Positions 1-64,000 of a stretch of 64,000 nucleotides of DNA are shown piece by piece; position 1 is the stretch's first letter; the number at the start of each line of letters is the position of its first letter. The position numbers were made by a program, and so were the translations under genes. The notes beneath the pieces were generated by a model that was not told the origin of the DNA, did not search any database, and saw nothing but the letters and a program-made list of their open reading frames with translations. Source of the stretch: Portulaca oleracea (lineage: Eukaryota; Streptophyta; Magnoliopsida; Caryophyllales; Portulacaceae). Location: NCBI GenBank assembly GCA_029582165.1, contig CM055877.1:5431855-5495854 (forward strand), in the 5' to 3' direction.

Positions 1-2107
1 ATGTTCAGAAACAACAGGCCCCTATGACTTCAACCCCCTTACCAGCTCCCAGAAGTAGCAATGAAACTCAATTTTCCTCTGGACTAGTTGCAAATGCTCT
101 GTCTGGAGCGTCGTTGGCCAATTCTGGCTCTGTACATTCTAACATTAGATCTGTGGCCTCCCAGGTTGGTGGTGGAATTTCAAGGTTTTCAACCAATGGG
201 ATTTCACCTGTGCTGACAGATTCTGTTTCTCCATCATTTAATCGGGTGCCTCAGAGCCACCCAGGGCCGCCTATTTCTAATTCTATGCCTCTTGGGCTAG
301 TTTCGCAATTATCAGATATACTCTATCCACAACAGTCAATACCTAGAAATGTAAGCAGAGATCCATCAGCTATTCAAGCCCTTCCAGTTCAGATGCCTAT
401 GCCTAATCAACAGCAACCAAGACCTACCATGAACATGCCTGCTCCAAATAGGTCGGCAGTTCCATTTCAGGTGCCTCTTGCTACTCCTCCGCATGTTCGT
501 AGTGTCCCGGGCAACAACAATGATAGGCAGTGGCGATCGGTTGCAAATCCTGCCAATGTATCAAACATGCCCCCCGCTTCACTTTTGAATCGACCACTTG
601 CAAATTCCGCCAATGCATCAAACATGCCCTCGACTTCACTTTTGAACCGGCCACTTGCAAATCAGGCCAATGCATCAAACATGCCCTCGACTTCACTACA
701 GAACCGCTCGGCTCCTCGGGTAAGTCATTGTAGTGTTAACCCATCCATTTCTCATCTTGTATGTCTGCGTTCTTCTTATGTGTAATCTCACTACATTTGG
801 AACAAATGATACCTGCAAAGTGGGATGACCTTACTAAATTTGGAGCAAATGTTGCTTCAAAAGTGAGATTAGCCAGCTCCCCGATAAGCTATTATAGTGT
901 TATCCCATCCAGTGTTCATCTCATATAGTCTGCATTCTTGTGAGTAACCTTACAACCTATGGAACAAAATGTCTCTTAAATGGTGGGATAAGCAGACCAG
1001 TAAATTTAGCGATTTGTTTTAATCTGAACCTTATTGGTATCTGGTAGTACAATTATCACTTTCTGGATTGCAAAATTTAGGGGTAAGATTGCTATGTCCG
1101 ACCCCTCCATACCTCGCTCGGGCGGGAAGTGGGATTTGGAATATTGGAACAATTATCTATGTTTGGAAATAGATTTTGATGCCCCTTGGCTCCTCCTTGC
1201 TGATTCAATTGACTGCTTGTTTTCTGATTTATACCTTCAAGACCACTCTGTTACCATGTCATCTGCAGAAATGCTTAAATAAACCTCTAATCCTTTCGAG
1301 TGCATTCAACAGGTGGCGGGGCCTTCCACTCCAAGTCAAAATGCGAATATAAGGATGCCTCAGATGCCTCAGATACTGAGCCAGCCTCCACATTTGCGAT
1401 CATCTCAGGTTCCACATAACCATGTTCAGCAAGGAGGTTCCCATGGCGGCGTCGGCAACTCACCGAGCACCGTTGAGCGAATCCAGCTGATGTCTCAGCG
1501 TCAGTCTACTCCTCAAATGAGACCACCACTGCAAAACACACCTCCACCTACACAAGGAGTTACACCTCCTCAGGCTACTCAGACACAAACACAAGCACTG
1601 AGAATGACATCATCACCCGCCCCCCTAAATAAAGGAGCAACTCAGACACAAACACAATCAGTGAGAATGACACCATCACCCGCCGTCCTAAACTCCGGAG
1701 CGACACCGCCTCAGATACAGGCAGTGAGAATGGCATCATCGTCACCCGCAATGGTCCCCCTAAATACGACAGGAGCGACGCCTCCTCAGGCTGTCACAAG
1801 GACTGAAAATCTAATCGACCTTCAATCAGAGCAGAATTGGCGGCCTGCAGGCCGAATGAGAGGGAGCCTCACAGGCCAAGCCTACTCTGCCGCCCTGAGT
1901 CAATTTCTTGGTTCTGCTGCCACACAAGCAAGCCAGGCTCCTATCCCGGGACAGTCTATGCCGGCCACTCCATTGTCACCTCGCTTTCAGGCCTTGGCCA
2001 GTAGATTGCAGCCTCGAATTCCTCAAGTGGTTAATCGAACAACTGATGGATCGACTCCTACTGCAGCTCCTGGTTCACAGCCAGAGGGGCAGCAAGGGGG
2101 AAATTAA
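1..2107 (+). CDS. PIAL1/2-like E4 SUMO-protein ligase, C-terminal part (5' end outside window)
   Basis: Two exons are visible: <3-719 and 1313-2107. The junction is in phase 0, with donor CGG|GTAAGT at 720 and acceptor TTCAACAG before 1313. Together they give about 503 residues ending in a stop at 2105-2107. The open frame continues upstream of the first ATG (24), so the gene starts outside the window. The visible part is low-complexity, rich in Pro, Ser, Asn and Gln, and has no SP-RING, which in this family lies nearer the N-terminus. The call rests on the motif QNWRPAGRMRGSLTGQAYS at about 1836-1892, which I recognise from plant PIAL proteins. Known role of the family: SUMO chain elongation, and in PIAL2 a part in MOM1-linked silencing. 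The region holds two internal amino-acid repeats. The neighbour at 3510-15796 is convergent. Family call fairly good; PIAL1 versus PIAL2 not decided. Confidence 0.7.
541..711 (+). repeat. Three tandem 57-bp units in the PIAL-like exon
   Basis: Units begin at 541, 598 and 655 (TTGCAAAT...). Each encodes 19 residues of the form ANxANxSNMPxxSLLNRPL. The period is a multiple of three, so the frame is kept. The last unit ends eight bases before the splice donor. Confidence 0.9.
1573..1795 (+). repeat. Degenerate repeats of about 25 residues in the PIAL-like last exon
   Basis: Three to four imperfect units follow the pattern GAT-(Q/P)-TQTQ-x-(A/S)VRM-(T/A)-S-S-PA-x-LN. They are seen at about 1573-1640, 1636-1702, 1696-1770 and partly to 1795. 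They look like an older in-frame duplication than the 57-bp array in the previous exon. Confidence 0.7.
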
Positions 2108-3509
2108 CCTTTTAAACGAATGCATAGTTTGAGGGTTCTATTTGGGATTGTATATAGAATTCCATTTTTTTTGTCCCATTTGATTCATGAGTTGGTCTAG
2201 CTATTCAATGCTCAAGATTTAGAGGTGTTTCTTGGGGCCAACTTTGTGTGCACGGTTGCTCTTGACAATCAAGATTTACAGGGCTTCTATGGTTTTGTGC
2301 TCTACGACAGAGTTTTCGTCACTGGTTAGGTCGTTGAATGTGGAAGATGGTTCTCCAGCTCGGGTTGTGCAACTCAAGAAACAAAATGTTCTGCATTTGG
2401 TAGCTAACTATTGTGATTGATGTGATGTGTAATTCATGTGATATAAAGGGTACAATCTTTGCATGTACAGTACACTTTCATTATTTAGAATTGGATTATA
2501 TCCACTAGGCTGTTACTATCATAACTTTTGATTCTCCGACAATGTAATAGCTTCAACACCCCTTTGATTGTTTGTTATGTTATATCAAGTTTAAAGTCTA
2601 CCAAATGAGGTGTGTAAGCAGTATATCAGTTTTTACATGTTTTGTTGGAAAAGGAGTGCTATATCATGGAAGTGAACTATGCAAATAAACAAGGTGAAAG
2701 GGGTTGGATTAGCAAACTTTATTTTTATGGTGAGTTTGGTTGCCTCTTCTTGGGAAACTGTTATTGATCTTGTGAGTGAAATAATAGATCACATATTAAA
2801 ACATTTCCAGCTATAAGGACAACCAAACTGGTCCAAACATGGGAAAAGTTGTCAATTTGAAAAAGTAAACTTTTATGATAAAGTATCTGAACCAAACACT
2901 CCCTTAATCTAGCTAATGGTGGAGTCACCAAGATGACATGCTCTAGTGTCTCATGTATTGTGTGCCAAGAAGGTATTCAAGTTTTAGTGTCTCATGTGCC
3001 CTAAGCCCTAGGTTAATCAAGTGGCGGATTGATTAACAAACTTGGGAGTTAATCAGCCAGTGTTATTCCATTGTCCCAATTTTTTTCGGATCACCTTTCT
3101 GTATATGTGAAAGTTGATATTTTTTGCTGGCTCTGTAGTAGTCTAGGGGAGGATTTGCACCAGAGAATTCATATGATCTAATTTGGGGCTTAATAGTTAG
3201 TAATCTCCCCCACCAAAAGAAAGACAAAAGGAATATGCAAATACACTATTTTGTAGCAAGTAGTATTTAACTTTACAATTCACCCTTCCTATTGTGAAAT
3301 CTCATCAATGATCTGAGACTAAAATTTTTACAATCCTCATCCTGTACAACCCCTGCCAAGAAAGACAACACATCGGAACAAAAATGTGAAGTGTACTTCA
3401 CGGACACATGAAAAGTTGAATTTGTTGCAAACACTTGGATGCTTATGCTATGCTCACTGTTTTGTGGCAACTGATTAAAGCTTCCCATCATGTAAGTTAC
3501 ACGGGCTTC
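2108..3509. other. 3' flanks between two convergent genes
   Basis: This holds the 3' UTR of the PIAL-like gene (from 2108, probably to about 2480) and, from the other side, the 3' UTR of the WD40 gene (3509 down to about 3240). In between is AT-rich DNA with no convincing coding region. No clear poly(A) signal could be fixed. Confidence 0.5.
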
Positions 3510-6500
3510 TCATCGAATGATGAAGGTCCCCAACTCCTGTCCATGCCTGGTCAGAAGTACCTTGCGGTCCCCCACCCATTCCAGTTTGTAGGAGAGATCA
3601 AGATGATAAAGCAAGAGATTCAAATTGTCGGCATCGCTTGCTCTTAAATGCTCCTGCATAATTGCGTTCATAATTGTCATTAATCAATGAGTGCACGAGT
3701 TCTAAAAGGTTTCATATAAACATTCACACTTGCAAACGGTTGAGCAGGAAATGAAAACAGAACAGATTAGCTCCCATTCCCATACAGCCCAATTGTATCT
3801 AATAAGACCAGGAAAGGAAATAAAGAATGTGATCGATCATATGGCTAGATGTGAATCAGCACATGCGCAAGTGAACCGTATTAAAACCACATAAAAACAA
3901 GTGTACGTATGAGATGAGATGAGATCAGTTGGGATCCAAGAAAGCAATGTATAGGAAATGGATGTCTGTCCCCTCAATTTGGCGTAATGTAAAGCATAAC
4001 ACGTACCTGCGAATTTTCCTGTCTACCATTTGCCTCGATGTGTGCCATTATGCTTGCCCTGGAAGAATTAGGGGAGAAGCCTTCCCATGGTGGGACGAGA
4101 ATAAGCTTGGTGCACTGAACAGGAACAAAATTGCGGCTAAGCTTTTCCCACCATGCAGATCCCAAAGACCACCATCTGATCACTAAACCTTTTTCAGAGA
4201 AAGCAACTAGCCCCTGTGAACGGGAACATACGTCAGAAACAACATGCTAAAAATCAACATAGGACACTTGATGTTCTACTTTTTACCAACAGCTCCTGTT
4301 AAACGTCAATAGAAAAAAAATAATAAATTTGCTTCATGGTCCTTTCTTGGTAAAGATGCTACAACTAGATGATGTATCACTAGATGATGTATCACACACA
4401 AAGTAGGGAGTGGACAAGCTCATTTGGGCTCGATCTAATCTTCCTAGACACACTAACGTTGCTTGGTTATTCACTTTGAGAAGACTTCCTATTGCTGAAA
4501 GATTAAGCAAATATATGAGATGTGACCGGACTTGTAGGCTTGTAGCAATGTCAGTAGGAGAATGAGACTTTCGAGCATTTATTTTATGCAAACCCTTTTA
4601 GTAAGGAGATTGGAGACATGTAATCAGTTGGACGGGTATTCATGATTGGAGTGATAGTCTGCAAAGTTGGGAGAACCTGTGGAGTAATAGAAGAAATGTG
4701 AAGGGTATGCATCAGTTGAAAGCTTATACAGGCAATGATTTCGACCATCTAGAAAACTAGGAACAAGATCCGTTTCCAGAATGTGAGACTCAATGTACTG
4801 CAAGTTTTTGCATCGTATACATATCATGTTGGGGAGGAAAAAATACGAGTGCATAGATATTCTTTTGTGTAGGAGGTTCTAACATTTGTCACATTGATGG
4901 TTTTTGAATGTTCCTAGGTTGTATTGATCCTATCTTGATTTGGACAGGGTAGGTTTGTGGTAATTAAGGCTTTTACCTCTTGCCAAACAAAAACCCATTA
5001 AAGGCAAATAAAAGGATTTTGCAACTGATCGGACAGTATCATAGAAATTATGTAATAAATACTGTACAGATCTTAGCATGGTTTGTCAGGTAGGACTGCA
5101 TGTATCATCATGCTAATGGCAGGATCTAAGCAGGAATTACAGAGAATGATCAGCTCAATGAGAATCCATTGCATAGTCTTTTAAAGCCTAACCCATCAGT
5201 ATGGGCCAAAAGCCATGATGGGTTATTGATAATAATCAATAGGCAATAGCAGTTGATTGCTGCAACTCAAATCCGGGTGCTCGATATTAGTTTCAAAAGG
5301 TGCAAGGTGCACCGCAACATAAAGGGGCCTCCAAAGGCAAAAGCCTTTGAGGAGTGGCCGTGTGGGTGCATAGTATGGCGAGTTGGGACTGAGTGAGGAA
5401 TCACATTCCATAGTTGGGTACAAAGCTCGCCTACTGAAATGCGTACATGTAGCTAACAAAACAGGGATTAAACTAATTGAAATGCGTACATGTGGCCGTG
5501 TTGGTGCCTATGACAACATTATCTTCATGGAAGTTTCTTAAGTAGATATTCAGCATGCTATAGAGTTGAAGCTATTGCACTGATACTCAAAGTTTAGGGA
5601 GAGGCATGGGTTGTCAATAGTGACCGTACTATATTTGACCTCCCAAAATGGTTGTTGAGAGTTAGGGTTTAGTGTACTAACACCTTTTCTTGGACATTTG
5701 GATGTTACCATGTCCCAATGATACAATGAACCTATGATCTTCATTTAAAATTGTTCAGAGCAATAGTTTGAACATCCCAAAGAGCTTACGACTTATGAAG
5801 TATTCCTCTTTACCAAATCCCCCAACATAGGACAGCATGCTACCTCCCCAATTCAAAAACTACTATCCTCATCAGGTCTGTGGATCATCCTTCGGAATAA
5901 CAACCATATAAAGTGAACCAATGACCCATCACAAATCACTAATTGACCTAAGTCCATGCCATAGACTCGCACCATTCAAGTGCTCCAACCCAGAGGATAG
6001 GACAAAGTTCTAGCCTAAAACAAGCATTCAGACCAGTTCCTCTTGGTCCCAACACTTGACCCTTCAAAGTTCAAACCCATTATGCTTGATTTTATTTATT
6101 TATTTTCTTAAAGGAAAGCATTACATCAGGCTCTTCTTGAACTTACAAAGCATTTATCATTCCAAAAGTCTTCCAATGTGGGTAGGGTGTTATAAAGCGT
6201 GTTAACTATGTTTCCATCCACATTGATTTGATATGTAAACAAGTCAACATCTCATTTACCAAGTGTAAAAGTCATGCAAATGACAAGAATGCTCCAGGTG
6301 GTAATTTGTTAAGTTTACATAAGTAAATGACTAAAGTCTAACTGGCTTGGTACCAAAAAAGTGATGAATTCATGCACATATGGGGCACAGCTATTAGATT
6401 TAGACATATATACTCTAGCTCGGATGTAACAGATTATAAAAAGAGTTACATTATGCTGATTTCTTCTATGGGCAAGAATAAAGTACCTCTCCATCTGGTG

Positions 6501-9500
6501 AAAATGTCAATGCAGAAATTGCAGTAGTGACAGTTTCAGGGGCTCCTGAAAACAAAGTTGGTAGTCCAGGGGGTCCACTTGCATCAAGAACCTTGATTTT
6601 CGTAACACTAAAATCAAACAAAGAAAAACAGGTCAAGACTAGCATCTACACCAGACACTAAGTTACCAAAATAGTGATGATTTGAACCAACACACTACGT
6701 ATCTTTCAATACAGTTGAAATTTGATTTCTTTAGCCACCTGGTGGAACACTTAGAAGGAGCGAACTCGACAGATATTAGAGGACCAAGCTTTGTCTCTTG
6801 ATGATTTCAAGCTTTACCATTTGAGGATGTTGTAAAGTTGGAGTACTGTGCTTATGGGTGATAGAAACTTGATTTTTAGATTTGTTGATAATACTATTGA
6901 TGAGAGATTGAGGGCAGAGTGTTTTTGTATTTGCCCCTTTTCCCACATAAAGTGACATTCCCTTGGTGTCCTTGCAATATATCTTTTGACTACTCATCAA
7001 AGAATACAGTTGAAATACTTGCCAGCAACTAAAATTATCACAAACTACATTAGCATACAATAATTCAGAATGGTGCACCATCATTATGGTTTTAAGTGCC
7101 AATATTGGGTTAGATAGGGGCATGCAATTCAAATCTAGTCGAAACTGTCAACTTTTAAGGGATGGAAATATTGCACTGGTCTGGTAAGCAGAACAAGTCA
7201 TTGGGTAGGGCGAACTCGACTTCGCCCAGCATATGACCCTGGAATGAACCAAGCTCAGACACCAACAGGCTTCTGCCCTGAACATGACCAAGTTTTAACC
7301 ACTCCAGATGGTTTTCTAAAGAATTAAAATCAGAGAAAGGTAAAAGTTAGTAGCTTTTCTAAGTAAACATGTGATCAACTACTGCTAGTCTGCTAGGCTA
7401 TCGCTAAATTAATTAACGTACTGAGTTTGGCTAAAATTATATTGTACATAGCTGCACTGCTGTAAAATCATTAGTAGGTAGTAAGCACAAAATTATGACA
7501 ACTAGCTCTTTTCAAATAGCGAGACACAACATGGAGACTACAACAGTGGCCTCCCAATATCCAAACTAAAAGTTATTTATCTTTAAAGATTGGCTCTTTT
7601 AAGTGAGTTCTCATACCTTGGCATGTCATACACATGAATATTTGCGCTATTGACCTCCGCAATTGCGTCCCCAACAGCCAACCGTGTTGAATTATCATTC
7701 AAAGCAACCATCGGGTAAATGCGGACGACTTCTCTCAGTGTTGCCATTGAAACCTGGAGGCAGCTTTTGCGCATCACCGAATTGGCAGGATCCATTGTGT
7801 GCAAGATGAAGTTGACCACCTGCACATCTGTCTAAATGTCAGAGCGATTAACAGTTTAAGCAAATTGGAGAGACCACCAGCTGCTTAATGTGCATCGGGC
7901 ACTTTAGTCAATGCACCTCAAATTGTTATGTTTAGCAACTTTTAGCTTTAGGGTTACAATTGACCCAGTTCATTGTGATGATGATGTTTCTTGTTTCTTC
8001 AACAGACGGTAAACGGTGAATGTTTTTCCAATAAAGGGTCTAGTGACAACAATATTTTTGCAAATTATCCCCCATAACCCAACTGTATGCTAGGCTGGTG
8101 TCCCATGACAGCAGTGAGGTATGGTTGTGGCATTGTATGGCAATAATGAGATCATACAGCAAGAACAATCACCATGAGCCACTTTCTGACTTTCATGTAT
8201 AAAAGGTACCACCAGAAGTCATGTTAGATCTTTCACTAACTTAGCCAACAAAGCTGGTATTTATTCTTGCCATCTTTTATCCACATGGAGAAACTGTATA
8301 TCAATGTTTTTAACTTTTCTTTTATGCTTGCAGATATATTTCGTCAACGCATTGACATATACTGAATCCAACAATTAAATTGAGAAAGGAAAAAGGCAAC
8401 ACAAACCTTAATCAAGTACTGAGCTAAGTTTCTGGGACAACCACGCATTAGCCTGATGAGAGTCTTGAGGGATACTAGATGAACGGGGGAGTCAGATGCA
8501 GTTGACCAGATTAGGCCTTCAATTACACTCAGAAATCCAGGTATATCTGCCATAGCTAGACTCGGAAGAAGAACAGTGACTAATATTTCCCTGAGTTTTG
8601 AAGATACAGCAGGTCCTGCAGGGGATGTATTGACTGAAGCACCACTGACGCACTCTATTTGGAAGAAAATGTCCCCAATGAGACGAGGAATTTCAGAACT
8701 GATACATTCTTTCCACGTACTATCCATGCCTTCTGCTAGGAGTTCAGCAGCAGTAGAACTATACTTCTCATTCATAGCCATGACCAATTTAATCAAGGGA
8801 TGGACAGTCAGCATGGCAAGGCTGCATTTTACAAGGCTTGGGTACCAAATCGCCAGTGCTGCTGCCACAATTATATGAGATGCCATTGCATCTTGACTTG
8901 TTCCACCAACACAAGAAACCCAGTCTTGTAGTTCATAGGATTCCAGCCATTTTGTTACCTCATCTTCCCCATTAATATGAGACCTCTCAGCATGCAAACA
9001 TTCAGCAGGGGTTTCTAAATCTTTTGTTCTTGTACACCATAACGGTTGGGGAACAGCCCTTGAAGCAGCGCAATGAAATAAAGATCGAGCAGCCATCCGG
9101 ATATGCTCATCTTCATTTTGCCAGAAGCTTACTAATAGCTGTAATCATGTCATAACAGATACCTCAAATGAGCAAGATCATTGCAGGGAAAAGGCATGTG
9201 TTGCACAGAAAGTAAATGTGTGAGCCTTGACTTGAACAAGAATGCAAGTCATTTGAAGGCACGCTTAGCATATGCCAAGAATTCACAATCACCACTTCAG
9301 TTTAAAGTATAATATAAAGAAAAATCTAAAAAGGAAGAAATAAACAAGTAATGCCGGTCCCTTCACTTCTTGCTGGAAGAGACATGAGTCTAATCACCAA
9401 AGAAAGGCCCCTTCTTTGTGGGATCCTCACAGGCTATTCTGGTAGTTCTCACTAAACTGATCCCCATATTAGGGATCTGTCCCACTCAACCAAATAGGCA

Positions 9501-12500
9501 CCGAGAAATAAGCACACTTACACATGAAACAGAAACATTAAGTAACTGAAGTAAAGTACATGTATATTCAATTGAGGATATAAAACACAATGGTATACCA
9601 ACCTGGAGAGAAGGAGGCTTCAAATCAGGGAACTTTTCTGCAAAGTTGCGTGTATAGAAAGCCGACAGAGCACTGCCAAAGCACAGAAGAAAACATGGGA
9701 AAGCTTGAGCTATAAAGCTAGTAATGGTGAATCATACGAGATGAGTAGCAACTTACAACTGCTAAGATGTCATACTGATACATACAAATTGTCTCCCAGT
9801 ATATCACCCATCAGTTTCAGCTTTAGGGTTTTAGCAACACACATGCCTTGATATGTGTTTGAGTGTTTCCTAGTTCCTACATATAGCTAAAGCTAGAAAC
9901 AGCCTTCCCCTTCTTTCCGAGATTCCCTAGCAATTTTCCTTTTGTTTACTAGGTTTTGCACCCAGAAAATGATGGTAAATCACAATATGTAACTTGCAGA
10001 AAATATAGCTTGTTTTTCTATAATTTGTCCTTAGTTCCCCCACTCATTTTCCTCATAGAAAGCAGAAGTGTATGAAAACAGAATTATTCCATGGAAGCAC
10101 AAATTTGGATATTGAAATGAAACACATATTAGAAAAATGAAAAACCACTGATTTTGAGTAGCATTGGACTCGATAAAATACTCATACAAATCTATCCCTA
10201 ATTTAGAACCTGCAGGAAATCTTCAAGTATATTTATCATTGAATTTTAGGAATCGTGTGACTGATCTAGATGTTTGGATTAGGGTGGCCAATACATTATT
10301 AACTGCATTTAGTAAACATATATAACTTTTTACATCTAAATTATACTAATTTTTTTTTTTTTTTTTTGGGTTAGGAGTGGCCATCACCACCCCTACCCTC
10401 CAAAGAGATCCACCTATGAATCCTCATAATTTCGTGAAGGATGCTTTTTCCTTCCAGTTCAATAAAGTGCTTCAAATCCACTATCTCGATGTACACAAAC
10501 AATAGCACAAGACAATCTCCTAAAGAGAACAAATATGCAGATCTCTTAGCAGCAATGGTATCAAAAACACCTGGCTTGTATCTTATTACTAGTAGGTCCT
10601 GATCCTTGGGAATCAGGAAGTGTGTAGCAATTACATAAAAAAAAAAAAGAAAAAGAAGTGTATAGCAATTATTAAATGACTAGTCAAGGCTTGAAAAGTT
10701 GTACCCAAAGCCGATCATGATGAACAGCAAAAAATATAAGCAAATTGGGGAACCGATACATTTGAAGTAGCAGTTAAGAAATTCTTGTATATTTTAAGAA
10801 GCGAATCAGTAGTTGTATATGGAAAAAAAGATGCAATAGTTAAACATATATAATGACCAAACAAAATTAGTTTACACAACAGCATGTTTTCCAAGCTTAA
10901 GGCTGTTTACGCTTTGGTCTTTTAGTTGGATCCACACTAAACATGTCATAATTAAGCGGTAGCAAACCATGAGCCCAAACCCAGTAGTAAAAAAGAGGAA
11001 AAAACGTAGAGTGAGGGAAAGACACCGAGTTAATCCATGAAGCAAGAGTAGCATACAGATCTAGCATAATACTACTTACGATGACCCCCCCCCCCCCCCC
11101 AAAAAAAAAAACGCTCAAAAGGAAATTGGAAGGCAGAACTTTTAAGTAGCTTAGAACTTACTGAGCAAAATTTTCTCACGTATTTTTCGGCAGACTAGAA
11201 TTCCAAAGGGCAAAGGGAACTTGGGGTGTCTAAAATACACTTCTAGTTAAAGCCTTATGTTATATGACAGCTTTCAGAGTCCAAAATATAAATTCAGAGC
11301 TGTTGAAGAGGGAAAATGTGTCAAATGGTAGTTGAAATGGCTGCTAATCATGAGCGGAGTAACTAGTTCCTCACGCAGCTATATTTTTTCTGTTTTGATA
11401 GGAAAAACAACTAAATTAATTAATAATAGGATCAAAAGATTTGATGCCCAGCTAGATCCTCAGGCAGCTATATTAACATTAATATAAATGAAATGGATCA
11501 TTTGCTCAGAGATACAACTATTAAAGTGCTCGTAACCATCCATTTTGCACCCTTTTACTAATGTACAGAGCGCCTTTCCTCTCCCCTGCCAGAGAAAAGG
11601 GAAGGTTGTTCCACAGGAGAGAATATCTCTTGAAAATTATTAAAATTGTTCCTGAACAATCAATGGCTAGAGATTGACCAGGAAGGCATACACAAAGTGC
11701 CTCCAATTGTTATACGAGGATAAAATTATATTACATAAAGGGATCGAGAGCGGAGATAAAGGGAAAAAAACATGCAAGACAATCTAATAAGATATTTCAA
11801 AAATACACATGTACAGATATTCAATACCTGCTGGCTCCAGAGTAAGAGTGAGACAAGGCGACCATGCTCTGGGCAAGGGATAACATTGCCAATGACCTCA
11901 ATGCACAGAATTCTGATGATGATTTCCAAAGCTGACATGTCAATTGGATGGCTTTAGGCACAGCTATCTAAGAAGCTACAAAACATTTGCCACAGTATTT
12001 AAACATCATTTACCTGAAGGGTAGAACTAAAAGCAGGAAATGCTAACGAAATAGATCCTCTGTCACCCTCCAAACCGGGAGCTAACATCAACTTCTTGTA
12101 TCTTCTAACATCCATCTCCATCATTAGGGAGTTGTCAAGTTCCGCATCCACACCCCATAAATGCATAAATGACAAGCTAAACCGCAGTAAGCATAAACCA
12201 AAACTGTTATTACTTTTATGTTTCCCTATTGTGCCAACTTGTTCCCCTTGGGCTGAAGAACCATTGGATCTCTCTTGCTGGGAACTAGCCATGGGAGTCT
12301 GCAGGTCATGAGCAGTGTCATTCCATTGCTTGTCCGCATCATCTTTCAAGATATCAGGAGATATGAGAGATGAAAGGTCAAAATCTATGATTGCTATTCC
12401 AGAGATAGGACAAGAGCATCGAATTGGAAGCTTGTCAAGGTTTCCTGGACTTATTTTTAAAGATCTAGCTGTACTGCTGTGAAGTGAAGATATGCTGTGC

Positions 12501-15500
12501 TGGAGTACATTTCCTTCATTAGATGAATGCTGAGTTTTTTTCAATTGAGCTGGGACAGAGCTTCCATCTTCTGTGAGCGATAGCAGTAGCGAAGAACTAG
12601 AAGTATTATAAGTAGATGCATATCCAGATATGTTACTGATCCCCGAACCTTTACAGAAGATGTTGAACAATGAGTGAGCTGCAGTACCACGAAGAACCCG
12701 TTCTCTAGAACCTGCCTTTATGTCCCAAATGTACAACACATCCTTTGCACCAGATGCTACTGAGTAGTTCTGCGACAAGCAAGCCAAATAACCTTTTACA
12801 CAATCCCATACAACTTTTCCAGGATAGCTAGGATGTCCAGGAAATATTCTTTCAACACGCAAAGTCTCAAGAGAAACAAGGGCAACACAAGAATCATCCC
12901 CAACAGAAAGAAAGCAATTACTCCATGGATAATCACTCTGAACTGGAGGGAGGATTATTTGGCGCACAGGAGCAACATGATGGTGCATCACCATAAGTGG
13001 ACTGCCTGTCTCAAGATCCCAAATACGCACAGTGCAGTCCAGGCTCCCTGAGAGTAGGACCTGGCTACAAGCATGCTCACTGGAAGTGCCTCCTATATAG
13101 TGTGCACCAAGGCATAAAACTGGACCTGTATGCCCTGAAAACTGTTGCTTGGCTCCTCGATGCTCTATCTCAGATTGATTTACTCCATCAGAATATACTT
13201 CTGGTTCCAATATATTGAATTGGACAACCTCTATTTCACCATTATGATAACCATATACAACTGCATAAGGAACCTGGGCATGTTGGGATATAACCATCGT
13301 TGAGGAAACAATACGTTCTTTCTGAACTAAGCCGAACTTTGAATCACCTTTACAAAAGGAATTACTATTTTCATGGCTATCAATGTTACTCGCTGATGTT
13401 AAAGCAATCTCTTTGCTTGAAGAGTTATTCAAGACCTCAATTATGGAGGTACCACTTGGGGCGTCAATCCAATCAACAAGGAAGCAACCATCTCCGAGCA
13501 GTTTGGAACCTTTGCCAGAGTTTATGTGATCATCAAGTGGGTTATAGAGTGACCACATAGTGATGTTAGGTCTCCACAAGAAAGGCTCCTCATCATGACA
13601 ACAGATTGATTCAACCCGAAGAAAGTAGTCACACAGTTGAACAAAAGTTGACGATAACTTTACATCCATAGGACACACAATGGCAGGTACCTCACATATA
13701 GGTTCAGACTTGAAGTTTCCATCTATGTAGGATATCTCATATATGACAGCAATTCCTTTATCATTCCATACACAAAATTTCACATCAGTGATATCGTGCA
13801 CATCTCCAGCTTTAGTAGCACTGATACTACCGGGCAAGATAAACATGCTCCCTGTGACATGGGATAAATTGCAATCAACGTCTGAACAAAGGACACTGGT
13901 TTCAAGAGAAACCACTCCAATCACTGTGGCACTGGAAACTAGAATGAAGATGCACTGAGTTCTATACACTAATCCTAAGAGATCCCCACTAATAGCTACA
14001 GACATAACTGCTCCTTCACATGCAAAATTTTCAAGGCCAGATATGTTCACAAGAGTAGAATTGTCAAATGACTTATTCCCACCCTCCTTGCCCACATTCG
14101 GGTCTTTAATCAGTGGAACACACTGAATTTTACCATATGAATCAACCATTAGTGCAGAATGTTGCTGCTCCTCATCAACAGATTCAATTACGGCCATGAA
14201 CTTGGGTGGACCAATTGACAAATTCCCATGGAAAACTGTTTGAACGATGGTTAAGGTACATGAGTCGACAACAACAATAGTGCATTTTGGGGCTCTTCTC
14301 CCCAAAGAATCATGGTCCCCCATAACCTCACCCCCTTCGGCAGAATCAACAACATCATGGTCACCAGAGTGAACAGAGTCAGTGAAAAAAGAAGCAACAC
14401 ATACATATCTCTTATTTGCTGGCAATGTCTGAAGCACAGACGGACTTCCTACCCAGGGAGGTAATTTCCTCCTGCGCCTACAGTTTCCACTTCCCCTGCT
14501 CCAGACACACAAGACACCATCACTACAGGCACTTAATAATGCACCCTGATCGCTGGGAGCACCACCTGCCGCTATATCTCCACAGTGATGTGTACTGCTA
14601 TCCAGCGAAGCTAGAAGAGGATAAGAAATACAAAGGTCCGCGATGGGTGCAGCATGCCCACATAACAAAACAACAGGTTTAATTTTCTGCACACAATATA
14701 CCAGCAACAACAGTTAAGGTGACATTCCAAGAGGGCCACAGTTATACCACATGTGATTTTTTGGAGTATTTGGAGAGAAAGGAACTGAAGGGTTTGTGAG
14801 GGAGTTGAAACTCACCAACACTTGAAGACAATTTCATCAAAGTCTCTCTTCTTTTGAGTTAATAGGAAGTTTAGCTCTTCCTCTTTTTGATGCAATAGAT
14901 TTTGTGGATAGTTTGTATTTGGTTATACATAATTTTGTATGAAGCTAGCTGAGCATTAACTTTTGATCCTATATACTTGTACATTTTTCCTATCCAAGAA
15001 AATGGTGAAACACTCCAAGATGGGTCCAAATGAACCAAACTCTTGAGCTCACTATGCATCCACAGTAAGCTCAAATCAGCTCAGAAATATACTCATCTAC
15101 TGGTTGCAACAATGTCAATATAAATTTCAATTACTGATTTACAATTCTATCATTGGCATGCACTTCTGCCGACCAGGATCATAATTCTATAGTTGCAATA
15201 GTAAATTCATTATTAAAAGCCAAACTTTTGGAAATCGAGTACGCAAATTGCATGATAATCTGTGACAAATGCTATGACTTGATTCTACATAGACCATTGT
15301 ATGCCCATGAATAAGATATTGACAGCATACACTTATGCAACAATGTTCAACAATAGTTGTTCAATGGAAAATATCCCATTCTATCCCATTCAACTTCAAT
15401 TTCATCTTTGATCCTTTGATTTAAAAAATGTACAGACAAGATTTGTATCATGGAAGCACTCAATATTTTTGACAAAGCAACTTCTTGTATTTTTGACAAA

Positions 15501-15796
15501 GTAACTTCCTTTTCCAAGATCAACAAGAAGATTAACCTAGCACAATAAACTGATAACAATCATAAATTCACCTACTAAAAACATTCAATTCTGACGAAAT
15601 TCAGCTTGACATTTCATCAAAGAAAGAAAGAGAGAGATACCTTGAATGAGACATCGTCGGAAAGGTGCCACCAGACGACGGAGCCATCGGCGGCGCCAGT
15701 GTAGAGAGTGGGAGGATTGTCGAGGACGGCGACGGCGGTGACGCGGTGAGACGGCGGAGTTTCCGGCCAAATTCCGACAATCGATTTGCACCTCAT
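3510..15796 (-). CDS. Transducin/WD40 repeat protein, WDR7 / rabconnectin-3 beta type (At4g11270-like), complete
   Basis: Nine exons on the minus strand join in frame: 15796-15641, 14686-12014, 11931-11828, 9672-9603, 9138-8407, 7819-7617, 6607-6487, 4213-4007, 3653-3510. They total 4,410 nt, or 1,469 residues plus TGA at 3512-3510. All junctions are GT-AG and phases match. The start MRCKSIVGIWPETPPSHR is followed by a first WD blade ending DGSVVWWHL. Exon 2 carries more blades, for example GHTGPVLCLG...LLSGSLDCTVRIWDL near 13130-12990. The middle (exons 3-5) is helical, with RMAARSLFHCAASRA. The last WD-like region has VIRWWSLGSAWWEKLSR, and the end reads LLTRHGQELGTF. Length and domain order fit the plant homologues. 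Animal WDR7 works with DMXL proteins in V-ATPase regulation; the plant role is not established to my knowledge. Introns of 2-3 kb hold old repeat fragments. Confidence 0.9.
4365..4394. repeat. Two direct copies of a 15-bp unit
   Basis: ACTAGATGATGTATC-type unit present twice in a row within an intron. No function is implied. Confidence 0.7.
4420..4640 (+). pseudogene. LINE reverse-transcriptase zinc-binding (zf-RVT-like) relic in an intron of the WD40 gene
   Basis: A plus-strand frame from about 4440 reads PRHTNVAWLFTLRRLPIAER, then LSKYMRCDRTC. This resembles the zf-RVT region of plant LINEs (WLAxxxRLPTxDRL...C). It then has a stop and frameshift before a cysteine-containing tail. It lies antisense in the intron 4214-6486. 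It is short and broken, so the assignment is tentative. Confidence 0.35.
10350..10400 (-). repeat. Poly(T) run, possible poly(A) tail of a minus-strand retroposon
   Basis: About 18 T residues precede GGGTTAGGAGTGGCCATCAC. On the minus strand this reads as a sequence ending in a poly(A) tail, as in a SINE or LINE 3' end. The body could not be identified. It lies in the large intron 9673-11827 of the WD40 gene. Confidence 0.3.
11087..11112. repeat. Homopolymer pair: poly(C) followed by poly(A)
   Basis: About 14-16 C followed directly by about 12 A in an intron. Such runs are error-prone in assembly, so the exact length is doubtful. Confidence 0.7.
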
Positions 15797-15940
15797 GGAT
15801 TTTCCGGTGACCTAATCTCGCATCGGATCCGATGATCGCCGGAGTCGCCGGAGCTCCGGTGCTGAGTCTCTGTCGATGATGAAAGAGTGAGTGTGGGGGT
15901 AAAACCGGGAACTTGCAAATTATGCTCACGTTGTTCAAGT
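15797..15940 (-). promoter_or_regulatory. 5' UTR and likely transcription start region of the WD40 gene
   Basis: The region just upstream of the ATG at 15796 is GC-richer than the flanking spacer and contains CCGG-rich leader sequence typical of a plant 5' UTR. No clear TATA box could be assigned. Confidence 0.35.
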
Positions 15941-17640
15941 AAGTTTCACTGTAGTGGCTTAATTCTGATCTAAATGGGGCATGAGCCCATGGGTCGAAGT
16001 CAAGGCCTTGTACTTTGGGTTTTTAACATGGAGGCCTAGTTATCAAAATATCGATCCGGATCTACGATCATATGATTTAACGATTCAAAAATCTTTCATC
16101 CGATTCTATGATCCTACATTTCGTTCCAAAATTCAATGTGATTTTGAAAATTTTTGCGTGTATTATCAGCTTTAAAATTTTTTCATAACAATATAATTTT
16201 GTATTAAAGTTATTAGATGAAATACAATTTAATATATTGCTATTTGCCTAATATACTAGAATATTAAGATCCTCGATCTGATTCTATGATTTATATTCTA
16301 ACAACCCCCATTGATTTTGATTAGGATCTCGATTATAACAACCTTGTTTGAAGAGAAGTTTAATGAACAAGCGGACTATAAAATACCAAAGCCTTACTAT
16401 GAGTTTTCATTTTATTTATAAAAGGAGGACAAAAAAAAATATGAGTTGGCATGAAAAACATATACCAAGATAATTTAAGTTTTGGTCAAACTTTTTTCAT
16501 GTCAACTCATCCATGTTGGGTCCCTACTTTGTAAGTAAAATGGAACCTCATATTACGCCTCGATATTTTATGGTCCATTTGTCTATTTAGGTAATTTCTT
16601 CAAACCAAAAACCTAGTACATACTTTAGATACAGTATGATTTTACCTTTTTTTTTACATTTTTAACACTTATTTTTAAAAATTTTAACTAAATTTACTAA
16701 TCTTTATTTTACTTAACTTTACCATACCCCAATATCCGTCTAAAAAGTAGACCTCTCTAATGCCAAATAAAAGTTTATCTATAAATATTATTCTCTTTCG
16801 AATCAAAACTATAATTTATCGTAAAATAAACAAAGGTTTTTAGATATAAAAATAAGACCAGTTAATTAAGATTGTTTATAGGGTTTAGAAGAAATATGTT
16901 ACTTTCTTTCAAATGTTATCATATTTAATTATTTATGGCTACAATATTTAATGCATCTTCTTTTTTTCCTACACAGCATGTTGGTTTGGGCCATCTTTCT
17001 TTTTTCTTCCTTCTTATCTAACCATATATTTTTCTCCGTTGACTACTTATTTTAGTGAATACCTATTTTAATAGGGAGTATGTTACAAGGTAATTGATGA
17101 TGTAAATTACTTCAATAATACCATTCCCGATACTAAAGTAAAGACAAAACTTAAATACAACAGTGTCACAAGTTAAGATTCTGACTCAAGGGAAATGCTA
17201 TCTCGTCATTTTCATTTGTCACTTCAACAAAATAAATAAACAATGATACCAAGCTAACTTCATAAGACCAAGTAACCATAAAGCTCTTTGTTGTTACACT
17301 TTGTGCCTCCGTGCCTTTGTTCAGGAATAATAAGAAGTAACATACATTGTCAGATTTGATACACAAAAAGAAAGATAAAATCATGTAGATTATGATATGA
17401 AATTTAAGGCAAGAAGAGAGTTTCTTAATCAACTTAGTCATCTTATCGATATTTCATTTTTCATAAATAATGGACTCGTGTTTGTGTTATTTTTGGTCCA
17501 TTAAGGAATTATTTATTTCAAAAGACGTCAAAATAAATGAGATTGAACCTCTCAAAGGTGTAAGATGTTACCCATAAGCAATTGATTGTACAATCAGAGT
17601 TGTCCATCGTACGGTCCATCGTAATATGTTATACATAAAA
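15941..17640. other. AT-rich spacer upstream of the WD40 gene
   Basis: No coding region is seen. Around 16040-16340 there is a diverged dispersed repeat with phrases such as ATCGATCCGGATC and CCGATTCTATGAT; similar wording recurs near 61640-61800. The rest is AT-rich without visible structure. Confidence 0.4.
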
Positions 17641-17649
17641 ATGAGTCTA

Positions 17650-17698
17650 AGGAAACTACCTTCTCAAGGAAAGATTTCCCTCCAAGAGTGATCCATGA
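17650..17698 (+). pseudogene. Element F, left piece: end of a Ty3/gypsy pol before the A/B insertion
   Basis: The last bases encode KERFPS + K in the plus strand. Continuing across the A/B insertion at 31349 gives RKNKLMPKGEGP, the same integrase C-terminal stretch as [14 protein letters not shown] in A and B. F is therefore an older, oppositely oriented relative, cut in two by the A/B array. F has decayed upstream; an in-frame stop is present at about 17648. Confidence 0.7.
17694..17698. repeat. Target-site duplication AAGAG, left copy (A/B array)
   Basis: AAGAG lies immediately before the LTR start TGATCC at 17699. The matching copy is at 31349-31353, immediately after the last LTR. Confidence 0.85.
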
Positions 17699-18910
17699 AG
17701 GATTGGGAACTCAATAAATGTAATAAAAATCAACCCAAAGCACTACAAATACCAACAACATCCATGGCCACAAGTAGAACTCACAACACCTTCCAAACCC
17801 TAACAATGGAGAATGGAGTAGATCTAGATCTCAAATACACCAAATCAACAAAAGCTTGACAAGATATGGACAATCTATAAAGAATACTCACCAAGATTGA
17901 ACTTAGAGTTCAAAAGATGCATAAAGGCTTAGCCACCAACACCCATTGAAACTCCATTGAAACCCTCACCAAGTTTGAAGAAGGTAGTCCACACCACAAG
18001 CTCTAAAGAGGGTACTCCAACCCACCACCAAGAACATTCAAGGATAAAGAGAGAGAGATTTGAGAGGATAGAGTTTGCAATACTCAAAGTTTTCATTCAA
18101 AGTTGTCTTCTCTTACAATTGGAGGAGTATTTGAAGAGGATGGGGGATAATGAGGATGCCCAATATTACAAAAGTGCCATTACAACTCATTAAATTAAAA
18201 GGGAAAACAAAATAAAAGAGATGAAAAAGGGAAAAAAGACGCAGCAGTGAAACGGCATGATCGTGCCACTCAAAACAGCTCCAAAAAGTCTTAAGCTCGA
18301 AAACGGCACGATCGTGTTGTCAAACGGCACGATCGTGCGGTACCTTCTGGAAGAATGGCACGATCGTGCAACAAAACGGCGCGATCGTGCCGTTGGCAGT
18401 TTTTTTTTCTGCTGACTTCTAACGTCCATAACTTCTTCGTTTTAACTCCGATTTGGTCATATAATATATCGATGGAAAGCTCTTGATGAGTACTATAAGA
18501 TCAAATTTCATAGTCATCGGAGTGATATAGGAGGAGTTGTAATCAAAATAGTGAAGATATATCATTTCTTGTTGTCCAAATTTGCCCAAAAACATGACAT
18601 TCTTCAACTTGTTCCCTCAAGACTCCTTTCTAGCCTTCTTCCATGCTCAATATCGAGCCCTTTAGCTGAAAATGGACCCGAGATCGAGCCGGGGATTATT
18701 GGTGCCGATGTCGACCCGACCCGAGGTCTTCAAGTGGGCTCGAGGATGGCCCGAGACACCACGGAGGTTTGGGAAGGACCCTCCTTCAACACCCGGAAGA
18801 ACTTGAGGATGATGTGGAGATCGATCGTCCATGACTTCACCCAATGCTCTTCCAATGGGGTTGGGAAACTCACATCAAGGTTGAGGAGAGCTCGGGAGGG
18901 GACCGGATCA
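17699..18910 (-). repeat. LTR1 of the A/B array (1,212 bp)
   Basis: TGATCC...GGATCA ends. It contains five GCACGATCGTGC-type palindromes (starts 18255, 18306, 18327, 18358, 18379) and the conserved U3 hairpin module near 18427-18540. Compared with LTR3 it lacks one 21-bp palindrome unit and carries a 23-bp insertion near 18006. The end of the pol frame runs in from the right and is cut by a TGA at 18730-18732 in this copy. Confidence 0.9.
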
Positions 18911-18923
18911 TCCTCCTCTTCTT
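18911..18923 (-). promoter_or_regulatory. Polypurine tract of unit A
   Basis: Minus-strand AAGAAGAGGAGGA directly precedes the LTR start TGATCCGG. It also encodes the QEEED stretch of the pol frame, which runs through it. Confidence 0.8.
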
Positions 18924-21900
18924 GAGAAGGACTTGTCCTCAAGTCCGCATCATCCTCTTCACCCAAGTAAGGTGTAAGGTCTCCTACATTGAAGGTAGAG
19001 GAGATGCCGCCCATATCATCCGACAATTCAAGTTTGTAGGCATTCTCATTGATCTTGGCCACGTCTTTAAAGGGACCCTCGCTCCGCGGCATTAGCTTGT
19101 TTCTCCTCTTGGAAGGAAACCGTTCCTTTCGGAGGTGGAGCCACACTAGATCCCCGGGATTGAAGGAGTAAGCCTTGCGATTCTTGTTGAAACGAGCCTT
19201 GTAGAGCTCGTTTATCTTCTCAATACGCGCCCTCATCATTTGGTGGAGCTTCTTCATCTCGTTTGCCTTAACCTCCGCTTCAACACTCACACGTGCCTCA
19301 ATGGGGAGCGGGACGAGGTCAATGAGAGCAAGAGGGTTCATCCCATACAAGGCTTCAAATGGAGACACCCCAGTAGCATGGGATGGAGCCTTGTTCTAAG
19401 CAAACTCGGCCAACGGGAGTCTTAAGTCCCACTCTCGCACATTGGATTTAATGACGCTCCTCAACAGAGTTCCCAACACCCTATTAACCACCTCAGTTTG
19501 GCCATCGGTTTGGGGGTGGTAAGCGGTGCTAAAGAGTAGCTTCGTGCCCATAAGTTTCCACAAAACCCGCCAAAAATGTCCCACAAACTTTGAGTTGCGA
19601 TCTGAGACAATGCTTTAGGGGATGCCGTGAAGACGCACAACCTCCCGGAAATAGAGATGAGCAACATGATCGGCATCATCGGATTTGGTGCAAGGGATGA
19701 AGTGGGCCATCTTGGAGAACCGATCCACCACAACCAAAATGACATCCTTGCCTCGGGCAGTCCTTGGCAATGCTACAATGAAGTCCATACTTACATCCTC
19801 CCAAGGTGCTTGTGGGATGGGGAGGGGAGTATACAAGCCTTGATGGAATTGGCTCTTGGCTCGGTGACAAGCCGCACACCGGGACACCACATCATGCACA
19901 TCCCCGGCCATGCCGGGCCAATAAAAATGCTCTTTCAACATATCCATCGTCTTGTTCATGCCAAAGTGACCCGCCAAACCACCGCCATGCACTTCTTTCA
20001 CAAGAAATTTCCTCATAGGACTCTTGGGCACACATAATTTGTTTCCACGAAAAAGAAAGCCTTCTTGCACAACATAAGTGGATCTCGAAGGAGGGTTCTC
20101 TCCAAAATAAGGGGCGAAGTCCGGATCTTCTTTATAGTACTCTTGGAGGCGAGAAAACCCCAAGACTCTTGCCTCGATCAACGACAACAAGGCATGCCTT
20201 CTCAATAAAGCGTCGGCCACCACATTAGAGCTCCCCTTCTTGTGTTTTGCCACAAAGTTGAAGGATTGGAGGAACTCTACCCACTTTGCATGCCTTGCGC
20301 TTAATTTGTGTTGCCCGCTCAAGTACTTCAACGCCTCATGGTCCGAGTGTAGCACAAACTCCTTGGGTCTTAAATAGTGAGACCAATGATCAAGGGTGCG
20401 CACCATAGCATAGAACTCCTAGTCATAAGTACTATAGTTGAGCCGGGACCCATTGAGCTTTTCACTAAAGTAAGCGATAGGCCTCTTGTCTTGCATCAAT
20501 ACCGCCCCGATGCCAACGCCGCTAGCATCACATTCAACCTCAAAAAGTTGATCAAAGTTGGGGAGTGCCAATACCGGAGCGCTAGACAGCTTCTCCTTAA
20601 GGGCCTCAAAGGCCGCTTGAGCCTTGGGAGTCCAAGCGAAGACTCCCTTCTTCATGCATTCCGTGATGGGGGCCGTCAAGGTAGAGAAGTTCCGAATGAA
20701 GCGACGATAGAAAGAGGCGAGCCCATGAAAACTCTGCACTTCGGTGAGTGTAGTCGGTGATGGCCATGACCGAATCGCCTCTACCTTTGCTTCATCCATC
20801 GAAATGCCATCCTTGGAAACAACATACCCAAGGAAAGTGACCCTCGGGGTGAAAAACTCACACTTCTCCAATTTTCCATAAAGTTTTTGCTCCCGGAGCA
20901 CCTTGAACACTTCACAAAGATGGTGGACATGATCCGCCTCATTCTTGGAGTACACCAATATGTCATCAAAATACACAACCACAAATTTTCCAATGAAGGG
21001 TCGAAGTACTTCATTCATCAATCTCATAAAAGTACTCGGGGCATTAGAAAGCCCAAATGGCATCACGAGCCATTCATAGAGCCCTCCCTTGGTCTTGAAC
21101 GCCGTCTTCCATTCATCTCCTTCCCTCATCCGGATTTGGTGATACCCGCTCCGGAGATCGATCTTGGAGAACACCGAAGAGCCGTGGAGCTCATCTAAGA
21201 GATCGTCAAGCCGAGGGATGGGGTAGCGGTATTTGATGGTGATATTGTTTATGGCACGGCTATCGACACACATGCGGTATGTCCCATCTTTCTTAGGGAC
21301 GAGTAGGGCCGGTACGGAGCACGGACTTATGCTCTCACGTACATAACCACGGGCCACTAACTCATCCACTTGTCGTTGGAGCTCCTTCGTTTCCTCGGGA
21401 TTGCAACGGTATGCCGGCTTGTTGGGAAGAACCGAACCCGACACTAAGTCTATTTGGTGCTCAATTCCTCTAATCGGTGGAAGGCCGGGAGGAAGATCCT
21501 CGGGAAAGATGTCGGGGTATTGTGAGAGGAGGGGTTTAATTTGTGGAGCTATGGGTGTCACTTCCTCACCTTCATTACTTTCAAGCAAGAGCAAAGCGAG
21601 AACTTGCTTGCCCTTGCTCAAAGCTCGCTCGACCCGTGTTTCACTCACAAGGTGGTTTCTCTTCTCACTTCCCGCCCCGGGTGTTTTTTTGTGGAGTTGG
21701 GTAGGGGAAAAGGGTTCGAGCACAATTCGCTTCTTGTTCATAGGAAAAGAGTATGTGTTCTTCGTTCCATCATGAACCACCCCTCGATCATATTGCCATG
21801 GGCGGCCCAATAAAAGGTGGCAAGCATCCATTGGTACCACATCACATAAAACAACATCACGGTAAGTACCAATTGAAAAAGAAACATTAGCTTGTTGGGT

Positions 21901-23484
21901 TACCTTTATCTCGCCGGAATCATTCAACCACTTGAGAGCATAAGGACGAGGATGAGCAATCACCGGAAGATGGAGCTTCTCAATCATGGTGGTGGAAGCT
22001 ACGTTAGTGCAACTTCCGCTATCAACAATCATGTTACACACCCGATCTTGAACCGTGCATCGGGTTTGGAAGATCAACTCCCGTTGGGTTCTCTCTTGAG
22101 GCACCTCTTCAAGGTGAAGGGTTCGCCTCACAACTAAGAGATGTCCCGTATCCGGGCCGAAATTTACTTCATCTTCAACATCTTCAACCTAGATTTCTTC
22201 CTCTTCTTGCAACACATCCACTTCTTCTTGCACAACCTCTTCGATTTCCTCAATTTCTTGCATGGTCATAACCCTCTTGGTAGGGCAATCCGATTGAAAG
22301 TGGCCATAGCCATGGCACTTGAAGCATTTCCTCCCTTCGAGCCTCTTGGAGGGCTCTTTTGGAGCCGCCGGTGTTGGTAGGGGAGGCTTCGGGAATCTTG
22401 GAGGTAGAGGAGGGTTCTTGACCACGGATGAGTTGCCTTTGGCATAAGATCCACCCTTCTCAAAGGGTTTGACCACACCCCTCTTCTTCTTCCCTCTTTC
22501 CTCAATAAGGGTAGCAAGCTTGTAAAGATCGTCGATGGAGGTATATTCATAGAGTTTCACCTTCGATGCGATTTTGTAATCGAGGCCGTTGAGAAACCTC
22601 GCCATCATTTGCTCCGACGATTCATTCACATCACAACACATCTTAACCAACTCAAATTCCCGAATATAATCTCCAACACTTTTGGAGCCTTGCTTGAGGG
22701 AGAACAACTTGTTGTATAGATCTTGCTTGTAGTTGGTGGGTACAAACCTCTTCATCAAGTACTTCTTGAGTTTTGGCCACGTTTGGATTTTCGATTTTTG
22801 CTCCTTCGCTCTTTGTTTCTTCAAGTTCTCTAGCCAAAGGGAGGGATACTTAGTGAGTTGAAGTGTAGCCACCTTGTATTGCTTCCTCTCATCATATTCC
22901 TTGAGTTCAAATATTTTCTCCATAGCATGCACCCAATCAAGGAACCCATCGGGATCAGAACTACCATCAAAGGTAGGAGGATCTACCCGGAGGTCGCCCA
23001 AATCGTCTCGGGGCCTACGAATACGGGGACCCTCATGATAGGAAGCGTCATCCGATTCCTCACTCAACTCTTCCTCTTCAAGTTCACGACGACCGCGGGG
23101 TAGGATTGGAGGAGGAGGACCGGTGACTCGTGGAGGTCGTTGTTGATGAACTCGTGGGGAAGGAACACCACCACCCCTATTCGGACCGATGTTGAGTTCT
23201 TGATGTAGGGGCGGGAGGTCCACTTCCAACCTAAGGGGTCGTTGAGGAGCCCTTGCATCCTCCCAATAAGGTGGAAGTTGAAGATTGCCAAGAGTCCCTT
23301 CCAAGCTTTGCAATTGACGTTGGATTGCCCCTTGACTATTCACCATCAATTGTTGGGTACATTCGAATCGGTTTTGCATATCAATAACTTGTTGCTTAAG
23401 TTGAGCAATTGTAGGTTCGGGTGGGGAAATAGGATTGGAATTGGGAGAGTGGAGTTCGTCTCTTCGACTAGACGACTCGGCCAT
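18911..23484 (-). pseudogene. Gag-pol polyprotein of unit A, broken by five nonsense changes
   Basis: Reading on the minus strand, gag starts with MAESSSRRDELH at 23484. It has a Retrotrans_gag domain (DPDGFLDWVHAMEKIFEL) and a CCHC knuckle CFKCHGYGHFQSDC. Then come protease (VDSGS), reverse transcriptase with YFDDIL, RNase H (VECDASGVGIGAVL), integrase HHCC and DDE domains (HPQTDGQTE), and a GPF-type C-terminus. Against unit B, single substitutions create stops at 22189-22191 (CAG to TAG), 20419-20421 (AAG to TAG), 19615-19617 (CAA to TAA), 19396-19398 (TAC to TAG) and, in LTR1, 18730-18732. The frame is otherwise open, so decay is by point mutation rather than indels. The first stop lies at the gag/protease border, but B has glutamine there, so it need not be a programmed stop. 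Confidence 0.9.
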
Positions 23485-23965
23485 ATTGTGGAGCTAAAGG
23501 GTTATAACGGGCTAAGGAAGAGATGAACGGATGAGGTTTCGGGTTCTTTGTAGCTATGGATTTTATTGAGGTTTGAGAGGCTAATTTTGTGGGGGAAAAT
23601 GGGGTGTTACCGGCAAGAGGGGAAGCAAAACTAGCAACAAATCAAAGCATAAACAATACCAACACTTGCATAAGCTTCACCACAAATAGCCAAGCATTAA
23701 AACCCAACAATTCAACCTTCAACTTCATAAGCTTTCATGGCTACACATAAATTTCACCAAAAACCCCAAATTCTCAATGACCAACTTCGCCCAAATGATT
23801 CTCAATCACAACCAAACGTCAAACACAACAAGATATAACTACAATAAATCAATTTCAACTCCAAAGCACCAAGGTTGAACACTAGAACACACCCAACACA
23901 ACAACAACACAAATGGGTATTGAGGGGGTTCCCAAGTCGAACACAACAAGTGAGTTCTACACCTT

Positions 23966-23977
23966 GCTCTGATACCA
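23966..23977 (-). promoter_or_regulatory. Primer-binding site of unit A
   Basis: Minus-strand TGGTATCAGAGC, complementary to the 3' end of plant initiator Met-tRNA, is separated from LTR2 (23980) by two bases. Confidence 0.85.
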
Positions 23978-23979
23978 AA

Positions 23980-25147
23980 TGATCCATGAAGGATTGGGAA
24001 CTCAATAAATGTAATAAAAATCAACCCAAAGCACTACAAATACCAACAACATCCATGGCCACAAGTAGAACTCACAACACCTTCCAAACCCCAACAATGG
24101 AGAATGGAGTAGATCTAGATCTCAAATACACCAAATCAACAAAAGCTTGACAAGATATGGACAATCTATAAAGAATACTCACCAAGATTGAACTTAGAGT
24201 TCAAAAGATGCATAAAGGCTTAGCCACCAACACCCATTGAAACTCCATTGAAACCCTCACCAAGCTTGAAGAAGGTAGTCCACACCACAAGCTCTACAAG
24301 AACATTCAAGGATAAAGAGAGAGAGATTTGAGAGGATAGGGTTTGCAATACTCAAAGTTTTCATTCAAAGTTGTCTTCTCTTACAATTGGAGGAGTATTT
24401 GAAGAGGATAGGGGATAATGAGGATGCCCAATATTACAAAAGTGCCATTACAACTCATTAAATTAAAAGGGAAAACAAAATAAAAGGGATGAAAAAGGGA
24501 AAAAAGACGCAGCAGTGAACGGCACGATCGTGCCAAATGAGGGCACGATCGTGCCACTCAAAACAGCTCCAAAAAGTCTTAAGCTCGAAAACGGCACGAT
24601 CGTGTTGTCAAACGGCGCGATCGTGCCGTTGGCAGTTTTTTTTCTGCTGACTTCTAACGTCCATAACTTCTTCGTTTTAACTCCGATTTGGTCAAATAAT
24701 ATATCGATGGAAAGCTCTTGATGAGTACTATAAGATCACCAAATTTCATAATCATCGGAGTTATATAGAAGGAGTTGTAATCAAAATAGTGAAGATATAT
24801 CATTTCTTGTTGTCCAAATTTGCCCAAAAAATGACATTCTTCAACTTGTTCCCTCAAGACTCCTTTCTAGCCTTCTTCCATGCTCAATATCGAGCCCTTT
24901 AGCTGAAAATGGACCCGAGATCGAGCCGGGGAGTATTGGTGCCGATGTCGACCCGACCCGTGGTCTTAAAGTGGGCTCGGGGATGGCCCGAGACACCACG
25001 GAGGTTTGGGAAGGACCCTCCTTCAACACCCGGAAGAACTTGAGGATGATGTGGAGATCGATCGTCCATGACTTCACCCAATGCTCTTCCAATGGGGTTG
25101 GGAAACTCACATCAAGGTTGAGGAGAGCTCGGGAGGGGACCGGATCA
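23980..25147 (-). repeat. LTR2, the shared middle LTR of the array (1,168 bp)
   Basis: Serves as 5' LTR of unit A and 3' LTR of unit B. It has palindromes at 24522, 24543, 24594 and 24615 and lacks a 52-bp block (31+21) present in LTR1 and LTR3. The U3 hairpin module is at about 24662-24780. The pol frame of B ends inside it at 24841-24843, 304 bp from the LTR edge. Confidence 0.9.
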
Positions 25148-28100
25148 TCCTCCTCTTCTTGAGAAGGACTTGTCCTCAAGTCCGCATCATCCTCTTCACC
25201 CAAGTAAGGTGTAAGGTCTCCTACATTGAAGGTAGAGGAGATGCCGCCCATATCATCCGACAATTCAAGTTTGTAGGCATTCTCATTGATCTTGGCCACG
25301 ACTTTAAAGGGACCCTCGCTCCGCGGCATTAGCTTGTTTCTCCTCTTGGAAGGAAACCGTTCCTTTCGGAGGTGGAGCCACACTAGATCCTCGGGATTGA
25401 AGGAGTAAGCCTTGCGATTCTTGTTGAAACGAGCCTTGTAGAGCTCGTTTATCTTCTCAATACGCGCCCTCATCATTCGGTGGAGCTTCTTCATCTCGCT
25501 TGCCTTAACCTCCGCTTCAACACTCACACGTGCCTCAATGGGGAGCGGGACGAGGTCAATGAGAGCAAGAGGGTTCATCCCATATAAGGCTTCAAATGGA
25601 GACACCCCGGTAGCATGGGATGGAGCCTTGTTGTAAGCAAACTCGGCCAACGGGAGTCTCAAGTCCCACTCTCGCACATTGGATTTAATGACGCTCCTCA
25701 ACAGAGTTCCCAACACCCTATTAACCACCTCGGTTTGGCCATCGGTTTGGGGGTGGTAAGCGGTGCTAAAGAGTAGCTTCGTGCCCATAAGTTTCCACAA
25801 AACCCGCCAAAAATGTCCCACAAACTTCGAGTTGCGATCTGAGACAATGCTTTGGGGGATGCCGTGAAGACGCACAACCTCCCGGAAATAGAGATGAGCA
25901 ACATGATCGGCATCATCGGATTTGGTGCAAGGGATGAAGTGGGCCATCTTGGAGAACCGATCCACCACAACCAAAATGGCATCCTTGCCTCGGGCAGTCC
26001 TTGGCAATGCTACATTGAAGTCCATACTTACATCCTCCCAAGGTGCTTGTGGGATGGGGAGGGGAGTATACAAGCCTTGATGGAATTGGCTCTTGGCTCG
26101 GTGACAAGCCGCACACCGGGACACCACATCATGCACATCCCCGGCCATGCCGGGCCAATAAAAATGCTCTTTCAACATATCCATCGTCTTGTTCATGCCA
26201 AAGTGACCCACCAAACCACCGCCATGCACTTCTTTCACAAGAAATTTCCTCATAGGACTCTTGGGCACACATAATTTGTTTCCACGAAAAAGAAAGCCTT
26301 CTTGCGCAACATAAGTGGATCTCGAAGGAGGGTTCTCTCCAAAATAAGGGGCGAAGTCCGGATCTTCTTTATAGTACTCTTGGAGGCAAGAAAACCCCAA
26401 GACTCTTGCCTCGATCAACGACAACAAGGCATGCCTTCTCAATAAAGCGTCGGCCACCACATTAGAGCTCCCCTTCTTGTGTTTTGCCACAAAGTTGAAG
26501 GATTGGAGGAACTCTACCCACTTTGCATGCCTTGCGCTTAATTTGTGTTGCCCGCTCAAGTACTTCAACGCCTCATGGTCCGAGTGTAGCACAAACTCCT
26601 TGGGTCTTAAATAGTGAGACCAATGATCAAGGGTGCGCACCATAGCATAGAACTCCTTGTCATAAGTACTATAGTTGAGCCGGGACCCATTGAGCTTTTC
26701 ACTAAAGTAAGCGATAGGCCTCTTGTCTTGCATCAATACCGCCCCGATGCCAACGTCGCTAGCATCACATTCAACCTCAAAAAGTTGATCAAAGTTGGGG
26801 AGTGCCAATACCGGAGCACTAGACAGCTTCTCCTTAAGGGCCTCAAAGGCCGCTTGAGCCTTGGGAGTCCAAGCGAAGACTCCCTTCTTCATGCATTCCG
26901 TGATGGGGGCCGTCAAGGTGGAGAAGTTCCGAATGAAGCGACGATAGAAAGAGGCGAGCCCATGAAAACTCTGCACTTCGGTGAGTGTAGTCGGTGATGG
27001 CCATGACCGAATCGCCTCTACCTTTGCTTCATCCATCGAAATGCCCTCCTTGGAAACAACATACCCAAGGAAAGTGACCCTCGGGGTGAAAAACTCACAC
27101 TTCTCCAATTTTCCATAAAGTTTTTGCTCCCGGAGCACCTTGAACACTTCACAAAGATGGTGGACATGATCCGCCTCATTCTTGGAGTACACCAATATGT
27201 CATCAAAATACACAACCACAAATTTTCCAATGAAGGGTCGAAGTACTTCATTCATCAATCTCATAAAAGTACTCGGGGCATTAGAAAGCCCAAATGGCAT
27301 CACGAGCCATTCATAGAGCCCTCCCTTGGTCTTGAACGCCGTCTTCCATTCATCTCCTTCCTCATCCGGATTTGGTGATACCCGCCCGAGATCGATCTTG
27401 AGAACACCAAGAGCCGTGGAGCTCATCTAAGAGATCGCTGCCGAGGGATGGGGTAGCGGTATTTGATGGTGATATTGTTTATGGCACGGCTATCGACACA
27501 CATGCGGTATGTCCCATCTTTCTTAGGGACGAGTAGGGCCGGTACGGAGCACGGACTTATGCTCTCACGTACATAACCACGGGCCACTAACTCATCCACT
27601 TGTCGTTGGAGCTCCTTCGTTTCCTCGGGATTGCAACGGTATGCCGGCTTGTTGGGAAGAACCGAACCCGGCACTAAGTCTATTTGGTGCTCAATTCCTC
27701 TAATCGGTGGAAGGCCGGGAGGAAGATCCTCGGGAAAGATGTCGGGGTAATGGGAGAGGAGGGGTTTAATTTGTTGAGCTATGGGTGTCACTTCCTCACC
27801 TTCATTACTTTCAAGCAAGAGCAAAGCGAGAACTTGCTTGCCCTTGCTCAAAGCTCGCTCGACCCGTGTTTCACTCACAAGGTGGTTTAGCTTCTCACTT
27901 CCTGCCCCGGGTGTTTTTTTGTGGAGTTGGGTAGGGGAAAAGGGTTCGAGCACAATTCGCTTCTTGTTCATAAGAAAAGAGTATGTGTTCTTCGTTCCAT
28001 CATGAACCACCTCTCGATCATATTGCCATGGGCGGCCCAATAAAAGGTGGCAAGCATCCATTGGTACCACATCACATAAAACAACATCACGGTAAGTACC

Positions 28101-29600
28101 AATTGAAAAAGAAACATTAGCTTGTTGGGTTACCTTTATCTCGCCGGAATCATTCAACCACTTGAGAGCATAAGGACGAGGATGGGCAATCACCGGAAGA
28201 TGGAGCTTCTCAATCATGGTGGTGGAAGCTACGTTAGTGCAACTTCTGCTATCAACAATCATGTTACACACCCGATCTTGAACCGTGCATCGGGTTTGGA
28301 AGATCAACTCCCGTTGGGTTCTCTCTTGAGGCACCTCTTCAAGGTGAAGGCTTCGCCTCACAACTAAGAGATGTCCCGTATCCGGGCCGAAATTTACTTC
28401 ATCTTCAACATCTTCAACCTGGATTTCTTCCTCTTCTTGCAACACATCCACTTCTTCTTGCACAGCCTCTTCGATTTCCTCAATTTCTTGCATGGTCATA
28501 ACCCTCTTGGTAGGGCAATCCGATTGAAAGTGGCCATAGCCATGGCACTTGAAGCATTTCCTCCCTTCGAGCCTCTTGGAGGGCTCTTTTGGAGCCGCCG
28601 GTGTTGGTAGGGGAGGCTTCGAGAATCTTGGAGGTAGAGGAGGGTTCTTGACCACGGATGAGTTTCCTTTGGCATAAGATCCACCCTTCTCAAAGGGTTT
28701 GACCACACCCCTCTTCTTCTTCCCTTTTTCCTCAATAAGGGTAGCAAGCTTGTAGAGATCGTCGATGGAGGCATATTCATAGAGTTTCACCTTCGATGCG
28801 ATTTTGTAATCGAGGCCGTTGAGAAACCTCGCCATCATTTGCTCCGGCGATTCATTCACATCACAACGCATCTTAACCAACTCAAATTCCCGAATATAAT
28901 CTCCAACACTTTTGGAGCCTTGCTTGAGGGAGAACAACTTGTTGTATAGATCTTGCTTGTAGTTGGTGGGTACAAACCTCTTCATCAAGTACTTCTTGAG
29001 TTTTGGCCACGTTTGGATTTTCGATTTTTGCTCCTTCGCTCTTTGTTTCTTCAAGTTCTCTAGCCAAAGGGAGGCATACTTAGTGAGTTGAAGTGTAGCC
29101 ACCTTGTATTGCTTCCTCTCATCATATTCCTTGAGTTCAAATATTTTCTCCATAGCATGCACCCAATCAAGGAACCCATCGGGATCAGAACTACCATCAA
29201 AGGTAGGAGGATCTACCCGGAGGTCGCCCAAATCGTCTCGGGGCCTACGAATACGGGGACCCTCATGATAGGAAGCGTCATCCGATTCCTCACTCAACTC
29301 TTCCTCTTCAAGTTCACGACGACCGCGGGGTAGGATTGGAGGAGGAGGACCGGTGACTCGTGGAGGTCCACTTCCAACCTAAGGGGTCGTTGAGGAGCCC
29401 TTGCATCCTCCCTATAAGGTGGAAGTTGAAGATTGCCAAGAGTCCATTCCAAGCTTTGCAATTGACGTTGGATTGCCCCTTGACTATTCACCATCAATTG
29501 TTGGGTACATCGAATCGGTTTTGCATATCAATAACTTGTTGGATAAGTTGAGCAATTGTAGGTTTGGGTGGGGAAATAGGATTGGAATTGGGAGAGTGGA
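24841..29600 (-). pseudogene. Gag-pol polyprotein of unit B, damaged
   Basis: The long frames 29297-27423 and 27426-24841 together cover gag, protease, RT, RNase H, integrase and the C-terminal tail, without the five stops of unit A. Three kinds of damage are visible. An 82-bp deletion between GGAGGTC repeats near 29369, plus a 1-bp loss near 29509, shift the gag N-terminus. The protease triplet reads DSR instead of DSG (VDSRSCTNV). A cluster of 1-2 bp losses between 27360 and 27445 shifts the RT frame. Gag and protease are in one frame here, so the family normally makes a single Gag-Pol. The frame continues 304 bp into LTR2. Confidence 0.9.
25148..25160 (-). promoter_or_regulatory. Polypurine tract of unit B
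   Basis: Minus-strand AAGAAGAGGAGGA abuts LTR2, same as in unit A. Confidence 0.8.
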
Positions 29601-30115
29601 GTTTGTCTCTTCGACTATACGACTCGGCCATATTGTGGAGCTAAAGGGTTATAACGGGCTAAGGAAGAGATGAACGGATGAGGTTTAGGGTTCTTTGTAG
29701 TTATGGATTTTATTGAGGTTTGAGAGGCTAATTTTGTGGGGGAAAATGGGGTGTTACCGGCAAGAGGGGAAGCAAAACTAGCAACAAATCAAAGCATAAA
29801 TAATACCAACAACACTTGCATAAGCTTCACCACAAATAGCCAAGCATTAAAACCCAACAATTCAACCTTCAACTTCATAAGCTTTCATGGCTACCCATAA
29901 ATTTCACCAAAAACCCCAAATTCTCAATGACCAATTTCGCCCAAATGATTCTCAATCACAACCAAACGTCAAACACAACAAGATATAACTACAATAAATC
30001 AATTTCAACTCCAAAGATCCAAGGTTGAACACTAGAACACACCCAACACAACAACAACACAAATGGGTATTGAGGGGGTTCCCAAGTCAAACACAACAAG
30101 TGAGTTCTACACCTT

Positions 30116-30127
30116 GCTCTGATACCA
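30116..30127 (-). promoter_or_regulatory. Primer-binding site of unit B
   Basis: Minus-strand TGGTATCAGAGC, two bases from LTR3. Confidence 0.85.
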
Positions 30128-30671
30128 AATGATCCATGAAGGATTGGGAATTCAATAAATGTAATAAAAATCAACCCAAAGCACTACAAATACCAACAAC
30201 ATCCATGGCCACAAGTAGAACCACAACACCTTCCAAACCCCAACAATGGAGAATGGAGTAGATCTAGATCTCAAATACACCAAATCAACAAAAGCTTGAC
30301 AAGATATGGACAATCTATAAAGAATACTCACCAAGATTGAACTTAGAGTTCAAAAGATGCATAAAGGCTTAGCCACCAACACCCATTGAAACTCCATTGA
30401 AACCCTCACCAAGCTTGAAGAAGGTAGTCCACACCACAAGCTCTACAAGAACATTCAAGGATAAAGAGAGAGAGATTTGAGAGGATAGGGTTTGCAATAC
30501 TCAAAGTTTTCATTCAAAGTTGTCTTCTCTTACAATTGGAGGAGTATTTGAAGAGGATGGGGGATAATGAGGATGCCCAATATTACAAAAGTGCCATTAC
30601 AACTCATTAAATTAAAAGGGAAAACAAAATAAAAGGGATGAAAAAGGGAAAAAAGACGCAGCAGTGAAACG

Positions 30672-30828
30672 GCACGATCGTGCCAAATGAGGGCACGATC
30701 GTGCCACTCAAAACAGCTCCAAAAAGTCTTAAGCTCGAAAACGGCACGATCGTGTTGTCAAACGGCACGATCGTGCGGTACCTTCTGGAAGAATGGCACG
30801 ATCGTGCAACAAAACGGCGCGATCGTGC
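30672..30828 (-). promoter_or_regulatory. Array of six 12-bp palindromes in LTR3
   Basis: GCACGATCGTGC (a perfect palindrome; two copies have one change) starts at 30672, 30693, 30744, 30765, 30796 and 30817. Spacings are 21, 51, 21, 31, 21 bp. On the minus (transcribed) strand the array lies between the U3 hairpin module and the presumed core promoter. Confidence 0.85.
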
Positions 30829-30862
30829 CGTTGGCAGTTTTTTTCTGCTGACTTCTAACGTC

Positions 30863-30980
30863 CATAACTTCTTCGTTTTAACTCCGATTTGGTCAAATAA
30901 TATATCGATGGAAAGCTCTTGATGAGTACTATAAGATCACCAAATTTCATAATCATCGGAGTTATATAGAAGGAGTTGTA
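30863..30980 (-). promoter_or_regulatory. Conserved U3 hairpin module (copy in LTR3)
   Basis: Arms CATAACTTCTTC...AACTCCGA at 30863-30887 and TCGGAGTT...GAAGGAGTT at 30956-30977 are inverted complements around a loop containing TATCGATGGAAAGCTC. The same arrangement recurs in LTRs of D, E, H and the solo LTR at 55091. It lies just after the pol stop codon in the transcript sense. Confidence 0.8.
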
Positions 30981-31348
30981 ATCAAAATAGTGAAGATATA
31001 TCATTTCTTGTTGTCCAAATTTGCCCAAAAAATGACATTCTTCAACTTGTTCCCTCAAGACTCCTTTCTAGCCTTCTTCCATGCTCAATATCGAGCCCTT
31101 TAGCTGAAAATGGACCCGAGATCGAGCCGGGGAGTATTGGTGCCGATGTCGACCCGACCCGTGGTCTTAAAGTGGGCTCGGGGATGGCCCGAGACACCAC
31201 GGAGGTTTGGGAAGGACCCTCCTTGAACACCCGGAAGAACTTGAGGATGATGTGGAGATCGATCGTCCATGACTTCACCCAATGCTCTTCCAATGGGGTT
31301 GGGAAACTCACATCAAGGTTGAGGAGAGCTCGGGAGGGGACCGGATCA

Positions 31349-31353
31349 AAGAG
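31349..31353. repeat. Target-site duplication AAGAG, right copy (A/B array)
   Basis: Matches 17694-17698. Confidence 0.85.
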
Positions 31354-31881
31354 AAAGAATAAGTTGATGCCAAAGGGCGAGGGACCATTAAAAGTATTGG
31401 CCAAGATCAACCAGAACCCCCATAAGCTTGAGTTGTCAGATGACATGGGTGACATCTCCTCCACTTTCAATGTAGGAGATCTTACACCCTACTTTGAGGC
31501 GGAGGACGATGTGGATTTGAGGATAAGTGCTTCTCAAGAAGATCGAGAAGGATGACTCGATCCCCTACCTAGACCTCATCCTGGAGGAGGTCGAGTTTAT
31601 GATCCCCTTCGAGGAATATTGGGTCAAAGCCTGGACCCAGATCGAACATCCAACACTTATTGAGGTATGTTTGGGCCTTTGACAACGACCCTCCCTCGCT
31701 CGCCATGGCCCCTTGGGTTACCCACGAGACTCCGTGAGGAATGCAGGTCAGGTTGACATCGACTTGAATAATCCTCGGCCCAAGCTCGGGCCTATTTGCA
31801 GCTAGAAGGTTCAGATTTGAGCATGGAAGAAAGTAGGAAGAAGAAGGGAAGATAAGTAAAGGGATCAGCTGCATGGGTCAT

Positions 31882-31886
31882 GGTTG
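31882..31886. repeat. Target-site duplication GGTTG, left copy (element D)
   Basis: The matching copy is at 39854-39858. Confidence 0.85.
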
Positions 31887-32336
31887 TGGAGCGTGGCGCG
31901 ATGGGAGAGATTGTAGACTTAGCTTGAGTTGTTGTTGTAGAAGAGATGAGAGAAATCCATAAGCAGTAGAATAAGGGGAGAAAGATGAACATCTCAATCA
32001 CCCATGATTGAACTTCTCAACGATAGCCTTGAACTTGAATAATAACAAGAATAATAACCAAAATCAACCAATTTCAATAACCTTGAACACCAAAGGGATT
32101 GGATATGACCTTGGATAAAGGAGATTCCACCACCAAAGCCTAACACCCCACCATGACCATCATAAAGGAAGAATCCACCAAATGATCAATAAAGGAATGA
32201 CTAGAAACACCACCATTAATCAATGGATAAAGTAATCTAGATTTTGAGAGAAAACACCACCAAAGCCTAAACCCTAACCAATGCATAAGCATATTCATAA
32301 TCATCAAAAGCTGCCTGGAAAAAAAGTCCTAACAAG

Positions 32337-32345
32337 CTATTTATA
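32337..32345 (-). promoter_or_regulatory. TATA box of the element D LTR
   Basis: TATAAATAG on the minus strand. The first palindrome lies 66 bp upstream. Element E (36267-36274) and the solo LTR at 55091-56164 (55437-55444) have TATAAATA in the corresponding place. Confidence 0.65.
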
Positions 32346-32410
32346 CTAAACCAGAAATTAAGTAAAAACAGAGCAAAAATAAAGAAACTTCGCGTTCTCC
32401 CAGAAGGTTG

Positions 32411-32631
32411 GCTCGGGCGAGCCAGGGGGTTGCTCGGGCGAGCCAGGGGGTTGCTCGGGCGAGCAGGCCCACTGAGGGGTTGACCACGTACGCGACACAT
32501 CTGGCAGGCGCTAGGACAAATCTGGCAAGAGCTTGGCTCGGGCGAGCCAGGGAGCGGCTCGGGCGAGCAGGTCCACTGAGAGGTTGACCATGAGCGTGGC
32601 AAAGTCTGGCAGAATGGTGGCTCGGGCGAGC
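32411..32631 (-). promoter_or_regulatory. Palindrome array in the element D LTR
   Basis: GCTCGGGCGAGC starts at 32411, 32432, 32453, 32536, 32557 and 32620, with spacings 21, 21, 83, 21, 63. The copies are identical and the spacing is close to multiples of 21. The motif is a different sequence from the A/B palindrome but sits at the same place in the LTR. Confidence 0.85.
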
Positions 32632-32671
32632 CATGCTTCTGGGCAGTTTTTCCCTGCCGACTTCCAACGCG

Positions 32672-32788
32672 CATAACTTCTTCATCCGAACTCCGTTTTA
32701 GGCCTGTAAGATATCATTGGAAAGCACTCAGTGTGTCTATAAGCTCCCAAAATTTGAGACCTATCGAAGTTATATTGAAGGAGTTATG
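32672..32788 (-). promoter_or_regulatory. Conserved U3 hairpin module (copy in element D)
   Basis: Arm 1 CATAACTTCTTC...AACTCCG at 32672-32695; arm 2 TCGAAGTT...GAAGGAGTTATG at 32763-32788. It starts about 50 bp from the last palindrome, as in A/B. Confidence 0.8.
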
Positions 32789-32857
32789 GCCCAAAGCGTG
32801 AAGGCGCGCGTATTTCCAACCTATGATCGCCTTCCCCCTTGCAAGATATTAACTTGG

Positions 32858-35146
32858 TTACTTCCGAGACTTGATACCACCACGCCCTTCATTTTCGGGA
32901 TGACCCAATCCAGTCCCAAGGCCTCCGAGGTCGTTGACAAGTCCCGAGCCTCTCCTTACTCCAACAAGGATGGCTCGCCGAGGCCACGATAGTGTGATGC
33001 TCACCACCCCGCCTTTTGTAAAGGTGTAACGATTCCTAAAAACGAGTGGGTGAGCGGTTTTAGTCCGGTGATGAGGGGTCGGGATTTCATCGATCTTATC
33101 TTTAACCGCAATCCCGGCTATGAAAGCTTGGCACCGCACCCGACACTGAACCCGATACGCTTCATACTCCCCCTCTTGAAAAAGAGTTGCCCTCAACTCT
33201 TGGGGGTTAAAACCGAAGCACTCTTCATCAATCGTCCCCATGAAGCTCCGAACTTCCCGAACGCTTCGAACAAACATGCTTGACAACCCACAATCTTCAA
33301 ATCCCACAATGTACCCATCATCCATATGCAAGAATGTAGAAGGAGACTTGTTTTGTGGAGGTGAGGGGTTAAGGGGCGGAAGAAGGAATCTATATGGTGC
33401 TTGGGAACTCTCAATCTCACTAAGCTCGCTACAAGGCAAAGACAAAGCAGGAGGGAGCTCGTCCTCGCCAAGAGCACACTCATCCCGTGTTTCGCTCATC
33501 ATGAGAAGGTTCCTCAACTCACTACCCACCCAAGTTTTATTTTTATGTAGGGTTAAGGGATTCATGCATTCAAGTCCAAGTAATTGATCTTCGCTCAACA
33601 CACAATGCCACGAACATTGCACACCAAATTTCCAATAACACTCATTCAACGACAAATCCTCAAATAACCAATGTCGACCAAACAATATGTATGACTCGTT
33701 CAAAAAGTTCATGACACAACGACCAATATGCGAGCAATATTCATCGAAGGACGACACAATTGAAGAGCTCAAAAACTTAGGTTGAACTAGAACCAAGGCA
33801 TCTTCAATTCCAAATTCGCCACTAAACACCAAACGGACACCAAGATTCTTAGTATGCCACTCAAAACATTGGGAATTTTCAACCGGGGACTTCACATGCT
33901 CATCATGCAACTTATCTCGCCAACAAACTTCATCAAACAACCAATGTCTCCCAAAGATCATGCACGACTCACCCAAAGACTCTACACCACATCGTACATC
34001 TTTCAAGCATGATTCAATAAATTTCAAAGGAGAGTCTTCGGTTACCTTGTTCTTCCCATGGAGAATAATTTGGGTGCCCGTGGGTGGAAGGAAATAGGAG
34101 TCACCACCATTATTGTTTAATCCCTTGGCTTGCGGCAATGATAACCGCAAATGAACTTCTTCTTGGGCCTCTTCAACACGGATAAGAGGAAGGGCAAGAT
34201 CGATGTTCTCAACCACCTCTTGGCTTGGAACTTCAACATTAGCTTCGGAAGCCTCACAAGATTCAACGGAAGCTCCTTCGCCGGGAAAGGAATCGACCTT
34301 TGCTTGCTTAACCTCTTCTACCATGTCACTTGTATGCTCTTCCACACCAAAGGATTCTTCAATCCAAGTTTCAATCATAGCCATTGTCGGACATTGCAAA
34401 GCATCATGTCCCACACGTCTACATTTGACACATTTTTGGGACGTAAAGGCCGTTAGTAGGGAACAGTGGAATGGATTTTCCCGGGAGGAATCCTCTCTTC
34501 TTCTTTGCCCATCAAGGGATGAAATGAGTTCATGGTCTCGCTTGTAAGTACTAGGCAAGAATCGTCGATTCATTAATCGCTTTAGCTTTGTCCATGAGGT
34601 GACTTTTGCTCGACCCTCCTTAGCTCTTTGTGCCTTGACATTCTCAAACCAAAAGGATGCAACCTTGGTGAGTTTCAATCTCGCGATCTTGAAGACCTGT
34701 TCATCACTATAATCCTCGGCTTCAAAAATCCTATCCAAGATTTTGACCCATTCAAGATAATCTTCGGGGTCGGTGTTGCCAATGAATTCTGGAATTTTGA
34801 TCTTGGTATCATAGAATTCATCCCGTGGGGGCTTCTCAACCGCTTCCCGTCGACGATGGCGTCGAAACAAGCCTCTCTCATCGTCACTCGACTCGTAGGA
34901 GGGAGGAGGATGGATAGGACTTCGTGCGGGTCTACGACATTCATCTCGGGGTTGTCTTTGATACTCTTGGGCTAGGTTGTTCACTTTGACCTTAAGGTTC
35001 TCAAGAGTTTGCTCGATGGTGGGGAACCGGTTCTCGTAGGCGGATAGTCGGTCCTCGTAGGCGGAGATTCGATTCTCGACAGTTTGAACTCGAGGACTTT
35101 GGCGTTGGCTTGATTCCTTCCGATTGGAATTATTTTCACCATCCAT
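32858..35146 (-). CDS. Gag-like protein of element D, 762 residues, reading into the 3' LTR
   Basis: The start chosen is MDGENNSNRKESSQ at 35146; the frame is open further upstream to 35317 but that part is leader. A coiled-coil-like stretch with repeats of the type RxSAYEDRLSAYENRF comes first. Next is a Retrotrans_gag domain (YLEWVKILDRIFEAEDY, KLTKVASFWFENVKAQRAKE, NRRFLPSTYKRD), then the CCHC knuckle CVKCRRVGHDALQC. The long C-terminal part has no family I recognise. It contains two copies of a block with the core FGRHWLF (about 33939-33965 and 33668-33694). The frame then passes through the polypurine tract and 306 bp of the LTR, stopping at 32858. No enzyme domains are present. An intact frame of this length suggests recent activity. 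Confidence 0.8.
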   Translation of the reverse strand: MDGENNSNRKESSQRQSPRVQTVENRISAYEDRLSAYENRFPTIEQTLENLKVKVNNLAQEYQRQPRDECRRPARSPIHPPPSYESSDDERGLFRRHRRREAVEKPPRDEFYDTKIKIPEFIGNTDPEDYLEWVKILDRIFEAEDYSDEQVFKIARLKLTKVASFWFENVKAQRAKEGRAKVTSWTKLKRLMNRRFLPSTYKRDHELISSLDGQRRREDSSRENPFHCSLLTAFTSQKCVKCRRVGHDALQCPTMAMIETWIEESFGVEEHTSDMVEEVKQAKVDSFPGEGASVESCEASEANVEVPSQEVVENIDLALPLIRVEEAQEEVHLRLSLPQAKGLNNNGGDSYFLPPTGTQIILHGKNKVTEDSPLKFIESCLKDVRCGVESLGESCMIFGRHWLFDEVCWRDKLHDEHVKSPVENSQCFEWHTKNLGVRLVFSGEFGIEDALVLVQPKFLSSSIVSSFDEYCSHIGRCVMNFLNESYILFGRHWLFEDLSLNECYWKFGVQCSWHCVLSEDQLLGLECMNPLTLHKNKTWVGSELRNLLMMSETRDECALGEDELPPALSLPCSELSEIESSQAPYRFLLPPLNPSPPQNKSPSTFLHMDDGYIVGFEDCGLSSMFVRSVREVRSFMGTIDEECFGFNPQELRATLFQEGEYEAYRVQCRVRCQAFIAGIAVKDKIDEIPTPHHRTKTAHPLVFRNRYTFTKGGVVSITLSWPRRAILVGVRRGSGLVNDLGGLGTGLGHPENEGRGGIKSRK

Positions 35147-35483
35147 ATCGAAGGAAGGGTGAGAGATGGTATGTGTTCGGGAATATTTTGTGGAGTTTGG
35201 GGGGTTTTTTTGTGGTTGGCTTGTGTTTGGATAAGGGTTCTTTGTATTTTTTTCACTTAGACATTTCATCGAACACCTTGCGGGCACAAATTCTCCAACT
35301 CTTCCTCCAAGCTCCAATATGCATCAAAATCAACAAACACAATAGCAATAACAATTTCTCCAACACACTTGGAATCACAAGGGTTGGGGAACACCAATAT
35401 TTCAATCAAATCCAACAAAAGACAACTCTACTAGTAATGAACAATGGAGGAATGAACAAAACTCAAGCTAATGCAAACCTTGA

Positions 35484-35495
35484 GCTCTGATACCA
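35484..35495 (-). promoter_or_regulatory. Primer-binding site of element D
   Basis: Minus-strand TGGTATCAGAGC, two bases from the 5' LTR at 35498. Identical to that of A/B. Confidence 0.85.
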
Positions 35496-35497
35496 AA

Positions 35498-35554
35498 TGG
35501 AGCGTGGCGCGATGGGAGAGATTGTAGACTTAGCTTGAGTTGTTGTTGTAGAAG
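35498..35554 (-). repeat. 5' LTR of element D, first part
   Basis: 57 bp matching the start of the 3' LTR (TGGAGCGTGGCGCGATGGG), then interrupted by element E at 35555. The LTR resumes at 38655. Confidence 0.9.
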
Positions 35555-36021
35555 TGTTCGGTTGTAATTTTTGTGGTTTTATAAGTAAGGATTGTCGATC
35601 TCAGGGATGGGTGTTAGGCTTGATTAAGGTAAATCGGTTTGTGTAAAGGGGTTTTTCTCAATGCGGAAAGCAATAAATTATGTAAATGAAGCAATAAACT
35701 AATCTAGACAAGATAATAATAAAGAAAGCAATTAAAAGCATGAAATCAAATAAAGCAATTAAAGCAAGGAATGGAAATCTAGAATGAACAATGAAATTAG
35801 AGACAAGAAATTATACCTTTGATGACTAATCTTCAATAAACCTTCAATCTACACTTGAATTTCCCCCGAACAAACAAGAAATTGTGGTTTGGATTACCAA
35901 GAATCCCCCAAATTCTCACTAGTAAGTAGAATTGGAGTTCCTTGACCCTCCTCCCCACTAAAAATGGAGTTGATTGTGGCTGACACTATAAAGCTTGGAA
36001 AACAAGTCAACAATGGAAATT

Positions 36022-36056
36022 AGAGAGAGAGAGAGAGAGATAGAGAAGAGAGAGAA
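36022..36056. repeat. (AG)n microsatellite in the element E LTR
   Basis: AG repeats; the second LTR copy has the same run near 37744-37775. Confidence 0.85.
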
Positions 36057-36344
36057 AGCTTGTAAAACTTCAATGGAAACTTGCTTGAATTGAGAAAGCT
36101 TGAGAAAGTTTGAATACAAATGCTAGAAATCAATGAAAGCTTGAAGAACAATTGAAAACTTGAAGAACAATTAAGAGAGATTAAAGCAAATAAAGGAAAG
36201 CAATTAAATCTAATTCTACTCCTAAACTACCTAGGCTAATTGATAATTTGGATTAATACAAGTGGGTATTTATAGAAGAAGGAAAAATACAACCCAAAAC
36301 CCTAGAAATAATTCTCGTGCAGCGACGATTTCTCCATGACAGTG

Positions 36345-36449
36345 GCTCGGGCGAGCCACCCTCTGGCTCGGGCGAGCCAGCGTTCTGGCTGGTGTTTTTG
36401 TTGCTCCAGAAGCCTGGCTCGGGCGAGCTAGCAGATGGCTCGGGCGAGC
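36345..36449 (-). promoter_or_regulatory. Palindrome array in the element E LTR
   Basis: GCTCGGGCGAGC-type palindromes start at 36345, 36366, 36417 and 36438: spacings 21, 51, 21. This is the same series as in LTR2 of A/B, although the palindrome sequence differs. The second LTR copy (38061 onward) is eroded, GCTCAGGCGAGC, with small losses. Confidence 0.85.
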
Positions 36450-38654
36450 AAGCGTTCTGGGTAGTTTTTCCCTGCCGACTTCAAACGCGCATAACTTCTT
36501 CATCCGAACTCTGTTTTAGGCCCGTAAGATATCGATGGAAAGCTCTCGGTGTGTACTTTAAGCTCCCAAAATTTCAAACCTATCGGAGTTGTAACGAAGG
36601 AGTTATGACCCAAAGGGTGAAGGCACACGTATTTCAAACCTTTGAGTTTGTACCGTTCCCCTGTTTTGCGCCAATCTTGATATGAAATTTCCGACTTCGG
36701 TTTCGCCTCGGCTCTCGGCTCGGGTTGACTTGGTTTGACTCGGATCTCGGCTCGGGTTGACTTGGTTTGACTCGGGAAATAGCTCGGGATTCCCTAAAAA
36801 CCTTCAATTAAGCCCAAACTTCTTCTAACTCCTGATTTTCCTACAAAACACCAAATCATTATATCTATAAATAGGGGTTAAAACAAGCAAATATACCCTA
36901 TAAAAGAGAAGAAATTCGGCTCAAACAGTAGAACACCACTCAACACAAGGGTTTGCTACTTGAGCAAACTAAAAGAAGAAAAGGACTAAAAGAAAAACTA
37001 AAAACCTAACTCACTTTGCGGGAATCGCGGATGCACTTAGCACATGCATCAAGCCCTTTAAACCCCGTGGCCGGGTGGGCGAGTAGGTCTCGTGAGGGTT
37101 TATAGCAACTATACCCATAAAGCCTCGAGAAAAGAAAAAGGGAAAGAAAAGAAGTGAAAATCGAAAAGCGAAACAAAACAAAAGCAAAGAAAAAAATTCC
37201 GTCCCCAATCATGCACCTAGTTCCCATCCGCCTCAACAATCAATTGGAAGAAGCAAGTATAAACAAATTAAGACACGAAGGTTGGAAAGCGCGATCTTTG
37301 AGATTTTGAACAAAACACTTCCTGATGAGCAAAACACCTCGTGCATATGTGCAAGTGGGCTCTAGTCGGTCCTTCCTATCCTAAACCAGACAATCAGAGT
37401 TGTTCTCATGCTCAAGCTCGGGATTATCTATCCTACTTCACTCTTGGTTTTTCTTTTAACCTCTCTTTTCTTTCTTTTTCTTACTTTGCTCTCTTTTCTT
37501 TCTTTTTCTTACTTTGCTCTTTTCTTTTTTTACTTTTCTCTTTCTTACCATTATTTTGCTCAACTCTTTTTTCCTTTTTCTTGCTTCGCTCTTTTCTTTC
37601 TTTTTCAAAACCTACGCTCTTTTATTTCCACTCAATCCGTTTTGTGTCTTTTAGAGCGTTTGTGTCGGGTTTTGCGGGATTTTAAGAACCGGCCTTCGCA
37701 ATGACACTATAAAGCTTGGAAAACTAGTCAACAATGGAAATTAGAGAGAGAGAGAGAGAGAGAAGAGAGAGAAAGCTTGTAAAACTTCAATGGAAACTTG
37801 CTTGAATTGAGAAAGCTTGAGAAAGTTTGAATACAAATGCTAGAAATCAATGAAAGCTTGAAGAACAATTGAAAACTTGAAGAACAATTAAGAGAGATTA
37901 AAGCAAATAAAGGAAAGCAATTAAATCTAATTCTACTCCTAAACTACCTAGGCTAATTGATAATTTGGATTAATACAAGTGGGTATTTATAGAAGAAGGA
38001 AAAATACAACCCAAAACCCTAGAAATAATTCTCAAGACGCGTGATTTCTCCATGACAGTGGCTCAGGCGAGCCACCCTCGGCTCAGGCGAGCCAGCGTTA
38101 CGGCTGGTGTTTTGTTGCTCGAGCTGGCTCGGGCGAGCGGCAGATGGCTCGAGCAAGCGGCGTTAGGTAGTTTTTCCCTACCGACTTCAAACGCGCATAA
38201 CTTCTTCATCCGAACTCTGTTTTAGGCCCGTAAGATATCGATGGAAAGCTCTCAGTGTGTACTTTAAGCTCCCAAAATTTCAGACCTATCGAAGTTGTAA
38301 CGAAGGAGTTATGACCCAAAGGGTGAAGGCACACGTATTTCAAACCTTTGAGTTTGTACCGTTCCCCTGTTTTGCGCCAATCTTGATATGGAATTTCCGA
38401 CTTCAGTTTCGCCTCGACTCTCGGCTCGGGTTGACTTGGTTTGACTCGGATCTCAGCTCGGGTTGACTTGGTTTGACTCTGGAAATAGCTCGGGATTCCC
38501 TAAAAACCTTCAATTAAGCCCAAACTTCTTCTAACTCCTTATTTTCCTACAAAACACCAAATCATTATATCTAATATATAAATAGGGGTTAAAACAAGCA
38601 AATATACCCTATAAAAGAGAAGAAATTCGGCTCGAAACGAGGCCGAACAAGAAG

Positions 38655-39853
38655 AGATGAGAGAAATCCATAAGCAATAGAATAAGGGGAGAAAGATGAA
38701 CATCTCAATCACCCATGCTTGAACTTCTCAACAATAGCCTTGAACTTGAATAATAACAAGAATAATAACCAAAATCAACCAATTTTAATAACCTTGAACA
38801 CCAAAGGGATTGGATATGACCTTGGATAAAGGAGATTCCACCACCAAAGCCTAACACCCCACCATGACCATCATAAAGGAAGAATCCACCAAATGATCAA
38901 TAAAGGAATGACTAGAAACACCACCATTAATCAATGGATAAAGTAATCTAGATTTTGAGAGAAAACTTAGGGAAACCCTAACCAATGCATAAGCATATTC
39001 ATAATCATCAAAAGTGCTGGAAAAAAGTCCTAACAAGCTATTTATACTAAACCAGAAATTAAGTAAAAACAGAGCAAAAATAAATAAACTTAGCTATCTC
39101 CCAGAAGGTTGGCTCGGCGAGCAGGTTGCTCAGGCGAGCGAGGGTTGCTCGGCGGCGAGCCACGAGGGTTGACCACGTACGCGACACATCTGGCAGGCGC
39201 TAGGACAAATCTGGCAGGAGCTTGGCTCGGGCGAGCCAGGGAGCGGCTCGGGCGAGCAGGTCCACTGAGAGGTTGACCATGAGCGCGGCAAAGTCTGGCA
39301 GAATGGTGGCTCGGGCGAGCCATGCTTCTGGGCAGTTTTTCCCTGCCGACTTCCAACGCGCATAACTTCTTCATCCGAACTCCTTTTAGGCCCGTAAGAT
39401 ATCGTTGGAAAGCACTCAGTGTGTATTATAAGCTCCCAAAATTTGAGACCTATCGAAGTTATATTGAAGGAGTTATGGCCCAAAGCGTGAAGGCGCGCGT
39501 ATTTCCAACCTATGATCGCCTTCCCCCTTGCAAGATATTAACTTGGTTACTTCCGAGACTTGATACCACCACGCCCTTCATTTCCGGGATGACCCAATCC
39601 AGTCCCAAGGCCTCCGAGGTCGTTGACAAGTCCCGAGCCTCTCCTTACTCCAACAAGGATGGCTCGCCGAGGCCACGATAGTGTGATGCTCACCACCCCG
39701 CCTTTTGTAAAGGTGTAACGATTCCTAAAAACGAGTGGGTGAGCGGTTTTAGTCCGGTGATGATGGGTCGGGATTTCATCGATCTTATCTTTAACCGCAA
39801 TCCCGACTATGAAAGCTTGGCACCGAACCCGACACTGAACCCGATACGGTTCA
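38655..39853 (-). repeat. 5' LTR of element D, second part
   Basis: Resumes after element E with AGATGAGAGAAATCC and matches 31917-33164. Its palindrome block around 39112-39170 is eroded by several small deletions compared with the 3' LTR. It ends CGGTTCA before GGTTG. Confidence 0.9.
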
Positions 39854-40200
39854 GGTTGTGACTCATATTTGGTCGCACTCGCGACCCCCCTTGCCCCCCC
39901 CCCCAACCCTTCCCCTTCCGTTGTGGCGTCCAGACAGAGGTGACGCCCATGACCTTCACGATCGTGACCCCAGCGGTTCACGCGCATCCGCAGCTATTGT
40001 CATCACGCCCGCAACAACAATGAGTTTTTTTTTGCACTATTTTAGGGTTTTCGTCGAGGTCACGGTCGTGACCGCCCTTGGTCACACCCGATACCTTCTG
40101 GGTTTAGGATTTATTTTCGCGATTTCGCGAGGGTCGTGGCCATTATTGGTTATGCCCATGACCAATCTTTCTTCAAGGTTTTTCTAGGGTTTTAATAGGA
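39854..40200 (+). repeat. Element F, right piece: remainder of an LTR
   Basis: It starts with the GGTTG duplication (39854-39858) and is the sequence interrupted by D. It carries GC-rich palindromes: GGTCGCACTCGCGACC at 39871-39886, TCACGATCGTGA at 39956-39967 and GTCACGGTCGTGAC at 40059-40072. The CACGATCGTG core equals that of the A/B array. The right boundary of F is not certain. Confidence 0.55.
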
Positions 40201-40204
40201 GTGA

Positions 40205-40415
40205 CAAAAAAACTGGGTACCCGGACCCAAATCCAGAACCGGTTAGATCCATTGGATATGGATATGGATATGGATCTGGATCTGGATCTTAATTATATGG
40301 ATCCGGGACTGAATCCTAAAATTAGGATCCATCTGCAAATGAATCTGGGACTGGATCCTGACATCTAAGATTGAGAACCGTACCCGGTATCCAGGATCCA
40401 TATAATTATTTAATA
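40205..40415. repeat. Degenerate GGATAT/GGATCT repeat with GGGTACCCGG borders
   Basis: A hexamer run (GGATAT)n(GGATCT)n at about 40253-40290 lies between GGGTACCCGGACCC on the left and CCGTACCCGGTATCC on the right. The origin is not known. Sequence of similar wording occurs near 63660-63910. Confidence 0.5.
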
Positions 40416-41330
40416 CAAAAACTACTTTAGGTGTAATATTAAGTGAATACTACTACTCAATTAACCCACATTCCACTCTTGGATCCATGTTTTAAACCAT
40501 GTGGTGAGAAACTTTAATTTTACTTATAACTTAAGTCGTTGCTCATGGTAAACAACCTATTTTGTTAGTTGTTTGGTCCCAATCAGCCAACTTTCAATAG
40601 GCTGGTTAGAACAGCCTATTGAAAATGACTTATTGTGGAAAATAATATTTTCGTCCAAATTAAAAGTTGTCTGAATTTACAGATATGACATTCTAAAAGT
40701 ATTATTTATAAATGGGTATAAATAAAATTTCAACAAATACTTTTTCGAAAATATCTAACTTTACCAAACACAACCTTTCTAAAAAGCTAGTCCAACACAA
40801 ATAGTCAATTCAAATCACCAATAGTAAATAACTAATGCAAACAATTAATAACCAATAGCATTTTGTGAAATATGGCCATAATTGGAACACTTACAAAGGG
40901 CATGATATAGCTTTCAATTGGCCCACAGAATTAGCTTTTAATAAATTTATAGTGATATTAAAATCAAACCTTTAAAGTTACGCGATCATTCATTCACACC
41001 AAGTCATATGTAAGACATTTTTACTAAAAATTTATCACGAGGCATATAATTTTGTGGTGACTTTTTATAAATATAAGAGTGACTAATAATTTATTTGGGA
41101 AAATTATGAAAAAAATCGTTCCTTCATAAATTATTAATCGCATTCATATTAAAAAGTTCTTTCAAACGCGACAAAAAATTACTTTGGACAACAAAAATAT
41201 TTGTTGCCTTAGTCCAATTTTTGTTGCCCTTTAGCATGGGACTACAAAAAAAAAATTTGTCACGTGTTGGTAGTTTTATCTTCGGAACACAAAGTCTGAA
41301 CTACAGATTAGTAAAAGGACGATAATAAGT
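40416..41330. other. AT-rich intergenic DNA
   Basis: No coding region or clear repeat structure is seen. Confidence 0.4.
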
Positions 41331-41675
41331 GTCTTGCGGCAAGATTGTTAATAACCATCTTGAATTCTCCATATTTGACATTTTTATAACTTTTAATAAT
41401 ATTTTCTCTAATAATTATATATATTTATCAACTATAAGAGTATAATACTTATTAGTTATGTCAAAAAATATAAATAATAGCCTAATTTTATCAATCATAG
41501 TAGAAATGCACATTTTATGAAAATTATAAATAGATAATTATTTTTATATATAAGTTGTAATAACTTTCAAAGTAATGAATACATATATTTATAATGATTT
41601 AAATATACTTACCTTTAACTTTACAAGTGATTTAGATAGAGCGTAAGATGGTTAACAGCCATCTTGCGGCTAGAT
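41331..41675. mobile_element. MITE, about 340 bp, with AACCATCTT terminal inverted repeats
   Basis: The left end GCGGCAAGATTGTTAATAAC with CATCTTGA, and the right end TAAGATGGTTAACAGCCATC with TTGCGGC, are inverted complements over about 30 bp. The middle is very AT-rich. A related copy in the other orientation is at 48683-49067. One end is at 51488-51520 and a decayed copy at 44990-45240. Confidence 0.75.
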
Positions 41676-42472
41676 GTTTATCATTTTGCTTAGTAAAAAT
41701 AGTAGCACAAAGTAATTGTGGTGGGCAACTAGACTTTTTTTGTTGCTTCAGTAACTTTTTACAACCATTTTTCTTTAAATTGTCACCTAATCTATACAAT
41801 TGCAACAAAAAAAGTGTTGCTGCCATATAATGTATCTAACTAAAAAAATTATTTGGTTGCCCTATTTTAAATTAATGCAATAATAATTTTTTTTGTTTCC
41901 CAAACGACTCTCAATTTGTTGCCCAAACATATTTTTCTTGTCTGTGAAAAAAAAAATAATGTTAAAACTGGTTCACCAACTCTATATATTTGGTGCACAA
42001 CCCTGTACGGATAAAACTATTACTGCCTCTGGCAACCCTTTTTGTCTTCAAATGGAACTGCGTAGATAGAGCAACATATTCAGGAATCATCTAGACCTTT
42101 GGTTGCTTTATTTTGTTAAATTTTATTATTATTTAGTGACAAATTAAAAAATAGATGACATCGGTTAATCACTTGTCAAATATCAATAGAAAAACTCTTA
42201 TATATTCAACATATTTCTTGAGGAATTTTCAAGTACATTAAATTGAAACTACCTAAAAAATTCCAGACCTAGATGGTAAAATTGTGGAGGTTTAAAAATT
42301 TATAAGGTAACTCTAAACCGAAATAATTGATTATAAATAAAGAAATTCCGTTTTTAAGATAAAAATAATAGTTATTGTAACTTGGTTTAACTATACCTAA
42401 TTGAAGGAGTACATTGTTCTCAATTTTCTTGATTAAAGTTATTGTAAAATATAAAAAATAAAATGCAATACA
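41676..42472. other. AT-rich intergenic DNA
   Basis: Nothing convincing is seen; several A/T homopolymer runs are present. Confidence 0.4.
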
Positions 42473-44224
42473 ATATATTTAGGGAAATTGGAATCTAATA
42501 AACCGACCTTTGGGGGTCCTTTGAAAAAACGAACCAACCTTGAAAATTAATTTACAACGAACCAACCTTGTCATGTTGATTTTTCCAGCGAACCGCCACC
42601 GAGTCTGACTCGTCGGAGATGTGACGTGGCGGCGGTGTTTGCTTAGGTGGAGGGTGTTTTGACCAAAAAAAAAGACAAAAAAATCGGACAAGTTTTTTTG
42701 CTGAGTTGGATTAAATAATCCAACTTTTTCTTTTTTAAAAAAATCCACATCCCCTTTCTCTCTCTCTCTTTCTTCCTTTCTCTTTCCTCCCTCTTATTTT
42801 CTTCTTCTTCTTCTTCTTTGCTGATATCCCGACCCACAGCAACACCACACCACACCACCCCACCTCAACTTCCTCCTCCTCCCTCTCCTTCCCCATTCTT
42901 CTTCCCTCCTTCCACCTCCTGCCTCCTCCATATCATTTTCCGACCACCACACCTCCATCCGCCGGCCTCCCCGCTGCCCAGCACACCACCAAAACCCGTC
43001 CCACGAGCCCCTTTTTTTGCTCTGTTTTCTGCCACCCCGACGACGCCCTCAACAACGACGACCACCACCCCCACTAGCTCCGACCACCACCCACAGCCGT
43101 CCGACCACCGCGCCGTTGCACCGCCGCCTGCTGCGCCACCAAGAACTCAATCCCATGGTGGAACAAGGAATATTCTCAGATCAACCCAAATTTTCTTTTC
43201 AAAAAACTTACCCACTAACATCTCTGAGGGCTCAAATTTCATATATATCAACCAATTTGTACCAGCATCACCAATCAATCAATCTATACAATTCATCTTT
43301 CCAGAACCAAAGGAATCAATTCATGTAGACGACAGTTTCCCTCCAAAACATCATAAATTTGGACTTAAAATGTACAGATTAATGAATATATGAATAAATC
43401 AACCCTAATCTAAAAAACCCAGATGAATTCATGCAAGAAAACGACCAAATTAACACCAATAATTGGACTGAAACGTTAGGGTTGGGATGGAATTGAAGAG
43501 CAAAAATCAGACTTCATTCGAGCGGCTTCTGCTAGAACTTCTCGAGAATCGCAAGCTGCACCAACTTTCGGTGGTCGCCGGCCCGGAAAGCAACGCCGCG
43601 TCGGACAATCTCTCGCCGGACGGCGAAGAATCGTCGTCTTCCACCGGTTTCGGAACGTAGTAACACAGATTCAAACCCAGCGCATCTTGGCTTTCCTCCA
43701 TTTACTCCCCATTTTTCCAGATTCAAACCCGAATTCCCATAAAAAGAGAGAAAGAGAAAGGGTTAATTTGAAGAAGAAGAACAGAAGAAGAAAGGGGGTT
43801 GTTGAAGAAGAGGAACAGAAAAAGAGAGAAAGAGAAAGGGTTAATTTGAAGATTCAAACCCAGCGCATCAGCAAAGAAGAAGAAGAAGAAAATAAGAGGG
43901 AGGAAAGAGAAAGGAAGAAAGAGAGAGAGAGAGAGAGAAAGGGGATGTGGATTTTTTTAAAAAAGAAAAGGTTGGATTATTTAATCCAACTCAGCAAAAA
44001 AAATTGTCCAATTTTTTTTCTTTTTTTTTTTGGGTCAAACCACCCTCCACCTAAGCAAACACCGCCGCCACGTCACATCTCCGACGAGTCAGACTCGGTG
44101 GCGGTTCGCTGGAAAAATCAACATGACAAGGTTGGTTCGTTGTAAATTAATTTTCAAGGTTAGTTCGTTTTTTCAAAGGACCCCCAAAGGTTGGTTTATT
44201 AGATTCCAATTTCTCATATATTTA
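42473..44224. mobile_element. Mutator-like element (Pack-MULE type) with long inverted repeats
   Basis: The element 42482-44215 is flanked by a 9-bp duplication ATATATTTA (42473-42481 and 44216-44224). The inverted repeats are about 345 bp (42482-42825 and 43867-44215), starting GGGAAATTGG / GAGAAATTGG. Each arm contains the hairpin GTTGGATTAAATAATCCAAC and CT-rich or GA-rich tracts. The interior 42826-43866 is much more GC-rich than its surroundings and contains no transposase. The 9-bp duplication and long arms are typical of MULEs. Confidence 0.88.
42838..43700 (+). other. GC-rich interior of the MULE, possible captured gene fragments
   Basis: 42838-43390 is open on the plus strand with a Pro- and Thr-rich translation, then an AT-rich end. 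43490-43660 reads ELKSKNQTSFERLLLELLEN on the plus strand and SLSGERLSD-like sequence on the other, with coding-like GC. I do not recognise a parent gene. The composition suggests captured exonic or 5'-UTR sequence, but this is inference. Confidence 0.35.
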
Positions 44225-44989
44225 TAGCCAATAAGTTAAGTTTAGAAAAAAAAATCAAGTTATTGTCCTAACATTATGAAAATAAAAAGGAAATAGAATT
44301 ATCAATGTTATTATAACATTTTTTCCAAGTAAATATCATCTTTTTTTATAATGAAAAGAGTAAAATTATTTATTAATTATTTTAAGATTGACCTATTGTA
44401 TCAGATACAATATTTATTATACAAGGTTTACAAAGAGATAAATAAATATTCCAAATTTAACTCTTTGTAATTTAGTAAATAAAGGATTAAATACGTTTCT
44501 TAATTTATGAAACAAAAATTTTTTTTTAAAATTTCCTAAAATGTTTATTGTAAAACAAATCTATTGCAGCTAATATGGAGTCATGGAATTTAGTATACTT
44601 CAACCACCATATTATTCAAATTCATTTCAAAGACAATCTGCACAAAAAGAGTACATAAATAATAATACTACAACTGTTCTATAGTTATTCATCAATTTCT
44701 AATTATTATCTAAATTGACAATTATTGTAAGATTACTCCTAAAAATAAATCACCTTAAATTACCAAAAAAATTTGTACATTACAAAACTTGTCAAATACT
44801 AATTGTATATGGCAATAGACTGCTTGTAGAATTATATGACAATAGACTAGTACAAAATTACCTAAAAAACTTGTACTTGTAGGTTTTCTGCATTATCTGG
44901 ATTTAAAAAAGATGAATCATGAATAAAGTTATATGGCAGTAGAGCTTTGTTATTTAGCTAGCCTTCATAAAAAAGATAACGGTAATTGT
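44225..44989. other. AT-rich intergenic DNA
   Basis: No coding region is seen. Phrases such as ATGGCAATAGACT repeat near 44810-44850. Confidence 0.4.
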
Positions 44990-45249
44990 CTTAAAATCAA
45001 GATATTTCGTAAATATCTTGAATGACACTTAAATTACTCTAAAATAAAAGTAAATTTCATGTATATGTATATGGTTAAAAATATATGTTTTGTTTGGCTA
45101 AAGGTTGTTGGTCACTCATAAATCATATAAAAATTATTTGTTAGTCATATTTTATTATAAATATAGAATTATGTGTAAAATATGAATTCTCTGATATTGT
45201 TCATATGATTAGGATATCATTTATATTTGTTGACTTATCCGATAAATTC
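44990..45249. mobile_element. Decayed copy of the AACCATCTT MITE
   Basis: Its middle (AAATATAGAATTATGTGTAA) matches AAATATAAAATTATGTATAA of the copy at 48683-49067. The right end was interrupted by the TRIM LTR at 45250. Confidence 0.45.
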
Positions 45250-45429
45250 TGTTGAAGAGATCTAAGACAGGAGCCCGTTTCAACCAAGACTCATGGTATA
45301 CAAGTTAATTGAGGTTCCATCTTAAAATCAATTGGTGTTAAGAGGAGTAATCCACTCGATTTATATACCATATCATTTCCCTTTGTTTTTCTGATGTGGT
45401 ATATTTTTACTCATGAGTGAATCCCAACG
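45250..45429. mobile_element. Solo LTR of a small TRIM-like element (copy 1)
   Basis: 180 bp, starting TGTTGAAGAGATC and ending CCCAACG (CA changed to CG), flanked by AATTC (45245-45249 and 45430-45434). The second copy in the window is at 52445-52628. Both carry a promoter-like stretch with CGATTTATATACC or GACTTATATCATG. Confidence 0.8.
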
Positions 45430-45719
45430 AATTCTATATGCTTCAGTGACGCATTTAGACTACGAAATTAGGAATATCCACTTAATAATACTTTGGATAG
45501 TTGGGGTGTTGTATTAAATTGGACACTCTTACTAATATTTTTGGTTTTTTAGGGTACCCACTTAAAATAAGTTTATAATAACCTCCTAAAATATAATAGG
45601 TTGCTTAATTCTTTTTTTTGGGAGCTTCCCCATGAGGATCCGCCCATGATGTGCTTATAATTAAAAAAAAATATGCATAATTACTCAAAAACATTGAATA
45701 TATCATGAAAAACATGAAT

Positions 45720-46550
45720 GATAGATTATAATTTGAGATATTTGTCCAGAAGTGAATCCCCAAGACGAGCAATGGTGAGACTCTTATTTCGAATGGTTTG
45801 CACATTTTCGTCCCCTTGTGAGGTTAACAATGGGTTGAGGAATGCTGGGAATGATGATACGGTTGTGCCCGACTCTCTTGAGGCTTCCTTTTGTGACGGA
45901 TCTGTGGATAGCAAAACTATTATGGACCCCATTAATCTTGGATAGCAACAAGCGTGCAAGCAAGTTGACTTACAAGGATGCTCTCTTGAGTGGATCCAAA
46001 ACCTTTTGGGTGGTGAATGGGGATCAAGGAGTCGACCCTGACAGTGACTGCACTCATATCAACCCAATTGGATCCTTTGATGGTGCGACTGAGTGTGAAT
46101 TACTTGCTGATCTTGAGAATTCCATCCTTGAGGCTCCGAAGGGTAAAGCCAGGAGTAAGAGAAAACTGAACATGGAGATAAAATCTAAGTGACAGCTTGT
46201 TAAAGAAGCAACCCGTAGGGCTGTTCGTAGCCAAAAGGATGGTTAAAAGGTTATGATGACTCGATGCGTGATCATCTTGGAAGATGACAGTCTTGATGAC
46301 ATTGATGATGAGATAGATCGAAGGGCTATGATTATTGGTAATCCTATAGGCGCGCAAGTCCTCGATAATCCACCAAACTGAAGTTATTGATCTTTTAACA
46401 TTGCGATTGAGATGTGAAGGTTTTTGGTTGTCGTGGGTGTGTTGTCCTAGCTGTTTACTTTTGTTTAGCAGTGTTTGATTGTAGCTTTTATCTTTTGGAT
46501 TTGGTTGTCTACTATTTTGTAATGCGGTTTTGCTGCATTTCATGAACTTT
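45720..46550 (+). pseudogene. Possible LINE-like relic
   Basis: Two overlapping frames (45718-45945 and 45842-46192, plus strand) read as one protein after a frameshift, including KRASKLTYKDALLSGSKTFW. Downstream, 46440-46570 resembles a LINE 3' tail: T-rich, with ATGCGGTTTTGCTGCATTTC and GCCTGTTGGCTTTC, ending ATCATGAAAAAA. No reverse transcriptase is visible. It could instead be a decayed unknown gene. Confidence 0.35.
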
Positions 46551-46640
46551 AAGCCTGTTGGCTTTCAATTATCATGAAAAAATTGAGATATTTAATAAAT
46601 ATCTTGATTCACAATATGGATCATCATGTAAAACATATAA

Positions 46641-47585
46641 TAAAAAAGGGGAGTAAATTACATTTACCCTACCTGAGATTTGCGGTAATAATTTTCACAC
46701 CCCACATTTGTGAAATAATTTTTACCTTACATCACAATAGCTCTAAGTGTTTTATATCCTACCTGAAGTTTGACGTAATAATTATTACACACCCTACTTT
46801 TGTTAAATAATTTTTACCTTATCTCACATAAATTGTAAGTGATTTTTACCCTACTTGAGGTTTGTTGTAAGTGTTATTGCAACACTACAACATAACAAGG
46901 ATTTCACGACTTAACAGAGCGATCCATATCGTATTGGATGCAGAAATTTTTCGCGCGACCGATAACTTATATAATGAAACGTTTAGCTAGGACTAGGGGT
47001 ATTCTTTATTTATCACCTTTTATTTATTTATTTTACAGTGAATAACTTAAATCATGATGTACGTATGAATCAATAACTAGTTATGTATGGGTAGATACAC
47101 ATTTTGGTGGAAATCGACAACTCTGAAAGGATTTAGGATTGATCTACATGATCGACAGTGCAAAAGGTAATATGGGAGGAATGAGAGGTTAGGGAATGTT
47201 TAATGGAATATAGATGATAGAGACTGAGATTTCATTGTAGATTCCTTCCTGTTTGGTTCCTAGGATGACATTTCATGACATTTAAATGTTGTTTTGGATT
47301 CTAGATCTTTAGTAGTAAAGGTGGAAATCGAAAATCTAGATTTTCAGTAACACTTACTGCCATGACAAATAACGTAAAAATCACTTACAACTATTGTGAG
47401 GTAGAGTAAAAATTATTTCACAAAGGTAGTTTGTATAATAATTATTACGACAAACCTCGGGTAGGATAAAAAATACTCAGAGCTTATGTGAGGTAAGGTA
47501 AAAATTATTTCACAAATGTGGGATGTATAAAAATTATTACAGCAAATCTCAGGTAGGGTAAATATAATTTACTCATAAAAAGGGA
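46641..47585. mobile_element. Foldback/MULE-like element with arms made of 91-bp tandem units
   Basis: The element 46651-47574 starts GAGTAAATTA and ends TAATTTACTC. The arms are about 220 bp. Each arm contains two and a half units of about 91 bp (TACCCTACCTGAGATTTG... then AAATAATTTTTACCTTA...). The flanks ATAAAAAAGGG and ATAAAAAGGG look like a 9-10 bp target duplication with one indel. The interior (46890-47340) has no coding region. Confidence 0.8.
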
Positions 47586-47865
47586 AGAGAGATTGAGGAT
47601 TGCTCATTTAATTTGTCATGGGCAACTTTACATTTGTATTCATTGTTTTTCCTTACATTACAAGTACATGCATTTGTATGTGCAATTTGAAGAGTGAAAA
47701 AAGAAATAGAAATACTGAAATATATATGGACACTTGATTGCTGTGGCTTCCTGTGTATATGTGTGTTGTGTATATATGTTTGGTGCTATATATATATATA
47801 TATCTAATTAATTTAGGATGCTAATTAATTAACTTAATTCGAATTATATTAATCTTAAAAGGTAA

Positions 47866-49972
47866 TTAAAATCGAGCAAGAAATTGGAGTTGCTTGAGAA
47901 GAGGACTTAAAGTCTCCATTAATTTCTCACTGGGATGATTGTGAATGCCTTCGTATGTTGTGATCACAATGCTTTTATCTTTCGAGTGTCGTTGTATCTG
48001 CTTCTTCACGTTGCATGTATGATACGTACAACGGTAGTAGCTCCTTCATTTCCCCATGCAAGAAGAAAATTATCGACAAGAAAGGTTAGGGTTAGGGTTA
48101 ATTACGTTCATATATACTGTAATATATAAACATTGATTACTGCCCATATTTCACATATTCTAGTGATTATTTAATACAATCAACATTTGATCGATCAATA
48201 TTTATCAACACCTAATTATAAATGTCACGCTGCATACTACATAAAGTACAAATATTTAAGCAATAATATAATTAGTTTCATGACACAAAATGTACAGTTC
48301 CTGACATCAACTTCTCGAAAAAAAGAACAATATATATATAGAGAGAGAAAGAATATTTAAGAATACAATTAGTTTCAAAAAAATATTTCATAAAAATAAT
48401 TGAATATTAACTTGGGCTAAATTCATGGCTATAATGTGCGCGTAAAATTAGTTTAGGCTAAATTTATTGCTACAATTTGTTTAATTAATATGGTGATTCT
48501 CGGGTATTGACAATCAGTACTAGCTATATGTATATGGTAATTCGATATGATGAACTAAGAACTTTGTTTAAATACCAGGTGAATCTCTTTGCCAACTTTG
48601 TGCTTTGTGCCAACGAACTGGCATATTTCATAATTATTTGATCGTATACCACTGAACTCTACTTTGATATGCATATGCGAAAATGATAAATATCTTGACA
48701 CAAAATGACTCTTAACCATCTTGTATTTTTTCTAAATCAGTAATAGAGTGAATTGTAAGTGTATTTAAATCATTCTAAAGGTATGTTTCATCATTTTCAG
48801 GGTTACTACAACTTATAAACAATTTAAAAATAATTATTTATTTATATTTATTTCATAAATATAAAATTATGTATAAAATGTGGATTTTCTACTATGATTG
48901 ATAAAATTAGACTATTATTATATTTTTTCACTTACCTAATAAGTATTATATTATTATAATTGATAAACATATATAATTATTAAAAAAATATTAATAAAAG
49001 TTAAAAAATGTGAAATATGAATAACTCAAGATGGTTAAGAACCATCTTGAGTCAAGATGATTATCATGGTCCATAGATATGATACTTCTTGACGTACCCA
49101 TCTAGGTTATCTACATAACTAATTTTCTTTCAATATTTCTTGAGGTACTTATCTAGGTTAATTATGTGCAAAATTAATTTATGTATAATCAGTATTAATT
49201 ATAAAATCCATCATAAAGTTATTAACATTATTCCAAAATTCATCAATATTATACACATAAATTTATGTATAATCAAATAAAAAACATACTATCAATCAAA
49301 CCAAGCAATTCAAAAACTATTCTTTTTAAGAGATCATCAATATATTTACCTGGGATGTACACTATTTTTGACAGATTTCTGACCATATTTCCTCCACTTA
49401 TACCCATCATCAAGAACATCCTCAGCACTCCTTGTATGAAAAGCAAACCTAGGAGGCACTCCCTTCGTCTTCTTCATACACTGCCCTAAATTAGAACTAA
49501 ACCTTCTTGCATCATGATAATAATTACCCCCTTCAATCCTCCCTTTCCCATTATTATTACTGTTACTGTTACTGCTACCGTTATTTACTCCGTTACTGAT
49601 CATCATCTCCCCTTGATCCTGACCGTTGCTACCCGGAGGAGGAACCGCCGACGATGACGTGGACCCCACCGACATCTCGAGCCCGCCTTCGCAAGGGGAC
49701 AAAAGACTGACCCAGTCAATGTTGTCCATGTTGGGAGTTTGTGGTGGTAATGTCAACGGCGAGAATAACAAAGCTGAATTATTATTATTATTATTATTCC
49801 CCATGCAGATTAGGTTATCCTGATTATCATGATCATCATGATAATCTGATGAGATCATCGTCGTTGTCTTCGTCATCATCACCCCTTGATGATCATGATG
49901 ATGATCATGAGATGGGTATAGGGTTGATGGTTGTTGTTGAATGCATGGGGGATTGTTATGGTGTGTATCCAT
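47866..49972 (-). CDS. WRKY transcription factor, group IIc (WRKY24/56-like), complete
   Basis: Exon 1 is 49972-49350 and exon 2 is 48043-47866; the 1,306-bp intron has GT-AG borders. The product is 266 residues with stop TAA at 47868-47866. The intron splits the arginine codon of HPR|SYYRC, the usual place in group IIc. The WRKY domain has WRKYGQK at about 193-199 and a zinc finger C213-X4-C218-X23-H242-X-H244. The C-terminus is [12 protein letters not shown]...QLQFLARF, as in Arabidopsis WRKY24/56. The N-terminal half is Asp/His- and Asn-rich, with an Asn homopolymer from an AAT repeat near 49780-49798. It should bind W-boxes (TTGACY) in the nucleus. The start [10 protein letters not shown] is the first ATG of the frame. 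The intron holds a MITE. Confidence 0.93.
48683..49067. mobile_element. MITE of the AACCATCTT family inside the WRKY intron
   Basis: The ends TCTTGACACAAAATGACTCT with TAACCATCTTG, and CAAGATGGTTAAGAACCATC with TTGAGTCAAGA, are inverted complements. Its middle is the reverse complement of the copy at 41331-41675. Confidence 0.7.
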
Positions 49973-50360
49973 CCCAAACTAAACCCTAGAGATCTCTCGA
50001 TTGATCGTGATTGTGATCGTGATCGTGATTTTGAGGTTGAAGATGAAGATGAAGATGAAGATGAAGTAGAAGATGATGGATGGATGGATGGATGGAGTTT
50101 GGAATAAGTAAGTTGGAGAAATATTGGAGAATGTTTGTTGTAGGGAAAGAGGGAGGTATATAATGGAGGAAGGTAGAAGAGGGGTTGGTAAGTGTCTGCA
50201 TGCAAAGTTTAAAAGAGGCGTAAACACGTGAGAAAGAGAAAGGAAAGAGAGAGAGCTTGAGGTTTACTACTTAAGAGAGATATGGTGAAGCCAACTATAC
50301 ACACCTACTTCTGCTCAACTGCCATATATAGAGAGAGAGAGGGAGATAGAGAGAGAGATG
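49973..50360 (-). promoter_or_regulatory. 5' UTR and proximal promoter of the WRKY gene, rich in microsatellites
   Basis: GAAGAT repeats (50039-50075), GGAT repeats (50078-50096) and GA runs (50325-50360) lie upstream of the ATG at 49972. No definite TATA box is assigned. Confidence 0.45.
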
Positions 50361-51720
50361 TGTATGAAAGACGTGCCACAAATTAATTTAGGTGTCGTTA
50401 TCAACAAAGCATGCATATTTAGTACAAAAGATTAGATATGGATGGATCTTGATGGATCTCTATATATCTTCTTTCGTTTCATTTGGTTTGAATGTATATA
50501 TATATACATGCACTTCTCTATATGTCATGAAGGGAAGGAGCTTGGAAGTAGACTAGAAAATTAAAACCTTTAGATCAACTGTTTACATATGTAAAACATG
50601 ACATAAAAATTGTATCTTTAATTTCCCCAAGGCCTATAACAATACTCCTAAGTCCTAAACCTTTAGACCAACCGTTTACATATGTACATAAAAGATATTG
50701 CGGGCGATGATACGCATCTAACTGAAAGAGGGTTGATAAACATCTTGCAGGACATGATATATCCATATAAGGCTCAATCAAATTCATGGTAAATGCAATT
50801 TACCCAAATTTACCAGTTTTTACCTAAATTTACCAAAATTTACCAAATTTTAAAAAATAAAAAAAAATTTAATTTTGACATATTGTCATCAATTTGCCAA
50901 AAGTTACCAAAAGTTACCAAAAATTAACAAAAGTTACCAAAATTTAACTTTTACCCAACTGTTTTTACCCATGAATTTGACATATGGTCATCAATTAGTA
51001 TGTTAAACTATTTTGTAAAATAAAAAGAAAAAAAGTAAGTTACGTCACTATTGTGATTAAATAAATAAATAAATATATAGGAACCTTCAATTAATCAAAC
51101 AAAATTGTAGTGACATTCTCATAAATGTGAAAGAAAAAATTCAACATTTAGAAAGTCTGAATTTATAATTAACAAATAAATATAAATTAAAATAAAGAAA
51201 ATAATATTTCAAAAATATTTAATAGAAAAATAAAAAAGATCCTTTAAAGTACAGAAACTTTTATTATAAAAGTAGCATTTTTTAGAAAATGTTTTACTTT
51301 AAAAGTGAATTAGGTTGTAAAATAATTTTCAAAAATATAAATGAAATATGATTTTGAAAAATAATAAAAATATAGCAATTTAAATATATATTTGCTATAT
51401 TTTGTTTATACTTTCACAATAGTGAAGTGGAAAATATTTTCTTCTAACAAAACTTTAGTTTATATGCTTATATGAATATGTCATGTCGTATAAGATGGTT
51501 ATTGACCATCTTACCACAAGGCGCATATCATTTTCGATTGCATAATATAATTAAGTTATAGGTTAATCTCAGAAAATGCGTGTTTGAAAAATGATGGAAA
51601 AGTATATTAGTAATAAACTAAAGTAAAACACCTTATTAAACCTCATTTAATTTGTAAAACGCCTTATTCAACTTGGGTCAGTTGGAACTATAAGATTTTT
51701 GGTAGTGAACATTCCAGAGA
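50361..51720. other. AT-rich intergenic DNA with a short AAAGTTACC-type repeat
   Basis: 50790-50970 consists of imperfect short tandem units such as AAATTTACC and AAAGTTACC. One end of the AACCATCTT MITE family is seen at 51488-51520 (AAGATGGTTATTGACCATCT). No coding region is seen. Confidence 0.5.
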
Positions 51721-51758
51721 CCACCTGATCCAGAAAAGACTAGCCAAGTAGGTTAAAT

Positions 51759-52367
51759 GGGTTTTTTTGCATTTTGGACCCTGAAGTATAGGGGTATTTA
51801 TATTCTGGACCCTTGGTTTTTATTGTTTATTTTTAGGACCCTAAAGTTTATGCTTGAATAAAAAGTAACCTTAAAGTTTGTAGTTTGAAGAAAAAGGCTC
51901 GTGTATTGTTTTTCTTTTTCATCCTATGTTTGAATTTATCTCCCGATTAGTGCCAAACTTCATAACTAAGGTTAAAACTAATATTGGAAATGTAATACAC
52001 CTCTCTTATTCATGCCGGAACTAATTAGACCCTTCTATAATACACCTCACTCATTCATGCCGGAACTATGTAGACACTGGGTACTTCAGGGTCTAATTTG
52101 TTCCGGCATAAATAAAAGAGGTGTATTATAGCGCGCTTCAATATCAATTTTAACCTTACTCTTGAAGTTTGGCGCTAATCGGGAGATAAATTCAAACATG
52201 GGAAACAAAAGAAAAACAGTACATGAGCTTTTTTTTTCAAACTACAAACTTTAAGGTCCATTTTTATTCAACTATAAACTATAGGGTCCTAAAAATAAAC
52301 AATGAAAACCAAGAGTCCAGAATATAAATACCCCTATACTTCGGGGTTCAAAATGCGAATAATACCC
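51759..52367. mobile_element. Foldback element inserted in the left LTR of H
   Basis: Arms of about 300 bp. The left begins GGGTTTTTTTGCATTTTGGACC and reads CCCTGAAGTATAGGGGTATT. The right reads AATACCCCTATACTTCGGGG and ends near GCGAATAATACCC. The two arms nearly meet in the middle (about 52050-52080). It interrupts LTR sequence that is continuous in the right LTR at about 56940. No clear target duplication. Confidence 0.75.
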
Positions 52368-52444
52368 AAGGATCGAATAATCTATCTAGGGTTTAAAAAA
52401 ACCCCAACTTAGAACTCATATGCTTCCACCCTTTTTTAGGGTTT

Positions 52445-52628
52445 TGTTGTGAAGATCCAAGGAGAGAGTCCACTTCAACCATGACCCAAGGTACACGTAC
52501 AAGTTAAGTGAGGTTTCATCTTAAAACCAATTAGTGTTAAGAGGAGTAGCCAACTTGACTTATATCATGCCCTTTCCCTTTGGTTTTTCTATGTGGGACA
52601 ATTTTTACTCAAGGTGTGAATCCCAACA
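52445..52628. mobile_element. Solo LTR of the TRIM-like element (copy 2)
   Basis: 184 bp, TGTTGTGAAG...CCCAACA, flanked by GGTTT (52440-52444 and 52629-52633). It interrupts the left LTR of H; the empty site is visible in the right LTR near 57008. Confidence 0.88.
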
Positions 52629-53014
52629 GGTTTTAAGCATAAACAACAGAGACAATAATGAAACAATAAAGGTATGTTCAATGATAAGAAAATCTCACCA
52701 TGTTGAACTAAGATCTTGCATGGATGTATAAAGGAGAACCACCAACATCCAAAGAGAGATCCAAGGAACTCACCAAGATTGTGATAAAGAAACACCACAC
52801 AACCTCTAAAGATAATTACACTTCACTAGCACCATCATTGAAATGGATAAAAGAAAAATGAAGATTTAGGGGGAAGGCTTTCATTACCCATGAGATTTTC
52901 CATTTGAGAGAGATTAACGTTCAAAAGTTGAATACAAAATGAGGGGAGAAGGTTTTAAATAAGGGAGGGGGAAAAAGGGGGAAAGGGGGAAAACGGGAAA
53001 TCTAGGGAAAAATG

Positions 53015-53083
53015 ATGAGGCGCGGGTTGCGCCTCATGCAGTAACCTGGGCTGGAGAAAACAAGGGAGGCACAACCAGTGCCT
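53015..53083 (-). promoter_or_regulatory. Two hairpins at the palindrome position of the H LTR
   Basis: ATGAGGCGC/GCGCCTCAT (53015-53037) and AGGCAC/GTGCCT (53067-53083), centres 49 bp apart. In the right LTR the second is AGGCGC/GCGCCT (57471-57487), again 49 bp from the first. Confidence 0.7.
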
Positions 53084-53829
53084 ACCGACATTTATTGACT
53101 TCCAACCACATAACTTCTTTGTTTTAACTCCGATTTGAGCATATTATATATCGACAGTAAATTCTTGGTGTTTACTATAAGCTCGTCAAATTTTATGGTC
53201 ATAGAAGTTGTATTGAAGGAGTTATGATCAAAAGAATGAAGACATGTATTTTCTTGTCGTCCAATTTTTCCCAAAAACATGATATTCTTCAACTTCCTCC
53301 TCTTGGCTTGACCTTTTTCTCTCATGAATTCTTCCTCGCCTCCTTAGGGTTGGTTTTTCGGGCTTGACTTGACTCTCCATGGTTCCATCTCGAACCTTGT
53401 GTAATGACCGAAACACCCCTTACTTGGTTGGATTCCGACCCAAACTTGACTTCTCCAGTTTGGCATTGAATCTACTAGCTCCATTTTTGTCTTCATGAGT
53501 GATTTTCCGCGTTTGAGTGTTGAAAATTAGTAGATATACCACGAGACTTCTTCGATCCGGGACCAAAATTCCCCAAGGCATTTGAAAATTTTGGGATTTG
53601 GTCTACTAAGCTAGTGAGGCTCTAAGCACCCCCTCGATCCTCATGGGTTAGACTCTCGGGGTTGGAGAGGATTTGCCCTCAATTCCTGGTAGAAACAACC
53701 GCGAGAAAGATAAAACCCCCATAGTAGAAGTTTCCCAAAAGCCATGCTATCTCAATGCTCACCATCCTGCCCTTCTTGAAGGCATAACAGTTCTTGAGGA
53801 TACAAGGGAGAGAGGACTCAAAGCGGCGA

Positions 53830-54850
53830 TCCTGGTTAGCTCATCCACTCATGATCGATATTGTTGAAGTCCACGATGTAGTCATAAGAATAGAGCTCAA
53901 CGCTCAATTCTTGTTCAACCATTTGCTCGTTCCTCACACCATCAAATAGAAATTTGGGAGGTACCCAACTCGCACCAAACTCCAACACAAAGCCCTTGTC
54001 ATGGGAACGCACATCATGAGGGGGCTCGCGGGTAAAGGGTAAGGAGGGAAGATGGGAAATTTTTGAGAAGTTAAGGTACACTCACTCACTTTAGGCTCAC
54101 CACACGGCAAGGCTAAGGCCAAAGGATGCTCATCCCTACATTGGTACTCTCTTCCCGTGTTTCTCTCTCAAGAAGAAGGTTTCTCAACTCACTTTTCACC
54201 CCAGGTTTGTTTGTTGTGTGGGATAAGGATAATTGTGGCTCTAATGGATGAGGGAGGTTAGGACTTTGGGGACACCAAGGCCGGTGTAGAGGGATACCAT
54301 TGTAGCATCGGGGTAGTGAGGGTGTATTAGCAAAACAATAACTAGACAAGACCTTGCTACTAACAACACCATCATGATCAAGATGCCAATAATCAACATT
54401 AAATAACAAATGTCTCGCAAAGATCATGCAAGACTCACCCGAAAGCTCTATAGCTCAATGTCCATAGTTCAAGCTTGATTCAATAAATTTTATAGGAGAG
54501 TCTTTAGTTAAGTGCCCATGGGTGGAAGGGAATGGAAGTCATTTCCATTGATGTTTAGCTCCTCGATTGGTGGCAATGATATAACCAAAGGAGCTTTTCT
54601 TGGGTTTCTTTAACATGGATAAGAGGAAGATCAAGGTCAACATTCTCATCCTCCTCTTTGCATGGGGCTTCAATAATTTCTTCAATGGCCACACAAGGAT
54701 CAAGGGAAGCTCCCTCATTGGACATGAGATCGATCTTCGCTTGCTCAACTTCTCCATGCCCATTAAGTGATCTTGTTGGATGTCTCCTTTTCCTTCCAAT
54801 GGAGATTCAAGAGATGGAGGACTAAATCTCCGTCTTTCAAGTTCCATTTG
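53830..54850 (-). pseudogene. Decayed gag-like gene of element H
   Basis: Fragments in different minus-strand frames match the C-terminal part of the D protein. SNEGASL...DLDLPLIHV matches GEGASV...DLALPLIRV. MIFARHLLFNVDYW matches MIFGRHWLFDEVCW. SELRNLLLERETREE matches SELRNLLMMSETRDE. Frameshifts separate them. The tail at 54081-53836 (LEFGASWVPPKFLFDGV) has no counterpart in D. Confidence 0.7.
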
Positions 54851-55090
54851 GCATTGGAGCGCAACTTGGGAATCATTGAGTCGTTCAAATTATTGCATAA
54901 GTTGTACAACGATCGGTTAGGGACACGGTTGATGAGAGAGTCCTCCCTTCTAAGTGTTGTTGTTGGCGTTGGAGAGCAACCACACTATTAATAACCAATT
55001 GTTCCTTGAACACGAACCCCCTTTCCATGTCACACATATATTAAATGAGTTGAGCCATGGCAAGTTCCGGTGAGAGAATAAGGTTTGAGG

Positions 55091-56164
55091 GGGAGCGTCA
55101 CCATACTCGTGGTGGAGTGATACCGTACGCGTGGTGGAGTGATGATAGCTTGAGTGAATGAATAGATTCGAAATTCAACAAGAACAATGACCTTGAACAT
55201 CCAAAGGTTGGATATGACCTTGAGCAAGGAGAACCACAACTCTAGGCCTAACACCCCACCATGATTATCTAGGAAATTCCACCAATAATCACTAAAGGAA
55301 TGACTTGAAATCACCACCAAAATTACTTGTACAAAGATAACAAGGTTTGAGAGAAACAAGGGGAAAACCCTTATAAATGCTTAAGCATCACAAAACATAA
55401 TCTAAATAATTTGCTTAGAAAATGTGCTAAGGGGGGTATTTATACTAATGGGGAGGGGGGGAGGGTAAAACAGTAAAACACAACATTAAACACAAAAATC
55501 ACGCGCATGATCAGAGGCGTCGCGGGCGGCACGCGCCTGTCACGGGCGCTACGCAGCGGACAGACGCAGTAGCAGCAACTGGGTAGTGACAGGTAGTGGG
55601 CGTGACCTATGCTATTGCGGGCGTGACGGAGGAATGGATGCAGTGGCCAACATCTAGCAGAAGAAGGTCGCGGGTGCGACGTCCTTCTGGGCAGTTTTCT
55701 TCTGCCGACTTCAAACGCGCATAACTTTTTTCATCCGGGCTCCGTTTTAGGCCCATAAGATATCGATGGAAAGCTCTCGGTGTTTACTTTAAGCTCCCAA
55801 AAATTTAGAGCCATCGAAGTTGTATTGAAGGAGTTATGACCCAAAGAGTGAAGACGCGTCCATTTCCATAACCCACGTTGACTCTTTTCCGCTTATTCTT
55901 TCCGAAAGACTACGAACCCTTTTAAAGGCCCGAAGTAGGTCCCGATGAGGATCTGTAGCTCCACTCCCATGGTCTAGGGTCTCATTTGAAGTGGATACCA
56001 CACCCAAAGGTGGTCCGAATATGCCTCCAAGGTCCTGGGTCCACCTTGAAATGGATCTCACCCCCAACCTTGAAGTCGTTTTGCCCGCGTTTTTCGAAGA
56101 GGGTGCGGGCTAGCTTGGTGAACACGAATTTTGGAACTTGGACCTTATAGCCTGGTACGCTCCA
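55091..56164 (-). mobile_element. Solo LTR of a D-like family inside element H
   Basis: The ends GGGAGCGTCACC (probably from TGGAGCG) and GGTACGCTCCA are inverted. It has TATAAATA (55444-55437, minus), a GC-rich block 55500-55680, and the hairpin module 55711-55850 (CATAACTT...AAGGAGTTATG). Parts such as TGGATATGACCTTG match the D LTR. No target duplication was recognised. Confidence 0.7.
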
Positions 56165-56907
56165 TAATGTGTGGCAATGAAGCGGCCCAATTACGCATAA
56201 GATATTACAATTCATATTCCATTCATTAGCCTGAGCACAGCAGACACCCTTTCCTCATCTGATACATCCTCGACCCCTCCTTCCTAGGATTCTTCCATGG
56301 CAGCTCTAAGCACCCATCCCATTCCACCTCAATTGAAAATGATCGGATGAGGTTTGGGGTTCTTTTGTAGTTAGGAAACTTTGTAGAGTTTTGAGAGGCT
56401 AATTTTTTGTGCGGGAAAATTGGGGTGTTACCGATAATGGGGATTATACAAATGAATGTCCAGCCAATGTTTAAGCAACAACAACACTCCCACAAGATTC
56501 ACCACATAAAACCAAACATCAAACTCAACAAAAATCAATAAAACCAACCTCTACACATTCATGGGGGTAGCATGAACATTCACAACACAACCACTCAAGC
56601 ACCAAAATTCACAACAAAACTCAACTAAACTTGCCAAACTCTAACAAAAACTCAGAACATAGCACAAAATTCTAGGCAAGTTCATCTTCAAAAATCAACC
56701 CTATACTCCATGAATACTTGGACCCGAATGATAAAAGTTTACGTCACAACACCCCTAACACATCAAAGGACCAATACCAATCATCAAGCATCAATTTTGC
56801 ATCTAAAATCAACAAGAACAAACCCAAAACTTCAAGAACATAAACCATAAAGATTCTGGAAAATTTTCTCCCTAAACATGAGTTGTAATCATTTCTATGA
56901 TACCAAA

Positions 56908-58010
56908 TGATCTAGAAAAAACTATTTAAGCAAGATTAAATACTTCATGATCAAATAATCTATATAGGGTTTAAGAAAACCCCAACATAGAACTCATATG
57001 CTTCCACCATTTTTAAGGTTTTAAGTATAAACAATAAGAACAACAATGAAACAATAAAGATATGTTCAATGATAAAGAAATCTCGCAACATTGAACTAAG
57101 ATCTTCCATAGATGCATAAAGGAGAACCACCAACACCCGAACAGAGATCCAAGGAACTCACCAAGATTATGATAAAGAAACACCACATAACCTCAAAGAG
57201 AACACTCCACTAGCACCACCATTAAAATGGATAAAGCTAGCAAGAATGAAGATTTTGGGGAAAGGGTTTCATTACCCATGAGTTTTTCATTTGAGAGAGA
57301 TTAATGTTCAAAAGTTGGATACAAAATGAGTGGATAGGGTTTTAAATAGGGGAGGGGAAAAAGGGAAAGAAAAATAACAAAGAAAGGGGGACGAAAACGC
57401 GAAATCTGGGGAAAAATGTTGAGGCGCGGGCTGTGCCTCATGCAATAACTTGGGATGAAGAAAACAGGGCAGGCGCAGCTAGCGCCTGCTGAGTTCCAAT
57501 GTGCATAAGTTTTTCGTTTTAACTCCGGTTTGAGCATACACAGAAAGATCTTGGTGTGTACAATAAGCTCGCCGATTTTGATGGTCATCGGAGTTATATT
57601 GAAAGAGTTATAGAATGAAGAAATGTCTTTTTTTGTTGTCTAATTTTGCACAAAAACATGATATTCTTCAGCTTGCTCCTGTTGGCTTTGCCTTGTTCCC
57701 TTTCTAGCCTCCTTGGGGTTGGTTTTCCGGGCTTGACTTGGCGCTCCATGTTTCCATCCCAACCCTTTTGTAATGACCAAAACACCCCTTGAGTGGATTT
57801 CGACCTTGACTTGACTTCTCTGGCTTGGCATTGAATCTACTAGCTCCGTTCTTGTCTTCATGGATAATTTTCCGGGCTTGAATGTCGAAAATTAGTTAGT
57901 TTTCCACGAGACTTCTTCGATCCGAGACCAAAATTCCCCAGGGCATTTGAAAATCTCGGGATTGGTCTACTAGAATGTTAGTGAGGCCCTAAGTACCCCC
58001 TCGTTCTTCA
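56908..58010 (-). repeat. Right (5') LTR of element H
   Basis: It starts TGATCTAGAAAAAACTA two bases from the mutated PBS and ends near TTCTTCATGGGG. It lacks the foldback and TRIM insertions of the left LTR, so it shows the empty sites. Confidence 0.75.
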
Positions 58011-58460
58011 TGGGGAAAATTAATATGATCCCTTTATCCTAGGGGATTGAGGAAACGGGGTTGAATCTAGGATCGATTGTGAAGGAGATGCCCTGGAAGC
58101 ATGGTTCCATGGTGGATGTACTGATAAGTGGTTGGGGATGCGTAGGTCGCTGGGTTTGTCAATACACAATGTTACTAGAGGAGGAGGAGGAGAAGAAGAA
58201 GAAGAAGAAGAAGAAGAAGAAGAAGAAGAAGAAGAAGAGATCGAGAGAAGGAGGGAGATCTGGGTTAGTTTCACTTTTGGAGAAAACAAGCAAAGAGAGG
58301 AGGATAGACAGATTACTGCTGGAGAATATGGAGATGGTGTGGATGAAGGTGGCGGGGATGGCGAGGATGAAGGTAGCAGAGATTGCGGTCGTAGGGTGGT
58401 TGGGTCCTGCTAATTAGGTCATTTTTCTTTTGTGTGTGTGTGTGGGGGGGGGGGGGGGAG
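58011..58460. repeat. GAG/GAA microsatellite and G run
   Basis: (GAG)n(GAA)n at about 58176-58238, and (TG)n followed by about 14 G at 58431-58458. The frames across the GAA run (poly-Glu, poly-Lys) are artefacts of the repeat. Confidence 0.85.
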
Positions 58461-59029
58461 TAAATGTATCTTTTCAAGCTTTCAATTATGATCATTTTAG
58501 ACTTTTTATACCTTTCTCCGGGGGTAGTTTTGTCAGCCGTCGGAATAAATGTAAAATAATTAGGGGTTTAAAGTTGAAGTAGAGTAAACCTAATTTTCAA
58601 AACCCGATGGCTAAATTCCTACTTTCCCATACACTCAAAGAGTAAAAACCTTATTAGTTCATTTATAAAATAGTTAGACAAGAGAAAACCTTCATGTAAA
58701 AGCTAAGGGTTTTTTTTTTTTAAAAAAAACCCATAATACCATATCAGATCATCATCAGCAGCAGTACAATTAGTAAGTTTTCCTATTAATATAAAAGGAA
58801 ATAAGCATATCCTTTACTTGTTAAAATTAACCATGGACCTTTTTAATAATAGAAAGAAGATTTGAGATATGTGAGCTCGACCTAATCCCAAACTAAATGT
58901 CGTTTGATTCAGGGAAGATTAGTGAAAGAGTTCGTTGATTGCCCTTATTATATATAATCTTCTAATACTACAAACAAGCCTAGACGTAGGTCATAACTCA
59001 TAACGTCTAGGTTATTGATTTTATCCGGA
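58461..59029. other. Intergenic DNA without visible features
   Basis: AT-rich, with a T/A homopolymer pair at about 58710-58727. No coding region is seen. Confidence 0.4.
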
Positions 59030-59560
59030 TTCCAGAATGATCATAGTGCATGGTCAATTGTACATCAAGTTTGAAAGTTTAATTAGGTTAGTTAAATAAA
59101 TTGCAGAAAATAAATTGCGGAAATTAAAAGATGGACAAAACCCGGTAGTTGTTTACGATGTTCCTCCGAACTCAATTTCGGAGTACGTCACCGCCTAGAG
59201 TTCTCCAACTCTAGGATTTAACCTCGAATTATTATTAGGATGGATTTCTACAACCGATCTTAAAGTCTTCTCTACTCTCAAGATCTCACCACTTGATATC
59301 GCCTCTCAATCAAGTGTGGCGGAGTCGACCTCTCAACTCCTAAATCCTCTCCCTAACAATAATCTCAACAACCCAACTCAAAATATAATAGCTCGGTACA
59401 ATTATTTAATCTCACACTTAACAATAGTAAGAAACAATAACGCTCAAGTGAGATATATGCTTATGTCTTGTGTTCTTCTCTTGTCTCTTCTCTTGAAAGA
59501 CCAACACTCCTTGTATTTATAGTGTGAGAGCCGAATGACCAAACCTGGACAGATCTTGAT
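59030..59560 (-). repeat. Probable LTR fragment of a retrotransposon
   Basis: On the minus strand TATAAATACAAGG (59523-59511) is followed by a long leader-like stretch. The segment ATTGCAGAAAATAAATTGCG with CGGTAGTTGTTTACGATG resembles LTR R-U5/leader sequence. Boundaries and partner LTR were not found. Confidence 0.35.
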
Positions 59561-60106
59561 CAATCACAACATAATCCTCATAAGGATGGACATATGATCT
59601 TCTTAATTCTTGGCATGCATGATCTCTTGGTTGCCTTGTATACGCCTCACCAAATAAACCAAGATACTACAATATGTATATATAGATGCATATATCTAAG
59701 CACATAGAGAATCAATATTAATCAAATTTATGATATAATATAATCATGATCAAATCAATCAAATCAATATTCATACTTATTATTTGTTCAATATTAATCA
59801 AGATTATCATATCATAAATTTGTCCAATCAAATATTCTCAAATTAATAATATTGGACCAACATAAGTATCATATATGAGTAACATAATAATAACATCAAT
59901 TCAATTCTAACCTCATATATAAAACTTATTTTATGGTGTGTTATCATCAAAATTGTTATATGCTTCATAAAGTCAACAAAGTTTATTTATTTTATGTTTT
60001 CCTTTTAGTATAGATGGATTAAAAGTTGTTATTGAAGTAAAGTCTTACTTTTAGCTTATAATGGTTAAATAAATTGTTATGCAACTCAAATGGATAAAAA
60101 ATGATG
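59561..60106. other. AT-rich intergenic DNA
   Basis: Short imperfect repeats of AATCAATATTAATCAA type at 59710-59860. No coding region is seen. Confidence 0.4.
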
Positions 60107-60508
60107 TTTAAATTGGGGTTTTTGGCTCAAAATAATACGGAGTCAGATGTGAATTATTGAAAATAATCTAAACTGACTTTTTGGCTGATAATGTGTCAAA
60201 CTTTTAACCTATTTACTTTGACTAAACCAAAATTGAATTCTTACGTTATAAAGTTGACTTGGCACCCTTAAAAAATTCAAAGATGCAGTAGGTTAACACC
60301 TAGTTTAGTCAGTTTATATTATTTTCAATCATGTTCGAACTTTTCAAGGGTGTCAAGTCAGTTTTGCAACGTTGGAATTCAATTCTGGTTTAGTCTAAGT
60401 AAATAGGTTAAAAGTTTGGCACATTCTCACCCAAAAAGTCAGTTTAGATTATTTTCAATCAGTCACCTCCAATTTCAGATTATTTTGAGCCAAAAACCCT
60501 TTAAATTA
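60107..60508. mobile_element. Foldback element with 9-bp target duplication
   Basis: The element 60116-60499 (384 bp) begins GGGTTTTTGGCTCAAAATAA and ends TTATTTTGAGCCAAAAACCC. The arms are about 185 bp. Flanks TTTAAATTG (60107-60115) and TTTAAATTA (60500-60508) match at eight of nine bases. Confidence 0.85.
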
Positions 60509-60679
60509 TGTATGAGATTTTTTTTAGTTATTTTAATTTGTAATAATTTACTATCACTATTCACTGATTAGTCTCGGGAGATTCTACCATGATTGAAAAA
60601 CTTTCAACCATGATAATTGAAAAACATATTTGACCTTAAAAAGTCAAAATTAACATATATTCATAAAAGTAACTTGTTG

Positions 60680-61043
60680 GAATAAGGGTCCAAAAGGCTT
60701 TAGAGGCTGGTATCTCGTCTCTCATAGTGGAAGGCGATTGTCTTTCACTCATTACCAAACTCAAGTCAAGCTTCTCTGGAAGTAATTTTCTAGGAATTAT
60801 CGTAGGAGACATTTTTAAGTTTTCTATTTTTTTCTCTAGTATTTCTTGGAATTATGTACCTAAAGCGGGAAATCGTGTTGCACATTCTCTCGCTCACCTT
60901 CAACCCTATGATTCGTGTGAACGAATTTGATCGGAGGAGGGTCCGGAATCCTCTACGATTCTGGCCAGAGATGATATGAACTTTTATCTTTCTATTAATA
61001 ATACTTAGTGTTCGCCGGGGTGACATTTTTTCTCAAAAAAAAA
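60680..61043 (+). pseudogene. 5'-truncated LINE: RNase H-like 3' end with poly(A)
   Basis: The plus frame (60685-60930) reads EGDCLSLITKL...ISWNYVPKAGNRVAHSLAHLQ, typical of the C-terminal RNase H-like domain of plant LINEs. A stop, a short 3' UTR and an A10 tail (61034-61043) follow. Truncation at the 5' end is usual for such insertions. AAAAGTAA occurs at both borders and may be the target duplication. Confidence 0.7.
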
Positions 61044-61975
61044 AGTAATGTGATTCATAGAGATAAATTGTCTTACAATATCTAATATTTGTAAGTAGAT
61101 TTTACCACAATTGAATTTTTTCAATTATCATAGTTTAAAAGTATGACAACCGTTGATTCTATATTAAAAAAAATTGAAATCGACATATTTTGATTAAAGT
61201 AACTTGTTCGAACAGTTAATCATACTTATTAGCACATAAACCTTTTTAGCAGATGAGATTCACTTTTACCAAGCTAAATAACAAAAAAATTTTAACTATG
61301 ATAGTTGAAAAATAATTCAAATTATTGGTAGAATTTTCAATTAATTTTAGTTCAAATCCATAACTTAGAAAGTTAAGAGCATTCTCACTAAAGTGAGATA
61401 AATAGTGTTGGTCATTGTGATTTGTGTTGAACCCTCATCATTCCCACCATTATAAATTGCAGGACTCCCAGCCACATCAAAGTGAGAATAGTGGGAGTAT
61501 GTATCAAATGAATGTAATTTATTTATTTTTTATTTCAATTTATATAATAGTATAGTTTTGGGTCTTTGGCTTGGAATATTTAAATGAAAAAACATGTTTT
61601 TTCTTCCTTCATTCAACACATTTTCCCTTGCAAAGGTTATTAGAATTGGGATCCTAACTCAGATCTATGAGTTAGTTAAGACCGGCGTTAACCCACGTAG
61701 GATCGTGGATCAAAACATAGATAGTAGAATCACTTCGAGGATTTTGAATCATAAAATCTTAAGATCGTAGCTCGGGGTCGAGATTTTAATAACTATTGCA
61801 AGGCATGCTATTTCAGTTGTGACTCCCTCTCCCTCAATGATACATATTGTTGTTATGTCTTCCACTTCATGCCCCATCTTTCACTCCATGCTCATCACAC
61901 TCTGATGCTAGTGCTCTTACACTGGCAAGGGTTTTCATTAAAGAAACAAAATATTAATCATATGCTTTATAATTG
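61044..61975. other. AT-rich intergenic DNA with MITE-like scraps
   Basis: Segments like TGATAGTTGAAAAATA and AAAGTAACTTGTTCGAACAG resemble 60590-60680 on the other side of the LINE. No coding region is seen. Confidence 0.4.
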
Positions 61976-61980
61976 TCTTA

Positions 61981-62600
61981 TGTGTTAGGAAAGTGTCTTA
62001 AAATCATCAAATCTCTTGATCTCACAATTATTTGTTTTCTAATTGTATTAGGATATTATTTAGGTTTCCTTATTATGTTGGGTTTCCTAATTGTATTAGA
62101 TTCTAAATCTAATTGGAAAAGGAGTCAAGTTAGGTTTATAGGGAGTTTTTCCTATAAATAGGGTTCACTATTCTCCACTTTATTTCACGGCGCACGGCGC
62201 CCGTCGAGCACGGCGAACGATGATCGAGTTATAGAGAGCTAGATAGGGAGAAAATCTTTAGAGAAAAAAGAGTCTCACCAATATTTTCCCAAGTGTATCC
62301 CGAGAGAGAAAGATTGAGAGTTGTGAGTGAGAGAGATTTGTTGTTGTAATCTCCTCTGTTGTGGATCGCATCACACTCTGTGATAGTGATCAGGTTGTAC
62401 TCCTCCTTTCTCATAGTGGATTGTTTTCTAGCTGTCGCCGTTCGTGGGTTTTTCTCCGAGTTCTTCGGTTTCCCACCTAAACCTTGTGGTTGTGTTCTTT
62501 TATCGCTCTTATTATTTTGTTCTTGAATTTTGTCGTAATTTCCGTCATCTCATTTTTGATTCTATTATTCGCTTCCGCTGTTACCTTACTACTTACTTTT
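61981..62600 (+). mobile_element. Probable Ty1/copia solo LTR
   Basis: It starts TGTTAGGAAAGTG and has TATAAATAGGG at 62153-62163. A U5-like end follows with CGTGGGTTTTTCTCCGAG and TTCGGTTTCCCACC near 62450-62480. No PBS or internal coding region follows. The right border is approximate. Confidence 0.6.
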
Positions 62601-62904
62601 CTCTACCATTATGGAAATCCCAAGTTAAATAAAATTTATGTATACTCATGGCATATAATTTATTTCCCATCTGATTTGAAGTATATGACCAAGTAAAGTT
62701 GAACCAAACAAAATAGACATGCTTTAAGATTGAGGCTAAGCGAAACCTTTGACCGATGAATCGTGCTTGGGGGCTCACCAATGCAAGCCCGTGGATTCTT
62801 TTACAACTATCCTAAGGAGAGAAAATTTTAAATTTCTATTTGACATATGCTAATAATATATTCAATTATTATATGATATATCTGAGAGTATATATACTTA
62901 GATT

Positions 62905-63270
62905 TTCAATATAAAATTTAATTTAAACATATCAAAAGTTGACCTATTTCAATTATATATGAGAAGGGCTTAGCGTAGAATCATTTTAATCAGAAAATTA
63001 AATGGATGCTTAAAGGCTCAGTAATAGTTTTATAGTCTAAAATTCAATATAAAATTTAATTTAAACATATCAACAATTGACCCATTTCAATTATATATGT
63101 GAAGGACTTAGGCCCCGTTCTTTTATGCGTTAACACACCCAAACGCAACGCAACTTACCGCAACCTTATCGACGCAAACACAACGCAAACGCAATGCACA
63201 AAAGAACGAGGCCTTAGTGTAGAATCATTAAACTGATGGTTAAAGGCTTAGCAATAATTTTATAGTATAA
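62905..63270. repeat. Tandem duplication of about 140 bp
   Basis: Unit 1 is about 62905-63043 and unit 2 about 63044-63270. They share CAATATAAAATTTAATTTAA, TTATATATG and TAGAATCATT. Unit 2 is interrupted by the MITE at 63111-63213; unit 1 shows the empty site (CTTAGCGTAG). Confidence 0.75.
63108..63216. mobile_element. Tourist-like MITE (PIF/Harbinger type), 103 bp
   Basis: The element 63111-63213 has inverted ends GGCCCCGTTCTTTT / AAAAGAACGAGGCC and a TTA duplication on each side (63108-63110, 63214-63216). The TTA target and G-rich ends are typical of this group. Confidence 0.85.
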
Positions 63271-64000
63271 CACCCCACACCCCTCCCCCCTCACGTGAAT
63301 AGTACTGCAAAGATCTCCTTTAGCTTGTGCAAATGATTATGAGGGTGTCGAGATTCAAACCTAAGACCTAGCTTCTTATTTATCAGTCTAACTCTAATAC
63401 CATGTGAAACCATATAACCAAAAGATTAAGTGAGTAATAATTTTATACTCTAAATCTAATATTTAGGTGCATACACAAGCAAACAAAAATAAGATAGAAG
63501 GATTCATATGCTTCCAAACTGTCGCTAGATACATTGATGTCTCTATTAATTTCCACACAAAGTTGAAAATAAATGCAAACACAATACATGATACAAATCT
63601 AAAGATCACAACAATAATTTTCAGTATGGATTCCTCTTAGATCTGATAAAATTCTGTACAATCCGAATTATCCGAAGTGTACGACCCAGAAAAAACGGGT
63701 CTAGACAGAGATTTTTTGTCTGAATTTTGATATTAACCGAATATTCGGACATTAATTTTTTTTCTATTGTCCAAACCCGATTTTAGCTTCATATGAATTA
63801 TTCGACCCGGTCCTACCCAAAATAAAACCGAGCCCAGATATGAATTTCTCATCCAAATTTGACATTGACCGAATTTCTCCAACCCGAATTTACCGAGGCC
63901 CGAATTTTTACAAGTGCTACCTCTATTATGTGATCTATGATTGAAGTTCCAGCATTTCAGATTTGGACTATACTAATAGATACTGAATTTGATTATATAA
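63271..64000. other. AT-rich intergenic DNA at the window end
   Basis: 63650-63915 contains degenerate ACCCGAAT/ACCGAATT wording like that of the repeat at 40205-40415. No coding region is seen. Confidence 0.4.

Follow-up and report, generated by a model that had tools for sequence, protein, structure and literature searches.

How can the promoters of several retrotransposon families keep arrays of short palindromes at one spacing while the palindromic word itself changes from family to family? The question is raised by a 64,000-nucleotide stretch of Portulaca oleracea DNA (contig CM055877.1), here called the window. Many LTR families carry promoter arrays of short dyads that often lie 21 bases apart and whose word is specific to the family. 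We consider it reasonably probable, judging from sequence patterns, that these arrays are paired sites for a predicted dimeric DNA-binding protein, itself probably host-encoded; paired sites for such a protein had been suggested in the initial annotation of this DNA, and this is the best-fitting reading, one that we infer rather than observe.

Arrays and carrier elements in the window

Table 1. Dyad arrays, shared U3 module and carrier elements in the window.
Feature	Position	Strand	Details
Dyad array, LTR1 of A/B	18254..18391	-	14-mers at 18254, 18305, 18326, 18357, 18378; steps 51, 21, 31, 21
Dyad array, LTR2 of A/B	24521..24627	-	24521, 24542, 24593, 24614; steps 21, 51, 21
Dyad array, LTR3 of A/B	30671..30829	-	30671, 30692, 30743, 30764, 30795, 30816; steps 21, 51, 21, 31, 21
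Dyad array, 3' LTR of D	32410..32632	-	32410, 32431, 32452, 32535, 32556, 32619; steps 21, 21, 83, 21, 63
Dyad array, 5' LTR of D (second D LTR)	39111..39321	-	first three units indel-scrambled (about 39111-39165); then 39224, 39245, 39308; steps 21, 63
Dyad array, E LTR	36344..36450	-	36344, 36365, 36416, 36437; steps 21, 51, 21
Dyad array, second E LTR	38060..38159	-	38060, 38080, 38126, 38146; steps 20, 46, 20; absent from initial annotation
Decayed array, further LTR (G)	55519..55680	-	GTCGCGGGCGGCAC at 55519, GTCACGGGCGCTAC at 55539, GTCGCGGGTGCGAC at 55667
Family F, two longer dyads	53015..53083	-	ATGAGGCGC-n5-GCGCCTCAT and AGGCAC-n5-GTGCCT; 49 bp between centres; do not fit the 14-bp frame
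Second F LTR, corresponding region	57421..57489	-	decayed GAGGCGC..TGCCTC and CAGGCGC-n5-GCGCCTG
U3 module common to these LTRs	30829..30995	-	other copies from 18395, 24631, 32642, 36460, 38166, 39331, 53096, 55690, 57486
A/B	17689..31348	-	tandem: three LTRs and two internal regions; single AAGAG target-site duplication; PBS, PPT
Element D	31887..39853	-	E interrupts the 5' LTR; GGTTG target-site duplication; one ORF, weakly gag-like
Element E, nested in D	35555..38649	-	target-site duplication AGAAG; no ORF of at least 200 aa
gag ORF of A/B	27423..29297	-	
pol ORF of A/B	24841..27426	-	RT - RNase H - integrase; extends into LTR

Every array coordinate noted earlier proved exact to the base on recheck. 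At the 15 positions noted for the A family, eight sites are identical to GCACGATCGTGC and seven differ by one base (18255 begins GCATG; 18306, 24594 and 30744 end in GTGT; 18379, 24615 and 30817 begin GCGCG), and the A motif GGCACGATCGTGCC is a perfect palindrome. The D and E positions (6/6 and 4/4) match the D/E motif GCTCGGGCGAGC exactly; this word had also been called a palindrome, and its arms GGCTCG and CGAGCC do pair, with an unpaired GG between them that makes it imperfect. The window contains 42 framed 14-mers with at most two mismatches, and the A, D and E arrays account for 32 of these; 20 shuffles of the window gave a mean of 4.65 and a maximum of 13.

Three LTRs missed earlier, at 53.1, 55.7 and 57.5 kb, carry the same U3 module as A, D and E together with different dyads. 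The longer dyads of family F, 49 bp apart, count against the paired-site reading.

Indels between LTRs had been said to remove whole units and to keep the phase. This is so in A, with losses of 21 and 52 bp, and not in D and E: the second E LTR and the second D LTR are both off-spacing, which rules out that indels always keep the phase. Strict phase-keeping in all copies is further contradicted by the E family, in which just 47 of 87 steps are 21 bp and 14 of 38 copies have the full 21-51-21 series, counts that also weigh against paired sites. The 8 % divergence computed for the D and E arrays is an overestimate, owing to misaligned indels.

The A/B pol ORF contains RVT_1 (23-123), RNase H (186-310), integrase H2C2 (390-446) and rve (466-559), and this order of reverse transcriptase, RNase H and integrase identifies a Ty3/gypsy-type LTR retrotransposon. 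Its LTRs run from TGATCC to GGATCA, the adjoining PBS is presumably of Met type, the PPT reads AAGAAGAGGAGGA, and AAGAG on either side is a 5-bp target-site duplication. Autonomous coding capacity was found neither in D, with its one weak gag-like ORF, nor in E, which has no ORF of at least 200 aa. A chromovirus was also considered: among four ORFs scanned, an SH3_Tf2-1 domain is present and a chromodomain has no match at E <= 1; domains other than gag/pol were not found above the cut-off in the ORFs scanned. In viral contigs, a first module-pattern search found nothing, a second found 20 loci, none module-like by BLAST, and a pol protein search gave no match. A pattern scan of the prokaryote collection returned four loci, one of them relevant (L002); this is plant-like DNA with a partial module and no array visible by eye. 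Motif strings sought in the literature led to papers unrelated by title.

Spacing, frame and place of the dyads across LTRs

The survey comprised 110 LTR copies, 10 from the window and 100 of the 2,665 module places in the 1.13-Gb genome, arranged in 32 similarity clusters, which are groupings on shared 8-mers and not proven families. A blind dyad search gives a 21-bp step in 75 of the 110 copies and, among cluster representatives, in 15 of 32 (22 bp in 8); shuffled LTRs (200 shuffles) give a mean of 0.16 clusters with this step and never more than two, so that the clustering at 21 bp stands against shuffling. With a CpG-framed search, the 21 step is present in 19 of the 23 clusters carrying at least two sites. 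Framed pairs were found in none of 9 of the 32 clusters, a further point against paired sites, and across arrays the spacing is 21-22 rather than strictly 21. The longer steps keep helical phase to a modest degree, with p near 7e-5 when clusters are counted and 0.12 when distinct step values are. A profile anchored on the last site was usable for just 9 of 20 clusters.

According to the initial annotation, the array is in every case flanked by the U3 module on one side and the TATA box on the other. This holds in D and E, where the TATA motif is found past the array (32340 and 36269), and in 72 of the 110 LTRs, from 12 of the 32 clusters; the median gap is 69 bp, and no TATA motif was found within an array. 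The A array departs from this arrangement, with no TATA motif within 290 bp and none in its cluster, which again counts against the paired-site reading.

The sites share a 14-bp frame, N4-CG-NN-CG-N4, and their half-sites differ symmetrically (GGCTCG, GGCACG, GTCACG, GTCGCG, GACTCG, GTAGCG); the further words in other clusters rule out a phenomenon limited to two motifs. Pairs of five of these six half-sites were searched genome-wide and occur at 522 (GTCACG), 22 (GGCACG), 620 (GACTCG), 425 (GTCGCG) and 976 (GTAGCG) places, against none for reversed controls and five (GCTACG) and none (GCTGCG) for scrambled-arm palindromes. GTAGCG had been seen once as a perfect site (L088), and in a few mixed or decayed forms, before it was chosen. 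Spacings were tallied on the first 50 places in contig order for GTCACG, GACTCG, GTCGCG and GTAGCG. Among the matches listed, 21 bp is the main step or equal with 22; GTAGCG pairs are mostly at 21 bp (34 of the first 50), and among those of GTCACG the steps of 21, 22 and 30 bp are equally common, which counts against the paired-site reading. Pooled over four types, 21 bp accounts for 50 of 83 distinct spacers among the matches listed, with 2.7 expected under uniformity, spacers being merged at up to one mismatch in three types (longer ones at up to one in eight) and at up to two mismatches or one in eight for GTCACG. The claim that spacing is kept while the palindrome changes is thus supported well outside the window, by both the cluster survey and the genome-wide pairs.

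Pooled steps of 42-44 bp appear by eye to contain a decayed middle site.

Inherited layout, symmetry and a candidate binding protein

Is the 21-51-21 series of A and E explained by spacer homology? In register, their spacers are identical at 5 of 44 positions, where 9.2 are expected, which rules this out; the 37-bp spacers yield a single weak gapped match (p 0.03). Between 15 clusters spacer similarity is low (0.356 vs 0.246 shuffled), and the 7-bp spacers, almost unrecognisable in sequence, are still 7 bp long. In 15 clusters the last pair or site stands at a constant point before the shared module, which means that the layout is inherited and, in turn, that the clusters are not independent; this tells against the paired-site reading, and the independence of A and E implied earlier is not supported.

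In the E family (76 copies), variation is lower in the sites (0.062) than in the 37-bp spacers (0.105) or the 7-bp spacers (0.289). The module, at 0.026, varies even less than the sites, a point against paired sites. The alignment draws its copies both from similarity to E1 and from the pattern list, and its module columns are partly fixed by that pattern; 76 of 82 copies were aligned, six having missed the exact pattern.

An inherited layout is also what a neutral account would predict, in which unequal exchange and slippage add and remove units of an ancestral array, template switching restores symmetry, and a protein is unnecessary. Template-switch correction of quasi-palindromes restores symmetry following one-sided changes, and the precisely unit-sized losses of the A family, the recent tandem units (L071, and repeated spacers among the genome-wide pair matches listed) and the frequency of mixed sites (20 of 54 distinct cluster-site types) would all fit. 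We regard this account as unlikely: single copies do have array indels, yet 21-22 dominates between clusters, the 7-bp spacers hold their length without their sequence, framed steps of 20, 21, 22, 31 and 32 occur at module-less loci (picked for a close pair), E copies vary less in sites than in spacers, and the CG-NN-CG core persists.

Arms of the sites pair in 306 of 588 cases, against 201 (maximum 243) after arm swapping, and in 36 of 116 outside the window arrays. Within 13 mosaic arrays, halves match in 29 of 44 sites, against 20.9 when halves are re-dealt within the array (p 0.0004). Such symmetry could also act in RNA, since the 3' end of the transcript includes U3, and hairpins might feed Dicer or serve packaging. 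The arrays do fold as RNA, and their 21-22 spacing coincides with the 21-22 nt of Dicer products. Sirevirus palindromes, moreover, are termed small-RNA hotspots in passages of PMC5311732 and PMC10760457 that credit Bousios 2016. The sense strand is not favoured, with fold z-scores over 14 clusters of -0.2 to -3.0 for sense and -0.2 to -3.6 for antisense; in one-mispair sites, G-U mispairs in sense RNA (17) are fewer than A-C (37); the conserved G6/C9 pair would fall in the tetraloop; and there is no Rfam match at the gathering threshold. We hold an RNA function to be very unlikely, and sense-RNA hairpins as the main cause are unsupported by the mispair counts and z-scores.

CpGs inside the sites survive in 0.946 of E copies and other CpGs nearby in 0.846; the difference is modest, and the search pattern itself fixes some of the CpGs in the module. 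CpG retention would also suit epigenetic insulation, with the dyads as a CpG island or a VANC-like anti-silencing target and their turnover as escape from RNA-directed DNA methylation; VANC targets are likewise tandem repeats that differ between related elements, according to parts of PMC5735166 and PMC10398659. Against this, A/B, D and E have no ORF of at least 200 aa lacking a gag- or pol-like match, and palindromes go unmentioned in the accessible portions of the VANC paper PMC5735166. We consider insulation highly improbable.

For paired sites read by a dimeric protein, the reading that we prefer, we propose the following principles:

(i) The arrays would act as upstream promoter elements built of 14-bp dyads, each of two 6-bp half-sites around a 2-bp centre, placed about 70 bp ahead of the TATA motif in many LTRs.

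(ii) Each dyad would be bound by one two-fold symmetric, presumably dimeric, protein. As 21 bp is two helical turns and returns to the same DNA face, dyads at this distance would place two dimers next to each other, probably with cooperative binding, and the bound dimers may recruit transcription to the element or license it.

(iii) The recognised word would shift among related families by one half-site substitution each, via mixed sites, with the spacing kept; the order of these steps is conjectural.

(iv) The protein would most likely come from the host, or else from another element in trans, because the elements show no ORFs other than gag/pol-like ones, some lacking even these, and because arrays of this kind are also present at loci in which the search found no module.

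A broader version is conceivable, if rather doubtful: an address code in which many, partly unrelated, plant retrotransposon families present dyads paired at two helix turns to cooperative dimers, words change together with diversifying binders, each family is activated by its own version of the factor, and the steps are half-sites passing through mixed dimers.

Comparison with known systems

If the paired-site reading is true, this would be a noncoding array whose letters change under a constant geometry and symmetry, something seldom seen so clearly, and thousands of copies in one genome would form a natural series of half-sites, mixed intermediates included. A new class of factor would then control many retrotransposon families in one genome, and the old question of palindromic arrays in LTR promoters would become directly testable.

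VANDAL elements are DNA transposons. Their VANC system, as set out in sections of PMC5735166 and PMC10398659, involves arrays of short noncoding motifs (8-9 nt, non-palindromic) that shift in sequence between related elements, grow by tandem repeats and are bound by an element-encoded protein. The arrays described here are similarly noncoding and change between related elements, but their dyads are palindromic, and a VANC-like gene was not seen in the ORFs scanned.

The ONSEN promoter has one known factor and word and is not known to carry an array of changing palindromes, unlike the LTRs here. ONSEN does illustrate activation of a plant retrotransposon through the host heat-stress response (PMC3907296, in part).

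The U3 boxes of Tnt1 and Tto1, both Ty1/copia, are repeated, partly symmetric activator boxes in few copies. They resemble the present arrays as repeated, partly symmetric sites and differ in having, to our knowledge, no fixed two-turn pairs across families. The symmetry of Tnt1 box I is mentioned in a passage of PMC2829016.

The closest precedent lies in the same paper. The initial annotation knew of no description of such arrays, whereas palindromic repeated motifs with family-specific words upstream of TATA were published for Sireviruses in 2010 (PMC2829016). In the accessible sections of that work, the RM boxes of these Ty1/copia elements are multi-copy palindromes that lie upstream of TATA in the LTR's upper half and form CpG islands, with up to 32 copies, a CGG-CCG core in 12 of 13 and further copies upstream of env; the palindrome differs per family, and a regulatory role is proposed without a known factor. 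Those sections hold no statement that we found on RM spacing. As in Sireviruses, multi-copy palindromes lie upstream of TATA in 72 of the 110 LTRs (not in the A cluster), and the word differs between families; unlike in Sireviruses, the pol order of A/B is Ty3-type and the core is CG-NN-CG. What seems new is the Ty3-type carrier, together with the fixed two-turn spacing and a word that changes symmetrically and step by step.

Carrier elements and the shared U3 module

Because elements A/B, D and E all lie on the minus strand, their LTRs read in the sense direction as module, array and promoter, the module being the U3 segment common to these LTRs. A/B codes for gag and pol of Ty3 order, with a pol reading frame that extends ~300 bp into the LTR (24841-25147), and its tandem inside a single target-site duplication is as expected from unequal recombination. 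Adjoining its LTR3, ~500 bp (31346-31843) match 18623-19113 of the A element in inverted orientation at 70 %, perhaps an older relative hosting the A/B insertion. E contains no ORF of at least 200 aa, and just past the right end of D, TCACGATCGTGA at 39956 and GGTCACGGTCGTGACC at 40059 resemble the remnant of a further array.

Elements and module copies in the window
Feature	Position	Strand	Description
A/B	17689-31348	-	tandem, three LTRs and two internal regions; one AAGAG target-site duplication
D	31887-39853	-	target-site duplication GGTTG; one ORF, weak gag match
E	35555-38649	-	target-site duplication AGAAG; nested inside 5' LTR of D
U3 module	30829-30995 and nine other window copies		conserved where other LTR parts mostly do not align
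Further module-bearing LTRs	53.1, 55.7, 57.5 kb		
Window within source genome	contig C10, 5.43-5.50 Mb		

The module is ~150 bp long; in the alignment each of its ends carries a sequence close to CATAACTYCTTC-n5-AACTCCG, the two in inverted orientation. Its pattern occurs at 2,665 places in the source genome (1.13 Gb, probably a plant to judge by its elements; reversed control 0). Part of it was also matched (nhmmer E 4e-13) at 2583-2685 of L002, plant-like DNA within a contig assigned to Candidatus Burkholderia humilis, where no array is visible by eye.

Dyads, half-site words and the 21-bp step

The arrays consist of 14-bp dyads, two 6-bp half-sites around a 2-bp centre in the frame N4-CG-NN-CG-N4. 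The motifs of the initial annotation are present where it placed them in A, D and E: the A-family motif is exact at 8 of 15 positions and one base off at 7, and the D/E motif GGCTCGGGCGAGCC, exact in position, is an interrupted dyad because its GG centre is unpaired. The annotation's claim that indels between LTRs remove whole units and keep the phase fails in the other E LTR (steps, start to start, of 20, 46 and 20) and in the other D LTR, which is scrambled over the first three units. The proposed place between module and TATA box applies to D and E, whose arrays have a TATA motif past their far end; within 290 bp of the A array none was found.

We compared 110 sequences of 260 bp, comprising 100 of the 2,665 module places (L057-L156, all on contig C1) and 10 window copies, grouped by shared 8-mers into 32 clusters (the largest, E-like, n=54). 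On symmetry only (at least 5 of 6 pairs around a 2-bp centre), a 21-bp step was found in 75 copies and one of 22 bp in 20; when each cluster was represented by a single copy, the counts were 15/32 and 8/32. A comparison with shuffled LTRs, of the kind suggested in the initial annotation, bears out the clustering at 21 bp (200 shuffles with one copy per cluster: mean 0.16 clusters, maximum 2), and the word indeed varies while the spacing stays, with half-sites that differ between clusters and 21 bp common to those 15. When a CG-NN-CG core was added to symmetry, one decayed CpG being allowed, 23/32 clusters held at least two such framed sites, 19 of them with a 21-bp step; framed steps of 22 bp occurred in 9 clusters and of 20 bp in 7. 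A framed pair is absent from 9/32 clusters, including window family F and locus L073, whose dyads are of different build. The E-family layout decays, with 21-51-21 intact in 14/38 copies and 21 bp in 47/87 steps.

Perfect-arm half-sites were GTCGCG (9 clusters), GGCTCG (6), GTCACG (5), GACTCG (4), TGCTCG (3) and, in one cluster each, GGCACG, GTAGCG, CGCTCG, AGCTCG and CGATCG; in a second GGCACG cluster (L091/L099) one end is unpaired. Across 147 distinct core-bearing 14-mers, outer pairs matched in 306/588 cases, against a mean of 201 (maximum 243) with arms swapped; outside arrays within the window, 36/116 matched. Both-sided changes are common, pair 2/13 being mostly G-C or T-A and pair 4/11 T-A, A-T or G-C. 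In 13 mosaic arrays, which include three module-less loci, halves agree in 29/44 cases, against 20.9 with right halves redealt within the array (p 0.0004). Mixed sites make up 20/54 distinct cluster-site types, and 15 of the 20 pair half-sites differing by one substitution (GTCACG+GTCGCG, GGCTCG+GACTCG, GTCGCG+GTAGCG), so that word change looks as if it proceeds one half-site at a time.

A genome-wide bait of two dyads of one word with 0-30 bp between them, independent of the module, found GTCACG at 522 places, GGCACG at 22, GACTCG at 620, GTCGCG at 425 and GTAGCG at 976 (reversed control 0 each); scrambled palindromes gave 5 places for GCTACG (18- and 39-bp steps) and 0 for GCTGCG. Among the first 50 listed, the step was 21 bp in 12 (GTCACG), 42 (GACTCG), 39 (GTCGCG) and 34 (GTAGCG), as in 18 of all 22 GGCACG places; the GTCACG steps are mixed, 22 bp accounting for 13 and 30 bp for 11 of its first 50. 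For the first four words, 21 bp accounts for 50/83 distinct spacers among matches listed, where an even spread over 14-44 predicts 2.7. Their remaining distinct steps are mostly 20, 22-23, 29-33 and 42-44, the last holding a decayed third site, as judged by eye, so that independent support for helical phasing comes from the 29-33 group; for the longer steps, phasing has p ~7e-5 by cluster and 0.12 over distinct values. GTAGCG pairs also show steps of 39, 43 and 44 among matches listed. One GCTACG control match (C24:10386122-10386189) is an 18-bp tandem repeat, GCTACGACCGTAGCGAAC, and a GTAGCG family with 39-bp steps reads as related words.

Seven of eight pair places, hand-picked for unusual centres or spacers and hence not a rate, are multi-site arrays with the module absent from the 551 bp examined (framed steps 20, 21, 22, 25, 31, 32 and longer); such arrays therefore also occur outside the module-bearing group. 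The remaining place looks like a piece of a coding gene. Two loci, L158 and L164, carry large GTCACG/GTCGCG arrays without the module and share downstream sequence by eye; they appear to form a further repeat family that uses this type of site. At L161 266-287, a pair of GACTCGGCCGAGTC dyads with a 21-bp step falls within an apparent protein-coding gene and is probably a coding coincidence.

Inherited layout and possible constraint on the sites

The last pair occupies the same position before the module in 15 clusters, and the layout is therefore inherited. Much is explained by a neutral account, a possible alternative to protein binding, in which unequal exchange and quasi-palindrome correction maintain an inherited array; it fits less well with 7-bp spacers of the last pair that are nearly unrelated between clusters (identity 0.356, shuffled 0.246) while the palindromes are 0.716 alike. 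Nor is the A/E layout owed to spacer homology, which would have undercut the original proposal: the spacers of A and E agree at fewer positions than expected. Across 76 E-family copies, substitutions average 0.062 at sites and 0.026 in the module, against 0.289 in 7-bp spacers and 0.105 in the 37-bp spacer, and CpGs are retained in 0.946 of copies at sites and 0.846 for others nearby.

We propose that each dyad would be occupied by one dimeric protein, two dimers lying on one DNA face across the two-turn spacing. Such pairing would explain the symmetry, the spacing, the lower site variation and the place before TATA where seen; the array precedes TATA in 72/110 LTRs and 12/32 clusters (median gap 69 bp), and no TATA motif was found inside an array among the 110. 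As A/B, D and E lack other ORFs, the putative protein would probably be host-made. An RNA-level role for the arrays is weakened by the absence of sense-strand preference.

Comparison with known systems

In a search of mostly open-access literature, no description turned up of a spacing fixed at two helical turns or of Ty3-type LTRs that carry such arrays, and a term search of PMC2829016 gave no mention of either. That paper describes palindromic repeated motifs upstream of TATA in Sirevirus LTRs, different between families, with a CGG-CCG core in 12/13 elements; these motifs are called small-RNA hotspots of rapid evolution in work cited in PMC5311732 and PMC10760457. The closest parallel for arrays whose motif changes from one related element to the next is VANC/VANDAL, as described in PMC5735166 and PMC10398659.
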